Assembly (NCBI GenBank): GCA_903813345.2
Contig: CAIIXF020000009.1
Location: forward strand, 19,369,759-19,433,758
Direction: 5' to 3'
Length of the DNA: 64,000 bases
DNA from: Owenia fusiformis
Lineage: Eukaryota > Annelida > Polychaeta > Sabellida > Oweniidae
The notes under the pieces were generated by a model. It worked only from the letters and a program-made list of their open reading frames with translations, did no database searches and was not told the DNA's origin. The number at the start of each line of letters is the position of its first letter. Position 1 is the first letter of the stretch. Below, piece after piece: positions 1 to 64,000 of the stretch. The translations under genes were made by a program, and so were the position numbers.

Positions 1-387
1 AACCCCCAAAAATAATAAAAACAATCAAATGCTGTAGTAAGGGGAAGAGTGAGACAACTTACTGATTGATCTATTTGCTTTACCTATACATAAAGTATAG
101 TATGGCATTTCTACAATGCTTTCCATTTATGTTTTGATTATGATATGTTCCTTGTATTCCTTGTAATTAATAGTTTAAAGCCATATCATATCAGCCCCTT
201 AAACATTCTTTTTTATTATAATATTTCACAATTTTGTTAAAAAATTTGTATATTGATTATTTGATGAAGGGAATGACTCTGAATTTTAATGCAGAGAAGG
301 TATTTTTCTAATGTTGTAAAAGGAATCATAATCGCCAATACTGACATTGATATCAAATGAATGGTCCCTAAAAAGTTTACAAGATTT

Positions 388-457
388 TACTAGATTTTAC
401 TAGATTTACTAGATTTACTAGTTTTACGAGATTTACTAGATTTACTAGATTTACAGT
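388..457. repeat. Simple repeat, TTTACTAGAT-like
   Basis: About seven tandem copies of a 9-11 bp unit resembling TTTACTAGAT. The rest of positions 1-463 is AT-rich non-coding sequence in which I see no gene. Confidence 0.85.
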
Positions 458-463
458 CTACCG

Positions 464-966
464 TACGCTAGGTGCGTTTACACTCCCTGTCAACATCACA
501 TGATCAATATTTAAATTATTATGAACATGTGACAAAATGGAAGCAAGTATTTTTAGTGAAATATTTTCATACTTAGGATGTTTCTGTGAAGTACAGGTAA
601 GATTGTAATTATCATTTTCAAATGAGGGACAACTTTTCCAAGAAGAAGAAGAAGGGTTTGTGAACAGAAGGTGAAGAATGGATTTTTTTTTTCCTCACGC
701 GATTGATGTACAGTTGAACTTTGATATTCTAGGGGTATAATTTGATGAATTTCTACTTAATCAAGCATCTTTATGGGAAAAACTCACATGTAGAAGGATG
801 GACAGATCTGTTTTCTACAAAATCAGCATTGAATGACGGCTTGACATGCAGTAATTGTTATTTCAGAGCTGATTTCAGCCAGGGTAGACTTGCCTCAGTT
901 TCAGTCCTTGTTTAGATAAGAGATAATGATATCTATCTTCCTTTTCAGGTAACCTGTCTCCTATGA
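464..966 (+). repeat. Dispersed 0.5-kb module, copy 1
   Basis: This stretch matches the two arms of the palindrome at 10834-12415 almost base for base, from GTACGCTAGGTGCG to GTAACCTGTCTCCTAT. Compared with the arms it lacks about 45 bp near position 620 and carries an extra 13 bp near 911 that breaks a short reading frame intact in the arms. It is therefore a stand-alone copy of a repeat also found inside the piggyBac element. No terminal inverted repeats are evident. Confidence 0.85.
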
Positions 967-978
967 AGATCATTATGC

Positions 979-1488
979 AATATTCAGGCCTGTCAACTTG
1001 GGAACACCTAACATGAGTGACTTGGAAATGTTGAACACCTCCCCTCAAAATGTGGACACCTTGGTCCAAATCTGAACACCTTGATCCAAATTTTGAACAC
1101 CTTGGTTTAAATTTTATTACATCTTGCCAAATTTTGAACACCTCAAATCTACGCTCGCGTTTGAAACATTCATCAACGGGGGGGGGGGGGGGGGGGGGGG
1201 GGGGGGTAGGTACAAAAAATTTCGAACGGAATGCGTGACATATACATAATTCGCGTGAAAAGTCCGAACAAAATGCGTACATTTTTTTCCGGCGTTCGTA
1301 TTTTTGCTGTGTAGACGATCTTTTTTAAAAAAAATTCTTCAGAAATATTTTTGCTTGACAATTACCAGGTAAAATGCGTATTTGCGTGACATTTTCTGTC
1401 ACGCAAAAATAACTGGCGTGACTTCAAATTCTTCGGCAAATGCGTGACAAATACGCAAATTGCGGGACAGTTGACAGGCCTGAATATT
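979..1488. mobile_element. Non-autonomous DNA transposon with terminal inverted repeats
   Basis: The ends are matching inverted repeats: AATATTCAGGCCTGTCAACT at 979 and its complement ending at 1488. The roughly 510-bp interior has no coding capacity. It repeats GCGTGAC-like words and contains a 29-G run. A shorter diverged relative lies at 17121-17337. The superfamily is not identifiable from the ends. Confidence 0.65.
1178..1206 (+). repeat. 29-bp poly-G tract
   Basis: An uninterrupted run of 29 G inside the element at 979-1488. It creates spurious polyproline and polyglycine reading frames on both strands. Its true length in the genome is uncertain, because such runs are error-prone. Confidence 0.9.
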
Positions 1489-2059
1489 CGAACATGACTG
1501 TATTCACGCCATCTATATGCTTTTTTGAAGCTCCTACATGTAGCTCAAGTTTGAAGCCCGGAGTTTGAGAAGGAAGTTGCATCAATTTTTGTAATAAAAG
1601 TTTGTGTGGGTTGGGTTGCTTACCTGTATGCCATGTTTGCACCCCCCCCTCTCCCTCCCAACTGAAAGCCGATTTTTGGCGATCGCAGATGACTGGAAGC
1701 TGGCTATGCCCCTGATGATAGTATTTTAAAGAACAAACGCTCTTTTTAACTAACTTTATAATGTACCTTGACTTGACTCTAAATATTTACATCTGCCTGG
1801 GGCTACTGTCGAGTAGATATGACCCACACTGTATAAATGAATAAAAGAACTGTACCTTTTTTAATTCCCTGATTTTGCCTTGTTTAAGCATTTTTTCATT
1901 TCAAAATATAAAAGAAAACGTTTGTGCCTAGACCTGCAGTATTTATTCATTGATATAGTACTTGCTCTTCGATCTATATTTCTTAATTACTGTCCATGAT
2001 AAAAGCACAAACATATAGCTACATATACTAGAATAATAAGAACAATTCCAATCTTTCAG
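1489..2059. other. Non-coding stretch upstream of TIMM8
   Basis: No convincing coding exon is seen. It ends in a pyrimidine-rich tract and AG at 2058-2059, a plausible 3' splice site. The TIMM8 transcript therefore probably has a 5' non-coding exon further upstream, which I could not place. Confidence 0.4.
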
Positions 2060-2072
2060 GTGCTGTACAAGA

Positions 2073-2333
2073 ATGGCGTTTGATTCCGCTGCAGGTGGCA
2101 GCCAAGGCGTAGACCCAGAGATGGCACAGTTCTTACAAGTAGAGGCGCAGAAGGCTGAACTTCAACAGAAAATTGGGATGCTCACTGATCTCTGTTGGGA
2201 TAAATGTCTCGACAAACCACGTGATAAGATGGACTCTAAAACTGAGACATGCATGTCAAATTGTGTCGAACGCTTCATAGATGTCACTTTGTTGATCGGG
2301 AAACGTCTGCAACAAAAACTGACACCACATTGA
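2073..2333 (+). CDS. TIMM8: Mitochondrial import inner membrane translocase subunit Tim8
   Basis: An 86-residue small TIM protein. The family forms hexameric chaperones (Tim8-Tim13) in the mitochondrial intermembrane space that escort hydrophobic precursors to inner-membrane translocases. The signature twin CX3C motif is present: C41-WDK-C45 and C60-MSN-C64, fourteen residues apart. It is followed by the conserved CVERFID segment and a charged helical tail. The N-terminal EAQKAELQQKI helix and total length are normal for Tim8. The CDS is one exon. A splice acceptor at 2058-2059 lies 13 bp upstream of the ATG, so an intron probably splits the 5' UTR. The start is the first ATG after that acceptor. 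Paralogue identity (8A or 8B type) cannot be decided. Candidate AATAAA lies at 2625-2630. Confidence 0.93.
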   Translation: MAFDSAAGGSQGVDPEMAQFLQVEAQKAELQQKIGMLTDLCWDKCLDKPRDKMDSKTETCMSNCVERFIDVTLLIGKRLQQKLTPH

Positions 2334-2391
2334 TGAAAGATGAATTCATTTAGAAATGATAAACAATAATTACAGACAGCTAGCTCAACAA

Positions 2392-2600
2392 TCGTGTTTT
2401 AGCATAGACAGTGTTTTTTAATGAAAATCAGATATTTCTAGCATGGACAGTATTGGTTAATGAAAGTCAAGATTTCTAGCATAGACAGTGTTTGTTATTA
2501 ATGAAAATCAGGATTTCTAGCATAGACAGTGTTTGTTATTAATGAAAATCAGGATTTCTAGCATAGACAGTGTTTGTTATTATTATTAATGAAAATCAGG
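2392..2600. repeat. Tandem repeat in TIMM8 3' flank
   Basis: Four to five copies of a unit of about 42-48 bp containing TTCTAGCATAGACAGTG and ATGAAAATCAGGATT. It probably lies within or just after the 3' UTR, before AATAAA at 2625. Confidence 0.8.
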
Positions 2601-2823
2601 ATTAAATATGATAAATATTGAATGAATAAATTATGAATAATGATTACAGACAAAGTTAATTTCTAGCATTTTATAGACAATGTTTGATCACCATTGAAGT
2701 GTATGTAGGGTAACAAAATCAGAATTAAATATAAACAAAAACACTTTGAAATAGGCATTAAAGGAATCTTTATTTGTCCATAGGTTAACATCAGAACCCA
2801 CACAAATATGCATACATACATTT

Positions 2824-4388
2824 ATCCTATGCCAAGTAGAGTTTTAGGGAGATAAGTTGGTAAGATATATCCCGTATCCTGATTTTGAGCTTTCCATATC
2901 CAGAACCTCCATATCTCCCGCCATATCTCCCGCTTCGGTGCATATCTTCCCGCTTCGATGCATATCTTCCCGCTTCCGGTAAGTAGTGGAAATGCAATAA
3001 AATGACTTTGCATATGAATTGATTTGTTTATTTTTACACCTTGTACTATTGAAATGGCCATACGCCCCTGAAAACTCAACTTGGTATAGGATAAAGCAGT
3101 TATGTACAGTCGGTTTGGATATTGGGTGCATCCCTCGTGAGATATGCACATCTACCTTCGGTCCCTACTGTCCCTCAGGTAGATATGCATATCTCCCTCT
3201 GGATAAACCCCATATCCAAAACCTCCCAGTACATAACCCTTATATATTTCGTCACTTTAAAGAGGGAGAGATGAGTTAAATGTAACTTTAATCTTTTTCT
3301 CACAGCATCCTTGTCATCCTATTTTCTAAAGTTTAATTTTTTTCATAATTTCATGAATATACATGTTCTGCCTCACACTCTAAATTGCTGATGATATTTT
3401 CTTTCTCAAACATTATATGGAATTTGACTTGATTTCAAAAATGTATTGATCTAGCAATGTTTCCTTACAAGTAAAAAATGTACATGTTAATTCAAAACAT
3501 CCAGTAAATGTCTACAAATGGTTTGGATTTTTAAGTGGCCCTCTAATTGATTATATTTGGAGTTATGTCATAAAACTATGCAAAATGTGGTATCTAAACT
3601 ACCAACATACAAAGTGAAAGGGTTAACCATATATGACCATATAATATGTTGTGTGTCAAGGAGGGTTGGATCCCAGAATGCAATCTCAATATTTTCCAAC
3701 AATGAGTCCCATCTTGAAGGATGTCGTGATTACAGAATTTCAAATTCAGTGGCTGGCATTTTTTCATTTCAGAATTTGAATTACGAGTTACAGTATTATT
3801 TCCAAACAAAGAACTCCACAATACAATAAGTGATCAAAATATGAATTCAAATCTTTTGGATTGCTGATTATATATTTAGAGTCAGTTATTATAATGTTAG
3901 AATATAACAAGATTGGACTCATTGTTGGAAAATATAGAGATTGCATTTTGGGATCCAATCCTCCTTGTATGTTTAGGTACCTAAACACGGTTTGAAAATA
4001 TAAATATGCCTTGTACAATAAATAAGGGTTATGTACTGGGAGGTTTTGGATATGGGGTTTATCCAGAGGGAGATATTTATATCTACTTGAGGGACCGTAG
4101 GGACCGAAGGTAGATGTGCATATCTCACAAGGGATGAACCCCATATCCAAACCGACCGTACATAACTGCTTTATCCTATACCAAGTAGAGTTTCAGGGGC
4201 ATATGGCCATTTCAATAGTACAAGTTGTAAAAATAAAGAAATCATTCATATGCAAAGTCATTTTATTGCATTTCCACTACTTACCTGATGCGGGAAGATA
4301 TGGAGGTTTTGGATATGGAAACCTCAAAATTAGGATACAGGATATATCTTACCAACTTATCTCCCTAAAACTCTACTTGGCATAGGAT
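2824..4388. mobile_element. Large foldback element, inverted arms
   Basis: The outer ends ATCCTATGCCAAGTAGAG (2824) and its complement (ending 4388) match. Long stretches of 2824-3250 recur inverted at about 4018-4388, and 3655-3712 recurs inverted at about 3915-3968. The arms are rich in degenerate AGATATGCATATCTCCC-like words. About 400 bp (3250-3650) is present only on the left side, so one arm has gained or lost sequence. There is no coding capacity. Confidence 0.7.
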
Positions 4389-5080
4389 AAATACACATAT
4401 TTCACAAGGGATAAATCCTGTATCCAAAACCAACTGTACATAACAGATGTATTTTATACGTACTGAGGTTCTAGGTAGATTAAGCCTCATTAAGTTCCAC
4501 TGAAATTCAAAAACAAACTTAAAGAGACTATACCATAGGGTAGCAGAATCAAGACCCCTCTGGACCTTTTTGCATGTAATTGAGTTTCACCGCATACAAG
4601 TCCACCTATATACAAGTCCCAAATCCCCTGCTTTTCAGTGTTAATTTTGAGATAGTACTGCATTTTCTTTGTGAGCTCCCACTCATATTACTGGAGTAGA
4701 TCAATGAATTGATATTGAAATTTGAAATGTAGCATTTAGTTTTATATATGATTTTTGTTTCATAAATTGAGTAAAACGTAAATTAAGTTCACTTTTCAGC
4801 AGCAGGACTGGGATGGATGCCCATATTCATCCCAGTCCCAAATGTTATGTACCTAGAACCGCAGTAGATGGAATACTATACCGGAATATGATTTAAGATG
4901 TAATTTATTCGCTCAAATTTAATTACTAGGTTCCTAAACCCTGTCATGATTCAAAAGCAACACAAGTTGTAATGACTTTGCTTCAGTTGTCAATCATCTA
5001 GTGCAATTTCCTCTGAAATATAGGGTCTATGAGATGTAAATTACCCTAATAATAATTGAGGGAGGACACAATATTTAAGG
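4389..5080. other. Non-coding spacer
   Basis: AT-rich sequence. No exon, RNA gene or clear repeat seen, apart from a short trailing match to the foldback family at 4390-4445. Confidence 0.5.
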
Positions 5081-5234
5081 AATAAATAATGATAGGCCAT
5101 TCAATATGGTGAAATTCAGCATGAGTTGGACACTGCACGTATAAAGCACGAACCGAAGGTGAGTGCATTTGTACTGACATTCTGTCCAACGAGTGTAGAA
5201 TTTCACCATATTGAATGGCCTATCATTATTTATT
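5081..5234. mobile_element. 154-bp palindromic MITE
   Basis: About 38 bp at each end are perfect inverted repeats (AATAAATAATGATAGGCC at 5081, complement ending at 5234). Partial symmetry continues inward, with GTTGGACA on both sides. No coding capacity. Confidence 0.8.
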
Positions 5235-5930
5235 ATGATTCAAACATAAAAAAAGAAAACCTTGTTCAGAGAATTGGGGATTTAGGTCAATGAAATAACC
5301 AAACTGGCTGTTATTTTTGCCATTCCCAGGTTTGACGCCATAATACAAACCAATACGTGTACATAGATTCCTGGAAGCAGATTGAATAGAGCACGGTCGT
5401 GCCTGTATGGAGAATTAATGAACGTTCATTATTGGCTTTGCTGCATTCTGATTGGTTTAGAAATTCAAATAGAGCACGGTGAATGAGGAATAATATACAG
5501 CAAGGTGTTTAGAGCCATCCCATGAGACATGCTGGAGGTACCTGTAGAGAACTTTTATGTCCATGCTGCAGCAGTCATCGCATACTGTGGAGCCTAGATT
5601 GAGAAATCAACCTCTTATTCATGTGATGTATTGGATGTGTTGGAAGGTAGATTTGTTTTGTAATTGAAACCTTCCCACGTGAGCCCAGTACCCATGGTAC
5701 TTTTAGTTCTAAATACAGTATTTGGACTTACTGCTCATTTAAGAAAGATGTTTCTAATATTGATGTAATAACTGAAAAGATAAAAACTTTATTACTTGGC
5801 AAGGAGTGGAGTGTGACATGTTACAAATTGCTGGTACATCATTTACTTGGTAGGGATGGTGCCATGGCATATAATGGTGTACTTTTTTTCCCCTGATTCT
5901 GTGCGCTAGACTGCCACTAAGAGTCTATAT

Positions 5931-7129
5931 TTTGTAGGTGTTGGTACATTATATCTGGACAGAGAAGGAGTTATGACATGTACGGATTACCTGTTTTCTT
6001 GATTAAGCGTGACTCACAAAAAGTGTATATTTTGTAGGTGTTGGTTGGTACATCATATCTGGACAGAGAGGAAGCTTTGACATGTACATAATCCCTGTTT
6101 TCTTGAGTATGTGTGCTAGAATATCACTAAAAGCATATATTTTGTAGGTGTTGGTTGGTACATTATATCTGGAGAGAGAGGGAGTTATGGCATGTGCAGA
6201 TTACCTGTTTTCTTTAGTATGTGCACTCGAATATCACTAAAAGCGTATATTTTGTAGGTGTTGGTTGGTACATTATATCTGGAGAGAGAGGGAGTTATGG
6301 CATGTGCAGATTACCTGTTTTCTTTAGTATGTGCACTCGAATATCACTAAAAGCGTATATTTTGTAGGTGTTGGTTGGTACATTATATCTGGAGAGAGAG
6401 GGAGTTATGGCATGTGCAGATTACCTGTTTTCTTGAGTATGTGCACTCGAATATCACTAAAAGCATATATTTTGTAGGTGTTGGTTGGTACATTATATCT
6501 GGAGAGAGAGGGAGTTATGGCATGTGCAGATTACCTGTTTTCTTGAGTATGTGCACTCGAATATCACTAAAAGCGTATATTTTGTAGGTGTTGGTTGGTT
6601 CATTATATCTGGAGAGAGAGGGAGTTATGGCATGTGCAGATTACCTGTTTTCTTTAGTATGTGCACTCAAATATCACTAAAAGCGTATATTTTGTAGGTG
6701 TTGGTTGGTACATTATATCTGGAGAGAGAGGGAGTTATGGCATGTGCAGATTACCTGTTTTCTTTAGTATGTGCACTCGAATATCACTAAAAGCATATAT
6801 TTTGTAGGTGTTGGTTGGTACATTATATCTGGAGAGAGAGGGAGTTATGGCATGTGCAGATTACCTGTTTTCTTGAGTATGTGCACTCGAATATCACTAA
6901 AAGCGTATATTTTGTAGGTGTTGGTTGGTACATTATATCTGGAGAGAGAGGGAGTTATGGCATGTGCAGATTACCTGTTTTCTTTAGTATGTGCACTCGA
7001 ATATCACTAAAAGCGTATATTTTGTAGGTGTTGGTTGGTACATTATATCTGGAGAGAGAGGGAGTTATAACATATACAGATTACCTGTTTTCTTGAGTAT
7101 GTGCGCTAGACTGCCACTTATAGTGTATA
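5931..7129. repeat. 110-bp satellite, about 11 copies
   Basis: Tandem units with a 110-bp period. Central copies are nearly identical and each contains TATATTTTGTAGGTGTTGG and GGAGAGAGAGGGAGTTATGG; the outer copies are diverged. The ladder of 70-residue reading frames across it is a product of the repeat, not genes. The last copy is interrupted at 7130 and resumes at 7782. The preceding 5235-5930 holds no recognisable feature. Confidence 0.95.
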
Positions 7130-7131
7130 TA

Positions 7132-7781
7132 CAAGGGCCGATCAAAAAGTTTCTTACCGTTGGCTCTCAATTTTATAATAAGAGGAGTTGGAAGCTCAAA
7201 CTTTAAGATAAGATAGGATAGTTAGTTTGCTTGAAACTGTACGAGTTTCATATAAATTGGTTTATTGGTAGTGACACAGAGTCAATTCATATTTTCAATG
7301 ACAAAGTTAGGTGGAGCAGCGTTAAATATAAAATATCTCCTGAGTTGTGGTTCTGGAAATTTACCGACATCGTTTCAAACCTCTCGTACGAAGGCCTTAA
7401 ACATGTGTTTTTGGATCAAGTAGACAGATATAGGAAGTGCATTGCAACTGGGCTTGAATATTTTGAATGAAAATGAATATTAGCAGAAAAACTAATTAAA
7501 CATGATTAAACTACAGTCTGTTGGCAGATGACACTACTTAGTGTTAGAAATTTCTAAAACTGCAGCTTAGCACAATTTTTTTTATGAAAAACGCTGCTCC
7601 ACCTAATTCAATCATCGAAAATATGTATTGACTCGGTGTCACTACAAATGCATCAATTTAAATGAAACTCAAACAGTCTCAAGCAAACTTACTACCCTGT
7701 CTTTTGTGAAAGTTTGAGCATCCAACTCCTCTTATTATAAAATCTAGAGCCAACGGTAAGAAACTTTTTGATCGGCCCTTG
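7132..7781. mobile_element. Tc1/mariner-type foldback MITE
   Basis: The terminal inverted repeats begin CAAGGGCCGATCAAAAAG. TA dinucleotides flank both sides (7130-7131, 7782-7783). The symmetry extends about 200 bp into each end, so the element is mostly a hairpin with a short unique centre. The TA duplication and the GGCCGATCAAAAAGTTT style of end point to the Tc1/mariner superfamily. There is no transposase. It sits inside the 110-bp satellite, so it is younger than that array. Confidence 0.8.
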
Positions 7782-7907
7782 TATTTTGTAGGTGCTGGTA
7801 CATCATTTCTGTCCAAGGAGGGAATTATAGCAATGGCATGTAAGAGGCCGTAGAAGAAGTCATCATTGAACACTATGAGGAGTGAGTAAACACATTTCTG
7901 TTTTATT

Positions 7908-9422
7908 ATGTCACCACCAAAAGTGCTGACATATTGTTATGGTCTCCGTTTTTTATGTCACCACCAAAAGTGCTGACATATTGTTATGGTCTCCGTTTTT
8001 TTGCGACGGCGGTTGGCGGTTGGTGGTTGGCGGTTGGTGGTTGGAGGTTGGCGTCCGGCGTCTGTAACAATTTCTTACAACTTCCTATAACTTAACAAAT
8101 ACTGTTTAGACTGACTTCAATTTTTTTCTAAATCATCTACATGTTCTCAGAAGTTCAAATCTGACTTTAGATTTGACATTTGACCTTCAATGACCTTCTC
8201 AAGGTCAAAAAGGTCTTTTTTCAACTTGCTTCACATTGACTAATTTTTTTTCAAAATCATCTACATGTTCTCAGAAATTCAAATCTGACTTTAGATTTGA
8301 CTTTAGATTTGACATTTGACCTTCAAATCTGACTTTAGATTTGACATTTGACCTTCAATGACCTTCTCAAGGTCAAAAAAGGTCAAAAAGGTCTGTTTTT
8401 TCAACTTGCTTCAAATTGACTAAATTTTTTTTCAAAATCATCTACGTGTTCTCAGAAATTCAAATTTGACTAAAGATTTGACATTTGACCTTCTCAAGGT
8501 CAAAAAAGGTCAAAAAGGTCTGTTTTCAACTTGCTTCAAATTGACTAAAAAAAATTTTCAAAATCATCTACGTGTTCTCAGAAATTCAAATCTGACTTTA
8601 GATTTGACTTAAGATTTGACATTTGACCTTCAATGACCTTCTCAAAGTCAAAAAAGGTCAAAAAGGTCTTTTTTCAACTTGCTTCAAATTGACTAAATTT
8701 TTTTTTCAAAATCATCTACATGTTCTCAGAAATTCAAATCTGACTTTAGATTTGACATTTGACCTTCAATGACCTTCTCAAAGTCAAAAAAGGTCAAAAA
8801 GGTCTTTTTTCAACTTGCTTCAAATTGACTAAATTTTTTTTTCAAAATCATCTACATGTTCTCAAAAATTCAAATCTGACTTAAGATTTGACATTTGATC
8901 TTCAATGAACTTCTCAATGTCAAAAAGGGTCAAAAAGGTATTTTTTCATCTTGCTTCAAATTGACTAAAAAATTTTTCAAAATCATCTACATGTTCTCAG
9001 AAATTCAAATATGACTTTAGATTTGACATTTGACCTTCAATGACCTTCTCAAGGTCAAAAAAGGTCAAAAAGGTCTTTTTCAACTTGCTTCAAATTGACT
9101 AATTTTTTTTTTCAAAATCATCTACATCTTCTCAGAAATTCAAATCTGACTTTAGATTTGACATTTGACCTTTAATGACCTTCTCAAGGTCAAAAAAGGT
9201 AAAAAAGGTCTGTTTTCAACTTGCTTCAAATTGACCAAATTTTTTTTTCAAAATCATCTACATCTTTTCAAAAGTTCAAATTTGACTTCACAAGTTCTCA
9301 GAAGTTCAAATCTGACCTTAGATTTGACCTTTGACCTTCAATGACCTTCTCAAGGTCAAAAGGTATTTTCCAACTTGCTTTAAATTGACCAAATTGTTTT
9401 AGGTGGTGACATTTTGTCATGT
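7908..9422. mobile_element. Element with GTCACCACC ends and an internal array rich in AGGTCA
   Basis: It starts ATGTCACCACCAAAAGTG; the first 49 bp are duplicated. It ends GGTGGTGACATTTTG. Shorter relatives lie at 30947-31075 and around 57600. Between the ends are about nine diverged copies of a 130-180 bp unit containing CTTGCTTCAAATTGAC, ATTTGACATTTGACCTTC and CTCAAGGTCAAAAAAGGTCA. No coding sequence. The superfamily is unknown. Confidence 0.6.
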
Positions 9423-9843
9423 TAATGCCTTGTATAAAGATTTGATATACTGTATTACCATGCCTGGTGATCAGACAAAATGAATGTTACCTGATCTTAG
9501 ACTGTGCATTTTTTTGGTAGTTAACAGGAAATGACAAAACAAAAAGTGACAAAACCATGCTGGATTTTGAAAATTTTTTGAACCAAGATAACAGAGTTCT
9601 GTTTGGACCTCCAGTCAGTTTAACTAGTTCCACATATCATTTACATGACTGGGAACACAATGGAAATGGTCAGAATGACCCTAAACATGATGAAATAACC
9701 TTTTTAGCCCTCTGAAAATGTAACTGAAAATTAGGTAAAAGTAGGTGCTCAGGAAGGTCACTGAACAGAATCTTTTAATTTTTTAGAGTCCTCTCACAAC
9801 AGTTAAATCTATTGAAACAAGAGCATTTGTATCTTTACATTCC

Positions 9844-9855
9844 GGACACCCTGTA
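9844..9855. repeat. Orphan transposon end GGACACCCTG + TA
   Basis: This is the same terminal sequence that closes the element at 14882-16226, here without a recognisable partner. The rest of 9423-10001 shows no gene. Confidence 0.4.
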
Positions 9856-10001
9856 TGATTACCTACATTTAATTGATAAAGTTTCATTCAAAATAAAATA
9901 AATTAGATTAAATTAAATGCAAGAGGGTATATGCAATGACACACATGTTTTTATGTTATGTGTTATGGCACAAATGTGACATTAGGGACCCATATGCATA
10001 C

Positions 10002-10039
10002 CACACCCGGGAATTTCGCGTCATAATTATTCCTCCGCT
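10002..10039 (+). repeat. Left terminal inverted repeat of piggyBac-type element
   Basis: Pairs with 14840-14877; one mismatch at position 10007. It contains CGGGAATTTCGCGTCATAAT. Confidence 0.85.
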
Positions 10040-10627
10040 AGAGGCGCTGCGAGCGCGCGGCCATTTTGCCGGTCAATTCGGGTCAAATATTGTTCAACTT
10101 TACACACGATTTTCTAGTAGTTGATGATATCCTTTAACGTATGTAATGATTTGTACAAAAGCTTACATGTATCTGGATTAATGTATTTTTATCCTGTGCA
10201 GTTTAAACAATTCGTTTTCTTCCAACTCTATAAGGAATTACATCATATTTTTTTCGAAAATCAGCGGCAAAACTTGACACTGGTTAGCTATTTTTTCTCT
10301 AATTGTAATTTGAATTTTAAAATTCCGCCTCGGACAAGACACAATTTGTATATTTAGCTCAAACGTGTTTCAAATTTGATTAAGATTCATCCATAAATGA
10401 AGAAATGCCTCCGGCGCAAAAATGTTGTGTTTTCGTCAAATCTTTGCTGACGATGCGGTTTTTAGTTTACGAAGAAATTGCCCCTCCATCGTGAAGCCGT
10501 AACTATACTAATATTGAACCTATCAATTTGAAATAAACAGAATTAAAATAAGCAATTCTTTAGGAAAACAATGATATGTATCATTCCTATTTAACAATAT
10601 ATATTATGAAAGACCTGACTGGCTGCA

Positions 10628-10686
10628 GGCGTACGGGTCCGCCCAAGCTAAAATGCTCCTGACAGCTGCCGGCGGACCCGTACGCC
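10628..10686. repeat. GC-rich perfect 16-bp hairpin in piggyBac left flank
   Basis: GGCGTACGGGTCCGCC at 10628-10643 is exactly complementary to 10671-10686 across a 27-bp loop. It is strikingly GC-rich against its surroundings. It may be a subterminal transposase-binding structure or a relic of another insertion. Confidence 0.8.
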
Positions 10687-10833
10687 CGATTTCAAACTTT
10701 CAAATAACAAACTTTTTCGCGGTAAAACTTTTAGCCAATCAGGTTTCACGCACACATAGATCGATGACGTGATACACTAGTACACACATAAACATTTTTG
10801 AAAACATTTGATCAATTTCTCGCAAGTTTTTCG

Positions 10834-12415
10834 CATAGGAGACAGGTTACCTGAAAAGGAAGATAGATATCATTATCAAGGACTGAAACTGAGGCAAGTC
10901 TACCCTGGCTGAAATCAGCTCTGAAATAACAATTACTGCATGTCAAGCCGTCATTCAATGCTGATTTTGTAGAAAACAGATCTGTCCATCCTTCTACATG
11001 TGAGTTTTTCCCATAAAGATGCTTGATTAAGTAGAAATTCATCAAATTATACCCCTAGAATATCAAAGTTCAACTGTACATCAATCGCGTGAGGAAAAAA
11101 AACAAATCCATTCTTCACCTTCTGTTCACAAACCCTTCTTCTTCTTCTTGGAAAAGTTGTCCCTCATTTGACTAACAGCAAATGTGTATGTTTATGCAGC
11201 AATATATGTTAGTTTAGAAAATGATTAATTACAATCTTACCTGTACTTCACAGAAACATCCTAAGTATGAAAATATTTCACTAAAAATACATGCTTCCAT
11301 TTTGTCACATGTTCATAATAATTTACATATTGACCATGTGATGTTGACAGGGAGTGTAAACGCACCTAGCGTACAGGAAATATGTTATGATATTTATTAA
11401 GAAATTAGGTATGGTAATCATTATTACTTATTGTTTTAAGCCCCCAACCCACTTCACAAAGTTCATGAAGTACCAAGGAAAGACCAAATATTAAATAAAT
11501 TAGAAAAATTTGAATTTCCAAAAAAATCAAGTGGGCGATAATAGAGCCTCTGAAACATGGCAAAAGTGACATATTTTGTAATTTTCAATGCACTCCCGAT
11601 AATTATCTATCATTGTGTGCTTTCCACACCATATCAAACTTATATTATCTAAAAATAATGTATGTAATAAGTTAATGAAGGAAAAATTTAATGTTTCAGA
11701 GACTCTATTATCGCCCACTTGATTTTTTGGGAAATTCAAATTTTTCTAATTTATTTAATATTTGGTCTTTCCTTGGTACTTCATGAACTTTGTGAAGTGG
11801 GTTGGGGGCTTAATACAATAAGTAATAATGATTACCATACCTAATTTCTTAATAAATATCATTACATATTTCCTGTACGCTAGGTGCGTTTACACTCCCT
11901 GTCAACATCACATGGTCAATATGTAAATTATTATGAACATGTGACAAAATGGAAGCATGTATTTTTAGTGAAATATTTTCATACTTAGGATGTTTCTGTG
12001 AAGTACAGGTAAGATTGTAATTAATCATTTTCTAAACTAACATATATTGCTGCATAAACATACACATTTGCTGTTAGTCAAATGAGGGACAACTTTTCCA
12101 AGAAGAAGAAGAAGGGTTTGTGAACAGAAGGTGAAGAATGGATTTGTTTTTTTTCCTCACGCGATTGATGTACAGTTGAACTTTGATATTCTAGGGGTAT
12201 AATTTGATGAATTTCTACTTAATCAAGCATCTTTATGGGAAAAACTCACATGTAGAAGGATGGACAGATCTGTTTTCTACAAAATCAGCATTGAATGACG
12301 GCTTGACATGCAGTAATTGTTATTTCAGAGCTGATTTCAGCCAGGGTAGACTTGCCTCAGTTTCAGTCCTTGATAATGATATCTATCTTCCTTTTCAGGT
12401 AACCTGTCTCCTATG
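10834..12415. repeat. Near-perfect palindrome: 725-bp arms, 132-bp spacer
   Basis: Arm 10834-11558 is the reverse complement of 11691-12415 with no net insertion or deletion; every pair sums to 23249. I spotted only about four mismatches. The outer 550 bp of each arm is the module also found singly at 464-966. The same 70-odd-residue reading frame therefore occurs once per arm on opposite strands. The right arm ends 44 bp before the transposase ATG, so it may contribute promoter or leader sequence. Confidence 0.95.
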
Positions 12416-12459
12416 GTTTTTCGCTAAAATAAGTGAGTAAGTGACACGAACTTTTCAAG

Positions 12460-14220
12460 ATGGCTCGCGCAAATGATTTGCATGAACTATTCATGGGTGA
12501 GGATAGCGATGACGAGTTTTTAGGCTTCGTGGAGGCTGATATTCAGCACGATTTTGCTGATTTCGAGTCGGACTTAAGTGAAAGTGAAACTGAATCTAGT
12601 GAAAGTGATTCAGATTCAGATGAAGGTGGGGCTATTGGGGGTCGTAGGCCCATACCTACCGCATATTATCATCCGTGGCTAAAAGACTTTGAAGAGACAG
12701 TAGGCCCTAGAGATATGCCAGATGATTTGGATGAAACAAAGGTGTTTTGTTTGTTCATGAATGATGCAGTTATCATGGATATATTTGTTAGACAGACTAA
12801 TTTGTATGCTCAACAATTCATTGATAGTCATCCCAATCTACCAACTTACTCTCGTGCGCGTAACTGGAAGGAAGTAGAACTTCTCGAGATGAAGGCATTT
12901 TTAGCTATTATTTTACTTATGGGGGTTGACAAGCGATCATCCTACCAACTATATTGGAGTACAGACAATCTCATTGAGATGAAAGGATTCAGGAATATTA
13001 TGTCAAGAGATCGTTTTCTATCAATACTCATGTTTTTCCACCTGAATGACAACACCCAGGCTTTACCACGAGATCACGTAAATCACGATCGAGCCTTCAA
13101 GGTACGACCATTGATCGAAGCTCTTGTACAATTGTGGCAAAAACACTTTGTATGTAGTAAAGAAACTTCCATTGATGAATTTATGATACGTTTCAAAGGT
13201 CATACGTCACTCTTACAATACATGCCTGCAAAGCCTAATAAATGGGGAATCAAAGCATGGGGACTAGTTGATGCTCCCAGTGGCTACATGTGGAATTGGA
13301 GTCTGTATTTGGGGAAGGATGCAGGGGCAAGAGCCCGTCCAGATGATACCCCAGTCAGCCAGCATGTTGTGGTATCCTTGGCTACCCCATTGAGAAATCT
13401 TGGACACATATGTTTTATGGATAATTTCTTCAGCTCACCCGCAACATTCAAAGCATTAGAGGATATTCAAATTGGTGCCTGTGGAACCCTCTGTTGTAAT
13501 CGCCGTGGTGTACCAGACGTCATAAAAAATGCCAAGCCTAAATCGGGAGAGCCTGCTGTCACAGAACGGGATGGCAACACGCTGTACATTTCTTGGTTCG
13601 ACAAGAAGAATGTATCTCTAATGACATCTGTCCATTCAGCCATAACATATCGCAAACAAGTACGATCCAAAAGACATGATGGAAATTTCCGGGAAGTGGA
13701 TAAACCGGTAGCAATGCAGCAATATTCTATGAATATGGGTGGCATAGATCGTGCAGACAAAGCAATGACTTACTATATGATGCTACACAGATGTTCTAAG
13801 TGGTGGAAGAAGGTTTTTTTCTATCTTCTGGAGATTTGTTTCTGCAACAGTCTTATCATCTGGAGGCACCTGCATCCACGTACGCGAGTTGAGGCTGAGC
13901 AATTTAGACTGTCAATAGTACATGGCCTACTCAGTGGATATCAGCGCCCTCAACCCCTTGGACATGGTCGCGCAGCAACCAATCCTCCTGACCGCCTTAT
14001 AGGTGGGGATCACTTCCCATGTCTCAATCCCAAGAGAGTCGCAAGTGGAAAAAGAAGCAATCCAGACTGTATCGTTTGCTCTGATAGGACCCGTAAACGC
14101 CACCAAACTTCATACATGTGCCGAAAATGTGACCGACCAATGTGTCCTGTCCCCTGTTTCGAGCGGTACCATACGATGCTAAACTTCACCGTACCTTGTA
14201 CACCAGACCTCCACTTATAA
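12460..14220 (+). CDS. piggyBac transposase (PGBD4-like)
   Basis: A single 586-residue frame with no stops. Residues 1-60 are acidic and Ser-rich (MGEDSDDEF, ESETESSESDSDSD). A DDE_Tnp_1_7 catalytic core follows. Its expected aspartates are visible: D239 (SIDEFMIRFKGH), D321 (CFMDNFFSSP) and D430/D433 (GGIDRAD). The C-terminus carries the cysteine-rich zinc-binding domain, C537-X2-C540, C554-X2-C557, C562, C566 and H571. All parts needed for cut-and-paste transposition at TTAA sites appear present, so it may be or recently have been active. The ATG at 12460 is the first in frame after the palindrome. A polyadenylation signal AATAAA lies at 14407-14412. Domestication as a host gene is less likely, because the element ends are intact. 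Confidence 0.93.
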   Translation: MARANDLHELFMGEDSDDEFLGFVEADIQHDFADFESDLSESETESSESDSDSDEGGAIGGRRPIPTAYYHPWLKDFEETVGPRDMPDDLDETKVFCLFMNDAVIMDIFVRQTNLYAQQFIDSHPNLPTYSRARNWKEVELLEMKAFLAIILLMGVDKRSSYQLYWSTDNLIEMKGFRNIMSRDRFLSILMFFHLNDNTQALPRDHVNHDRAFKVRPLIEALVQLWQKHFVCSKETSIDEFMIRFKGHTSLLQYMPAKPNKWGIKAWGLVDAPSGYMWNWSLYLGKDAGARARPDDTPVSQHVVVSLATPLRNLGHICFMDNFFSSPATFKALEDIQIGACGTLCCNRRGVPDVIKNAKPKSGEPAVTERDGNTLYISWFDKKNVSLMTSVHSAITYRKQVRSKRHDGNFREVDKPVAMQQYSMNMGGIDRADKAMTYYMMLHRCSKWWKKVFFYLLEICFCNSLIIWRHLHPRTRVEAEQFRLSIVHGLLSGYQRPQPLGHGRAATNPPDRLIGGDHFPCLNPKRVASGKRSNPDCIVCSDRTRKRHQTSYMCRKCDRPMCPVPCFERYHTMLNFTVPCTPDLHL

Positions 14221-14406
14221 GACACTACTAGGCTAGTCAAATTACTGCATATTTACATTCATTGTTGATGATCTATGGTAATGTATCACTGTAAATTTGC
14301 ATAAAATTTTCAGCTGATTTTCCATCTCTGAATTATCATTTATGAAATGGTAAATCCAATCTAAAATGTAAGCGCATAAGCACCTATCAAACAATGAAAA
14401 ACATAA

Positions 14407-14412
14407 AATAAA
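14407..14412 (+). terminator. Candidate polyadenylation signal of piggyBac transposase
   Basis: AATAAA, 187 bp after the stop codon and inside the element. Confidence 0.45.
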
Positions 14413-14839
14413 CAAAACAAGCATGTTTTTATATTTTTATTCAAATGATAATTTTATATTTTACATTGGTATATAGTAAAACATGTAAAAGTAGCAAATT
14501 GTAGCAACTCAACACATAACTATACACTTAACGGATAGTAACTGAATTGTGATTTCGAGCAAAAATGATTTCTTTACATTTGAATAATCTAAACAAAGGT
14601 TGTATACATGGTATATACAAAACAAGCATATTTTTGAACTACTCTAATACTGCAATGTGTGAAAATTTCAGCCTATTTGGTCTATTTGTTTTCAAGATAT
14701 GACAATTTGAAGTCAACTGTCGCATTTTCTACTGAAAATCCGAAATTAAGCCAGATGCAGGGGAAAAAGCCGCGATAATAAGGCAGCATGGTAAAGGTTA
14801 AAAGTTGCATAGGACGTTGCTATGCACAACAGCGCACCA

Positions 14840-14877
14840 AGCGGAGGAATAATTATGACGCGAAATTCCCGTGTGTG
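14840..14877 (-). repeat. Right terminal inverted repeat of piggyBac-type element
   Basis: Complement of 10002-10039 with one mismatch. The 620 bp between the transposase stop and this repeat are non-coding. Confidence 0.85.
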
Positions 14878-14881
14878 ACTA

Positions 14882-16226
14882 CAGAGTGTCCAATAAATAA
14901 GGTGAAAGATATTGTAACTTTCTTAATATTGCACCAATCTTGATGAAATTTTCAGAGTTTGTAGCCCAAACCTTTTTACCTTTATTCTGTGAATTTAAAG
15001 TGTCTTCTATTTGATTGGCCAGAGTTGTAGCAACCGAAACAACAAAAAGGCGGGGCAAGTTTGTTTACGTCACAACTTTCCAAAACATATCTATTCTTTC
15101 TGATAGCTTTATTCATACTCCCAGGTCTATTACTACCACAAATACAATATAAAAACAGTCCTAAAGTCTAATTGTTATGAAAATAAGCTATTCAACATAA
15201 TGTCATTGGGTGCAAGGTCTCGGGAATATGGAGGGTTTGCAAGTAGGGGTAGCCCCTGTGCCCTAATAGGTTCACTAGTGAGCATAGCTGTGTGTGAACT
15301 CAGATCACATGTCTCAGCAAGACTTCAGTAAATGGGCAAGAATGGGTTTGAAAGTGTGTTTAGAGAGTGGGTGAATAGGCATAAGAAGTGTATAGCTAAG
15401 ATGGACATTATGTTGAATAGCTTATTTATATAACGATGGGACTTTGGGACTGTTTTTATATTGTATTTGTGATAGTAATAGACCTGGGAGTATGAATAAA
15501 GCTATCAGAAAGAATAAATATGTTTTGGAAAGTTGTGACGTAAACAAACTTGCCCCACCATTTTGTTGTTTCGGTTGCTATAGCAACCACAACTCTGGCC
15601 AATCAAATAGAAGATGCTTTAAATTCACAAAATAAAGGTAAGTAGGTATGGGCTACAAACTCTGAAAATTTCATCAAGATTGGTGCAATATTAAAGGGAC
15701 AAAGTGCTGAAATGAAGTCTCGATCACTTTTGATCTTCATAGTATTTCCAATAGATAAATAAGTACCTGATCTTTTGTTTGACACCAAAAATAGCTCAAA
15801 CAGACCACATCAGACTTGACACTAGATCATGAAAAAATATTTTTGATCTATCAGTTTATATGTGTCAAGTTTTTAGCAATGCCATAGAAAGATGGCATTG
15901 TTGTTTGCATTGATTATCTATTCATTTTTGATAGGATTTTCAAGCATACGCCATCTTTTAATCCAAGAGTTATTTAAAACATACTTTTTGTGAAAAGTGG
16001 TAATTCACTTTTTTCAATCTCTGAACTTCAAATGCCGTTTTCTATGCGAATAATTTTTTTTTCACTTCAGTATTATCCCAAATTAATGTTTTTATCATAT
16101 TTGTATTTGATTGACTGTGTGAGTGACATGTCTCAAATAATATTTTGCACTTTTTTGTTCAAAAATAGGCGCATTGCCTGTTTAAAAGGGTTACAATATC
16201 TTTCACCTTATTTATTGGACACCCTG
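14882..16226. mobile_element. TA-flanked foldback element with CAGGGTGTCC-type ends
   Basis: The left end CAGAGTGTCCAATAAATAAG and the right end (complement CAGGGTGTCCAATAAATAAG) are followed inward by GTGAAAGATATTGTAAC on both sides. TA flanks both ends (14880-14881, 16227-16228). Inside, about 14933-15205 and 15405-15692 form a second, longer inverted pair. No transposase is visible. It probably belongs to a TA-targeting superfamily. Confidence 0.75.
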
Positions 16227-16275
16227 TATATGCAAGGGCATTCCTTCTAAGAACTTCATTATGTTATAGCCTTAT

Positions 16276-16413
16276 GACTGGGTCACATTTGCTGCGATTC
16301 ATCGACCATTGCCTGACTGATTGAGTATTTTGTTCCTAACTGAATACAATTTTGAACAAAACACTCAATGGGGTGGGCGCTAGTCGATGAATCGGAGCAA
16401 ATGTGACCCAGGC
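16276..16413. mobile_element. Short foldback MITE
   Basis: The ends match as inverted repeats of about 30 bp (GGGTCACATTTGCT, GATTCATCGAC) around a 75-bp centre. Confidence 0.65.
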
Positions 16414-17120
16414 ATTATGCTAACCATGATCCCCTGTAATGTGTTTTTTGTCTTTACCTTTTAAGGTAAAGTTAAAGTTAATCAAAAGTACAAAAAAATG
16501 GCAGCCATTTTTTTTGATTATGTCACAAGATTTTGTGTTCTGTTTTCCTTATATCTGTGAATGCATTTCTTGACTAAAGAGACATGTCAAAGAAAACTTC
16601 ACATTTAAACGCATTTTTAATTTTAACGTTACCTTATGAACGCTTGCTTGAAGCTCTCTTATTACACAGCCACATTGCTACCGTTCTGTACATAATACTA
16701 TGTCAAAAACGTTTATTTGTTCAAATGAGAAAAGAAATAAAACTGGAAAGGATCCTTTCAGTTGAAACAGCCATCTTGTTTTCCTTTATAAAATAAGAAG
16801 GTAACAACATCAGATGTTTAAAAAATGAAAGATCCCATGATTTTGATGAAAGCATGCAATATCTCAAAAAGAACAGTGTTTTTGTCAATTCCAACTAATG
16901 AACTATTCTCTCATAGATTTTTAAATTGGCATTTAAATTTATTTGTCTCCCACTTTGATTTGTTTCCAAGTACAAAATGTTCCATATATGCAACTCAAGT
17001 AAGGACATTATTATTGTATGCATGTGCACACTAATATGTGACAGCAAACATGTATGCTATAGGTGAATGCACCTACAGGTATATCATAAGTAAGATTATA
17101 AGTAAGAACCAGTATAAGAA

Positions 17121-17337
17121 CCAGGCCTGCCAAAAAATCAAAGCAAATGCGTGACACATACCCAATTGCCGTGAACAATTTTTTGTGTTCTCCGGAAATG
17201 TTTTTGCTTGCCAATAATTAAAAAAGATGCGTAATTTGCGTGACTTACTCTGTCAAGCAAAAAAATGACGAGACTTCAATTACTTCAGAAAATGCGTGAC
17301 AGATATGCAAATTGAGGGACAGTTGTCAGGCCTGAAG
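17121..17337. mobile_element. Diverged short relative of the 979-1488 element
   Basis: It shares AATGCGTGAC, TTTTTGCTTG, TCAGAAAATGCGTGACA and GGGACAGTTGTCAGGCCTGAA with 1230-1485 in the same order and strand. The left end (CCAGGCCTGCCAA) is eroded. The sequence between 16414 and 17120 shows no gene. Confidence 0.6.
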
Positions 17338-17349
17338 AATGTATATTAC

Positions 17350-17549
17350 ATTGGAGGATCCAGAGTCTGGAAATTTTTTTGAAAATTCAAGGATCTTTTG
17401 TTGATAATTTGGCCCAAAACATCTCAAAAGGCCAAATCATGTCCTAAAAGGCCTATTTTTGAGGCCCTACAAAATTTTGGGGCCCTATAAAATTTTCTGG
17501 GACCACAAAAAGGGGGGGGGGCATGCGCCCCAACTGGATCTGCCAGTGC
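17350..17549 (-). mobile_element. Short DNA element, GGATCC/poly-G end type
   Basis: The ends resemble those of 19079-19417 in the opposite orientation, with GGATCT next to CCAGTG and a 10-G run close by. A 5-bp ATTAC is present on both flanks (17345-17349, 17550-17554). GGGGCCC-like words fill the interior. No coding capacity. Confidence 0.5.
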
Positions 17550-17554
17550 ATTAC

Positions 17555-18536
17555 AAGCAATGGCACACACATGTATACATTGTATGTGAGGGCACACTTG
17601 TTTATAACAATGATATAAATAGGCTTTCTAGGGAATTGCATTTCCCTGATTTCTGAGAAAAATGTGATTCGACACTCTTTGTAATTATTACTAATTTCTA
17701 AGTATATCATGATGTATTATATTGCCTACCTACCTATTGGTAACATTTCATTGTATTAAAAAAGAATCTATGAGAAATAACCAAGGAATAGAATAAGCAG
17801 ACAAATTGTCATGCACTGACAAAGGATAAAAATATTTGAAAACCAAATCATTCAGTTCAATATATATAGATTGAGGTAGATGTGGCCAGTGTTAATTTAA
17901 GCGTGGGTGAAATTCATAGAACTTAATCAAAGAGGATTGTCACCTTTGGTTGAGGCTCGTATTCTGCCCTTAAAGGGTAACGATAAGCTTCCCATATAAA
18001 AACAATATGGCAGCTCTAGATGTGCATGTACTGGCATCAGTCTATTTTGAAGAATTTTGAGGAGTTTTACAAATTCCAGTTTATTGAAATCGTCTTGAAG
18101 ATAAAATTATTCGTCAGAAAGTTTACAATAAACTTTGTGAGAGTGAATTATCCATGGGATGCATAAGCATCAGCCAATATAAATGGCTCTGGTTCTACCA
18201 TATAAATCCTCATGCAAATTCAAATGACCTTGTTTCATTTACAGTATTTCATAAGACCATGTGTTGTTCTAATACGCGATTTTTCCCATCAAACACAAAT
18301 AAAAAATCCTGAAACCACACCAATAAAATGTGAAATTGATTTGTCAATAGAAAAATCTTGCTTTGATAAATCCGTGACGATCTATATTTATACATGTGGC
18401 ACATAAACAAACAGGCAGAGGTCATTACATAGTGATTTCATCCTGCTTTCCTTGAGTGTTATTCCGGGTTCATGCCTTTTATACTAAACTGTGAGCAACA
18501 CTGCAAATGAGTGTTTGCTAACCTCCCTATCACACC
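17555..18536. other. Non-coding spacer
   Basis: No gene, RNA or clear repeat recognised. The short open frames here have no family resemblance. Confidence 0.45.
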
Positions 18537-18971
18537 AAACTAGTTCTTACCCGTTCTTGCAAGTCCTACGAAAATGTCGTAAAACGGGCTCAATCTGGCT
18601 GCGGTCGGGATATATGTCTAAAATAATTAGCTACTTCGTTCATAAACGTTCTTCAATACGTCCATCTCATTCGCAGTTCGTTCAGGTCGCACCACGTCGG
18701 TGTGCAACGTAGTATAAACAGACCGTAGAACGTTGTAGCTACGTTCATTCAGTTCGCACACAGTTTAAAACCGATTCGGCAACATTTTGACGATCACCAG
18801 AAAATTTTGAGCATGCTCTAAGTGCTGGAGGACCTACTCGTTCTAGTAGTTTCATGAAGTTTGTAAACGATTCCCAAACGGTTCTTAGTAGGTTCTTAGT
18901 ACGTCAAATCCGTTCGTGCAAAGTTTAAGCCCGTTTTCGAGAATGTAGTGAGAACTAGTTTTGTGTGATAG
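18537..18971. mobile_element. Non-autonomous element, CTATCACAC ends
   Basis: Inverted ends CTATCACACCAAACTAGTTC (18537) and GAACTAGTTTTGTGTGATAG (ending 18971), flanked by CCT/AGG-like bases. The interior repeats ACGTTC and CGTAGT-like words and has a higher GC content than its surroundings. No coding capacity. Confidence 0.7.
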
Positions 18972-19078
18972 TAGGGTAAACGATATGCATTACCCTTTAA
19001 ATGGATGTGGATAAAGCCTTTCTATGTGCAACAGTAATATATTTTATAATTTTGAGTGATATCAATTTGAATCAAGTG

Positions 19079-19417
19079 CAGTGGCGGATCCGGGGGGGGG
19101 GGGGGGGGCCCATGGGGCCAGGGCTCCCCCCCCTAAGTTGGGCCCAGAAAAAACAAAAATTGGGCCCAAAGAATTTTGGGCCAAAAAAGGCCTTAAAGCA
19201 CCAAAAAGTGGGCCTTCTTGGTCATTACTAGGCCTTCTAAGGCCTTATTTTTTAATATCAGGCCATATTTTGAAGAAAATGGGCCTCAAATTTTCAAAAT
19301 TTGGGCCCACTTTTCAGTTTTAGGGGCCCAAAAGTTTTTTCCGCGCTATCACGGACATTTTTTTCTCTGACCAAGAATTTGGGCCCCACCCCTTGTTGGT
19401 TCCTGGATCCGCCACTG
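19079..19417. mobile_element. 339-bp element, CAGTGGCGGATCC ends, 5-bp target duplication
   Basis: Ends CAGTGGCGGATCC (19079) and GGATCCGCCACTG (ending 19417) are perfect inverted repeats. AAGTG lies directly on both flanks (19074-19078, 19418-19422). The interior has a 17-G run and many GGGCC/GGCCC words. The 5-bp duplication and CAG...CTG ends suggest a hAT5-like non-autonomous element, by inference. Confidence 0.8.
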
Positions 19418-20070
19418 AAGTGGATGTCAATATTAGCATTTATGTGCCCTACCAAAAGCAAATCAGTGTGTTTTTTTCATAACTGAGTTCTTAACTTAAC
19501 GAACATGATCTGTGACTTCACTCTTACGTATGTATCTGAAAATTATGATTTTTCATTTTTTTAATTACCCAGATGCGAGTAGGTTATTACCATTTTCACC
19601 AGGTGGCTGATTTAGGGTAAATAACATTGGCAGAGTATAAGAAAGTTCCCTAATAAATAGAGATTATCCTATATGAGGTTCAGGATATTGGGATTATCCC
19701 GAAGCCAATATAATATATCTGCCCGAGGGCCGTAGGTCCCAAGGGTAGATATATTATATTGGCCAAGGGATAATCCAAATATCCTGAACCGACTATAGGA
19801 TGATCTGTTTATCCCATACCAATCACATTGTTCAATTGGCCAAAGTTCAGAAACTTTGCAACCAACCGTGGAACTATTTTAAAATATTCATGTCCAGTTT
19901 TGTATTCTTGTCCGTAGCCAGATTTTCCTGTTCAAATCTTTGATTATTAACGGGGCATACTGCTCCTTCCCTTCTATTAAGCATTAAACAGATCGCGTTT
20001 TTCTCCATTGTTGTTAACAGTATGCGAACGTTACAAAAAAGAACCAATACGGGAACAGCGATTATGACGT

Positions 20071-20099
20071 AGCGGGCAGATATACTATATCTGCCCGCT
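20071..20099. repeat. Perfect 29-bp palindrome
   Basis: AGCGGGCAGATATA and its exact complement around a single central base, followed by a partial third copy at about 20137. The words match those of the foldback families at 19.7 and 55.6 kb. Confidence 0.8.
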
Positions 20100-20348
20100 C
20101 GGAGCGGGACGTAAAGCTATATCTGCCCGCTGATGAAAATATAAGTTTTTACAAACCGGCTTTATGTACCCGTAACACGTCCAAGTATGGGATAAACATG
20201 AATATTCACCGGTTTTAGTGGTTCAATCTTTTGGTATCTGATAGTTATACAAATTAAAATATGTTCAGTAAAAGAAAATATCATCTGTCCAATATAAGAA
20301 AAGATATTACACTTTTTGTGATTTTATAACATGGGATCTCCCCGACCT

Positions 20349-20990
20349 AGATTTTTTTTTTTTTTTTTTCTATTAAAATATTTATTCACAAAAATAAAAC
20401 AAACATATTTACAAAACATATCAAGTATTTAGTTTTGAAATAATATTATCAATTGCATGGTTAAAAATACCCGTTGACATATGATCCAATAATCCTTTAT
20501 AAAATATGATACTTGATTTAACTTTTAACTGTAAATTACAATTTAAAAGTGATTGTTCATCTTCAGAGTTTTTTGACCATTCCGAATGGATTGTTTTTGC
20601 AGTAATTGCTATGATTAAATTTTTTATTACAGATACATTATTATTTTCACTAAATCCTAAAACAATATGTTTCCATTTTATGTTCAAATTTAAACTGGTT
20701 CCTATAGTATTCCATATGTCGACAGATTTCTTGCACTCATACAGCATATGTTCCATGGTGTGATTTTTATTACAGTGTACACATTTTGAAATAACTTGTC
20801 TGTTCCATTTATTAACAATATAACCACAAGGAAGACAATTATTTACAATTTTAAAATTCAGTTCTGCTAAATATTTACATGGCATTTTCAAAATCTTCTG
20901 ATTATATACCTGTATACATCTTTATAAAATTCACAATCACTAGGTGTTTTAAATTGCCTACTCCAAAAAGCTTCAGTATAATTTCGTTTT
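20349..20990 (-). pseudogene. LINE retrotransposon 3' end, C-terminal zinc-finger region
   Basis: On the minus strand an open frame (20891 to 20421) encodes a 156-residue tail with CVHC...HTMEHMLYEC. This is the Cys/His pattern of the zf-RVT domain that ends many non-LTR retrotransposon ORF2 proteins. After its stop come AATAAA-like sequence and an 18-A tail (20351-20369 on the + strand as T), as expected for a reverse-transcribed 3' end. Upstream ORF2 sequence is lost or displaced, so the copy is dead. Confidence 0.7.
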
Positions 20991-21479
20991 CTTATTTTGT
21001 TAATTAAAATATTATAAAACAACTTTGACTTTTTGTTAATAACCCAGATGCGAGTAGAAATAATCTTGATTTACGTCATTAAAAATGCAAAATTCAGTCA
21101 AAGTAATATCATATTTGAAATCTACATGTAAAATTACATCTAGAAATGTGGTTTTAAAAAGTGTTTATCAACTTTGAAAAATTAATTTTCTTTGAAAATG
21201 TGACTTCTAGCTCGGGGAGATTCCCCATAGACCCCATGCTATAAAATCACAAAAAATGAAATATCTTTTCTTTTAGTGGACAGATAATATTTTGCTTTAC
21301 TGGACATACTTTCATTAGTATAAGTATCAGACGCATAAGGGTTATATGAAAATTGAGCCACTTAAATTGATAATATTCAAGTTTAGGGGAACTTTCTTAT
21401 ATACCTGCCATGTTAATTGACCCGAATCAGCCACCTGGTGGTGAAACTGGTTACTACCTACTCGCATTTGGGTAATTAT

Positions 21480-21720
21480 ATAATGGTACTTATTGTTAGC
21501 AAGGATGTTATATTTATATTGTATATTTGTAAAGTTTGCATACAGTGTATCAACAGTATTTGTTATACTTCTCATTATATTTCGAATGACTGAATATTCA
21601 TAAAACCAATTTTTTTGTCTTTAAGACGGTTAAATACATAGTGTTCTGATAAAATATTTCCATTTTCATCAAAGAAATCTTTCACATATATGAAGCCTAC
21701 TTTTACCCAGTTTTTAAAAA
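21480..21720 (-). pseudogene. LINE ORF2 fragment, displaced upstream part
   Basis: Translated on the minus strand, 21717-21580 reads WVKVGFIYVKDFFDENGNIL then LSEHYVFNRLKDKKIGF, the pattern of the segment that precedes the zf-RVT region in LINE ORF2. A stop and frameshift follow near 21580. It is probably the same LINE copy as 20349-20990, split by the insertion at 21041-21478. Confidence 0.55.
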
Positions 21721-22119
21721 GAATGACCTTATCTTTCCATTTAAAGTTAAATGTTATTTTAATTACATGTAGATTTCAAATATGAATTTTGAATTTTTAC
21801 TGACAAAAATCAAGATTATTATAACTTGTCTATTCTGGTACAGAATTTCTTTATCCTAGTATACACCAATCCGTCTGAAAATTAATTACAGACAAATTAT
21901 AATGTTTTTTAAATCAATATATTTTCATTGTACAAAAAATAGATTATGATGACATTTATATTTTTTATATTTCGACAAAAATAATGCAGATTATCTTTTA
22001 CAAAATAAGAATTAAGAAAGGATTTAACTACTCTTTTTTAAGTTTATGTTTTATTTATTTTATAATACTTAATCAACAAATAAATACAGGACCTACAATG
22101 AAGCATTATTGGTTACAAT

Positions 22120-23226
22120 CAGGTGCGTAACCAGGCATACGCGAGGGTATGCAGTCGCGTACCCTAAATGATGGAGGAAAAAATAAATTGTTTTAAAAAA
22201 TAAAAAGAGTAAAGCAAAATAGTTTCATGGCTGTTGTTGGTTCTCCCGCAGCTTCAGCTCTATGAGGCATCTCAAGACTTATCTCAGATCAACTATGGGA
22301 CAAACTCGTTTAAGTTCACTGGCATTGATGCATATTCACAAAAACTTTATTTTCGATAAGCGTGAAATTGTAAGAGAGTGGGGGGCAAGGGCCCCTCGCT
22401 GTTTACGCTTTGCATTTGTTTAAAAGGCCCCATATAAAGTTTAAACCACTTTGGCGTATATCACACTGCCACAAGTTTGGCAACCTTAGCTCCACCATTG
22501 AACTACGTGTTAAAGCCTCTTTATATTTGAATTTTTTTTTTATTTAACCTCCGATGAAAAATACTTATAATATTGATTGGAACCTAACTTGATTTAATTT
22601 CCAATACCTCCTTGCTTAAAACAATGTAATATGTACGGCAATATGCGATTATTGTCGTTCAAGTACTTTGTTAATTCTTGAATTATAGATTGTATTTCAA
22701 ATCGTATCTATATCAGAACAATAGAACTTCAATTTAACTATTACATTGCTGGCGCAAAAGTACAAGATCAGTATAATAAAACTGCTTATGCAATCTCTGT
22801 CTCTTTTCAAATCATAACAGAACAATATTTTTACGTCACTTTAGAACAAGCTCAATCAATGAGGATCAGCTAGAAACGAAAAAAGGTTGTCCTCGTATCA
22901 AAATGGATCTCCTATTCATAGGAATTTTCATTTTCGCCATTTACACACTTCATCATTTTTATTTAGTCTCCATTCCTCGAACATAAGTGACGAATGATGA
23001 TATCATGTTAATGGGCAATAATTTGTCATGTGTGGTTTTATTTTACATGTATCACGAACAATGTATACAATCAATAGTGCCCCATTACATAGTCTGATAT
23101 CGCTCAGAACGCACCATTTAAGGTCTAAAATCAAAAAATTTCTGGGGGAGCATGCCCTCGGACCCCCTACTTTTGCTCGGCCTTCGGCCTCGCGTACCCA
23201 CTCCCAAAATCATGGTTACGCAGCTG
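22120..23226. mobile_element. 1.1-kb element, TGCGTAACCA ends, 5-bp target duplication
   Basis: Ends CAGGTGCGTAACCA (22120) and TGGTTACGCAGCTG (ending 23226) are inverted repeats with one mismatch. ACAAT lies on both flanks (22115-22119, 23227-23231). The interior shows no transposase. CAG...CTG ends plus a 5-bp duplication are as in the 19079 element, again suggesting a hAT5-like group. 21721-22119 is AT-rich with no gene seen. Confidence 0.75.
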
Positions 23227-23387
23227 ACAATGGTAAAAATACAGTAGAATGTTACAATGCAAATATGATAAAAAATACATATAATATATTTTGATAAGAA
23301 ATAATCTTGATAACTACTCTTGCTTTTAAATCAAATAAATGATAAACCTAACTGAAGCCATATGCAAAATAATGCTAAACATAGAAT

Positions 23388-23872
23388 TTGCAAGGATGAG
23401 TGACCCTTTAAGCTCAGATTTTTGATATTGATTGACAGAGTATATGATTTGCAAGGAAGAGTGACCCTTTAAGCTCAGATTTATGATATTGATTGACAGA
23501 GTATATGATTTGCAAGGAAGAGTGACCCTTTAAGCTCAGATTTATGATATTGATTGACAGAGTATATGATTTGCAAGGAAGAGTGACCCTTTAAGCTCAG
23601 ATTTATGATATTGATTGACAGAGTATATGATTTGCAAGGAAGAGTGACCCTTTAAGCTCAGATTTATGATATTGATTGACAGAGTATATGATTTGCAAGG
23701 AAGAGTTACCTTAAGCTCAGATTTATGATATTGATTGACAGAGTATATGATTTGCAAGGAAGAGTTACCTTAAGCTCAGATTTATGATATTGATTGACAG
23801 AGTATATGATTTGCAAGGAAGAGTGACCCTTTAAGCTCAGATTTATGATATTGATTGACAGAGTATATGATT
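23388..23872. repeat. 61-bp satellite, 8 copies
   Basis: Tandem units of 61 bp containing GATTTGCAAGGAAGAGTGAC and AAGCTCAGATTTATG. Two neighbouring copies share a 3-bp shortening (GAGTTACCTTAAG), indicating local copying. A reading frame on the minus strand is a by-product. Confidence 0.95.
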
Positions 23873-24603
23873 TCATCAGTTATCAACACACTTCAAAGCC
23901 ATTAACTGATATTGAATTACTAATTACTCCATCTAGATATTGTTCTAATATAACAATTCAGTACAACACAAGCAATAAACTGAAACTCAATTAACTTATT
24001 GCAAATACAGAAGCTCATGTAATTCCATTAAGATATTGTATGATGGCCCATCTAAAAGGTATGCAGGTAATATTCATTGGAAATATTGATTGTCTAAGAA
24101 AATCAAGTTTGTAATTTAGGACAGGTTTACATATAGTTGGTCTCAGCTAGGTCTACCCTCAAATATCAAATTCTTTTCCATATTTACCAATCTTTTTAGT
24201 TGTTCTAACTCATCTCTAAAAAGTGATGAAATGAAATTCATTCATTGAAGAGACTCTGGAAAAAAACATAAATGTTCGCGGCCATCTATATTAGTATTGC
24301 ATAAAGAGAGTTTCACTGCAGCTTTATGAGCATTTCGTTTGAAGAGTAAATCTCATTAATCAAAGATTATTCAGGTGTGTGATATATCAAGTTATCACAT
24401 CTGACATCGCTGTTATAAAATATTGATTCTATCTTACCATCAAGTACTGCTAAAGCCAGCGTTTCTATTGTCATTTCAAAGTGTATACATGTTCCCAGGC
24501 AGTAGTTATCTCACCAGTGGCCCTGATGATGTATAATTGTAATTGCAGTTTGTAACCTGGTGATCTATGGGATTCATCCTTTATTATCAAACGTTTATAA
24601 ATG

Positions 24604-24817
24604 ATTGCCATGGCAACACCAATCAGCTTAAGGCCTCAAGGTCCACCTGTATGGCTGTTTATCCGAGACGAGATGCCTCATAATAGAACGAGAATACCAG
24701 TTACTTGCGGATTAATTTAGAGACACCGCCATATCAGGATAGAATGTCACTTAGATGTCTGGGTTTGTCACCAACTGATTTGGGATAAGTTCCTAGGATA
24801 CTGCTATTGTGAAAGGT
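24604..24817 (+). promoter_or_regulatory. Possible promoter/first-exon region (X-box and CCAAT box)
   Basis: ATTGCCATGGCAAC (24604-24617) is a near-perfect RFX X-box palindrome, directly followed by CCAAT at 24619-24623. Downstream the base composition is richer in GC than the surroundings and lacks repeats. AAAG|GTAGGT at about 24815 could be a splice donor. It lies 6.4 kb upstream of the first coding exon of paladin on the same strand. Assignment to paladin is speculative. 23873-24603 and 24818-25166 hold nothing else I recognise. Confidence 0.25.
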
Positions 24818-25166
24818 AGGTTTCAGTTGCAGTATGAAATGCAATATTATGTGGCTTTCATTTGCATGTTCGTGCATTTATGTTATTATATATGATATGT
24901 AATCATGAGGTCTTCAACATACAACAGGTGCATTTGTATTAACATGATGTACATATTCTGTTGAAGGGTGACTTAAAATACTGGCATAGTACCGTTTTAA
25001 AGAAGTTTGAAAATAATTTTTGATTTTAGCTCCTTTTTCAGCAAAAAATTGAAAGAGATAATTCTGTGTCCAGTGTGATACCACCTTTGTTTTATAGAAA
25101 TTATCTAAAAATGCAAGTTGTCATTTTTCTTGCCAATGCACTTTTCCATGGTCTAAAATGATCACA

Positions 25167-25204
25167 ACAGGGTGACACAAAACATTTTAGTTGCGTCACC
25201 CTGT
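25167..25204. repeat. 38-bp inverted repeat with ACAGGGTGAC ends
   Basis: ACAGGGTGACAC and its near-complement GCGTCACCCTGT are separated by 14 bp. The ends match those of the element at 55057-55461. It may be a minimal deletion derivative. Confidence 0.55.
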
Positions 25205-25299
25205 CCTCTTGTTTTTTTGAAGAAAGACCTGTGAATCTCAGTATATCTCTTGAAGGAGCATTTTCAAATCTCAGTTTCTCCAGAGAAAAGTATAAGTAT

Positions 25300-25690
25300 G
25301 TAAATAGCATCGAGGGAGCAATTGTAAATCTTAGTATCTCCTAAAAACAATCAATAAATCTGAGTATTATCTAATGGAGCATTTGTAAATTTCGTAGGTA
25401 TCTATAAGGGGCATTTGTAAATTTCAGTATTAAAGGAGCATTTGTAAATTTCAGTATTATCTAAATTTCAATATTATCTAAACAATCTATCTCAGTATAA
25501 TCTAAAGGGGCATCTGTAAATCTCAGTACTATCTAAATGGACATTTGTTAATTTCAGTATTATCTAAATCTCAATAGTATCTAAAGGAGCATTTGTAAAT
25601 CTCAGTATTATTTAAAGGAGCATCTATAAATCTGAGTATTATCTAGAAAAAGCATTTGTAAATTTCATTATTTCCTAAACGATCTAAAAG
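25300..25690. repeat. Degenerate 30-40 bp tandem repeat
   Basis: A dozen imperfect units of the form GGAGCATTTGTAAATCTCAGTATTATCTAAA. Old, diverged satellite. Confidence 0.8.
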
Positions 25691-26439
25691 GTTATTGTCC
25701 TTTGAAGGAACATCTTCTATAAAGTACTTGTAAAAGTATATTGGTTGGGGAACATCCTGTTTGCCTGTTACTATGCAATATCTGCAATATCCATGCATGT
25801 ATGCTAGACTATATAACTACTTTAGCCTTCATATTACATGCAATTTATGTCCTATTTGCAATAGATGAAAAAGTAAACACCACAGATATCAATAATTCTT
25901 TCCATTTCCACTGTAGGGAAATATCAATGTATTTACCTGAGAGCTATTTTCATATAAATTATTTTATGGCTCTCTTTGTTTTGCATGTTTAAATGTGGCA
26001 ACTGGATGCTGATTTCACTATTTTTAAGAATAGAATTGCCTCTGTATTTTGTCTCATTCTATTAAAGATAGTTGAGGATATTTCATTCCATTATTAACCT
26101 ATTTTTAGCCTCAACTTTTTCTGAAAAATGTACAAACAGGAATAAAGAAGGAAATGCAGCATGAGTACCTGCATGATTCTTGTTGGCCGATTTGATCTTT
26201 GATATAATAAGGTTGTCAAGTTTCAAAAAGAAGTATTTGGTGATCAGAGAAAATTTAGGTCTAATGAGGTCTAACAATTGACCTCTTATTATCCCAACGA
26301 ACAAAGTTTGGTAGGGATATAGTGAAGCCCTACGTCTGTCCGTCAGTATTTATTTATTACAAGTCAGTCCATCCGTCTGGAAGATAACTCAAGTACTAGT
26401 GGATGGATATTATTCATATTTGGTGGAAAGATGTATATT

Positions 26440-27150
26440 GGTAACTAGTTATACGCAACCAAAAAATTTCCAAGATGGCTGCCGCTTTTAAAATGGTGGG
26501 AAATTTTCGTTAAAATCTTAAGTTTTTCTTTTTAAACCAAAGTAATAAATATAATTGTCCGAAATTTTGGCAGTATATTCACAGAATGTATCTATTTCAT
26601 ATATATTCCGAGTTTTTCACCATGACCACCAGGGGCCATGTATGAGGGTCTGGAAAATGGGAATTGCGTTAATTTTAACAATTTTCTAAAGCATAGCTTT
26701 ATTAGCCCGCAATTAAAAGGCAATTTAGAATAGATTGCAAATATTGTATCATTTTCTGATCCCTTTGAAGTATGGCTATATTATACTCAAATTGAAGGAA
26801 GTTTAAGGTAGATCATTACTATGGTTTTGTCTTTCTGATTTGTGGCTCAGAAAATTCAAAATGGCTATACCAACAGGAATTTGCATTAATTTTGAGATCT
26901 TTCTGAAGTAAAGCTTTATTATACTCAAATGAAAGGCAATTTAGAGTAGATTGCAAATATTGTATCGGTTTTGTAATTTTGGCCTCGTAAAATTCAAAAT
27001 GGCCACCGCCTTATGTGGAATTTTGCAACAATTTTCTGATCTCTTCAAAGTTATGGCTATTAATTATTCTCAAATTGAAGGAAGTTTAGGGCAGATCACT
27101 ATTTTGGTATTGTTTTCCTGATTTGTGCCTCCGAAAATTTAAATTGTCTT
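26440..27150. repeat. Diverged tandem units containing AAAATTCAAAATGGC
   Basis: Three to four units of about 160-200 bp share TCAAATTGAAGGAAGTTTA, GGTAGATCA and AAAATTCAAAATGGC at high divergence. The neighbouring 25691-26439 shows no gene. GTCTGTCCGTCAGTATTT near 26330 resembles words common in invertebrate repeats. Confidence 0.5.
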
Positions 27151-27529
27151 TATTAATTGTGACAACTCTTTGCTACTCTGTGTGGTTACCATTTTCTAGT
27201 TATGTTACACATAGTGGTATATACCTGTTTAGTACAAATGTGTCATGTCATCTTATAGTATACTGGGAGTATACTTATATTTATAACCACATACTGTATG
27301 TTCCTGTTGCTCTGACTTCCAGATTGTCATGCATTTCATCTCTTATTTCTGTTGCTATGGTGATATTAATTACATAGTGGTACAGCTGGTACATGCAGAT
27401 AGATGCACTGTTATATGATACTTACCTGTGTACTATATACAAGGATTGTATAATTGCAGATTTGTTATTTGAAGGTAGTCTGGCACATAGGGGGTGGCAA
27501 AAGTGCAAGTTACATGTATATTATTTAAC

Positions 27530-27790
27530 CAATATTATCTAAAAAGATTATATTAAATGGTGCATGGATTTGTATAAATTTATCAAAATACATAAATGAA
27601 ACCTTTATAATCAATGATTACCATGTAAGTTAAAATCTATGATATGTTTACAAGTTACATGTATATTCAACATTATGTATTAACGAATGGTGCATGGATT
27701 TGTATAAAATCAAAATAAATAAATGAAATATAACATTTATGGATTAATCAATGATTACCATGTTATTGTTAACATCTATGATATGTTTAC
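27530..27790. repeat. Two-copy tandem duplication, about 125 bp
   Basis: Both copies contain ATGGTGCATGGATTTGTATA, AATCAATGATTACCATGT and ATCTATGATATGTTTAC. Confidence 0.8.
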
Positions 27791-27878
27791 ATTAATTGGG
27801 ATGGCCTCCTGTTAATGTTTACTTCCCCTCCGTTCAATTTAAGTTATTTTCGAATATTTTTTATATAACATATATATA

Positions 27879-28000
27879 ATAGGATTTTATTAATACTGAT
27901 GCCCTTTTAGGGCCAAACGTACATCCAATATACAATTTTCAATAACAGTAAATATAGCAATAAAGTAAAGAAAATAGGATTACATTCTCCAAATGACATA
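27879..28000 (+). repeat. Dispersed repeat, copy A
   Basis: About 115 bp from AATAGGATTTTATTA through GGGCCAAACGTACATCC to AAAATAGGATTACATT. It recurs inverted at 50790-50905 in paladin intron 15. The rest of 27791-29680 holds no recognisable gene. Confidence 0.75.
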
Positions 28001-29689
28001 CAAAATGTATTGAAGCATTGAAGTTAATTTGTGATAATAATGTCACTTATAAGAATTTATTTATTAGAGGTCATGCAAACCATTGTTGCTTCATTTATAG
28101 CAAAAACATAGACTTTTCCATGTTGGTGACAATGCGCCCTTTTTAATAGATCTCATATCTAAGAAGCGTATTGGTTTAAAAAATTCCTGAAAGACCTATA
28201 TTTTACCATACAATAACCCAATTCATTTAGCAATTCAATAGTAAATTTTCTCTAGAAAAAGAAATCTTCCAGATTTGTTGAATTTTCTAGCAGGAATCGC
28301 TTGCTCCCCCCCCCCTCGTTCATTTTGTCATTGAACATGTTATATATAGGTACTAATATTAATATACACTGCAGCTATAGTCCATGGGCTATCAATTACC
28401 ATGTGGTTATTGTACGCTATATGATTCCTAAGTAGTTCCCATTCCAATTACCAGTACCTGTGTACATTGAAGTGTATATCTTCCCAGTTCTTCCATGTGA
28501 AAATTACCATAGTTTACACTTCAGCTTCTCTTTCCATCACAGAATTGGAAAAAGAAAATATGGGTTAAAGAAGATATGACGTGAGATGTGATGAATATGT
28601 AAGCTTAAGTGCCTACGGGAAACCACCAAAAATGTTAACAGAACGCAGCAAGAAAAAGAAAACATCTATGAGTACACCAGTTATAAGGAAAACAAACCCT
28701 AACTATCACAAATCATAATCTAACATGAAAAGAAACAGTGAATTATCCCCCCACCATTGAAGTACTAGTACCATTATATTGAAAGAGAAAAATGGAATAT
28801 GAAACCTCATTTTATTTCACAAAGGAAACATTTCATAAAGTAGATTTTCAGATGACCCAAAAGGTCCTAATAAACAGAAAAAATAAAACATATTCTTCAA
28901 CATGTATCGTAATGACTTCAGTATGAAGAAATATCCCATGTATTATGGTCTCAGATTGTGATATTGTTGATATTTGAATAGTGAGGGGGAATTAGACAAT
29001 GTTTCTTTTCACATTGATTTTAGATAATTGGGGTTTAATTTCCTTATGACTGGTGTACACTTAGATGTAACTTTTTCTAGCTATGTTCCGTAACCATTTT
29101 TGGTATTATCCCATTAGCCCTTGCGTTTATATAACAATGACTAGGGACTTAACCTTCACATTTATTGAACTGCTTTTAATTATGTTGTTAAACCCATTTA
29201 TTTACTTGTGTATAAAATGTTCATTGTTCTACTTAAATAATAAAATGTGAATCATTAATAAAATGTAAAATATAAGTATAAAATAAATTAAAATTTATTC
29301 ATGATTTTTTTTTTTATTTGCAAACCTTTTTGTATAAAACCCATGACAAAACCAAGATATTTTTGCGCAAGTATGATCGATTGATCAGACTTTGACAAAT
29401 ATTTCTCATCTTAAAATTTCCGGTGCTTCAATTAAAGATCCCAATGAATCTGGGCTATTGATCAGTAAATGCAAACAGTGCTTTAATACATGAATAAACA
29501 CAAGGCAAAATATGTGTCAGTTATTAGGTTAATTGGGATAAGATGCTTGTTTTTCTTTATTAAAAGTACCCTTTTCATGAATGATGTCACATCTTAAAAA
29601 TAGTTAACTACTTTGCCTCTGAGGGAGATTGAGCCCCAGGGTTATTGAATTATTATCATTATTAAACAGAAATAAATGTGGTATGCATA

Positions 29690-30364
29690 AAAAAGATTGT
29701 TACATTTCTTCGAGGCTATTTTTACTTTTTTTGCCATTCTTACAACATGTGGAGAATGTTACATTTCTTTGAGGCTATTTTTACTATATGTGCTATTCTT
29801 ATAACATGTGGACAATCGATGTTACATTTCTTTGAGGCTATTTTTACTATATGTGCTATTCTTACAACACGTGGGCGATGTTACATTTCTTTGAGGCTAC
29901 TTTTACTATATGTGCTATTCTTACAACATGTATACATTTTTTCGAGGCTATTTTGCTATACATATGTATGTGCTATTCTTACAACATGTGGACAATGTTA
30001 CATTTCTTTGAGGCTATTTTTACTATACATATGTATGTGCTATTCTTACAACATGTGGACAATGTTACATTTCTTTGAGGCTATTTTTACTATATGTGCT
30101 ATTCTTACAATATGTGGACAATGTTACATTTCTTTGAGGCTACTTTTACTATATGTGCTATTCTTACAACATGTGGACAATGTTACATTTCTTTGAGGCT
30201 ATTTTTACTATACATATGTATGTGCTATTCTTACAACATGTGGACAATGTTACATTTCTTTGAGGCTATTTTTACTATATGTGCTATTCTTACAATATGT
30301 GGACAATGTTACATTTCTTTGAGGCTATTTTTACTATATGTGCTATTCTTACAACATATGGACA
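29690..30364. repeat. About 61-bp satellite, 11 copies
   Basis: Units contain TGTTACATTTCTTTGAGGCT and TGTGCTATTCTTACAACATG. Some copies carry an extra ATACATATGTATG. Reading frames up to 172 residues run through it but are repetitive and have no protein family features. Confidence 0.95.
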
Positions 30365-30946
30365 ATGATTAGTGATATTAATACAGAAGTGTTATTTTGT
30401 ATCTACCAATACGTTAAACATAAATAGTTATGTTTAGTTTGCAAAGGTGGATTTGGATGATGGTAAACCCGGGTTTTGAGGGCGCATATGCCAACAAGTG
30501 CTTCTGGAACTTTGAGAGATCTCCCCTTCTGATTGGTAATCAGCTGTTACACTATGCAAAGAGATAATATTATGTTTCTTATGTATTCAATACCAGACAT
30601 ACTCTACTCATTGATACATATGTACATGTTATTTACACCAAGCCTACTGAGATTAAACCTTGAACAAAATCAATAAAGTCATCAGTCGTTATGAGATGAT
30701 GATGGGGGTTTAAATTAATCCTTTATTATACATCTCTATTTCGGTTATTTAAGGATTCTTTACAGGGGCTTATAAGCAGTATGCAACAGGAGCAAAAAGT
30801 GCATTGATTTTACCAAACTGTCTGTTGTGTTTCCAATACATTCCATGTTAAACTATCTGTTCAAGAAGAAATTCTCAAGATGGCCGCTATTTATCAAAAC
30901 ACTGTTTGGTAAGATTTGCTACGTCGGAGTTTCTGTTTTCTAGTTA

Positions 30947-31075
30947 TGTCACCACCAGGAGTGGTGACATATTGTTATGGTATCCAATTTTTTAATGGAC
31001 AGTGTTCAGTGGTAGGTGTTTGGCAGTTTGTGTTCGGAGTTTGTAACCAATGACAGGTGGTGACATTTTGCATGT
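30947..31075. mobile_element. Short relative of the GTCACCACC element
   Basis: It begins ATGTCACCACCAGGAGTGG and ends CAGGTGGTGACATTTTGC, the same ends as 7908-9422 but with only about 100 bp between them and no half-site array. It lies just upstream of paladin coding exon 1. 30365-30946 shows no gene. Confidence 0.7.
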
Positions 31076-31192
31076 TAATGCTTTGTTAAATCACTCATTC
31101 CTATGTATATATTACATACATGTATGCTCTCTTGTTTTGCAGTTTAGTTTATGTTTACAAGTAGGCCTATAGCGTTAAAACCGCTCACATGT

Positions 31193-31307
31193 ATGATGGG
31201 AAGTGGTGCGTCCTCATCTCCCATGACATCACCTGAACCTACTGAGGACAGTTCCCAGCCCAACCAACAAATCAGCACTATTACACCGAGTTCACGAAAG
31301 AATTCAG
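31193..31307 (+). CDS. PALD1: Paladin coding exon 1
   Basis: Tandem ATGs at 31193 and 31196. The second gives MGSGASSSPMTSPEP, with Gly2 and Ser6 as required for N-myristoylation, so I number from it. Ser/Thr/Pro-rich, low-complexity leader. Ends CAG|GTATAT, phase 1. Upstream non-coding exons probably exist. Confidence 0.8.
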
Positions 31308-34300
31308 GTATATTTTTATTTTAGATTGAGGAATATTGTACAATTCACAGAAAGAACAATTATGAAGCGTTTGTCTACGTTTTCTATTAATTGAGAATGA
31401 GCTGAGATTTTGTATTCACTCATCCCTGTCTTAAGTCTCCCTTCTGTGGCTTGTGGCTTGACTTATCTCTAATTCCCTAAGGATCAATTTCTGAAATCAT
31501 CCAGATTTAATACATATCCCTGAATTCATATTTAATTGCTTTGACTGCTATTCATTTTAGATAGTGTGAAATATTGTTTGTATTTGTATTGACTTGGTAT
31601 TCAGATTTAATTGCTATAACTGTATTCATGTTAGATAGTGTGAAGTGTTTGTATTTGTATTGACTTGGTATTCAGATTTAATTGCTATAACTGTATTCAT
31701 GTTAGTACTCAAGGGGCGGGGAGGAAAATTCTCAATAAATGGTGTATAGTTGGTTTGGCAGCATTTTCAGTTAGGGGAGAGTCTTGGATGAAACTTCCAC
31801 CTAGGTGATAGCTTCACAGAGTGGTAGGAAGTTCTTTTTTTTTAGGAGTTAGCCCCCCACCCCCCAAAAACACCCCACCCGGGGAAAAAATTGTTCACAG
31901 TAAATAACCTTAGATATTTTGATGTTTGTAAGTGACATACATAGATATTATATATATGAATCATTTGCAGTATAATTGATGCTGATTGCTCCTAAGGAAA
32001 TTGAATATTAGTACAAAGTGTGTACCCCAGGGGGCAAATTCGTGACTCATTTTCTTACTATTTTGATCCTAACTTTTCAATTAGACACTGTAAGAGGTTG
32101 AAAAAATTCATGGGAAGTGCCCAATAGCAGGGTTGGTAAACCTGAAAGATGCAAAACCATTGAAAAGGTAGGAGCTGAGAAAAAAATTGTTGATTTTTCG
32201 AAAAATTTGACATTTTGACAGTTGGATTTTGTGTATGACTATAGCTGACCCCTATAGTTTCTAGATCCATCCCTCTATAATGATATTTATGGTTTTATAG
32301 TGTGAAACTAAGATGTAAAACATAATTTAGATGGGTTTTAAGGAAGTTAAAGGTTTTAAACAAGTCCAAAATTTGAAAAATTGTAAATATAAGGTTTAAA
32401 ATTTACATATTCCAGGTATAGCCATGGCTGACCCCTATAGTTTCTAGATCCATCCCTCTATGATGATATTTATGGTTTTGCCATGTGGAACTAATATGTA
32501 AAACACAATTTAGATGGGTTTTAAGAAAGTTTAAGGTTTTAAACAAGTCCAAAATTTGAAAAATTGTGAATATAAGGTTTTAAATTTACGAATTTCAGGT
32601 ATAGCCATGGCTGACCCTTATCGTTTTTACATCCATACCTCTATGATTAAATATACAGTTTTAGAGTGTGAGACTAAGATTTAACATATCCAAAATGAAT
32701 TTTAAGGAAGTTTAAGGTTTTAAACAAGTCCGAAATTTGAAAAATTGTAAATGTTAGGTTTCAAATTTATGAATTTCAGGTATAGCCAAAGATGACCCTT
32801 ATGGTTTTTACATCTATACCTCAGGGATGAAATATATAGTTTTAAGAGTATTTAACTAAAATGTAAAAGATACTTAAGATGAGTTTGAAGGAAGTTCAAG
32901 GTTTTAAACAAGTGCAAAATTTGAAAAATTGATCTCAAAATTGGTCTCAAATTCACATTATTCAGGTACAGCCTTGAATGAGCCCTGATAATTGAAGGTT
33001 ATGAGCATAATAGTATCAACAGTGATATCATAGCTTAGAGATCAGGTGTAGAATATATACCTGTTGCAGCAGTTAGTCTGCTGCATATAGATGGAGTGAA
33101 AAGTCGTGAACTACAGTAAAATCTCTCTAATCTGAATGCTACTGGTATTTGGACCAGCTAAAAGCATTCTAATTAGGAGTGTTTGAACAATACAATGTAC
33201 AATACAAGTTCTGGATTTTGAAGAAATATGAATGCATTCTCAATGAAATATATTAATAATATTAAACTTAATAGCATTCCAAAATCCAATTCAAAAGTTT
33301 TGATATCAAAACAATTCAGTGTTAAACTGACAATATTTGTGCAATTTTGTAAGAGATATGTGATATTTGGTAAAAAAAAAAGAGTTCAAGTTAGACAGGT
33401 TAATTTTTCAAATATGAGTCTTCACTGTTCGAAGTAAGAGGTATTCAGATTTCAATTTTTTAAACATAGGAGTCAATAGGAGGAAAAATTGGACTGGGAA
33501 AGTGTTCAGATTGGTTGGTGTTCAGATTAGTCAGGTGTTGGGATGATTGGTAGGTATTCACAATAGTTAGATGTTGGGATATACAGGTTTCAATAATGAT
33601 ATATCATTTATACAAGATGATGAACTAGAACTACTGTACTAGGTGCATTTGATAATTTTTACCACAATGTTAATACAATGTCAGGAAAAGAAAGCACCCA
33701 TGACACTTTGCTTGTACAACTTGAAAATCAACAACACTTTAAGATTTGATAAAGGTATCTACCAAATGAGTAATCCACATAAATTCAAATACAAGCACTT
33801 GGCATGCTATTCCCTATGATGCTATTTATAGATTTTTAGTCAATGTTATTGATCAGCTTATTGGTTTCATTACTTTCTCTAGAATCTAAAATTGACCTTG
33901 GGTTTATGAGAGTAGTAAATTGGAATGCAGTTATATGGAGTATTGAATAAACTATGATCTTATATGGATACAAACAGTTCGTTTGACAATGATCATCTAT
34001 CTTATCTGTAAAATCAGAACTTAATAGAAAGGGGTTTGAAATGGAGATCGATGTAACCATACCACAAACTGATAAAACTTTCGTGATCGATGCAATGGCT
34101 ATGACAAAAGGAAAATTAAGATGAACTTATATGTTGAAATTTGGAGAATTTTGGAAAGCTATATCTGACTACTCCATCAAATCTAGTAAAGGAGCCCAAA
34201 GAATAGATTTCATAGTAGACTCCATCAGTAAAGGATTCTGAAAGAATGCGAAGAATGGATGCTTCCCCTACTGAACTTTAATTCAAAGAAGAAATTACAC

Positions 34301-37300
34301 CATTACCTAAAAATATGAATACCCTTAGGCCAAGTCATATAGTACAAATTTTCAAAGATTACAAAGAAATTCAATAAAGCAGCATTCTAAAAGTGTGCCA
34401 AATGTCAAGATTGTTTTAGTAGAACTATTGGAGAGAACTCAAATATCTGTGAAAATGATAACTGAAATCCCCTGTTTAATTCCACTCTTGAAGAGGCTGA
34501 TTTTAAACTTATTCACTCTGTTTACATTCAGCAGGAGAACATGTGGGACTGCAGTAATTTGCATCAAATGATGCTGATTTTCTAATTTTATGACTATCAT
34601 TTCATTAAATGTAAAAAATTCTTCTACTGCTAGAAAATGTCATCTGCAAAGTCAGTATGTAGACATTTTCTACAATGTCTGTTTGTTTGAAACATATTGA
34701 TCATATATCACCATAGTATACTTTTTGATCTACATGAAGATTTTAGTGTGACAAGACCCTTTTATCCTGGAGTTCCTAATCTCATTGCACTAACGGGAGT
34801 TTCTAGGCCCAGCGGGGTATGATCCTTAAAATCCTTATTTTCCCAAATAATTACTGTTGCCTGATGACAAGTTGTTTTATTGGGAGTGTAGTATTATAAT
34901 TTGATAATTTATAATAATATTTTGTATTAGGAGATGATCATTGCTTAATTACAGTATGGGCATAACAAAATATAGAGAAATCATGTTTCTTTTAATTAAC
35001 CATGTCTTTATGTATTTTGACAATGTAGAACATTACATCGAACATTTTGATGTGAAAAAGTAAAAATGCTATATCACATAATAAATATCATCAAATAATA
35101 ATTAATTAGTTATAATCCATTTAATCAATCAATTACTACACTGTATACGATATCCCTAAGAGCAGTTACACTTTAGGGGGGGGGGGGATTTATTAACCTC
35201 TCACCCCCTTAGGAACTCTAGGATAAGGTCCTCAACTCTAATGATTTTTCTTTTAACAATACTTGTAACATGGATCAAACCTGACCACAATATTTTCAAC
35301 ATCTAATTTCTAGGCTAAAAAGTCATACATTCAAAAAGAGAGACATCCAAGGCAATACCTGAAATCGTAAAGGAGGACTGAAAGTATCGCATCAGATTTA
35401 GGACAGTCACGTGTTGGATTTTTGCTATTTTCTGAGGATTTGAGGAGGTGCATATGTTAGGCCAATGCATTTCCTCCAGGAAAAGCACTCATAGAGATGA
35501 TAAAATAATTTCTATTTGAGACAGGGTGCAAACAACCCACCCACATGCATCAATATGTTGTGTTTTGACACACAGTTAACCCCTTTATAGAAATAATGCA
35601 TTCCATCAGGGGTTTAAAAGATATCAAATATGGTTGACCAAAATTAAGCTGAAAGTAATGGAGCACATGAGTTTTCCCTATGGGAAAATAACAGGAAAAT
35701 ATTGTTTTCTGCTTTATCTAAAAGAAATTTATTATTCCTTTTTATGGGTAAACTATGTCTCAAAACGCAACATATTGATGCAACAAAAATTGAAAAAGCA
35801 GGGGTAAAAGGGCTTGAAAATCAGGACAACATTTCCGAAAAAACATGTGGGTGGATTGTTTGCACCTTCGCTGTCTCAAAGTCCAAACTATTTTATCATC
35901 TCTAAGAGTTCTTTTCCCGTAGGTTATGCAATGGCCTATCATATGCACCTGCTTAGATCCTCAGGAAACAGACAAAATCTAACATATGACTGTCTGAAAT
36001 ATGTTGCGATACTTTCCGTGCTCCTTTGAGACCTGATATTTCTCAATTTTTCAAACATTGCACTTGTTAAAATTCTTAAACTTCCTTAAAATTCATCTTC
36101 GGTATGTTTTACTTCTTGGTTTCACACTCTAAAAATATATGTTTCATGTTTAAAATCTTTAACTTCCTTAAAACCCATCTAAATTATGTTCTACATCTTT
36201 AGTTCCATATTACAAAACCATAAATATCACCAAAGAGGGATGGATTTAGAAACTATAGGGGTCAGCCATGGCTATACCTGGAATTCATAAATTTGAAACC
36301 TTATATTTACAATTTTTCAAATTTTGGACTTGTTTAAACCTTTAACTTCCTTAAAACCCATCTAAACTATGTTTTACATCTTAGTTCCACACTATAAAAC
36401 CATAAATATCATCATAGAGGGATGGATCTAGAACCTATAGGGATCAGCCATGGTTATACCTGGAATTCGAAAATTTGAAACCTTATATTTACAATTTTTC
36501 AAATTTTGAACTTGTTTAAAACCTTTAACTTCCTTAAAACCCATCTAAATTATGTTTTACATCTTAGTTCCACACTATAAAACCATAAATATCATCATAG
36601 AGGGATGGATCTAGAACCTATAGGGGTCAGCCATGGTTATACCTGAAATTCGTAAATTTGAAATCTTATATTAACAATTTTTCAAATTTTGGACATGTTT
36701 AAAACCTTTAACTTCCTTAAAACCCATCTAAATTATGTTTTACATCTTAGTTCCACACTATAAACTATAAATATCATCATAGAGGGATAAATCTAGAAAC
36801 TATAGGGGTCAGCCATGGCTATACCTGGAATTCGTAAATTTGAAACCTTATATTTACAATTTTTCAAATTTTGGACTTGTTTAAAACCTTTAACTTCCTT
36901 AAAACCCATCTAAATTATGTTTTACATCTTAGTTTCACACTGCAAAACCATAAATATCATTATAGAGGGATGGATCTAGAAATTATAATGGTCATCTATA
37001 GTCATACACAAAATCCAGCTGTCAAAAATGTCAAATTTTTCGAAAAATCAACAATTTTTTTCTCAGCTCCTACCTCTTCCATGGCTTTGCATCTTTCAGG
37101 GTTACTAACCCTGCTATTAGGCATTTCACATGAATTTTTCCAACCTCTTACAGAATCTAATTGAAAAGTTAGAATCAAAATAGTAAGAAAATGAGTCACG
37201 AATTTGCCCCCTGGGGTACATACTTTGTACTAATTTTCAAATTCTTTAGGAGTTATCAGCATCAATTATACTGCAAGTGATTCATATATATAATATCTAT

Positions 37301-40300
37301 GTATGTCACTTACAAACATCAAAATATCTAAGGTTATTTAGTGTAAACAATTTTTTCCCCAGGGTGGGGTGTTTTTGGGGGGTGGGGGGCTAACTCCTCA
37401 AAAAAAAGAACTTCCTACCACTCTGTGAAGCTATCACCTAGGTGGAAATTTCATCCAAGACTCTCCCCTAACAGAAAATGCTGCCAAACCAACTATACAC
37501 CATTTATTGAGAATTTTCCTCCCCGCCCCTAGAGTATAGATAGTGTGAAGTGTTTGTATTTGTATTGACTTGGTATTCAGATTTAATTGCTATAACTGTA
37601 TTCATGTTAGATAGTGTGAAGTGTTTGTATTTGTATTGACTTGGTATTCAGATTTAATTGCTATAACTGTATTCATGTTAGATAGTGTGAAGTGTTTGTA
37701 TTTGTATTGACTTGGTATTCAGATTTAATTGCTATAACTGTATTCATGTTAGATAGTGTGAAGTGTTTGTATTTGTATTGACTTGGTACTCATAACTTCA
37801 TAAGCAATACAGTGAAAAATAAACTTTGAAAACTGATCTTTAAACATTCTTTCAGAAATTCAATCTGTTCTTAAGCATTCATGATATATTGATATTTTGT
37901 AGTTATGACAACAAAGAATATGCCCCTAGGAACAGACAGGAGGACCCTAACAAGAACCAATGAAGTTGCCCCAATTATTATCAAAGTTGGGAAAGAGGAA
38001 TTCCAGCGTTTCACAGAATTCAAGGATCCGATTGTGTATGGAAGGATAGCTGACAATATGCCAGAACACCCTTTAGTCAAGGTACATTCACACTTAAGAC
38101 TTGGAACATTCACTCAATGATACATGTAGGCACATTTACACTTAAGGATAGCTGACAATATGCCAGAACACCCTTTAGTCAAGGTACATTCACACTTAAG
38201 ACTTGGAACATTCACTCAATGCTTCATGTTGGCACATTTACACTTAAGGATAGCTGACAATATGCCAGAACACCCTTTAGTCAAGGTACATTCACACTTA
38301 AGACTTGGAACATTCACTCAATGCTTCATGTAGGCACATTTACACTTAAGGATAGCTGACAATATGCCAGAACACATGTAGGTACATTTACACTTAAGCT
38401 AGGTACATGCACATTTTAGGCTAGATACCTTCACACTTTCAACTGGCTTAAAGGAATATTCCTTGCCAGACCCTTTCTCTCTTGATATGGTAGCTATAAT
38501 CATATATATAGTTTCCATATTTAGCAAAACATGGGAAAATGTTTTAATATGGTCAATATTGATCATTTAAAAATCTAGTGCTTATTTCCAGTGAGCTGCC
38601 ATCTTTTAAGATTTCTTGCAGGAAGTGATGTCATCAACTCTCAACTTTATAACCTTGCCCATAACAGTATAGGAAAGTAGCACAAAATCACTTCTAGACA
38701 ACTGATCATTACTTTCTGTGCAAAAATATTTTCAGGGCTTGTCAACTTAGAATAAAAGAAGAGATTTTCAGAAGGATTAAATAAGACACAAAGTTGAAAA
38801 AGAATATTTAGCTGGTTTTGTTATTCTTAATAGCTCCTCACCTAATGCTATATGCAAAGTTGAAAGTCGATGACATCACTTCCTGTGTGAAATTTTAAAA
38901 GATGGCAGCTTACTGGAATTGAGCATCACATACTAAGTGATCAAATTTGACCATATCAAAACATTTTTGCGTGTTTTGCTAAACATGGCAAGCATATATA
39001 TGGTTATAGCTACCATATGAGGAGAGAGATGGATTGGCAAGGAATATTCCTTTAACATTCTTTTTGTAGGCTTACATGTAGATACATTCCATCGAGGCTA
39101 AATGTATAGCCAAAATAACAATTCATCATGGAAAATGTTGAAAGTGTATTTTTAAATAACATTTTTGAATTTCAGAACAAATATTTCCTTGTGAAAGATT
39201 TCCATCCTGGTATGGATAAGCTGGGTACAATGGAGACATATCAAGCACCAAATGTACGTAAAGCACAGGGCAGTTTCCCTGTGTATGGCATGGGACAGCC
39301 CACAAAGGACAGCCTTAGTAACATGTTGGAGCTCTTGCACTCTGGAGGACACTCAGTAAGTGTTTTTTTAAAATGTACGTTAAGCACAGGGCAGTTTCCC
39401 TGTGTATGGCATGGGACAGCCCACAAAGGACAGCCTTAGTAACATGTTGGAGCTCTTGCACTCTGGAGGACACTCAGTAAGTGTTTTTTTTTAAATGTAC
39501 GTTAAGCACAGGGCAGTTTCCCTGTGTATGGCATGGGACAGCCCACAAAGGACAGCCTTAGTAACATGTTGGAGCTCTTGCGCTCTGGAGGACACTCGGT
39601 AAGTTTTTTTTTTAAATACATATGTGTAAAGTTTCTTCTTATTTCCATGTGTGTCAAATTACTTATTAAATATTTTCACACTGATACACTTATTAAAAGT
39701 GTCTTGTGTTATCAATGTATATAATTCAATGTTACTTTCCAAAATCGATATATTCTGCAAGTGATTTTCCAAAAACTTGAAGCAGAATTCCGTCAATAAT
39801 TCAAATTACTTGATTAGTAAAGTATAATTACATATAATCTGTGAGCAATTTCCACAAAAAAATTATATATTCTGGAAGTAATTTTCCAAGAACTTGAAGC
39901 AGAATTCCATAAATAATTCAAATTACATGTACTTGATTAGTAAAGTATAATTGCAAAAACTCATATATTCTGTCAGCAATTTCCACAAAAAAATTATATA
40001 TTCTGGAAGTAATTTTCCAAGAACTTGAAGCAGAGTTACATCAATAATTCAAATTACTTGATTGCTAAAGCATAATATTTCTTTGTATGGTGCTGTATCA
40101 GTCTGGCAATAAGCCCATATACCAGCTCCACTTCTCCTGTGTAAGAGAGATATTAAGGGAGGGGTGCAGACTGTACAGGGGTTATGCAAGACTATTGATG
40201 CTGAAACACACAACCCAGTCAAATAACATTAGGAACTATCCATAATTCAGATCAATGAAACAATGGTTGCCCTTATGATGTTAATATAATGATTTAAATC

Positions 40301-43300
40301 TGTATATTCTCCAGTCAAGTGAAACACCTCTGTAAGTGGAACACCTCTATCATGTGAAATCATGGCATTCTATTAGTTTCACACTCGTATGCCATGAGAC
40401 AGTTGGAGCCTACCTTCGATCTAGGCCCGTACAGTTTTCTTGAAAATGCTGAGGGCCAATCAAATCAATGACCAGATGACCAATGAGATCATTTTAGAGA
40501 CAATGAACATCTTGATGGTCATCCTTATCTTAACCTAATTGGGGTCATAAACTAAATGAGTTGATACCACTTGAGAAACAAACAAAGTAACAATACAATA
40601 TTATGTAACACTTGTAATGTGTCAAATCGCAAATTGTAACCAACTAGATCAGAGCATATTTGTAGTTGGAGACAGAACGATGTGATGAGTATCAGAATGG
40701 AACACCTCCACTTAGACTTATTGTCCATATAACAATTATAACATTCCATTATACAGTACTCGTGATATTTTTCAAATTTGGTTTCATGATTGACCAGAGA
40801 ACAAGTTTTCTTACATTAAAACTTCTATCAGTTTCATCATATCCTTGCTCTGACATAAGATAAAATTGTCTAAATAAATATCTTATCTTTTGCAATTACA
40901 GGAAATCCTTGTGCTAAATTTACGAGAAGAACCTGTTCTCTTCTTGAAAGATGGATTTGACATGGTCACATACTCCCCTCGTCATCAGGACCATCTGCAT
41001 AAATGTGAAGTAAACCAGGGCAAGACTGTCGCTGAAGCTAGTGCCTTTGAAGTAGCAATCAGGAAAGAGGTACAGTTTATTATTGTATCGGTTGATTTAC
41101 ATCAGTAGAGCTGAATTGCTGTCATGGTTTTATTGGTTAATATAGTGTTTGTTTACCATTGTGCTTAAGTGATTGAAACTCATCTCATCTGGAGTATTGC
41201 TTTTCAATCATGCCATGGGTTGGCAGTTACATTCAATCAAATCTGATCAGAAATATTGATCCACTTACCTTGCGAAGCTTTGGTTGTATTTTGTAGATCT
41301 TGTATACTGTGCACATAGACTGATTGAGGAACCCCCTTCCTTAAAGGAGTCCTGTGTTCTTTTCTGCATACTGATACTATAAATTATTGAATGATTCAAG
41401 TAAAATACAGAAAATAAGGGGAGGGATTTATGCTTAAATTATCTGCATCCATATAACACTTCATCAGGCTAGATTTGTAGTCTCATTTATACATCCACAG
41501 GTTTATTAGGAAACAGTACACACATGTCATATGCACTCACTCTCATTATATTATTGATACTGATGAACATCAATCCTCGTTTACAAAACCAGGCACCATA
41601 TTTCATGTATTTGTACTACCTATAACATGCTATCCGATTTACTGACAGTCCCCGTTGGGTTCTGATTATCTAGTTTCATTGTAACAGCTTTACTCCTTCG
41701 TGTAACTTGATTTGATATGTCACCTGAGACTAACATACCTCATACTCAGCAATTACAATATGAAACACACAGTCCACCTGTTTTTATTTTTAAATATGTA
41801 TGAACTAAATTAAATAGTTATAATCTAGTACTCTTTGCACATTTATGATGTAGCCAATGTGTGGAATGTGTTATATAATTTGAAAGTAAAATGTGATTGT
41901 CTGATTGATCCATGATTCATTGATTGATTAGTTGGTTACTTGATTGCTTGGTTGGTGACTTGATTGATTGGTTGGTGATTTGATTGCTTGGTTGGTTGAA
42001 TAACAATTGATTGAAAAACACAAAATGATATAGAAAACAGTCGTTAAACAAATATGGGGATTAACATGTAAACCTATGAGGTCCTTAACTTTTTTTGAGG
42101 AGTATATATAATAGGTAAAATCCATAGGAACTCTGAAGTCATTAATGAATATATATTACCCACTCATTTCCATGCACAAACAATGTTGCATCCCAGTCAA
42201 GGGTGGCACAGGAAAGACTTCTATCTAACTTGTATTAAGATTGCGGAAAAGATTGGCTCATGAATTTACAAAGGAATGAAGTAAAGTGTTATCATCACCT
42301 CCATTTCAAAAATTAAGTATGAAGATTAATCATGTCTATTATATTATCATGTCTTCTTAACTGCTAATGCATTAAATGCCTGGACAATTATCCCAAAGAA
42401 TTATTTTCAAACTAATCAACATTTACATGATCACAATACAAGACAAACTGACAATTGTCATACATTTAAATTTGGAATGAACTTTTGGCAAAAGCATGAA
42501 GGTGAAGGGAAATAATTTGGAATTCAGCTCCAAATTTCATAAAAAAAATTTAACTTTATATATAAAGCGAGCATGTACTGTTAGTTGGTTTTCAGGTCAA
42601 TACAGAATTTCATTAACTGATTGAGAATGCAAAAAACATATAACAGTATGAAATCTACTTGCATTAGTGATTGGCAAAGCGATGGAGGCTAAAGTTCATG
42701 TCTGTGATATTAAGAGATCTACAACATGAGTAGCTTAGAGCATTTATCATTATCAGTGCAGACGGGAGTCATGGCCTTTATAATCCTAGTCCACATATAC
42801 ACATATAATATATTATTGAATCCAATATGCAGTGTTTTCTTAGTTTATTAACTGAATAAATGAATGCTTAAATTACCATATACTAGAAAATGTCAGATCA
42901 AAACTGGCATATTGGATTAATACCCATCTTCTATCAAAAGTTCATCTTTCACTGATAAGATAAATCTTGCTGTAAGATATTTGCCCTACATCCACAGGGC
43001 TTTGTCTGTTACTGTGGGAGGAAGTTTGAAATTTGAGCTAGACATCCTGATCCTTAATCAGGGTCTTATTACTAGAAATTTTGGTAACATTGTTGTGGGA
43101 AATGTCATGATCATCTTCAGGGCAATTTTTCAGTTGTCAAGAAAAAGTTTTAAAATACCAATAATGAACCTTGGAATATTAGATAAGAAAAAGTTTTAAA
43201 ATACCAATAATGAACCTTGGAATATTAGTTAAGAAAAAGTTTTAAAATTAAAATACCTATAATGAACCTTGGAATATTAGTCGAGAAAAAGTTTTAAAAT

Positions 43301-46300
43301 TAAAATACCTATAATGAACCTTGGAATATTAGTCAAGAAAACGTTTTAAAATTTAAATACCAATAATTAACCTTGGAATATTAGTCAAGAAAACGTTTTA
43401 TATTAAAATACCAATAATTAACCTTGGAATATTAGTCAAGAAAACGTTTTAAAATTAAAATACCAATAATTAACCTTAGAATATTAGTCACTCATCTCAG
43501 TTTCACTATATTTTTGTGTGTACAAAAGCATTGCAGAAAATTTTGTTGTTTGGATTCAGAAGTTTGTATGGAATATACCATTTCAGGTACCTGTTAAGTA
43601 TGTACAGTACCATAGACTCAAACAGTACCATAGGCCTAAACAGTACCATAGACCTAAACAGTACCATACAGTACCATGAACACACCATGTATTGTTCATC
43701 TAAACTTGCTAAATCATTCAAAAGGGAATAGATGCAGGTGTTAATGAGAGAGCAATTGCAATTTGAGTCTGTTATTGTATCAATATAAATGCAATGTTAT
43801 AATAGGTTGTTTCATTGCAAGTGATAATTGATTCTAATGAACTACTTTATTCTAAGAGATATTCAATATTTTACATTCAGACAGAAATGACGTTTCGTGA
43901 CTCTCAGACTTGCACTTGCAAACTAACTTGTACATGTATTACCAAAAGAAATGTGAATTACCTTGGAATAGAATATTAGTATCTGTCACCATTGTGATGT
44001 GATGGCATGCTCTAGCTACCATTCTATTGACTGGATATTTAACATCAGTGTTTGGCATTTGTAACAAATTGATCCACTTTCCCATTTGCACCCAATTTGC
44101 AACATTTTTTTAATATTGTATATGCCTTAATTGTTCTATGCCTTACTGGATTTTATTTTTCAGATCATGGATTTGGCAGGTTTACGTGATGAACACGACA
44201 GTCTGTTTCAGTTCTACAATGACATCACTAATCTAACCCATGACCCTCAGTTGTATTATGTTGCCTATGAAGACTTCATTAGTATTAGTGATGAGGTCTA
44301 CCAACGTCATACTTTCTTCAGTGACAAAGTCAGGTGAGAGAGGGTATGCATGATGAGTTAAGGGGATATGGAATTATGCTGTTATTCAAGCATGCCCATT
44401 CATTTATTTGCTCATTTAACACCATGCCCTCTAACTACTTGACTACCTCGTCCTGGAGTGACAAGATTTCTCGTCACCTCAGAAATGACCTTGAAACCCA
44501 GAGTGACAAGAAAATCTGTCACAAAACTTTTCGCTAAAATTGGTCTTATTTGAAGAACTTTCATCCAATTTACACAAAAAATGTGTAGAAATGATCTCTA
44601 ATTTTACCAAGTTGTGCATCTAAAGGTAAGTAGAAAAATGTCAAAAGGTGGCAAAAATGAAAAATTCTCTGATTTACCATACTTTCGGGACACCCTGAAC
44701 AGTATTAGGAATAAAAAACATATATGTGTTTTAGATAAGATTGATAAAGTTAAATGATTGTATCCAAAAAATGAACTTAAAATGTGTCTACAAGTACTTA
44801 AAAAAAGTGATCACTTTAGAGAGGAGTTCACATACATAGGTTTTACTGTACGTGTATTAATTACATTAAATAGTACTTTATTATATATGTACAGGGTGTC
44901 CCGAAAGTATGGGGCCCCCCCCTAGGCAGACATACACCTATGTTCCCATAGTATCCTGGAAACACTGCTAGCCTGAATGTGACCAAAAATATGGGTGCTA
45001 TCATTAAAGAGAGGATGGCTATTGAGTTGTAAAAAGAGGTCGGTAAGGGCAGATACTCTAAGGAAACTATATAGAGTTTAATGTGTTTTTTTTATTCTGA
45101 TACTCAGGCCATCTATGTCAGGTAAAGAATTGCATTCTAGAAGAAATCTGATAGAAGGCTGAGATATCTCATGTTGGGTTTTTGATATTTCATTAATTTC
45201 AGTTTGTATTCATTATATTAAATGTGCTTGTAGGCTACAAAGATTATGTTTCCCAACCGATGGGGCACCATCTGAAGAAGACTTTGATACCCTCGTCTCA
45301 TTTTTTAAGGTGAGCATCAAAATGTTTCAATGTTTTAAAAACATAGTACATGTAATTAGACATTTATGTATAATTCTATTCAGTACGTTACGTTACGTAC
45401 GGCATGTTACACAACACAACACAACGAAATACACCTTTAATTTACATCTGATTAAGCAGTTTTAAAATCCACCAGCCATTTCAGTAGATGATTTTTGGTA
45501 GATTACCTTGTGGTCATCCTGTGGATATGGTACAAATAATTGACTTTATTATCTATGGTCCCTGCCATTAAATCTCATGCTTTATTTTGCTCAGTTTTAT
45601 TTCTTGCCTCGTTATTTACAGATAGTTTTAATTTCAGGCTTGCCCAGCTTTATTTGATGGTGAAGATGTTTCATTGCCCGCCATGTTATTCACCTCACAC
45701 ACTGGAGAGGGTAGGGCAACGGTTGGCATGGTAATTGGTTACCTAGTGCTTTCACATATGCAGGGATTTCCCAATGATGCAATGTATGTATTAATACTGT
45801 TTATAGTTCTTTAGAAAAGGTTAATTCTCATTTAGGGAACCTTTATGTTTCTATCATCTTAATTTATGACATAATGACAAAGGAATCTTAGTCTGAATCC
45901 ATTTCTATAATAGCACTCCACTAAGAAAGAAAACTACATGAGCCTCATTCAATGAGGACTTCAATGACATCTTTTCGAGCCTGCAGGACTTCAATGACAT
46001 CTTTGCGTGCCTCTGGGACTCTTAATGACATCTTTTCGAGCCTTTGGGACTCTTAATGACATCTTTTTGAGCCTGTGGGACTCTAATGACATCTTTTCGT
46101 GCCAGTGGGAATCTTACTGACATCTTTTCGAGCCTGAAGCAATGAAATCTTTACTTTGGTCTAGTTTATTAGATATTCAATTATCTTGTTGCTTAATGTT
46201 TCAGAAAAACGCCATACCCAATAAATGAAAAATCACCAAACTATGAACGTGGTGAGTTTACAGCAATAGTAGAGCTCATCAAATACCTCAGCAATGGACC

Positions 46301-49300
46301 AAAAATAAAACAAGAGGTAATGCTCCCATTTGGCCACCCTTGGCAAGAGCTTCGCATTGTTTGGACTCTAAGAATAAGAGTAATTCTTTGATTTGGTCTG
46401 TGTTCAAACAGTATAAGAAATTGTGATATTTCATTTTTGCTGACATTCAGTGGAATTTCAGTCTTCATAAAAGGGCCTCTTTTGTTTTCTTTATATTACT
46501 TTTTAAAAATTGTGGTGTTGATTTTATACAAAACAAACAATTTATTGTTTCATAAAAATTGACAATAACCTCTCTTGTGATATATCATTAAGGAAATGCA
46601 GAACAAGTGTCAGGTTTTGGGGTACAACTCCCAGCAATATAAATAAATAAAATAAAAATTTTTAATCTGCTCATTTTGTCAGATACCCCTGGGATCGCAC
46701 ACATTAATGTTCCATTCTTTTATTATTGTGTGAATTATATATGGTTGATATGACAAAATATGTGAACAATGCTACCAGGTTGATGTGACAATAGACATGT
46801 GTGGAGAGCTGAATAATCTGATAGATGAGCTCCACAAAGCTAAAGAAACACTTGAGGAGATAGAAACTGATTATATAATACAAGTGAGTGATTTAGAAAT
46901 GACTTTATTATCCAAGTGAATCATTTAGAAAATGACTTTATATTCGTGATTAGAAACTGACTAAATATAATACAACAGTGATTTAGAAACTGATTCTATA
47001 AAACAAGTGATCTAGAAACTGACTAAGTTGCTGATTAGAAACTGACAGTAAAAATCCTTTGAATGATTTAGAAATTTAATGATACAAAGTAATTTATCTC
47101 ATCTTCATTTGAAAAAAGCCCCCGCTGAACACAGTAGAGATGTGATACATTCGATAAAACATCTTTCGTTTGTGTTGTAGGGTGAAAGTGCCATGAGTTA
47201 CTTTAGAGAAAAATGTGTCAACTATCTGGAGAGGTACTTTTATCTGATTTGCTTCAATGCCTACTTGCATGACCAGGTGAGACGCTAAAATACGGCTAAG
47301 ACCCTTGACAATGAAAAGTGAACAAAAAGTTGAAAACAGATTTGTGTGTTTTGATAAAAATATGCCAATTTAATCAAGGATAGAGTAGATGGTAATATTA
47401 CATCGTGACATACACACATTCATAAAGATAGTGTTCTTTGGGATTTGCTAATTTGTGGAGTTGCTCCGATTCCTACTTTAGGTTTAGTCAGTTGGTCTTG
47501 GAAGTCTGAAAAATGTTTCACTAACCGAGTTGTTCCACTTAACAGGTTTCACTGTATACAATTCTTCATGATTTCCATGGTGCCTCAGCCTGTCAGCATT
47601 ATTGATAACCTCTCAATAATCAACCTGATTAAACATATGATTATCTTTTTAGCCTAATCAATATAATCCACAGTAAAATATGTTTAAATCATGTTCATTA
47701 GTATTAATTTTATTCTTATTTTCAGTTTGTGAAGCTCCTCTCTATAAGCTTCTCCCAGTGGATGAAGCAGCATCCTTATATCTACCACTTGTTTAGCAAT
47801 CTAGACATATCATGCAGGACAATTTCATCCGAGCTGCTACTGAATAATCAACATTTCCTGGTAAGTTTGCAATACAGCAAATAGCTTTATTTGCAGCTTA
47901 TTGAAACGCAATAGAGGGGAAATATGGGGCGTGGTTAAAGTATCAAATATGGAAAAAGAGCAATTTATTTTACAATTTCATAATTGTACTATATTAATTA
48001 GGAGAATAAAACAATAAAACATGAAAGTCACAGATAACAAATTATGTAGCTAAGATGTTCCAGATTTTCACATCTTGTGACAGATTTAATGTTTTCCCTG
48101 TCTGTTAAATGCCTTGCGTATTCATCTACTGTGTTCTTTGAAAGCACAATGTAGATGGCCAGGAATTAATACTTTGTGCAAATCCTTATGTGACCAGAGG
48201 TTCAGATCCCCACTCGTATACTCGTAATTTATGAGTAATTTGTCAAATACGAGAAATAATTTAAAAATACTTGCCATTCGTACGAGTATTTTTTTTCTGA
48301 GGATCTGAAACTATGTATGTGTCATAAGCACAGGGTGGGATTGAAAATTTTTTAACTCAGACACAACGTGTGTGGTTTGACAGTATCCCAAATAACTTTT
48401 CCATTGTTTGTTTTTTACACAATAGGTTGCAGATGACTACTGGGGCTTAGATGTGTTGAGCTCACAGATGGACGTGAAAGTGTCAAACTTCAGGAGAATC
48501 CCTTCTTTACCTGTATATGGCAGTGCACAACCATCTCGTGAGGTATTGGCACCGTAGTCTTATTTGTTTAACACTAAATCACACACATTTTCATCATCTG
48601 TTAGGGCAGCTAGGCCAAATACTTTTCATTAAAGCAGATATGAAATGGTATTTTTAACCTAAAGGAATCAAAATAATTTTTTGATAGATGTATTTGGACA
48701 TGTTTTCTCATCAGTAGTGTGAAAACTATTTCACTCTAACGATCGTTATAGCTGCTTAATAAGCAATATTCGAATTGGTTGTGACGTTATTGGCCCCCAC
48801 GTGATCTCTCACTGGTCCCCACGTGGCCCGTAATATGGTCCATTAGATCATGACGGCATAATGCCAAAATGTTTTGTTATTTGTTTACACAACAATCCTT
48901 GGTTGCCGTGACGTTGTGATTACTATGGAACCAATAAACCAAAGCTATATTTTGTATATGACGTTACTAATCACGTGGGGGCCAATTTGATTTATCGGTT
49001 AGTTTTATTTCGTTATCTATGACCGTTAGCAGTTATCTAACATTTATTTTATAATGGCTATCGCAAGAACTCTACAATGGGCTTACAATGGAGAAAACCG
49101 CATTTTTGTAGCTGCAAGTTGAGAAAAGCTATTTCAGTTGTCCTTTAAATTTTTTGGAAGCAGATTTTTTTCGAAAATAAATATATTTAATTAGTGTCAA
49201 ATCTCTACACAGGGTCTATCTTGCGTGATGAAATATTTGACCAGCAAGAAGCTTGGTCATCCAAAGGTGGTTCTAGTCAACCTGAGAGAAGACATGGTAC

Positions 49301-52300
49301 TGGAATGTGATGCGCAGACATTTAGCCCTCGTGATATCAATAACCTTGAAGAGCCAGTCATAATGCCAGATATTTCTGGCAGTGAAATTGAGGTATGCAA
49401 TATGTCAATTACTGATGGTTATGTATAGATTTATTATCCTAAAATGTTGCCTTTTCAGGCAAAATTGGTCTCAGGAACCAATAATAATTGTCAGGTTCCT
49501 TTTCTTCATTTAAAAGACAATTTTACATCACATTTGTTTTTGAATGGATGATCTTGCACACATGTACACATGTAAGAGGCTCTATTTCAGGCTAAAGAAA
49601 ATGAGATGAAGAATGTAGTGAAACCTAAGAAATCATTCCAAATCTACACAGATCTGTCTGAGAGTTCAGATAGTGTTGAGTTCAGTAGTGTGTTAACACC
49701 TCTAGAGATGTTCAATCAGCAATGCATACAGACCCCTCAACTTGTATATCACAGGATACCCATATCTGATGATGCAGCACCTAAAGAAAAAGTAAGACCC
49801 TCTACCAGTTGGCTGCTATTTAATTCCAAAGGTTATACAGATTCAGAGACTTTCCAAGATGGCGGCATTTCATTTTGAATATTGTACTTTGATATCTGAT
49901 ATATATATATTTTTTGTTGTTGACAATATTAGTTCATCCGTTCATTCATTAATTGGAATCTATGGTATATCATATTCATGGTATTTAAAACTTAAGTTTC
50001 CTTTTGCCTTTTTCTGACCTAAAACGGATTGTCAGCATTGGTTCCAATGTTTTCAAGGAATCATACATCACTAGTTGGTTACATTTTAGAGGATTCAGCT
50101 TCTTTGAGATTTTTTATGCGATATTCAATGCTTATAATACCATCTATTGGCAGTTCTCTTGGTTATTAGTGCATTTTAGGGAGTTATACATTCAGAATAT
50201 GTATAATTGCAGAACTTTGATCAGATCATGGCACTGCTGAATAACATTGAAGAGATCTACACAGATGAAGATGGCCCAGCCTTGTTGTTTCATTGCCGTA
50301 CAGGAAAGGGGCGGACAACCACAGCCATGGCTATTGCGGGCCTGATCATATGTCATAAAAAGGTTGGTCCAATTTTTTAAATTCCAAAATGTATTTATAG
50401 TTCAAAATCATGTGATACCGTAATGATAAATCAAATGGTTATTTGCTACCTTTCAATTAGATAATAACATTTTTTTAAGAAAGATCATGTTACTTTGATT
50501 TGAAGCTTTTGGTGGCTGGGCATACAAAATGTCAGTAACACTATAGAATAAAAAGTATTCAATTAATAGTTAAAATATAGTTACCCTTTTAAATACACTT
50601 AGAAATATATAAATGACATTTTGTGATCAATCACTTGAACAATCTTTAAAATCATTGAAATTAAACTTAATAGTACAGTAGCAACTGTATGTCTTAAAAT
50701 AATGATTTTTATGTTGTATGCAATATACATGGTAGATATATATGGTAGAGACAGGATTCTTATATCAAAGTAACAGTTTATATGTCATTTGAAGAATGTA
50801 ATCCTATTTTCTTTACTTTATTGCTATGTTTACTGTTATTGAAAACTGTATATCGGATGTACGTTTGGCCCTAAAAGGCCATCAGTACTAATAAAATCCT
50901 ATTATTAACCTAGAGTGAATATAGCAGCTAAAGCGTATCTTATTCCAGGGGTTCCCCTATGGTACAAAACCTGGAGAGCAGGAATTGGTCTCTTGCCCCA
51001 ATGCAACATACACAAAAGGAGAGTTTCTAGTAAGTGGACTGTGTATTGTTTCACATATGAAAACAAATCATGCAGTAAGGTTAAGACGTCAATTTGAAAT
51101 ATTATTGTTAGAAATATTTAACTGAAGAAAGATTTTGAACTTTATTATGCTTTCTTCACACAAATTTTATTTGTAGATTGTTCAGCGGCTGGTCCGCATG
51201 ATTCCTAATGGTCAGCAGATGAAGCGTGAAGTTGATTTCATGCTTGACCAATGTTCAGAGACAATGACTCCAATGCATTACCATGTGAGAGAAGTGATAT
51301 TTGTCACATACAATAAAGTAAGTTACAAATCACATACAATAAAATTAATTTCATCATCATCAAGGAAACGTCCAATCACACGCAATGGGGTTAAATCCTT
51401 TAAAATACAATTAAGAAAACTTCAATCACATACAATAAAGTTGACTGTATTAGCATACAATATAATTCCAATCATATACAATGAAGATAATTCTATAAAC
51501 ATACAATAAAGAATCATACCAATCACAAACCAAAATTGTACCAGCCACATACAATAAAATCCATTATTTAAACATACAATTAAGAAAATTCCAACCTACT
51601 AGTTTGTTCCAATCAAATACCATGAAGTTAATCCCAGTAACAAAAATAATGTAAATGCCAATATGTTATGGCTTGATGATCTTCCAGATGAAGAAGGCCA
51701 AAACTGATGAAGACAGAGAGGAACTGAAGTTAAAGAGTCTGCAGTACTTGGAGCGCTATCTATATCTTATTCTATTCAACACATATCTACATGCTGAGAG
51801 AAGGAACCATTATGAGAGATCATTCACTCGGTGGATGAAAGAGGTGAAAACATTCAACTGTTAAGTCTTGAAATTATTAAGTTCTGTACCCCCATTCACT
51901 CTCTACTACTAGCTGAGTAAGGAAATAGATGAGGGTGATTCGATTCTCTCTACCTCATGATGTGTAGAGAAATAGATGAGGGTGACTCCATTCTTTCTAC
52001 CACAGGCTGGGTCGAGAAATAGATGAGAATGACCCTATTCTTTCTACCATAGGATGGGTTGAGAAATAGTTGAGGGTGACCCCATTCTCTACCAAATGCT
52101 GGGTCGAGTAATAGTTGAGGGTGACCCCATTCTTTCTACCACATGCTGGGTCAAGAAATAGATGAGAATGACCCTATTCTTTCTACCATAGGATGGGTTG
52201 AGAAATAGTTGAGGGTGACCCCATTCTCTACCAAATTCTGGGTCGAGAAAAAGATGAGGGTGACCCCATTCTTTCTACCATAGGTTGGGTTGAGAAATAG

Positions 52301-53025
52301 ATGAGAATGACCCTATTCTTTCTACCATAGGATGGGTTGAGAAATAGTTGAGGGTGACCCCATTCTCTACCAAATGCTGGGTCGAGAAAAAGATGAGGCT
52401 GACCCCATTCTTTCTACCATAGGTTGGGTTGAGAAATAGTTGAGGGTGACCCCATTCTCTACCAAATGCTGGGTTGAGAAAAAGATGAGGGTGACCCCAT
52501 TCTCTCTACCACAGGTTGGGTTGAGAAATAGATGAGGGTGATCATGATAAACCAAGACATGCAACCCTACACAGGATCTCATCTTTATCTACACTTAAAT
52601 TATCAGCAGTTCTTTGATCTAGCCTATATCCAATGAAAATATGTAGTTGAAAGTCATGACACTACATTTTCTCTCTTTAGGTACTTTATTTTCACCCAAA
52701 CTCAAAAAGCATTAATATAAATCATCTGTAATTATCACACATGCATGCATAATTTGTGTCTCGCTGATGGAGATCTGATGTGGCATAGAAGTGATGAATG
52801 TCAGAATACAATGTTAACTATTGGGAGTACCCAGGTGTAAAATACAAAATACAATGGTACTAAAGGTTCTCATAATTCCAGGTTGGCTCAAGAGCAGGCG
52901 TGTATGAAGTACTTGATGATATAGCTTTCACTGACTTTGAAAGTGTTAACTCAAAAATGCTGAGGACACGACGTGCACGTTGGAAGCAAGTACCAAAGTT
53001 GCCTTTCAGAGGAAAATTTATATAG
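31193..53025 (+). CDS. PALD1: Paladin (phosphatase domain-containing protein), 19 coding exons
   Basis: Joined exons give about 882 residues, close to vertebrate paladin (about 860). The protein has two similar halves. Each runs VYGxxQP, then VNLREExVL, a CX5R-type phosphatase loop, and LERYxYLIxFNxYLH. The first loop reads SHTGEGR (S315-R321): catalytic Cys is replaced by Ser. The second is intact, CRTGKGR (C687-R693). The N-terminus MGSGASSS fits an N-myristoylation signal, as in vertebrate paladin, so membrane attachment is expected. In vertebrates paladin regulates receptor and phosphoinositide signalling in endothelium; the role here is unknown. All 18 introns are GT-AG and every phase closes. 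Intron 1 (6.6 kb) holds a large transposon. Introns 2, 3, 9 and 17 hold arrays derived from the preceding exon. The stop is at 53023-53025. Confidence 0.93.
31560..31705. repeat. 71-bp satellite, left part (2 copies)
   Basis: Units of GATAGTGTGAAGTGTTTGTA and TTCAGATTTAATTGC. The array is interrupted by the transposon at 31706 and continues at 37537. Confidence 0.9.
34037..34580 (+). pseudogene. Decayed ORF in the transposon core, EEAD-type uncharacterised family
   Basis: Conceptual + strand translation gives segments broken by stops and frameshifts: TFVIDAMAM (about 34079), FGEFWKAISDYSIKSSKGAQ, RIDFIVDSI, then in another frame STLEEADFKLIHSVYIQQEN (about 34484). From memory, a large uncharacterised invertebrate protein family has the order VIDxMA, RIDVVFD, EEADTRxxLH. 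I offer that as the likely relative, without a search. The copy is non-functional. Confidence 0.4.
35369..36027. mobile_element. Foldback element nested in the 5.8-kb transposon
   Basis: Ends AAAGGAG (35369) and CTCCTTT (ending 36027), with GAAAGTATCGCA mirrored just inside. Internal pairs such as CAAACAACCCACCCACATG and CATGTGGGTGGATTGTTTG are also mirrored. Its right edge abuts the right arm of the host element. Confidence 0.65.
37537..37790. repeat. 71-bp satellite, right part (4 copies)
   Basis: Same unit and orientation as 31560-31705, ending about 110 bp before paladin exon 2. Confidence 0.9.
37903..38081 (+). CDS. PALD1: Paladin coding exon 2
   Basis: Residues 38-97. Acceptor TTTTGTAG; donor AAG|GTACAT. 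It contains EVAPIIIKVGKEEFQRF and GRIADNMPEHPLVK, both conserved at this place in paladin. Its last 39 bases are duplicated in the following intron. Confidence 0.93.
38043..38400. repeat. Tandem array built from paladin exon 2 3' end and donor
   Basis: The 103-bp unit starts GGATAGCTGACAATATGCC and includes the last 39 coding bases, the GTACAT donor and 60 bp of intron. Three nearly identical copies and a truncated fourth follow the genuine exon end. Confidence 0.93.
38451..39052. mobile_element. TA-flanked foldback MITE in paladin intron 2
   Basis: AAGGAATATTCCTTGCCA at the left is mirrored at the right end, with TA on both sides (38449-38450, 39053-39054). Arms of about 200 bp include GATGTCATC, GATGGCAGC-like and CAAAACAT words in mirror order. 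No ORF. Confidence 0.85.
39176..39355 (+). CDS. PALD1: Paladin coding exon 3
   Basis: Residues 98-157. Contains YFLVKDFHPGMDKLGTM and FPVYGMGQPTKDSLSNML. Acceptor TTTCAG, donor TCA|GTAAGT. The 3' 104 bases plus donor are repeated twice more downstream. Splicing at a downstream donor would shift the frame into a stop near 39437. Confidence 0.93.
39252..39615. repeat. Tandem array built from paladin exon 3 3' end and donor
   Basis: The 121-122 bp unit starts ATGTACG(T/A)AAGCACAGGG, includes 104 coding bases, the GTAAGT donor and a poly-T stretch. Three copies; the first is the real exon. Copies differ by only a few bases, so the duplication is recent. Confidence 0.95.
39740..40075. repeat. About 125-bp tandem repeat, intron 3
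   Basis: Three copies containing TATATTCTG, AATTTTCCAAGAACTTGAAG and TAATTCAAATTAC. Intronic. Confidence 0.85.
40902..41069 (+). CDS. PALD1: Paladin coding exon 4
   Basis: Residues 158-213. ILVLNLREEPVLFLKDG followed by MVTYSPR and AIRKE, the conserved first-half module. Acceptor TTACAG, donor GAG|GTACAG, phase 0. Confidence 0.93.
43135..43490. repeat. About 55-60 bp tandem repeat, intron 4
   Basis: Seven copies of AAGAAAAAGTTTTAAAAT... ACCTTGGAATATTAGTC. At 43598-43675 an 18-bp repeat (AGTACCATAGACCTAAAC) occurs four to five times. A GATTGATTGGTTGGT simple repeat lies at 41900-42000. Confidence 0.9.
44164..44333 (+). CDS. PALD1: Paladin coding exon 5
   Basis: Residues 214-270 (last codon split). 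Contains YYVAYEDFISISDEVYQRH, matching the acidic segment before the first phosphatase loop in paladin. Donor CAG|GTGAGA. Confidence 0.9.
44688..44901. repeat. Pair of CAGGGTGTCC element ends facing each other
   Basis: TTTCGGGACACCCTG (ending 44697) and CAGGGTGTCCCGAAA (from 44892) are inverted with their outer termini pointing inward. They look like the right end of one element and the left end of another, rather than one complete copy. Partner ends were not found. Intron 5. Confidence 0.5.
45234..45309 (+). CDS. PALD1: Paladin coding exon 6
   Basis: Residues 270-295. LQRLCFPTDGAPSEEDFDTL, equivalent to the YHRLPLPE-type segment before the loop. Too short to appear as a simple ORF; placed by phase and similarity. 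Confidence 0.88.
45638..45783 (+). CDS. PALD1: Paladin coding exon 7 (first phosphatase loop, Cys lost)
   Basis: Residues 296-344. Reads LFTSHTGEGRATVGMVIGYL. Ser codon TCA at 45695-45697 stands where the catalytic Cys of CX5R belongs; Arg (AGG) at 45713-45715 is kept. Acceptor TTTCAG, donor AT|GTATGT. Confidence 0.9.
45955..46140. repeat. About 30-bp tandem repeat, intron 7
   Basis: Six to seven units of AATGACATCTTTTCGAGCCT plus GGGACT. Confidence 0.9.
46205..46316 (+). CDS. PALD1: Paladin coding exon 8
   Basis: Residues 344-381. Contains GEFTAIVELIKYLSNGPKIK, the helix after the first loop. Donor GAG|GTAATG. Confidence 0.88.
46779..46883 (+). CDS. PALD1: Paladin coding exon 9
   Basis: Residues 382-416. 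VDVTIDMCGELNNLIDEL then KETLEEIE, a charged helical stretch. Donor CAA|GTGAGT. The exon 3' end seeds a degenerate repeat in the next intron. Confidence 0.88.
46862..47060. repeat. Degenerate array derived from paladin exon 9 end and donor
   Basis: The exon end TAGAAACTGATTATATAATA followed by CAAGTGAGTGATT recurs as TTAGAAACTGATTCTATAAA-CAAGTGA and shorter variants, about five times at 35-45 bp spacing. Confidence 0.75.
47181..47276 (+). CDS. PALD1: Paladin coding exon 10
   Basis: Residues 417-448. Contains YLERYFYLICFNAYLHDQ, the module closing the first half of the protein; mirrored in exon 18. Confidence 0.92.
47726..47860 (+). CDS. PALD1: Paladin coding exon 11
   Basis: Residues 449-493. 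SFSQWMKQHPYIYHLFSNL; conserved linker between the halves. Donor CTG|GTAAGT. Confidence 0.9.
48426..48542 (+). CDS. PALD1: Paladin coding exon 12
   Basis: Residues 494-532. Contains DVKVSNFRRIPSLPVYGSAQ, opening the second half; compare exon 3. Donor GAG|GTATTG. Confidence 0.92.
48780..48990. repeat. Inverted repeat carrying CACGTG boxes, intron 12
   Basis: TTGGCCCCCACGTGAT (about 48790) is mirrored by ATCACGTGGGGGCCAA (about 48970). A third CACGTG lies between them. TGACGTTA flanks both. Probably the ends of a small MITE. Confidence 0.6.
49213..49392 (+). CDS. PALD1: Paladin coding exon 13
   Basis: Residues 533-592. KVVLVNLREDMVLECDAQTF; compare exon 4. Acceptor ACACAG, donor GAG|GTATGC. 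Confidence 0.93.
49591..49791 (+). CDS. PALD1: Paladin coding exon 14
   Basis: Residues 593-659. It includes a Ser/Lys-rich insert (NVVKPKKSFQIYTDLSESSD), then LTPLEMFNQQ and LVYHRIPISDDAAPKEK, the segment just before the second loop. Confidence 0.92.
50213..50362 (+). CDS. PALD1: Paladin coding exon 15 (second phosphatase loop, intact)
   Basis: Residues 660-709. LLFHCRTGKGRTTTAMAIAG. Cys codon TGC at 50294-50296 and Arg CGG at 50312-50314 form a canonical CX5R. The general-acid Asp is not obvious, as in other paladins, so activity is unproven. Confidence 0.93.
50790..50905 (-). repeat. Dispersed repeat, copy B (intron 15)
   Basis: Reverse-complement copy of 27879-28000: contains GGATGTACGTTTGGCCC and AATAAAATCCTATTATTA. 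It ends 45 bp before exon 16. Confidence 0.75.
50949..51029 (+). CDS. PALD1: Paladin coding exon 16
   Basis: Residues 710-736. GFPYGTKPGEQELVSCPNAT followed by YTKGEFL, as in other paladins. Short exon defined by TTCCAG acceptor and CTA|GTAAGT donor with matching phases. Confidence 0.9.
51177..51317 (+). CDS. PALD1: Paladin coding exon 17
   Basis: Residues 737-783. Contains VDFMLDQCSETMTPMHYHVR, highly conserved in paladin. Ends CACATACAATAAA|GTAAGT; that junction is repeated through the next intron. Confidence 0.93.
51300..51660. repeat. Degenerate array derived from paladin exon 17 end and donor
   Basis: The exon junction GTCACATACAATAAA|GTAAGTT recurs as AATCACATACAATAAAGTTG and decayed forms about seven times at roughly 45-50 bp spacing. 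Confidence 0.75.
51688..51843 (+). CDS. PALD1: Paladin coding exon 18
   Basis: Residues 784-835. LQYLERYLYLILFNTYLHAE; compare exon 10. Donor GAG|GTGAAA is weaker than most. Confidence 0.92.
51918..52555. repeat. About 47-bp tandem repeat, intron 18
   Basis: Thirteen or so units of GAGAAATAGATGAGGGTGAC and CCCATTCTTTCTACCA. Alternating variants form a higher-order pattern. Not derived from the adjacent exon. Confidence 0.93.
52882..53025 (+). CDS. PALD1: Paladin coding exon 19 (last)
   Basis: Residues 836-882 and stop TAG. VGSRAGVYEVLDDIAFTDFE matches the paladin tail (AGIYEIL). The basic end (RTRRARWKQVPKLPFRGKF) has no close counterpart I recall. Confidence 0.88.
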   Translation, partial: VGSRAGVYEVLDDIAFTDFESVNSKMLRTRRARWKQVPKLPFRGKFI

Positions 53026-55055
53026 CGCCATGGCCGATCTTAATGATGGTGATCATAATGTGGTGAATAAACAAAGGAAACTTAGGAAGGTCAGAGGATT
53101 GACACAAGAATCTCAAACAAAGATTGTTCCCATTGAACCAAGTGCCTGCTACAGGGTACATCAATTTACAGGTTATGCAAACTTGTACAGACCTACATGT
53201 ATGGTGACAAACTTGTGGTTAGATAGACCTGAGGATACACAGATTAATATGACTATCGAGTTACACCTTGTAGATACAGAGAATTATGATGGTTCCCTTT
53301 GACATCCGTTACACAATTTATATGGCTACACAAACCTTATGCTTTATGGTTCTAGAGATCTGTGGTTAGTCCAATGTATGAGGTTACACAAACCTTCTAG
53401 ATACATAGATTTACGATTCAGTTGACATGCTGACCAATATTTATGGTTACACTTGATGGCTACGTAGGGAAGGAGTGAAAGAGACCTGACTTATTAAGTA
53501 AAAGCAAATAATTATTTTTTGAATTAATTCTGTGTTAAATATGTGTTCATTTAGTGGAGTTATGTAAAGTGTTTGTACATTATCAAATTGCACATTATGA
53601 CTGTTTCATTTGCCAAACCCCAATTATCCCAAATGATAATATCCTAATACGCTGATGTCATCACTTAAACATGGGACATCATATTTTAGTGCATTGATTT
53701 TGTGTGATCATCAAAATTGTAAGATATAACTATTTAATAAAATACCATTGATCTTTTCGATTATATTTGGGGTAAACTACACATTTGTTCAATGGTCATG
53801 GATTTTCATTGAAATTTTGTCACTTATTATACCTGTGATTCTCGAACACTTGAATTTGAACAATGATTTGAGGTTTATCTGAACAGTGACATTATTAAAA
53901 AACGCTTACCTTACCGCCCTGGTTTGTCACATGTTTGTTGATCTATAGCTAGCCACTATAAGTTACATCATTGATATTATAGTGCATCTTTGAAATATCA
54001 TTTAGATTTGACTGCACAATCTTTGTACAATTGATCCAGTTTTAATTGTTTGCATATGTAATGAACGTTGTAATATACATTAAGGGGTGATTATCCCACC
54101 TAACAAAAGCGTGTGCTAAATTCAAAATGATTTCAAAAGAAAAACATCATTTTGTCTTATGGCCATTGGACTTCTACCAAAGAAAGAATTTTCAATATGA
54201 TGTCATGTCATGGATGTAGATTTTGCCAAAAGGAGACAATACTACCGTATGGTTATTTATGTAACAAAGTGAGCAAATTGAGGAAGTGTTCGATAAAATA
54301 TTTTTGTTTGGTGGGATCTGCTACTCCATAGAGTTGTTGTTTTTTCATTCTCATTTTAAGGCATTTGTTTTCATAACAACGTTCATAATGTTTAATACAT
54401 GTACCTTAATCAAATTTGAAATGCTTTTGCTCAATATATAATATCGGCATCTCCTCGATTTGTTTCTGAGATTTAAAAGGTTTGGTGTCAAAGGGCAGTA
54501 TATTGAACGTTAATTACATTTTGGGAGAGGATAAAAGCCCATTACGTTTTTATCGTTTTATGTCAATTTGTAAATAGTAAAATATTTTTAAAATTGAGTA
54601 AACGTTCAATTATATTGTTTGGTAAGAGATGAGCGTTAATCTGGAATTAAGTAATACCTTTTGGTGCAACATCGAAATATGGACCTGCTCCATAAGTTTT
54701 AATATTTTCATCCTGTCATTACCTGCAGGTGGTTTAGTATATTTTTGTAATATGACGTCTTGTTGTCTTTTATCTTTTAAGTTATGTACTCATTAGAAGT
54801 TAAACAATGTACAAAATTTCTGCAAATACAAAATTAAATCCTTATTTTAACTATTTTATGTCTGCATTCTATAAACTATTATATTGCAATGCTCGTGTTG
54901 TGGCTTTAAAATATCATCTTCAGAATTCTTTGGATGGGATTTTATCCTGTGACAGGTGAGGTTTCAGGTACATAACAGTGGGGTATAGAATCAATAGCTT
55001 GGGGAAGTGAGACATACGCATATGTGCATATTTACGATGATTGATATTTCCAAAT
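53026..55055. other. Paladin 3' UTR and intergenic sequence
   Basis: A 109-codon open frame overlaps the paladin stop in another frame but has no recognisable family. AATAAA at 53736-53741 is a candidate polyadenylation signal. The remaining sequence to 55055 is AT-rich without recognised genes. Confidence 0.45.
53736..53741 (+). terminator. PALD1: Candidate polyadenylation signal of paladin
   Basis: AATAAA about 710 bp after the stop codon. Earlier ATGAATAAAC-like matches exist (53084), so the used site is uncertain. Confidence 0.35.
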
Positions 55056-55056
55056 A

Positions 55057-55461
55057 CAGGGTGACACAAAAAATGCCACCCACTTATTTTGGAATAGAAT
55101 TTTAGTGATCTTTCTTTTGTAGATTAGTGTTCAAGGAAGAAAAGATTGTTGTACTCAGGTAGCATCGGCAACTTTGGAATTACAGAGATATCATGATTTC
55201 TGTCATGTTTCACAAGCTTACACATAGCCTATATCTTCAATAATATGTCACATCTACATTTTTCCTAAATAATTTTTTCAATTTATTCTATTGATCAAAT
55301 AATGTAATTAATTTATATGAAATCCGTTTTGAAATCAGGAATAAAAGATACATTTCTCCATTGAAAACTCTATCTACACTTAATGAAAACACGAAGATTC
55401 CTAAATTATTAAGAAAGTTATTCCAATATTAGTCGGTGGCATTTTTAATTGTGTAACCATG
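55057..55461. mobile_element. TA-flanked MITE with CAGGGTGACAC ends
   Basis: CAGGGTGACACAAAAAATGCC at the left pairs with the right end (GGCATTTTTAATTGTGTAAC). TA lies on both flanks. The same end sequence occurs in the 38-bp repeat at 25167. Confidence 0.7.
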
Positions 55462-55584
55462 TATGTTCAAATTCTGTTATTCTTCCAAAGCCTTTGCTAT
55501 GTATGTTAATATGAACGACATTTTAATAATGTGTTCTATTTCAATACATAAAGCAGGTTTGTAAAAACTTATATTTTCATTGGC

Positions 55585-55710
55585 GGGCAGATACGGCTGG
55601 AGCGGCCAGATACAGCTGGAGCGGCCAGATATATTATATTGGCCTCGGGATAATCCCAATATCCCGAACCTCTTATAGGATAATCTCTCTCTATATATAC
55701 CTCCCGCTGT
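55585..55710. repeat. Partial copy of the 19.65-19.81 kb palindromic family
   Basis: Shares AGATATATTATATTGGCC, GGGATAATCCCAATATCC and TATAGGATAATCTC with 19655-19810. Confidence 0.7.
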
Positions 55711-55768
55711 GTGTATTTCCCACTCCATTTTCCTATTCCCGTGAAAATGTTTTTGCCCAGTGTATTGA

Positions 55769-56596
55769 CACAGGCTGGTATCGAAATATTTGTCCGCTGT
55801 GACGGAGCATGCTATTTTTCATAAAAGCACTAAGAATGCTTCACGATTTATTTTTTAACTCATATGTTTCGTTATATCAAAGAAATGTACTTACTCCATG
55901 CAAAGGGTATACCATTTGCGGGTAACCTTCACTTCTGTTTGAAGTCAAATAACGCTAGAAGTAAAAGCTATTGAAAACGGTGCCAGAGTATCAAACTCTA
56001 AAAAGCACCATTTCTTTTTTAACTTTTTAATGGCATGATATAGTGACACGATAATATTTACATATGTTTTCAGCATAACTTTGAATGTATTGATGAGATA
56101 TTAATGCATTGGGTATCTTTAATTTTTTTATAAAAAATAATATTAATATTTTTTGTCCGCTGTGACGGAGCATTTTCACAGTTCACATTTGCAACTGCTC
56201 CGTCACAGCGGACAAAAAAATTAAACATCATTTTTTATAAAAGAATTAAAAAGACCAAATACATCAACATCTCATTTATACCTTCTTAGTTATGCTGAAA
56301 TCATGTGTAAATATTATTGTGTCAATATATTGTGCCATTAGAAAGTTAAACAAAAAATGGTACATTTTGAAGGATGATACTCCTGCGCCATTTTCAATAA
56401 CTCTTCCCAGCGTAATTGGACTTCAAACAGAAGTGAAAGTTACCCGCAAATGATATATCCATTGCATGGAGTAAGTAATTTTCTATGGTATAACGAATCA
56501 TTTGAATTAAAAAATAAATCGTGGAGTATTCTTAGTGCTTTTTTGAAAAATAGCATGCTCCGTCACAGCGGACAAATATTTCGATACCAGCCTGTG
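55769..56596. mobile_element. 828-bp near-complete hairpin element, 5-bp target duplication
   Basis: Nearly the whole element is an inverted repeat with a 23-bp centre. Ends are CACAGGCTGGTATCG and complement, with ATTGA directly on both sides (55764-55768, 56597-56601). A 20-bp motif, TTGTCCGCTGTGACGGAGCA, occurs four times: 55790, 56153 and inverted at 56196 and 56556. So each arm carries it near the tip and at the centre. No ORF. This foldback is mobilised in trans, if at all. Confidence 0.88.
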
Positions 56597-56732
56597 ATTG
56601 AAAACCACTCAAATGCAATATCTTAATTGTGTAATTTGTGTTAATGGTATCTTGTATTTTCGGGGGATTGTTGAAATCCACTTCTTGCGCACATTTTGAA
56701 TTCACAGATCCATCAATAACATAATCAGTTAT

Positions 56733-56922
56733 TTACATAGTCAGCAAAGGAACACCCAGGTCTTTGTACACATAGTCAATCCAAAAGTTCATGCGTTTAG
56801 ACAAGAAACGTTTAATCAAGCCATATTTCGGAACAATATCAGTTGAATTGTTGAACTCCAGATAATTTGAATTAAAATCAGTGAACTCTGGCCAGTCAAA
56901 GAGGTATTTCAGGCTGGGAGAT
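56733..56922 (-). CDS. Carboxylesterase coding exon 3 (last)
   Basis: Residues 584-646 and stop TAA at 56733-56735. SPSLKYLFDWPEFTDFNSNY (usual WPxF segment) and CRMNFWIDYV-like RMNFWIDYVYKD end. Found by phase and similarity; acceptor TTTCCAG. Confidence 0.88.
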
Positions 56923-59397
56923 CTGGAAATACATAACTCACGATATAAAGATTATGGCATCATGGAATACCATCATAGATCGATTAAACACAGGTTTTTA
57001 GATGCGATTTGTATCAGAATGCATTTATGGAGAGAGTTTTCATCTTATTACAGATATTTAGAAACTGCCATAACAAGTGGAACGTACTTTGCATGGATAA
57101 AGCTCGACCAAGTTATAATTATTATGTTGTTATTATTATTTTATCAATGCTATTAGAGTATCCCTCTTTTTCTAGTAATCCGCAGCCATATATCCCATTA
57201 TCTATATAGTATTATATATCATATGAAAGCTACTTCTCAGTGATTATTAAAAGCCATATGTTCTTACCCAGTCCTGGCAAATTCTCCCCAAGATTGCATC
57301 ATAAGATTACTCAGTCTCCTCTCTCCTTCTGTGACATTTAGGTCTAATATATACTTTGCTGTGCCAAATACGAATGGAATATCATCTGCATGTACACTAT
57401 TCACCCAATCTGGTCTATCCGGGGCAATGATGCGTATTGCTTTAGATAACTGCACATGTAGGTAGTAACAGTAAACCTTCTTTGGTGAATGTTTCTTATA
57501 AAGGGTAGCGAATTGATGTGTTCCAGCAATTATGGAATGATCTGTTGTTGCATCAATGACACCTGCAAATAGCATTTGGTATTTCCGTACTTGGTTATTA
57601 TGTCATTACCACCAAAAGGGGCGGCATATTGTTATACCGGCGTAGCTTAGCTTGTATTTGCGAATTCAACTTCAGCTGTCGGCTACCGAATCGACCTACT
57701 ATTTTATGGGCAACTTATTTAAATATGAATAGTAGCTGTCAGCATTCCATTCATATTTAAATGAGTTGGTCATAAAATAGTAGGTTAATCCGATAGCCGA
57801 AAGTTGAATTGGCGAATACAAGCTAAGTCTCCGACTTTTTGTGGGCTGCTGTTGGCGTTCGGCCTTTGGTATATGTAGGTGAATTTATTCATTGCTATAT
57901 GGCTTGGTGACATTCACATGAAGTTGAAAATGAAAAACTACCTTTACTCCTGTCGGTAGACCTCATAGACTCATCCGTTGAATAGTTGTTGTAGATGAGA
58001 GATAGTGCTCCAATTAGTGCCGCACTATAATTGCTTGTTTTGTTGATGTCCATACTGATCGCTGCTTTGAATTGTGACATGTTATACCCCAGGCCTAGAT
58101 CACCAAAACGCGAACTTATTTCTGGACCACTCATGAATCCTTCATGACTGTTGCATCCATTTACAAAGTCAACCGGCTCATATTGTCCTCGCTCTAGGAT
58201 TGTCTTAGGATCATCTGCAAAGAAGGACCCATCCATATTTGGAACAAATCTCAGGTCCATCAACATTGAAGCAGACAATACGTCAGAAGCTGTTCGTGTT
58301 CTCAAACAGTTTAAATCCGCATAGAAGTCACATTTTAGTTTATACACAAGTTTTTCTTCCATTTCACGATTTTTTCCCTTTGGATTCATTGCCCATGGGT
58401 CAAACAGAGAACCACTCTGTGCGATTGCTTTCTGAAAAAGACCCTTTGCCTGATTGGATATCATAAGCATAGTAACTGCAGCAGAACCAGCTGACTCGCC
58501 AAATATGGTCACAGAGTTCTTGTCTCCGCCGAAATGTCCAATATTTTCTTGGACCCATTGTAAAGCGAGAACCATATCTTTGAGTCCCCAATTACCATCA
58601 TCTGGCCCAGACTCAGTTGAGAGGAAACCAAAGACGTTCAGTCTATAATTGATGGTAACGATGAGTACATTGGCGTGTTGGGAGAGGTAGCCGCTGTCGT
58701 AGATAGTACTCGAGCCTGTTTGGAAGCCACCTCCGTGAATCCACACCATCACTGATAGATTACCACCCCCAGTCCAGTTCCCGGGAATCCACACATTCAG
58801 ATATAAACAATCCTCAGACATATCTAAGTATTCACTTTCTTGCATACACGATGAGCCATACTGTGTCACCTGTTTTATCCCTTGCCATTTTGGCTGCTTC
58901 TGTGGATTCACCCAGCGCATTTTACCAGTTGGTGCAGCTGCATAGGGAATACCCAAGAATTCAGTTATGTATGCTCCAGCAAAAGTTCCTAGACGATAGC
59001 TCGTAAGTTGGCCTTGCAGTGCCCCATTAGACGTGTTCACAACTATTGATGGTCCAACTACGTATTTGGGTGGTCGAAATGGAGGCGACATATTCATCAA
59101 GTCTATATTCCCATACTGTATGTGTTGTTTCTTTGGTATCGTTTGTTTGAATGTTTGGAGGACTCTCTCACATTCAGGGTAGTATCCCTGAAGGCAACAG
59201 GCCTCATTTCTTACCCTACCTTGACTTTTCCAATGTCCCTTATCACAAAACCAGTTTTCACACTCAACTTGCTTCCAGCCTCCAGGTGAACATTTTGTAT
59301 GTCCACCTTTTCTCGCAATTTTCTCACGAGTGCTTATTGAATCATAAACACAAAGTAAGAGTGTTAAAAACACTAAAGTAATATTATTTGTGTGCAT
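56733..59397 (-). CDS. Secreted type-B carboxylesterase (cholinesterase/lipase family), 3 coding exons
   Basis: About 646 residues. A signal peptide (residues 1 to about 22, NNITLVFLTLLLCVYDS) is followed by a six-Cys region (C36, C46, C51, C67, C68, C76). The alpha/beta-hydrolase domain starts near residue 110. It hydrolyses carboxylic esters; the substrate is unknown. Family marks: EDCLYLNVWIP, oxyanion hole WIHGGGF, nucleophile S302 in FGESAG, acid E419 in NSHEGF, and H543 in SVHADDIPFVFG. The triad is therefore complete, unlike in neuroligins. Several N-glycosylation sequons (NTS, NWT, NLS, NMS, NYS) fit secretion. No membrane anchor is seen at the C-terminus. Intron 1 (57563-57941) carries a palindromic MITE. 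It is convergent with paladin. Confidence 0.92.
57268..57562 (-). CDS. Carboxylesterase coding exon 2
   Basis: Residues 486-583. Acceptor TTTGCAG, donor CTGG|GTAAGA. Carries the catalytic His in VNSVHADDIPFVFG and the MMQSWGEFARTG segment typical of the family C-terminal half. Confidence 0.92.
57603..57880. mobile_element. Palindromic MITE next to GTCA-CCACC element remnant, esterase intron 1
   Basis: 57603-57640 resembles the GTCACCACC element start (TACCACCAAAAGGGGCGGC, CATATTGTTAT). 57647-57832 is a palindrome: GTATTTGCGAATTCAACTT mirrored by AAGTTGAATTGGCGAATAC, and CGACCTACTATTTTATG mirrored too. Confidence 0.7.
57942..59397 (-). CDS. Carboxylesterase coding exon 1
   Basis: Residues 1-485 plus one base. 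Carries the signal peptide, Cys-rich region, oxyanion hole, nucleophile Ser (58492-58494) and acid Glu (58141-58143). Donor AAAG|GTAGTT; reading past it gives a spurious 15-residue tail. Confidence 0.92.
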
Positions 59398-62040
59398 GTT
59401 TAATCAATGTATCGAGCTGCTTATAAGTGTCTTTCACGTATATGACATCGTCATGAGGTTTTTCAAGTTGTTAACATCAAATCTTATCTCCCTGTTAAAA
59501 GTTAAAGTTTATTGTTCTTTTTGAGCTACTTCCGCATAGACCTATATTGGCTTTTAAAACAAACTTTTATGATTTTAAAGGTTATATATTACACAGCTTA
59601 TATACGAGTGCATTAATTGACCTCCCTTTATTTTAAACGTCCAAAATATGTCTTCAAATAAGAGAATATTTCCAAATTATTACTTCAAAAATTCATTGTC
59701 AATTCACATGGTTTGTCAGTTATCTGTTTAAAAAGAAGAATACTTGTAGCTAAAATCAAGCTCAGAATGAGGAAAGAGATCAATTGTTTATTTCTCACTT
59801 TTTGATATTAAAATTAACAGAACGCCTGATGAAAAAGTAATGTGTCAAATATCAGACTTATTGTGTAAAAAGAACTTAAAGTATTAACTCAGTGTTCTAT
59901 CATCCGTTTGCCTTCTAAAGAACATCTTTGAACCATGTCTACATTTTCCAAACGACTAGTATTGTCATGGATCAGATGAGTCTGGCTGCGATGCATGAAG
60001 CTGTTATTTTTTCCTAAAAAAACAAGTCAAGCGATGTTCCATTTTTTTCTCAATAATTTATTCACCAATGGTCTTTTCAATATACATAATCTCTGAAACA
60101 TTTCACATGGGGACAGTTAAGTACGTATCTTAGAAAGGTATTTCGGAAACATTTGCGCATCTCAAAATGATTCTGATACTGATTTGCGCAAATGACAATC
60201 TCAGGCATACTTACATGACATAAAGACGAACACCTGGTCAAGATGGAGGTTTTTCCAGTGGGAGGCCTGCACATTGCACATAGCTACATGTAGCTGAAAA
60301 CGGCCACTCATAAGATAAATGATTATGCTGATGCTCTTAGCATGATATAACACAATTTTTATTTAGTCATATAAAGATGACAGCACAAATGCATATGAAA
60401 AAGTATATAATATTGTGTGTTGCGTTTTGCATGTAATTCGATATATCCTTAATCATTTACCATCATTTTAACTTTAGAGTCTTTCTCTGCTTTCATCTTC
60501 CTTTTATTGTAATTTTATTGTAAACCTGTGATAAAATACGCAGTAAATCAACATCAATTCTTAACATTTATTGTTTTCAAAAAAGTTAATATTTATCCAA
60601 TAGATTTATCCTGCACTTAAAAGAATAAATGAAAACGAAAATGCACCGTGACTGCCAGGGATTGCTGAGCGGGAGATACACCGGTAGATATATATTTTCC
60701 ATCTGAGATATCAATTAGATTCCCACATGTTATTTTATAACACTACTAATTATGGACAAATGTACATATGAGTATGAACTTATAATTTCTGATTCAAGAG
60801 GCAAAATATTTTTAATTATCAATTTTGTTAAATTGAATCTCTCGTTGGGTTTTCCCAATGTATATAAGATTTCATTTGTTATAATATGCTTTTGAACTTA
60901 TTATGCGACGTTGTTTTTAACGTGGTATGTTCCAGTGACCGACCCCCTTAAACCGTGTAAAGAAGAAAGTAATTTACGGCGCATATGCGAATTACTCAAG
61001 ACAATATAAGCGATGACAGTAAAGGTGACGGGAACATCCTGGAAGCGCACACGATAAGCTGTATTATAGAATTAATTATTTTCACCGTTGTTGAGATTAA
61101 CGTTGTCATCGAGAAGAAAATAAATGTTATCATTATTTGAGCCAGAGTAAAATAAAATCAAGAAAGACTTCTCAGAGAAGGTTGAATTAAGTTTGAGATA
61201 CTAAAGACCGGACCTGCATTGAATGAGATCAAGAATTGTTGAAATCAGCTACGTCGATCCAGCATGAGATGATCAAGTTCGGAGGAGGACTTCATGATTG
61301 ATCTTGATGATGCAAGTATAAATTTATTTTGTACATCTCAATTCAACTAATTCAAATTATTGATAGTAATATTTTGCGAAAGTTCTCACCACCTTCGAAA
61401 CGTTTAGTTTTTTCAACTGGTATTATGAGAAATCAATCGATATCAAATTGATCTCATTACTGCATCGATTTTCTATTTTGTCATTGAATGTGACTTACAT
61501 AGATATACAAGTAGTGGCTGGTATTAGTTTTACAACATTTAAATGAGAAAATGCACAAAGTTTGCTTACATTTCTATCATCGGCTATTGATGATTCGTTT
61601 ACCCATTACAAGAAAATGCTGGAGAGAGCCTCAATTGAGAGTTAATTAATTCGATAAAGTAATTCATTTGTTTGTTACTTTATTTCCTTTCATTTTGTAT
61701 GGACGTTTGGATGACGTTGTGTATTGCCGCACATCTGCCTATTATTGTATACAGATCACAGAGTGGCTTTTAGATCCATTCGGGAAAGTTTTCGAATGAG
61801 TGAGATAGAATAGATGATCAGACAGTTCAAATTCAAGATGTATATTGCTTTGAATTCACACAAATGGAACGAGAAGTATAACCACTTGAAAAAACAGTTG
61901 GTCTAAAGCAAGTGCAGTCCAGCATCTGTAATTTATATCTTATATCCTAAATTAATTACTAAGTATTTCGTGTAAAAGGATTTTCTCACCTGTATGTCTG
62001 GAAAGAACCTGTTGTTGTAGGACGTATAGACGAAGATTTG
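59398..62040. other. Non-coding region upstream of the esterase
   Basis: It presumably holds the esterase promoter on the minus strand. TTATAAG about 30 bp upstream of the ATG is TATA-like, though too close to the ATG to be sure. No other gene, RNA or clear repeat recognised. Confidence 0.4.
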
Positions 62041-62370
62041 TAAGGCCAATTTAAAGGTCAGGAACTCTGAATTCACAATGTTGTTGGGTTTGAGAATACA
62101 ATGTCTTTACTTTTTGTTCCCCTGAAGTTCATTTTCCATGTCGGATACCATGGGGAAATTGCATTAAGATCAGATTGCAAAATTTTGTTATTTTCAAAAA
62201 GGTTTGCTATGGAATATGGTTGGTATAGAGATGTATCATCGGCGTAAATATAACATTTGCTTGATAAAGTTTCCGGGGAATCATTTATCAGAAAAGGTCA
62301 TCCATCAAAAAAAGTAAGGGTCCCAAAATAGAGCCTTGTGGAACCCCGGCATTGATATAATGTTCATCGC
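62041..62370 (-). pseudogene. LINE reverse transcriptase fragment
   Basis: Minus-strand translation shows NAGVPQGSILGPLLF (62355 downward), then a frameshift, then CYIYADDTSLYQPYSIANLF with the YADD catalytic motif, and WKMNFRGTKS before a stop. These are conserved blocks of non-LTR retrotransposon RT. It is broken at both ends; the upstream part is cut off near the 62383 element end. Confidence 0.8.
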
Positions 62371-62382
62371 TTAAAACAGACG

Positions 62383-62410
62383 CAGTGGCGGATCCGAAGG
62401 GGGGGGGGGG
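62383..62410 (+). repeat. Orphan CAGTGGCGGATCC end with 12-G run
   Basis: Same terminal sequence and G-run as the 19079 element; no matching right end found downstream. It abuts the LINE fragment, so it probably inserted into it. Confidence 0.6.
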
Positions 62411-62625
62411 CGTCTCTGGTTTCGAATGCTTCAACAGTTTGACGATTTAACAAGTATAAACTTTGAAAAACTTTCGAACTTTCTACATGGTTCTGATTCA
62501 GTACCAGATAATATGCTACGTTCACGCGTGGCAACATGTAATAATTCCATGCATCCTTTTCCCATGAGATTCGTCTGGCATTCTTTTTTAAGTGTGGTAA
62601 GTCACGTTGAAGAACTATTGAACAG

Positions 62626-63674
62626 AGAGAACAAATGAAGGGACATTCTTTCCTTCACAGGAGTTAGAGCCAAACGTTCATATGGGGTTGTAAAGAAAAA
62701 GAGAGAACAAGTGAAGGGACACTCTTTTCTTTACTAGAGTTAGAGCCAAACGTTCATATGGTGTCGTATAGAACAGAGAGAACAAATGAAGGGACATTCT
62801 TTTCTTCACTAGAGTTAGGGCCAAACGTTCATCTATGGGGTCGTATAGAACAGAGATAATAATGAAGGGACATTCTTTTCTTCACTAGAGTTAGAGCCAA
62901 ACGTCCATATGAGGTCGTATAGAACAGAGAGAACAAATGAAGAGACATTCTTTTTTTCACTAGAGTTAGAGCCAAACGTTCATATGAGGTCGTATAGAAC
63001 AGAGAGAACAAATGAAAAGACATTCCTTTCTTCACTAGAGTTAGAGCCAAACGTTCATATGGGGTCGTATAGAACAGAGAGAACAAATGAAGGGACATTC
63101 TTTTCTTCACTAGAGTTAGAGCCAAACGTTCAAACGAGGTCGTATAGAACATAGAGAACAAATGAAGGGACATTCTTTTCTTCACTAGAGTTAGAGCCAA
63201 ACGTTCATACGAGATCGTATAGAACATAGAGAACAAATGAAGGGACATTCTTTTCTTCACTAGAGTTAGAGCCAAACGTTCATACGAGATCGTATAGAAC
63301 ATAGAGAACAAATGAAGGGACATTCTGTTCTTCACTAGAGTTAGAGCCAAACGTTCAAATGAGGTCGTATAGAACATAGAGAACAAATGAAGGGACATTC
63401 TTTTCTTCACTAGAGTTAGAGCCAAACGTTCAAATGAGGTCGTATAGAACATAGAGAACAAATGAAGGGACATTCTTTTCTTCACTAGAGTTAGAGCCAA
63501 ACGTTCAAATGAGGTCGTATAGAACATAGAGAACAAATGAAGGGACATTCTGTTCTTCACTAGAGTTAGAGCCAAACGTTCAAATGAGGTCGTATAGAAC
63601 ATAGAGAACAAATGAAGGGACATTCTTTTCTTCACTAGAGTTAGAGCCAAACGTTCAAATGAGGTCGTATAGAG
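62626..63674. repeat. 75-bp satellite, 14 copies
   Basis: Units contain AGAACAAATGAAGGGACATT, CTTCACTAGAGTTAGAGCC and AAACGTTCA. Because 75 is divisible by 3, frames stay open on both strands (up to 273 residues on minus) without selection. 63675-64000 beyond it is unassigned. Confidence 0.96.
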
Positions 63675-64000
63675 ATCAGAAGGGCAGAAGAAGGGAACAA
63701 CATTTAATTTTCATCACTGACTTCATTAAACATTCAGTCGTTATACGGCCATGATGTCTCTGAGTGTTTCACAATGCTGTAGTACTAAGGTGATATACAG
63801 TGCCTTACAGTGAACCTGTCATAAAAGACAATCAAAACAGAGCTGATGTAATTCACTCCACCTAATGAAAATTAATGAATCTTGTGGCGGATACATACCG
63901 TCTTTTTAATACAAGGCACAGAAGTAGCGATGATTTGTGGGAAGAGTTCCAATGTCTCACATATGGACGGCTTTATCATATTTTGGATGAATGTCGTTTT

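Follow-up and report, generated by a model that had tools for sequence, protein, structure and literature searches.

A decayed splice-junction minisatellite in a paladin-like gene of the annelid Owenia fusiformis and its probable origin in unbiased tandem duplication

Tandem arrays that repeat the end of an exon together with its donor raise the question of whether a mechanism aimed at 5' splice sites generates them, or whether duplications arise throughout a gene and selection filters those that happen to fall on a junction. The question is posed by the window (that is, the whole stretch of 64,000 nucleotides of O. fusiformis DNA analysed here), in which a sequence-only reading had noted that the exon 17/intron 17 junction of a paladin-like gene recurs about seven times in decayed form and that introns 2, 3, and 9 bring the number of such cases in this gene to four, and had proposed a mechanism that favors exon-intron junctions, such as slippage or R-loop-linked replication restart at 5' splice sites.

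The gene lies on the + strand, at about 31.1 to 53 kb of the window. Its exons 12-18 join into a single open frame of 342 residues that is continuous over the exon 17/18 junction, and the joined protein matches the Pfam family PTPlike_phytase (E 9e-32) over residues 61-211, that is, upstream of exon 17. The Pfam match supplies the family only; the name paladin is an assumption shared with the sequence-only reading, and a PDB search returned five phosphatase or phytase chains, with no paladin among them. Exon boundaries were set by eye, those of exons 1, 10, and 19 being approximate. Exon 17 (51177-51317, + strand, 141 bp) ends in CACATACAATAAA, followed by gtaagt of the intron, and the array was presumably founded by the final 13-14 bases of this exon. 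The junction 15-mer CACATACAATAAAGT occupies 51305-51319, with the last exon base at 51317 and the donor gt at 51318-51319. Intron 17 (51318-51687, + strand, 370 bp) runs from gtaagt to cttccag and is filled nearly completely by the array. The reading across the exon 17/18 junction (...VTYNK/MKKAK...) and its spacing would fit vertebrate paladin; hence, the exon copy of the junction unit is probably ancestral. Elsewhere in the window, a 591-codon open frame at 12445-14217 may encode a piggyBac transposase, and two similar frames in opposite orientation lie upstream of it, at 10815-11054 (-) and 12195-12437 (+).

Recurrence of the junction in intron 17 far exceeds what base composition would give. 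Within 51320-51687, CACATACAATAAAGT has seven matches with at most three mismatches (mean 0.10 and maximum 2 in 1000 dinucleotide shuffles), in agreement with the count first noted, and nine with at most four (mean 0.62, maximum 4). A wraparound decomposition resolved these into a decayed, junction-derived array with a 25-bp unit at 51304-51662 (+ strand), comprising the exon copy and about 14 intronic units, so that the array described earlier (about seven copies over 51300-51660) is real but its size had been understated. The intronic part alone (51331-51659) scored 316 in the wraparound alignment vs. 102 for shuffles (sd 11.5, maximum 134, n=60), and the exon copy is identical to the first 15 bp of the array consensus. 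The exact 15-mer CACATACAATAAAGT has six matches genome-wide, two of them here, with the reversed control pattern also having six. The mean pairwise identity of the units is 0.66, a value that refers to 13 of the 14 intronic units, with the worst (at 51355) excluded and single inserted bases omitted from the alignment. TRF did not report the array at a score of 40 or of 36, and "decayed" is therefore the right word for it; it is also older in the sense first suggested, i.e., more diverged than the arrays of introns 2, 3, and 9.

Two other sources for the intron 17 array were considered and rejected. A dispersed repeat or transposon does not fit because a single genomic place was found: a DNA search of the genome (525 contigs, 498 Mb) with 51318-51660, which gives a lower bound, found no second place. 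Direct repeats at both intron borders, as described by Rogers and Bendich 2025 (PMC11782384), do not fit either, since the array ends at 51662, 25 bases before the end of the acceptor at 51687, and the two splice sites of the intron are thus not both repeat-derived.

The arrays of introns 2, 3, and 9 likewise have units that contain an exon end and the adjoining donor, so that all four cases in this gene are real. The intron 2 array (38042-38438, + strand) has a 102-bp unit and carries the donor TCAAG/gtacat in three copies (at 38082, 38184, and 38286), with copies two and three being 97 and 98% identical to copy one. The intron 3 array (39250-39617, + strand) has a 121-bp unit with 106 bp from the exon (97% identity by TRF), with donor copies at 39356, 39477, and 39599. 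The intron 9 array (46861-47026, + strand; donor at 46884) has a unit of about 32 bp and is partly decayed; TRF reported it in two parts, 46861-46942 and 46946-47026, with units of 32 and 29 bp and identities of 80 and 77%. By eye, the units of these three arrays are unrelated to each other, and we have therefore counted the arrays as separate events. Exons 9 (46779-46883) and 17 are, also by eye, counterparts of each other in the two protein halves; each precedes an exon reading ...YLERYxYLIxFNxYLH and each ends in phase 0, and the donor of each bears an array, the two arrays being unrelated in sequence. The same gene offers a comparison case in an array in the middle of intron 18 (51922-52541, + strand, 47/92/139 bp), clear of all splice sites. 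Intron 1 contains arrays of a 183-bp unit at 32244-32951 and 36147-36994, in mutually opposite orientation, and also two arrays of 71 bp (31524-31705 and 37537-37792) that share one orientation.

The four arrays differ in how well their decoy donors have kept. The donor copies of introns 2 and 3 score at least as high as the true donor; in intron 9, the true donor scores 9.3 and the others 5.0 and 4.1; and in intron 17, the true donor scores 8.1 and the best other GT 3.5. That is, the copies are strong in introns 2 and 3, weaker in intron 9, and gone in intron 17, a sequence that drift of the intronic copies, with retention of the exon copy, would predict. The open frame of exon 2 (37893-38117) closes ahead of the second donor copy at 38184, and that of exon 3 (39119-39436) ahead of the second copy at 39477; hence, a full-length protein would come from the first donor only, and the mRNA presumably uses that donor, judging from the reading frames.

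We favor the hypothesis, at a probability of roughly 80%, that the intron 17 array is an aged splice-junction minisatellite (a "mirage") derived from unbiased tandem duplication that was filtered by selection. Under this hypothesis, a segment of about 25 bp, with 13 bases from the end of exon 17 and some 12 from the start of the intron, would have been duplicated in tandem, and ordinary minisatellite turnover, by slippage or unequal exchange, would have expanded it until the intron was full. Such duplications would arise throughout the gene, with no aiming at donors required, and those straddling a splice site would persist where the exon-proximal copy preserves both splicing at that site and an intact reading frame. 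Selection would hold the exon copy and its donor, and the intronic copies would drift and lose their decoy donors. Both the mechanism of duplication and its direction, from exon to intron, are inferred.

To place paladin against other genes, we assembled a sample of dynein heavy-chain loci, i.e., of one gene family, with gene models built in-house by conservation among loci. A family search gave 97 matches, from which 18 loci were taken in 29 pieces of 10 kb (290 kb). Overlapping candidate exons were merged with the best kept, giving 250 called exons, each backed by at least three other loci; four calls within the array of one locus (L009) and two exons of at most 25 bases were dropped, leaving 244. 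The junction test compared a 35-base probe per junction with the neighboring intron sequence (at most 600 bases) at a cut-off of z>6, against a null of 50 shuffles per junction probe and 30 per mid-intron control, with a floor on the standard deviation; 15 donors scoring at most 4, 21 acceptors scoring at most 0.5, and flanks shorter than 60 bases were excluded.

Junctions recurred in the dynein loci at 3/227 donors, 5/220 acceptors, and 19/516 mid-intron probes (Fisher p 0.50 for donor vs. acceptor and 0.10 for donor vs. mid-intron), and in paladin at 3/18 donors, 0/18 acceptors, and 7/51 mid-intron probes. Intron 17 reached z 4.2, under the cut-off, and was entered by hand in the Fisher tests as a fourth paladin donor on the basis of the decomposition; so counted, paladin donors (4/18) vs. 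acceptors gave p 0.10 and donors vs. mid-intron p 0.46, and the pooled comparison gave p 0.77 for donors (7/245) vs. acceptors (5/238) and p 0.33 for donors vs. mid-intron (26/567). The mid-intron probes were placed three per intron and are not independent, so that their p values are rough; none indicates an excess at donors. The 19 dynein mid-intron matches fall in 10 of 172 introns, including that of the L009 donor array (two matches), and the seven paladin matches fall in 5 of 17 introns, two of these matches lying within the intron 9 and intron 17 donor arrays. Paladin exceeds the dynein loci in its donor rate (intron 17 included; p 0.0006) and also in its mid-intron rate (7/51 vs. 19/516, p 0.005). 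Matches at z 4 to 6, beyond these counts, were seen at dynein donors of L007, L003, and L008 and at an acceptor of L004. An earlier version of the test on 180 kb, paladin included, had given 6/183 donors, 3/176 acceptors, and 8/168 mid-intron probes at z>6; it is superseded by the present one, which has more sequence, more mid-intron probes, and the standard-deviation floor.

A placement test gave a similar answer. The gene spans, with that of paladin, cover 228,237 bases and contain 173 TRF arrays (score at least 36, period at least 8); seven of these arrays overlapped donors vs. 14.3 expected under random placement and three overlapped acceptors vs. 14.4; with the 60 arrays scoring at least 80, the values were 7 vs. 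12.5 and 3 vs. 12.5, respectively. In paladin alone, 3.45 donor overlaps were expected and three found by TRF, and 3.37 acceptor overlaps were expected and none found. Paladin donor overlaps being near the random expectation, no special mechanism is needed for them in so array-rich a gene; the odd part in paladin is the absence of acceptor cases, which has a probability of 0.0155 under random placement (at least three donors with no acceptor occurred in 0.4% of 2000 trials), these probabilities coming from a null that takes no account of selection and a gene that was picked for its arrays. In the sample, as distinct from the genome at large, arrays thus overlap donors no more often than chance, and the donor-targeted mechanism put forward by the sequence-only reading is not supported.

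Nine junctions in the 290 kb of dynein sequence have a boundary-spanning duplication, four at donors and five at acceptors, of which five are multi-copy and four two-copy. By eye, the copies that follow a dynein exon end in L009 bring the donors to 11 in total, 41 bp apart, and L016 has a 59-bp array with seven strong donors and a 30-bp array with seven donors, the second junction of this locus being probably modelled one unit too late. L004 carries, at 3678-3961 (gene orientation), a young two-copy 140-bp duplication of the 3' part of a dynein exon with its donor; exon calling took the second copy for an exon, the donor duplication is absent from the junction test even at z>4, and the TRF count lists the locus as both donor and acceptor although by eye it is a donor case. 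At acceptors, L008 has an array with a unit of about 80 bp at one junction and an older duplication in two copies at another; two copies span an acceptor in L017; and L011 has a two-copy duplication of about 150-160 bp plus a short-unit array, the latter case (at 5975) being supported by about a dozen exonic bases. In another gene family, twelve tandem matches to one myosin-head stretch (profile residues about 18-84) at G000:C9:37986009-37994334 are probably the alternative-exon bank of a muscle myosin heavy-chain gene.

Alternatively, birth might be equal at the two kinds of splice site and survival unequal, with donor-spanning arrays being better tolerated than acceptor-spanning ones, which we consider rather unlikely as an account of the data. 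The reasoning behind it, which we hold with equal reserve, is that the exon-proximal donor is transcribed first and wins, whereas upstream acceptor copies would be met first and spoil the message. The TRF counts lean this way (seven donors vs. three acceptors, one of the three, L004, really being a donor case), as do the four donors vs. no acceptor in paladin, and the shortfall of both kinds of overlap relative to random placement is what selection would yield. However, the dynein junction test found five acceptors and three donors, and the pooled difference between the two is not significant (p 0.77).

Donor-biased birth, in which R-loops, transcription-replication conflict, or slippage at 5' splice sites would seed arrays from exon ends, appears improbable. 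It draws on the 4/18 donors (intron 17 by decomposition) vs. 0/18 acceptors in paladin and on the higher donor rate of this gene relative to the dynein loci. The dynein loci themselves, where donors recur no more than acceptors or mid-intron probes, speak against it, as do the donor overlaps at about half of the random expectation (7 vs. 14.3) and the duplication of both 5' and 3' boundaries described in the amphioxus report (PMC3087553).

A function of the repeated exon tail in splicing, as decoy donors or enhancer copies, is highly improbable. The observation in its favor is that, within the intron 17 unit, conservation is 0.80 in the exon-derived half vs. 0.69 in the intron-derived half (p 0.005, comparison over the whole intronic array), which is not simple neutral decay. 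Nonetheless, the other seven arrays lack a consistent trend: the difference is not significant for intron 9 (p 0.24) or for intron 3 (p 0.27), runs opposite to intron 17 for intron 2 (p 0.04), gives p 0.34 for L009 and p 0.60 and 0.06 for the two arrays of L016 (the 0.06 in the opposite direction), and favors the intron part in the L008 acceptor array (p 0.04). Better conservation of exon-derived columns was accordingly rejected as a general rule, and the decay of the decoy donors in introns 9 and 17 also argues against a function. Just as improbable is that the array came first and a cryptic donor within it was recruited for exon 17, since the exact match of the exon copy to the 15-bp start of the consensus is set against an exon 17 in frame with exon 18 at a spacing that presumably fits paladin, and against L009, where the copied exon tail matches at least three other dynein loci and the exon is therefore the source.

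The structure of the arrays has a precedent. The amphioxus "mirage" minisatellites of the Adh3 and globin genes have units that span an exon-intron boundary, at either boundary, with lengths of 10-72 bp in Adh3 and 150-160 bp in the globin genes, and comprise many copies with splice signals, suggested to be a source of new introns (PMC3087553). The units of introns 2, 3, 9, and 17 are alike in comprising exon sequence, splice site, and intron sequence, their lengths (25, about 32, 102, and 121 bp) fall within the 10-160 bp range, and donor and acceptor boundaries are both involved here too, acceptors only outside paladin (L008, L017, and L011). Mirages are further marked by length polymorphism or somatic instability and by regular splicing in spite of the copies; for paladin, the analysis covered one assembly and, as to splicing, the reading frames. 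The paladin arrays are hence of the same kind as the amphioxus mirages, with intron 17 an aged member that is, at 0.66 pairwise identity, far more decayed than amphioxus BflGb6 (81-100%; PMC3087553). The haemoglobin linker domain, an annelid domain, gave three matches in the present genome, all above the family cut-off, and none in 14 control genomes; GFP and molluscan haemocyanin gave no match here but none in any control genome either, so that their absence does not follow, and COX1 gave no match here but did so in 8 of the 14 control genomes. The reported mirages are from cephalochordates and the present arrays from an annelid; no second report of such arrays was found in the literature searched, most subscription papers being outside its reach. 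Intron gain by tandem duplication, described for potato RdRp, ATP2A1, and fission yeast (PMC4974935), likewise involves coding sequence with splice signals duplicated in tandem, but the paladin copies lie inside an intron that has its own acceptor, and the repeated junction is AAAGT rather than AGGT. Closer in host group are published annelid introns with minisatellites (mean units of 178 and 181 bp, within the first intron, with exon duplicates missing from the transcript); the passages on them do not describe a junction-spanning unit.

In conclusion, boundary-spanning tandem duplications, although named from amphioxus, are not rare curiosities in this genome, and a striking cluster of them within one gene is by itself no proof of a targeted mechanism. 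More tentatively, and with the odds somewhat against it, the genome may continually grow, at real junctions, tandem series of 3 to 11 near-identical donors, as well as some ladders of acceptors, with donor ladders surviving better because the first donor wins. If so, the genome would be a natural experiment on splice-site choice, and the decay of the decoys would date the arrays from introns 2 and 3 (young) through intron 9 to intron 17 (old). Duplicated splice sites of differing ages provide a natural series for how the spliceosome chooses among identical sites, and such series also bear on the lengthening and the gain of introns.
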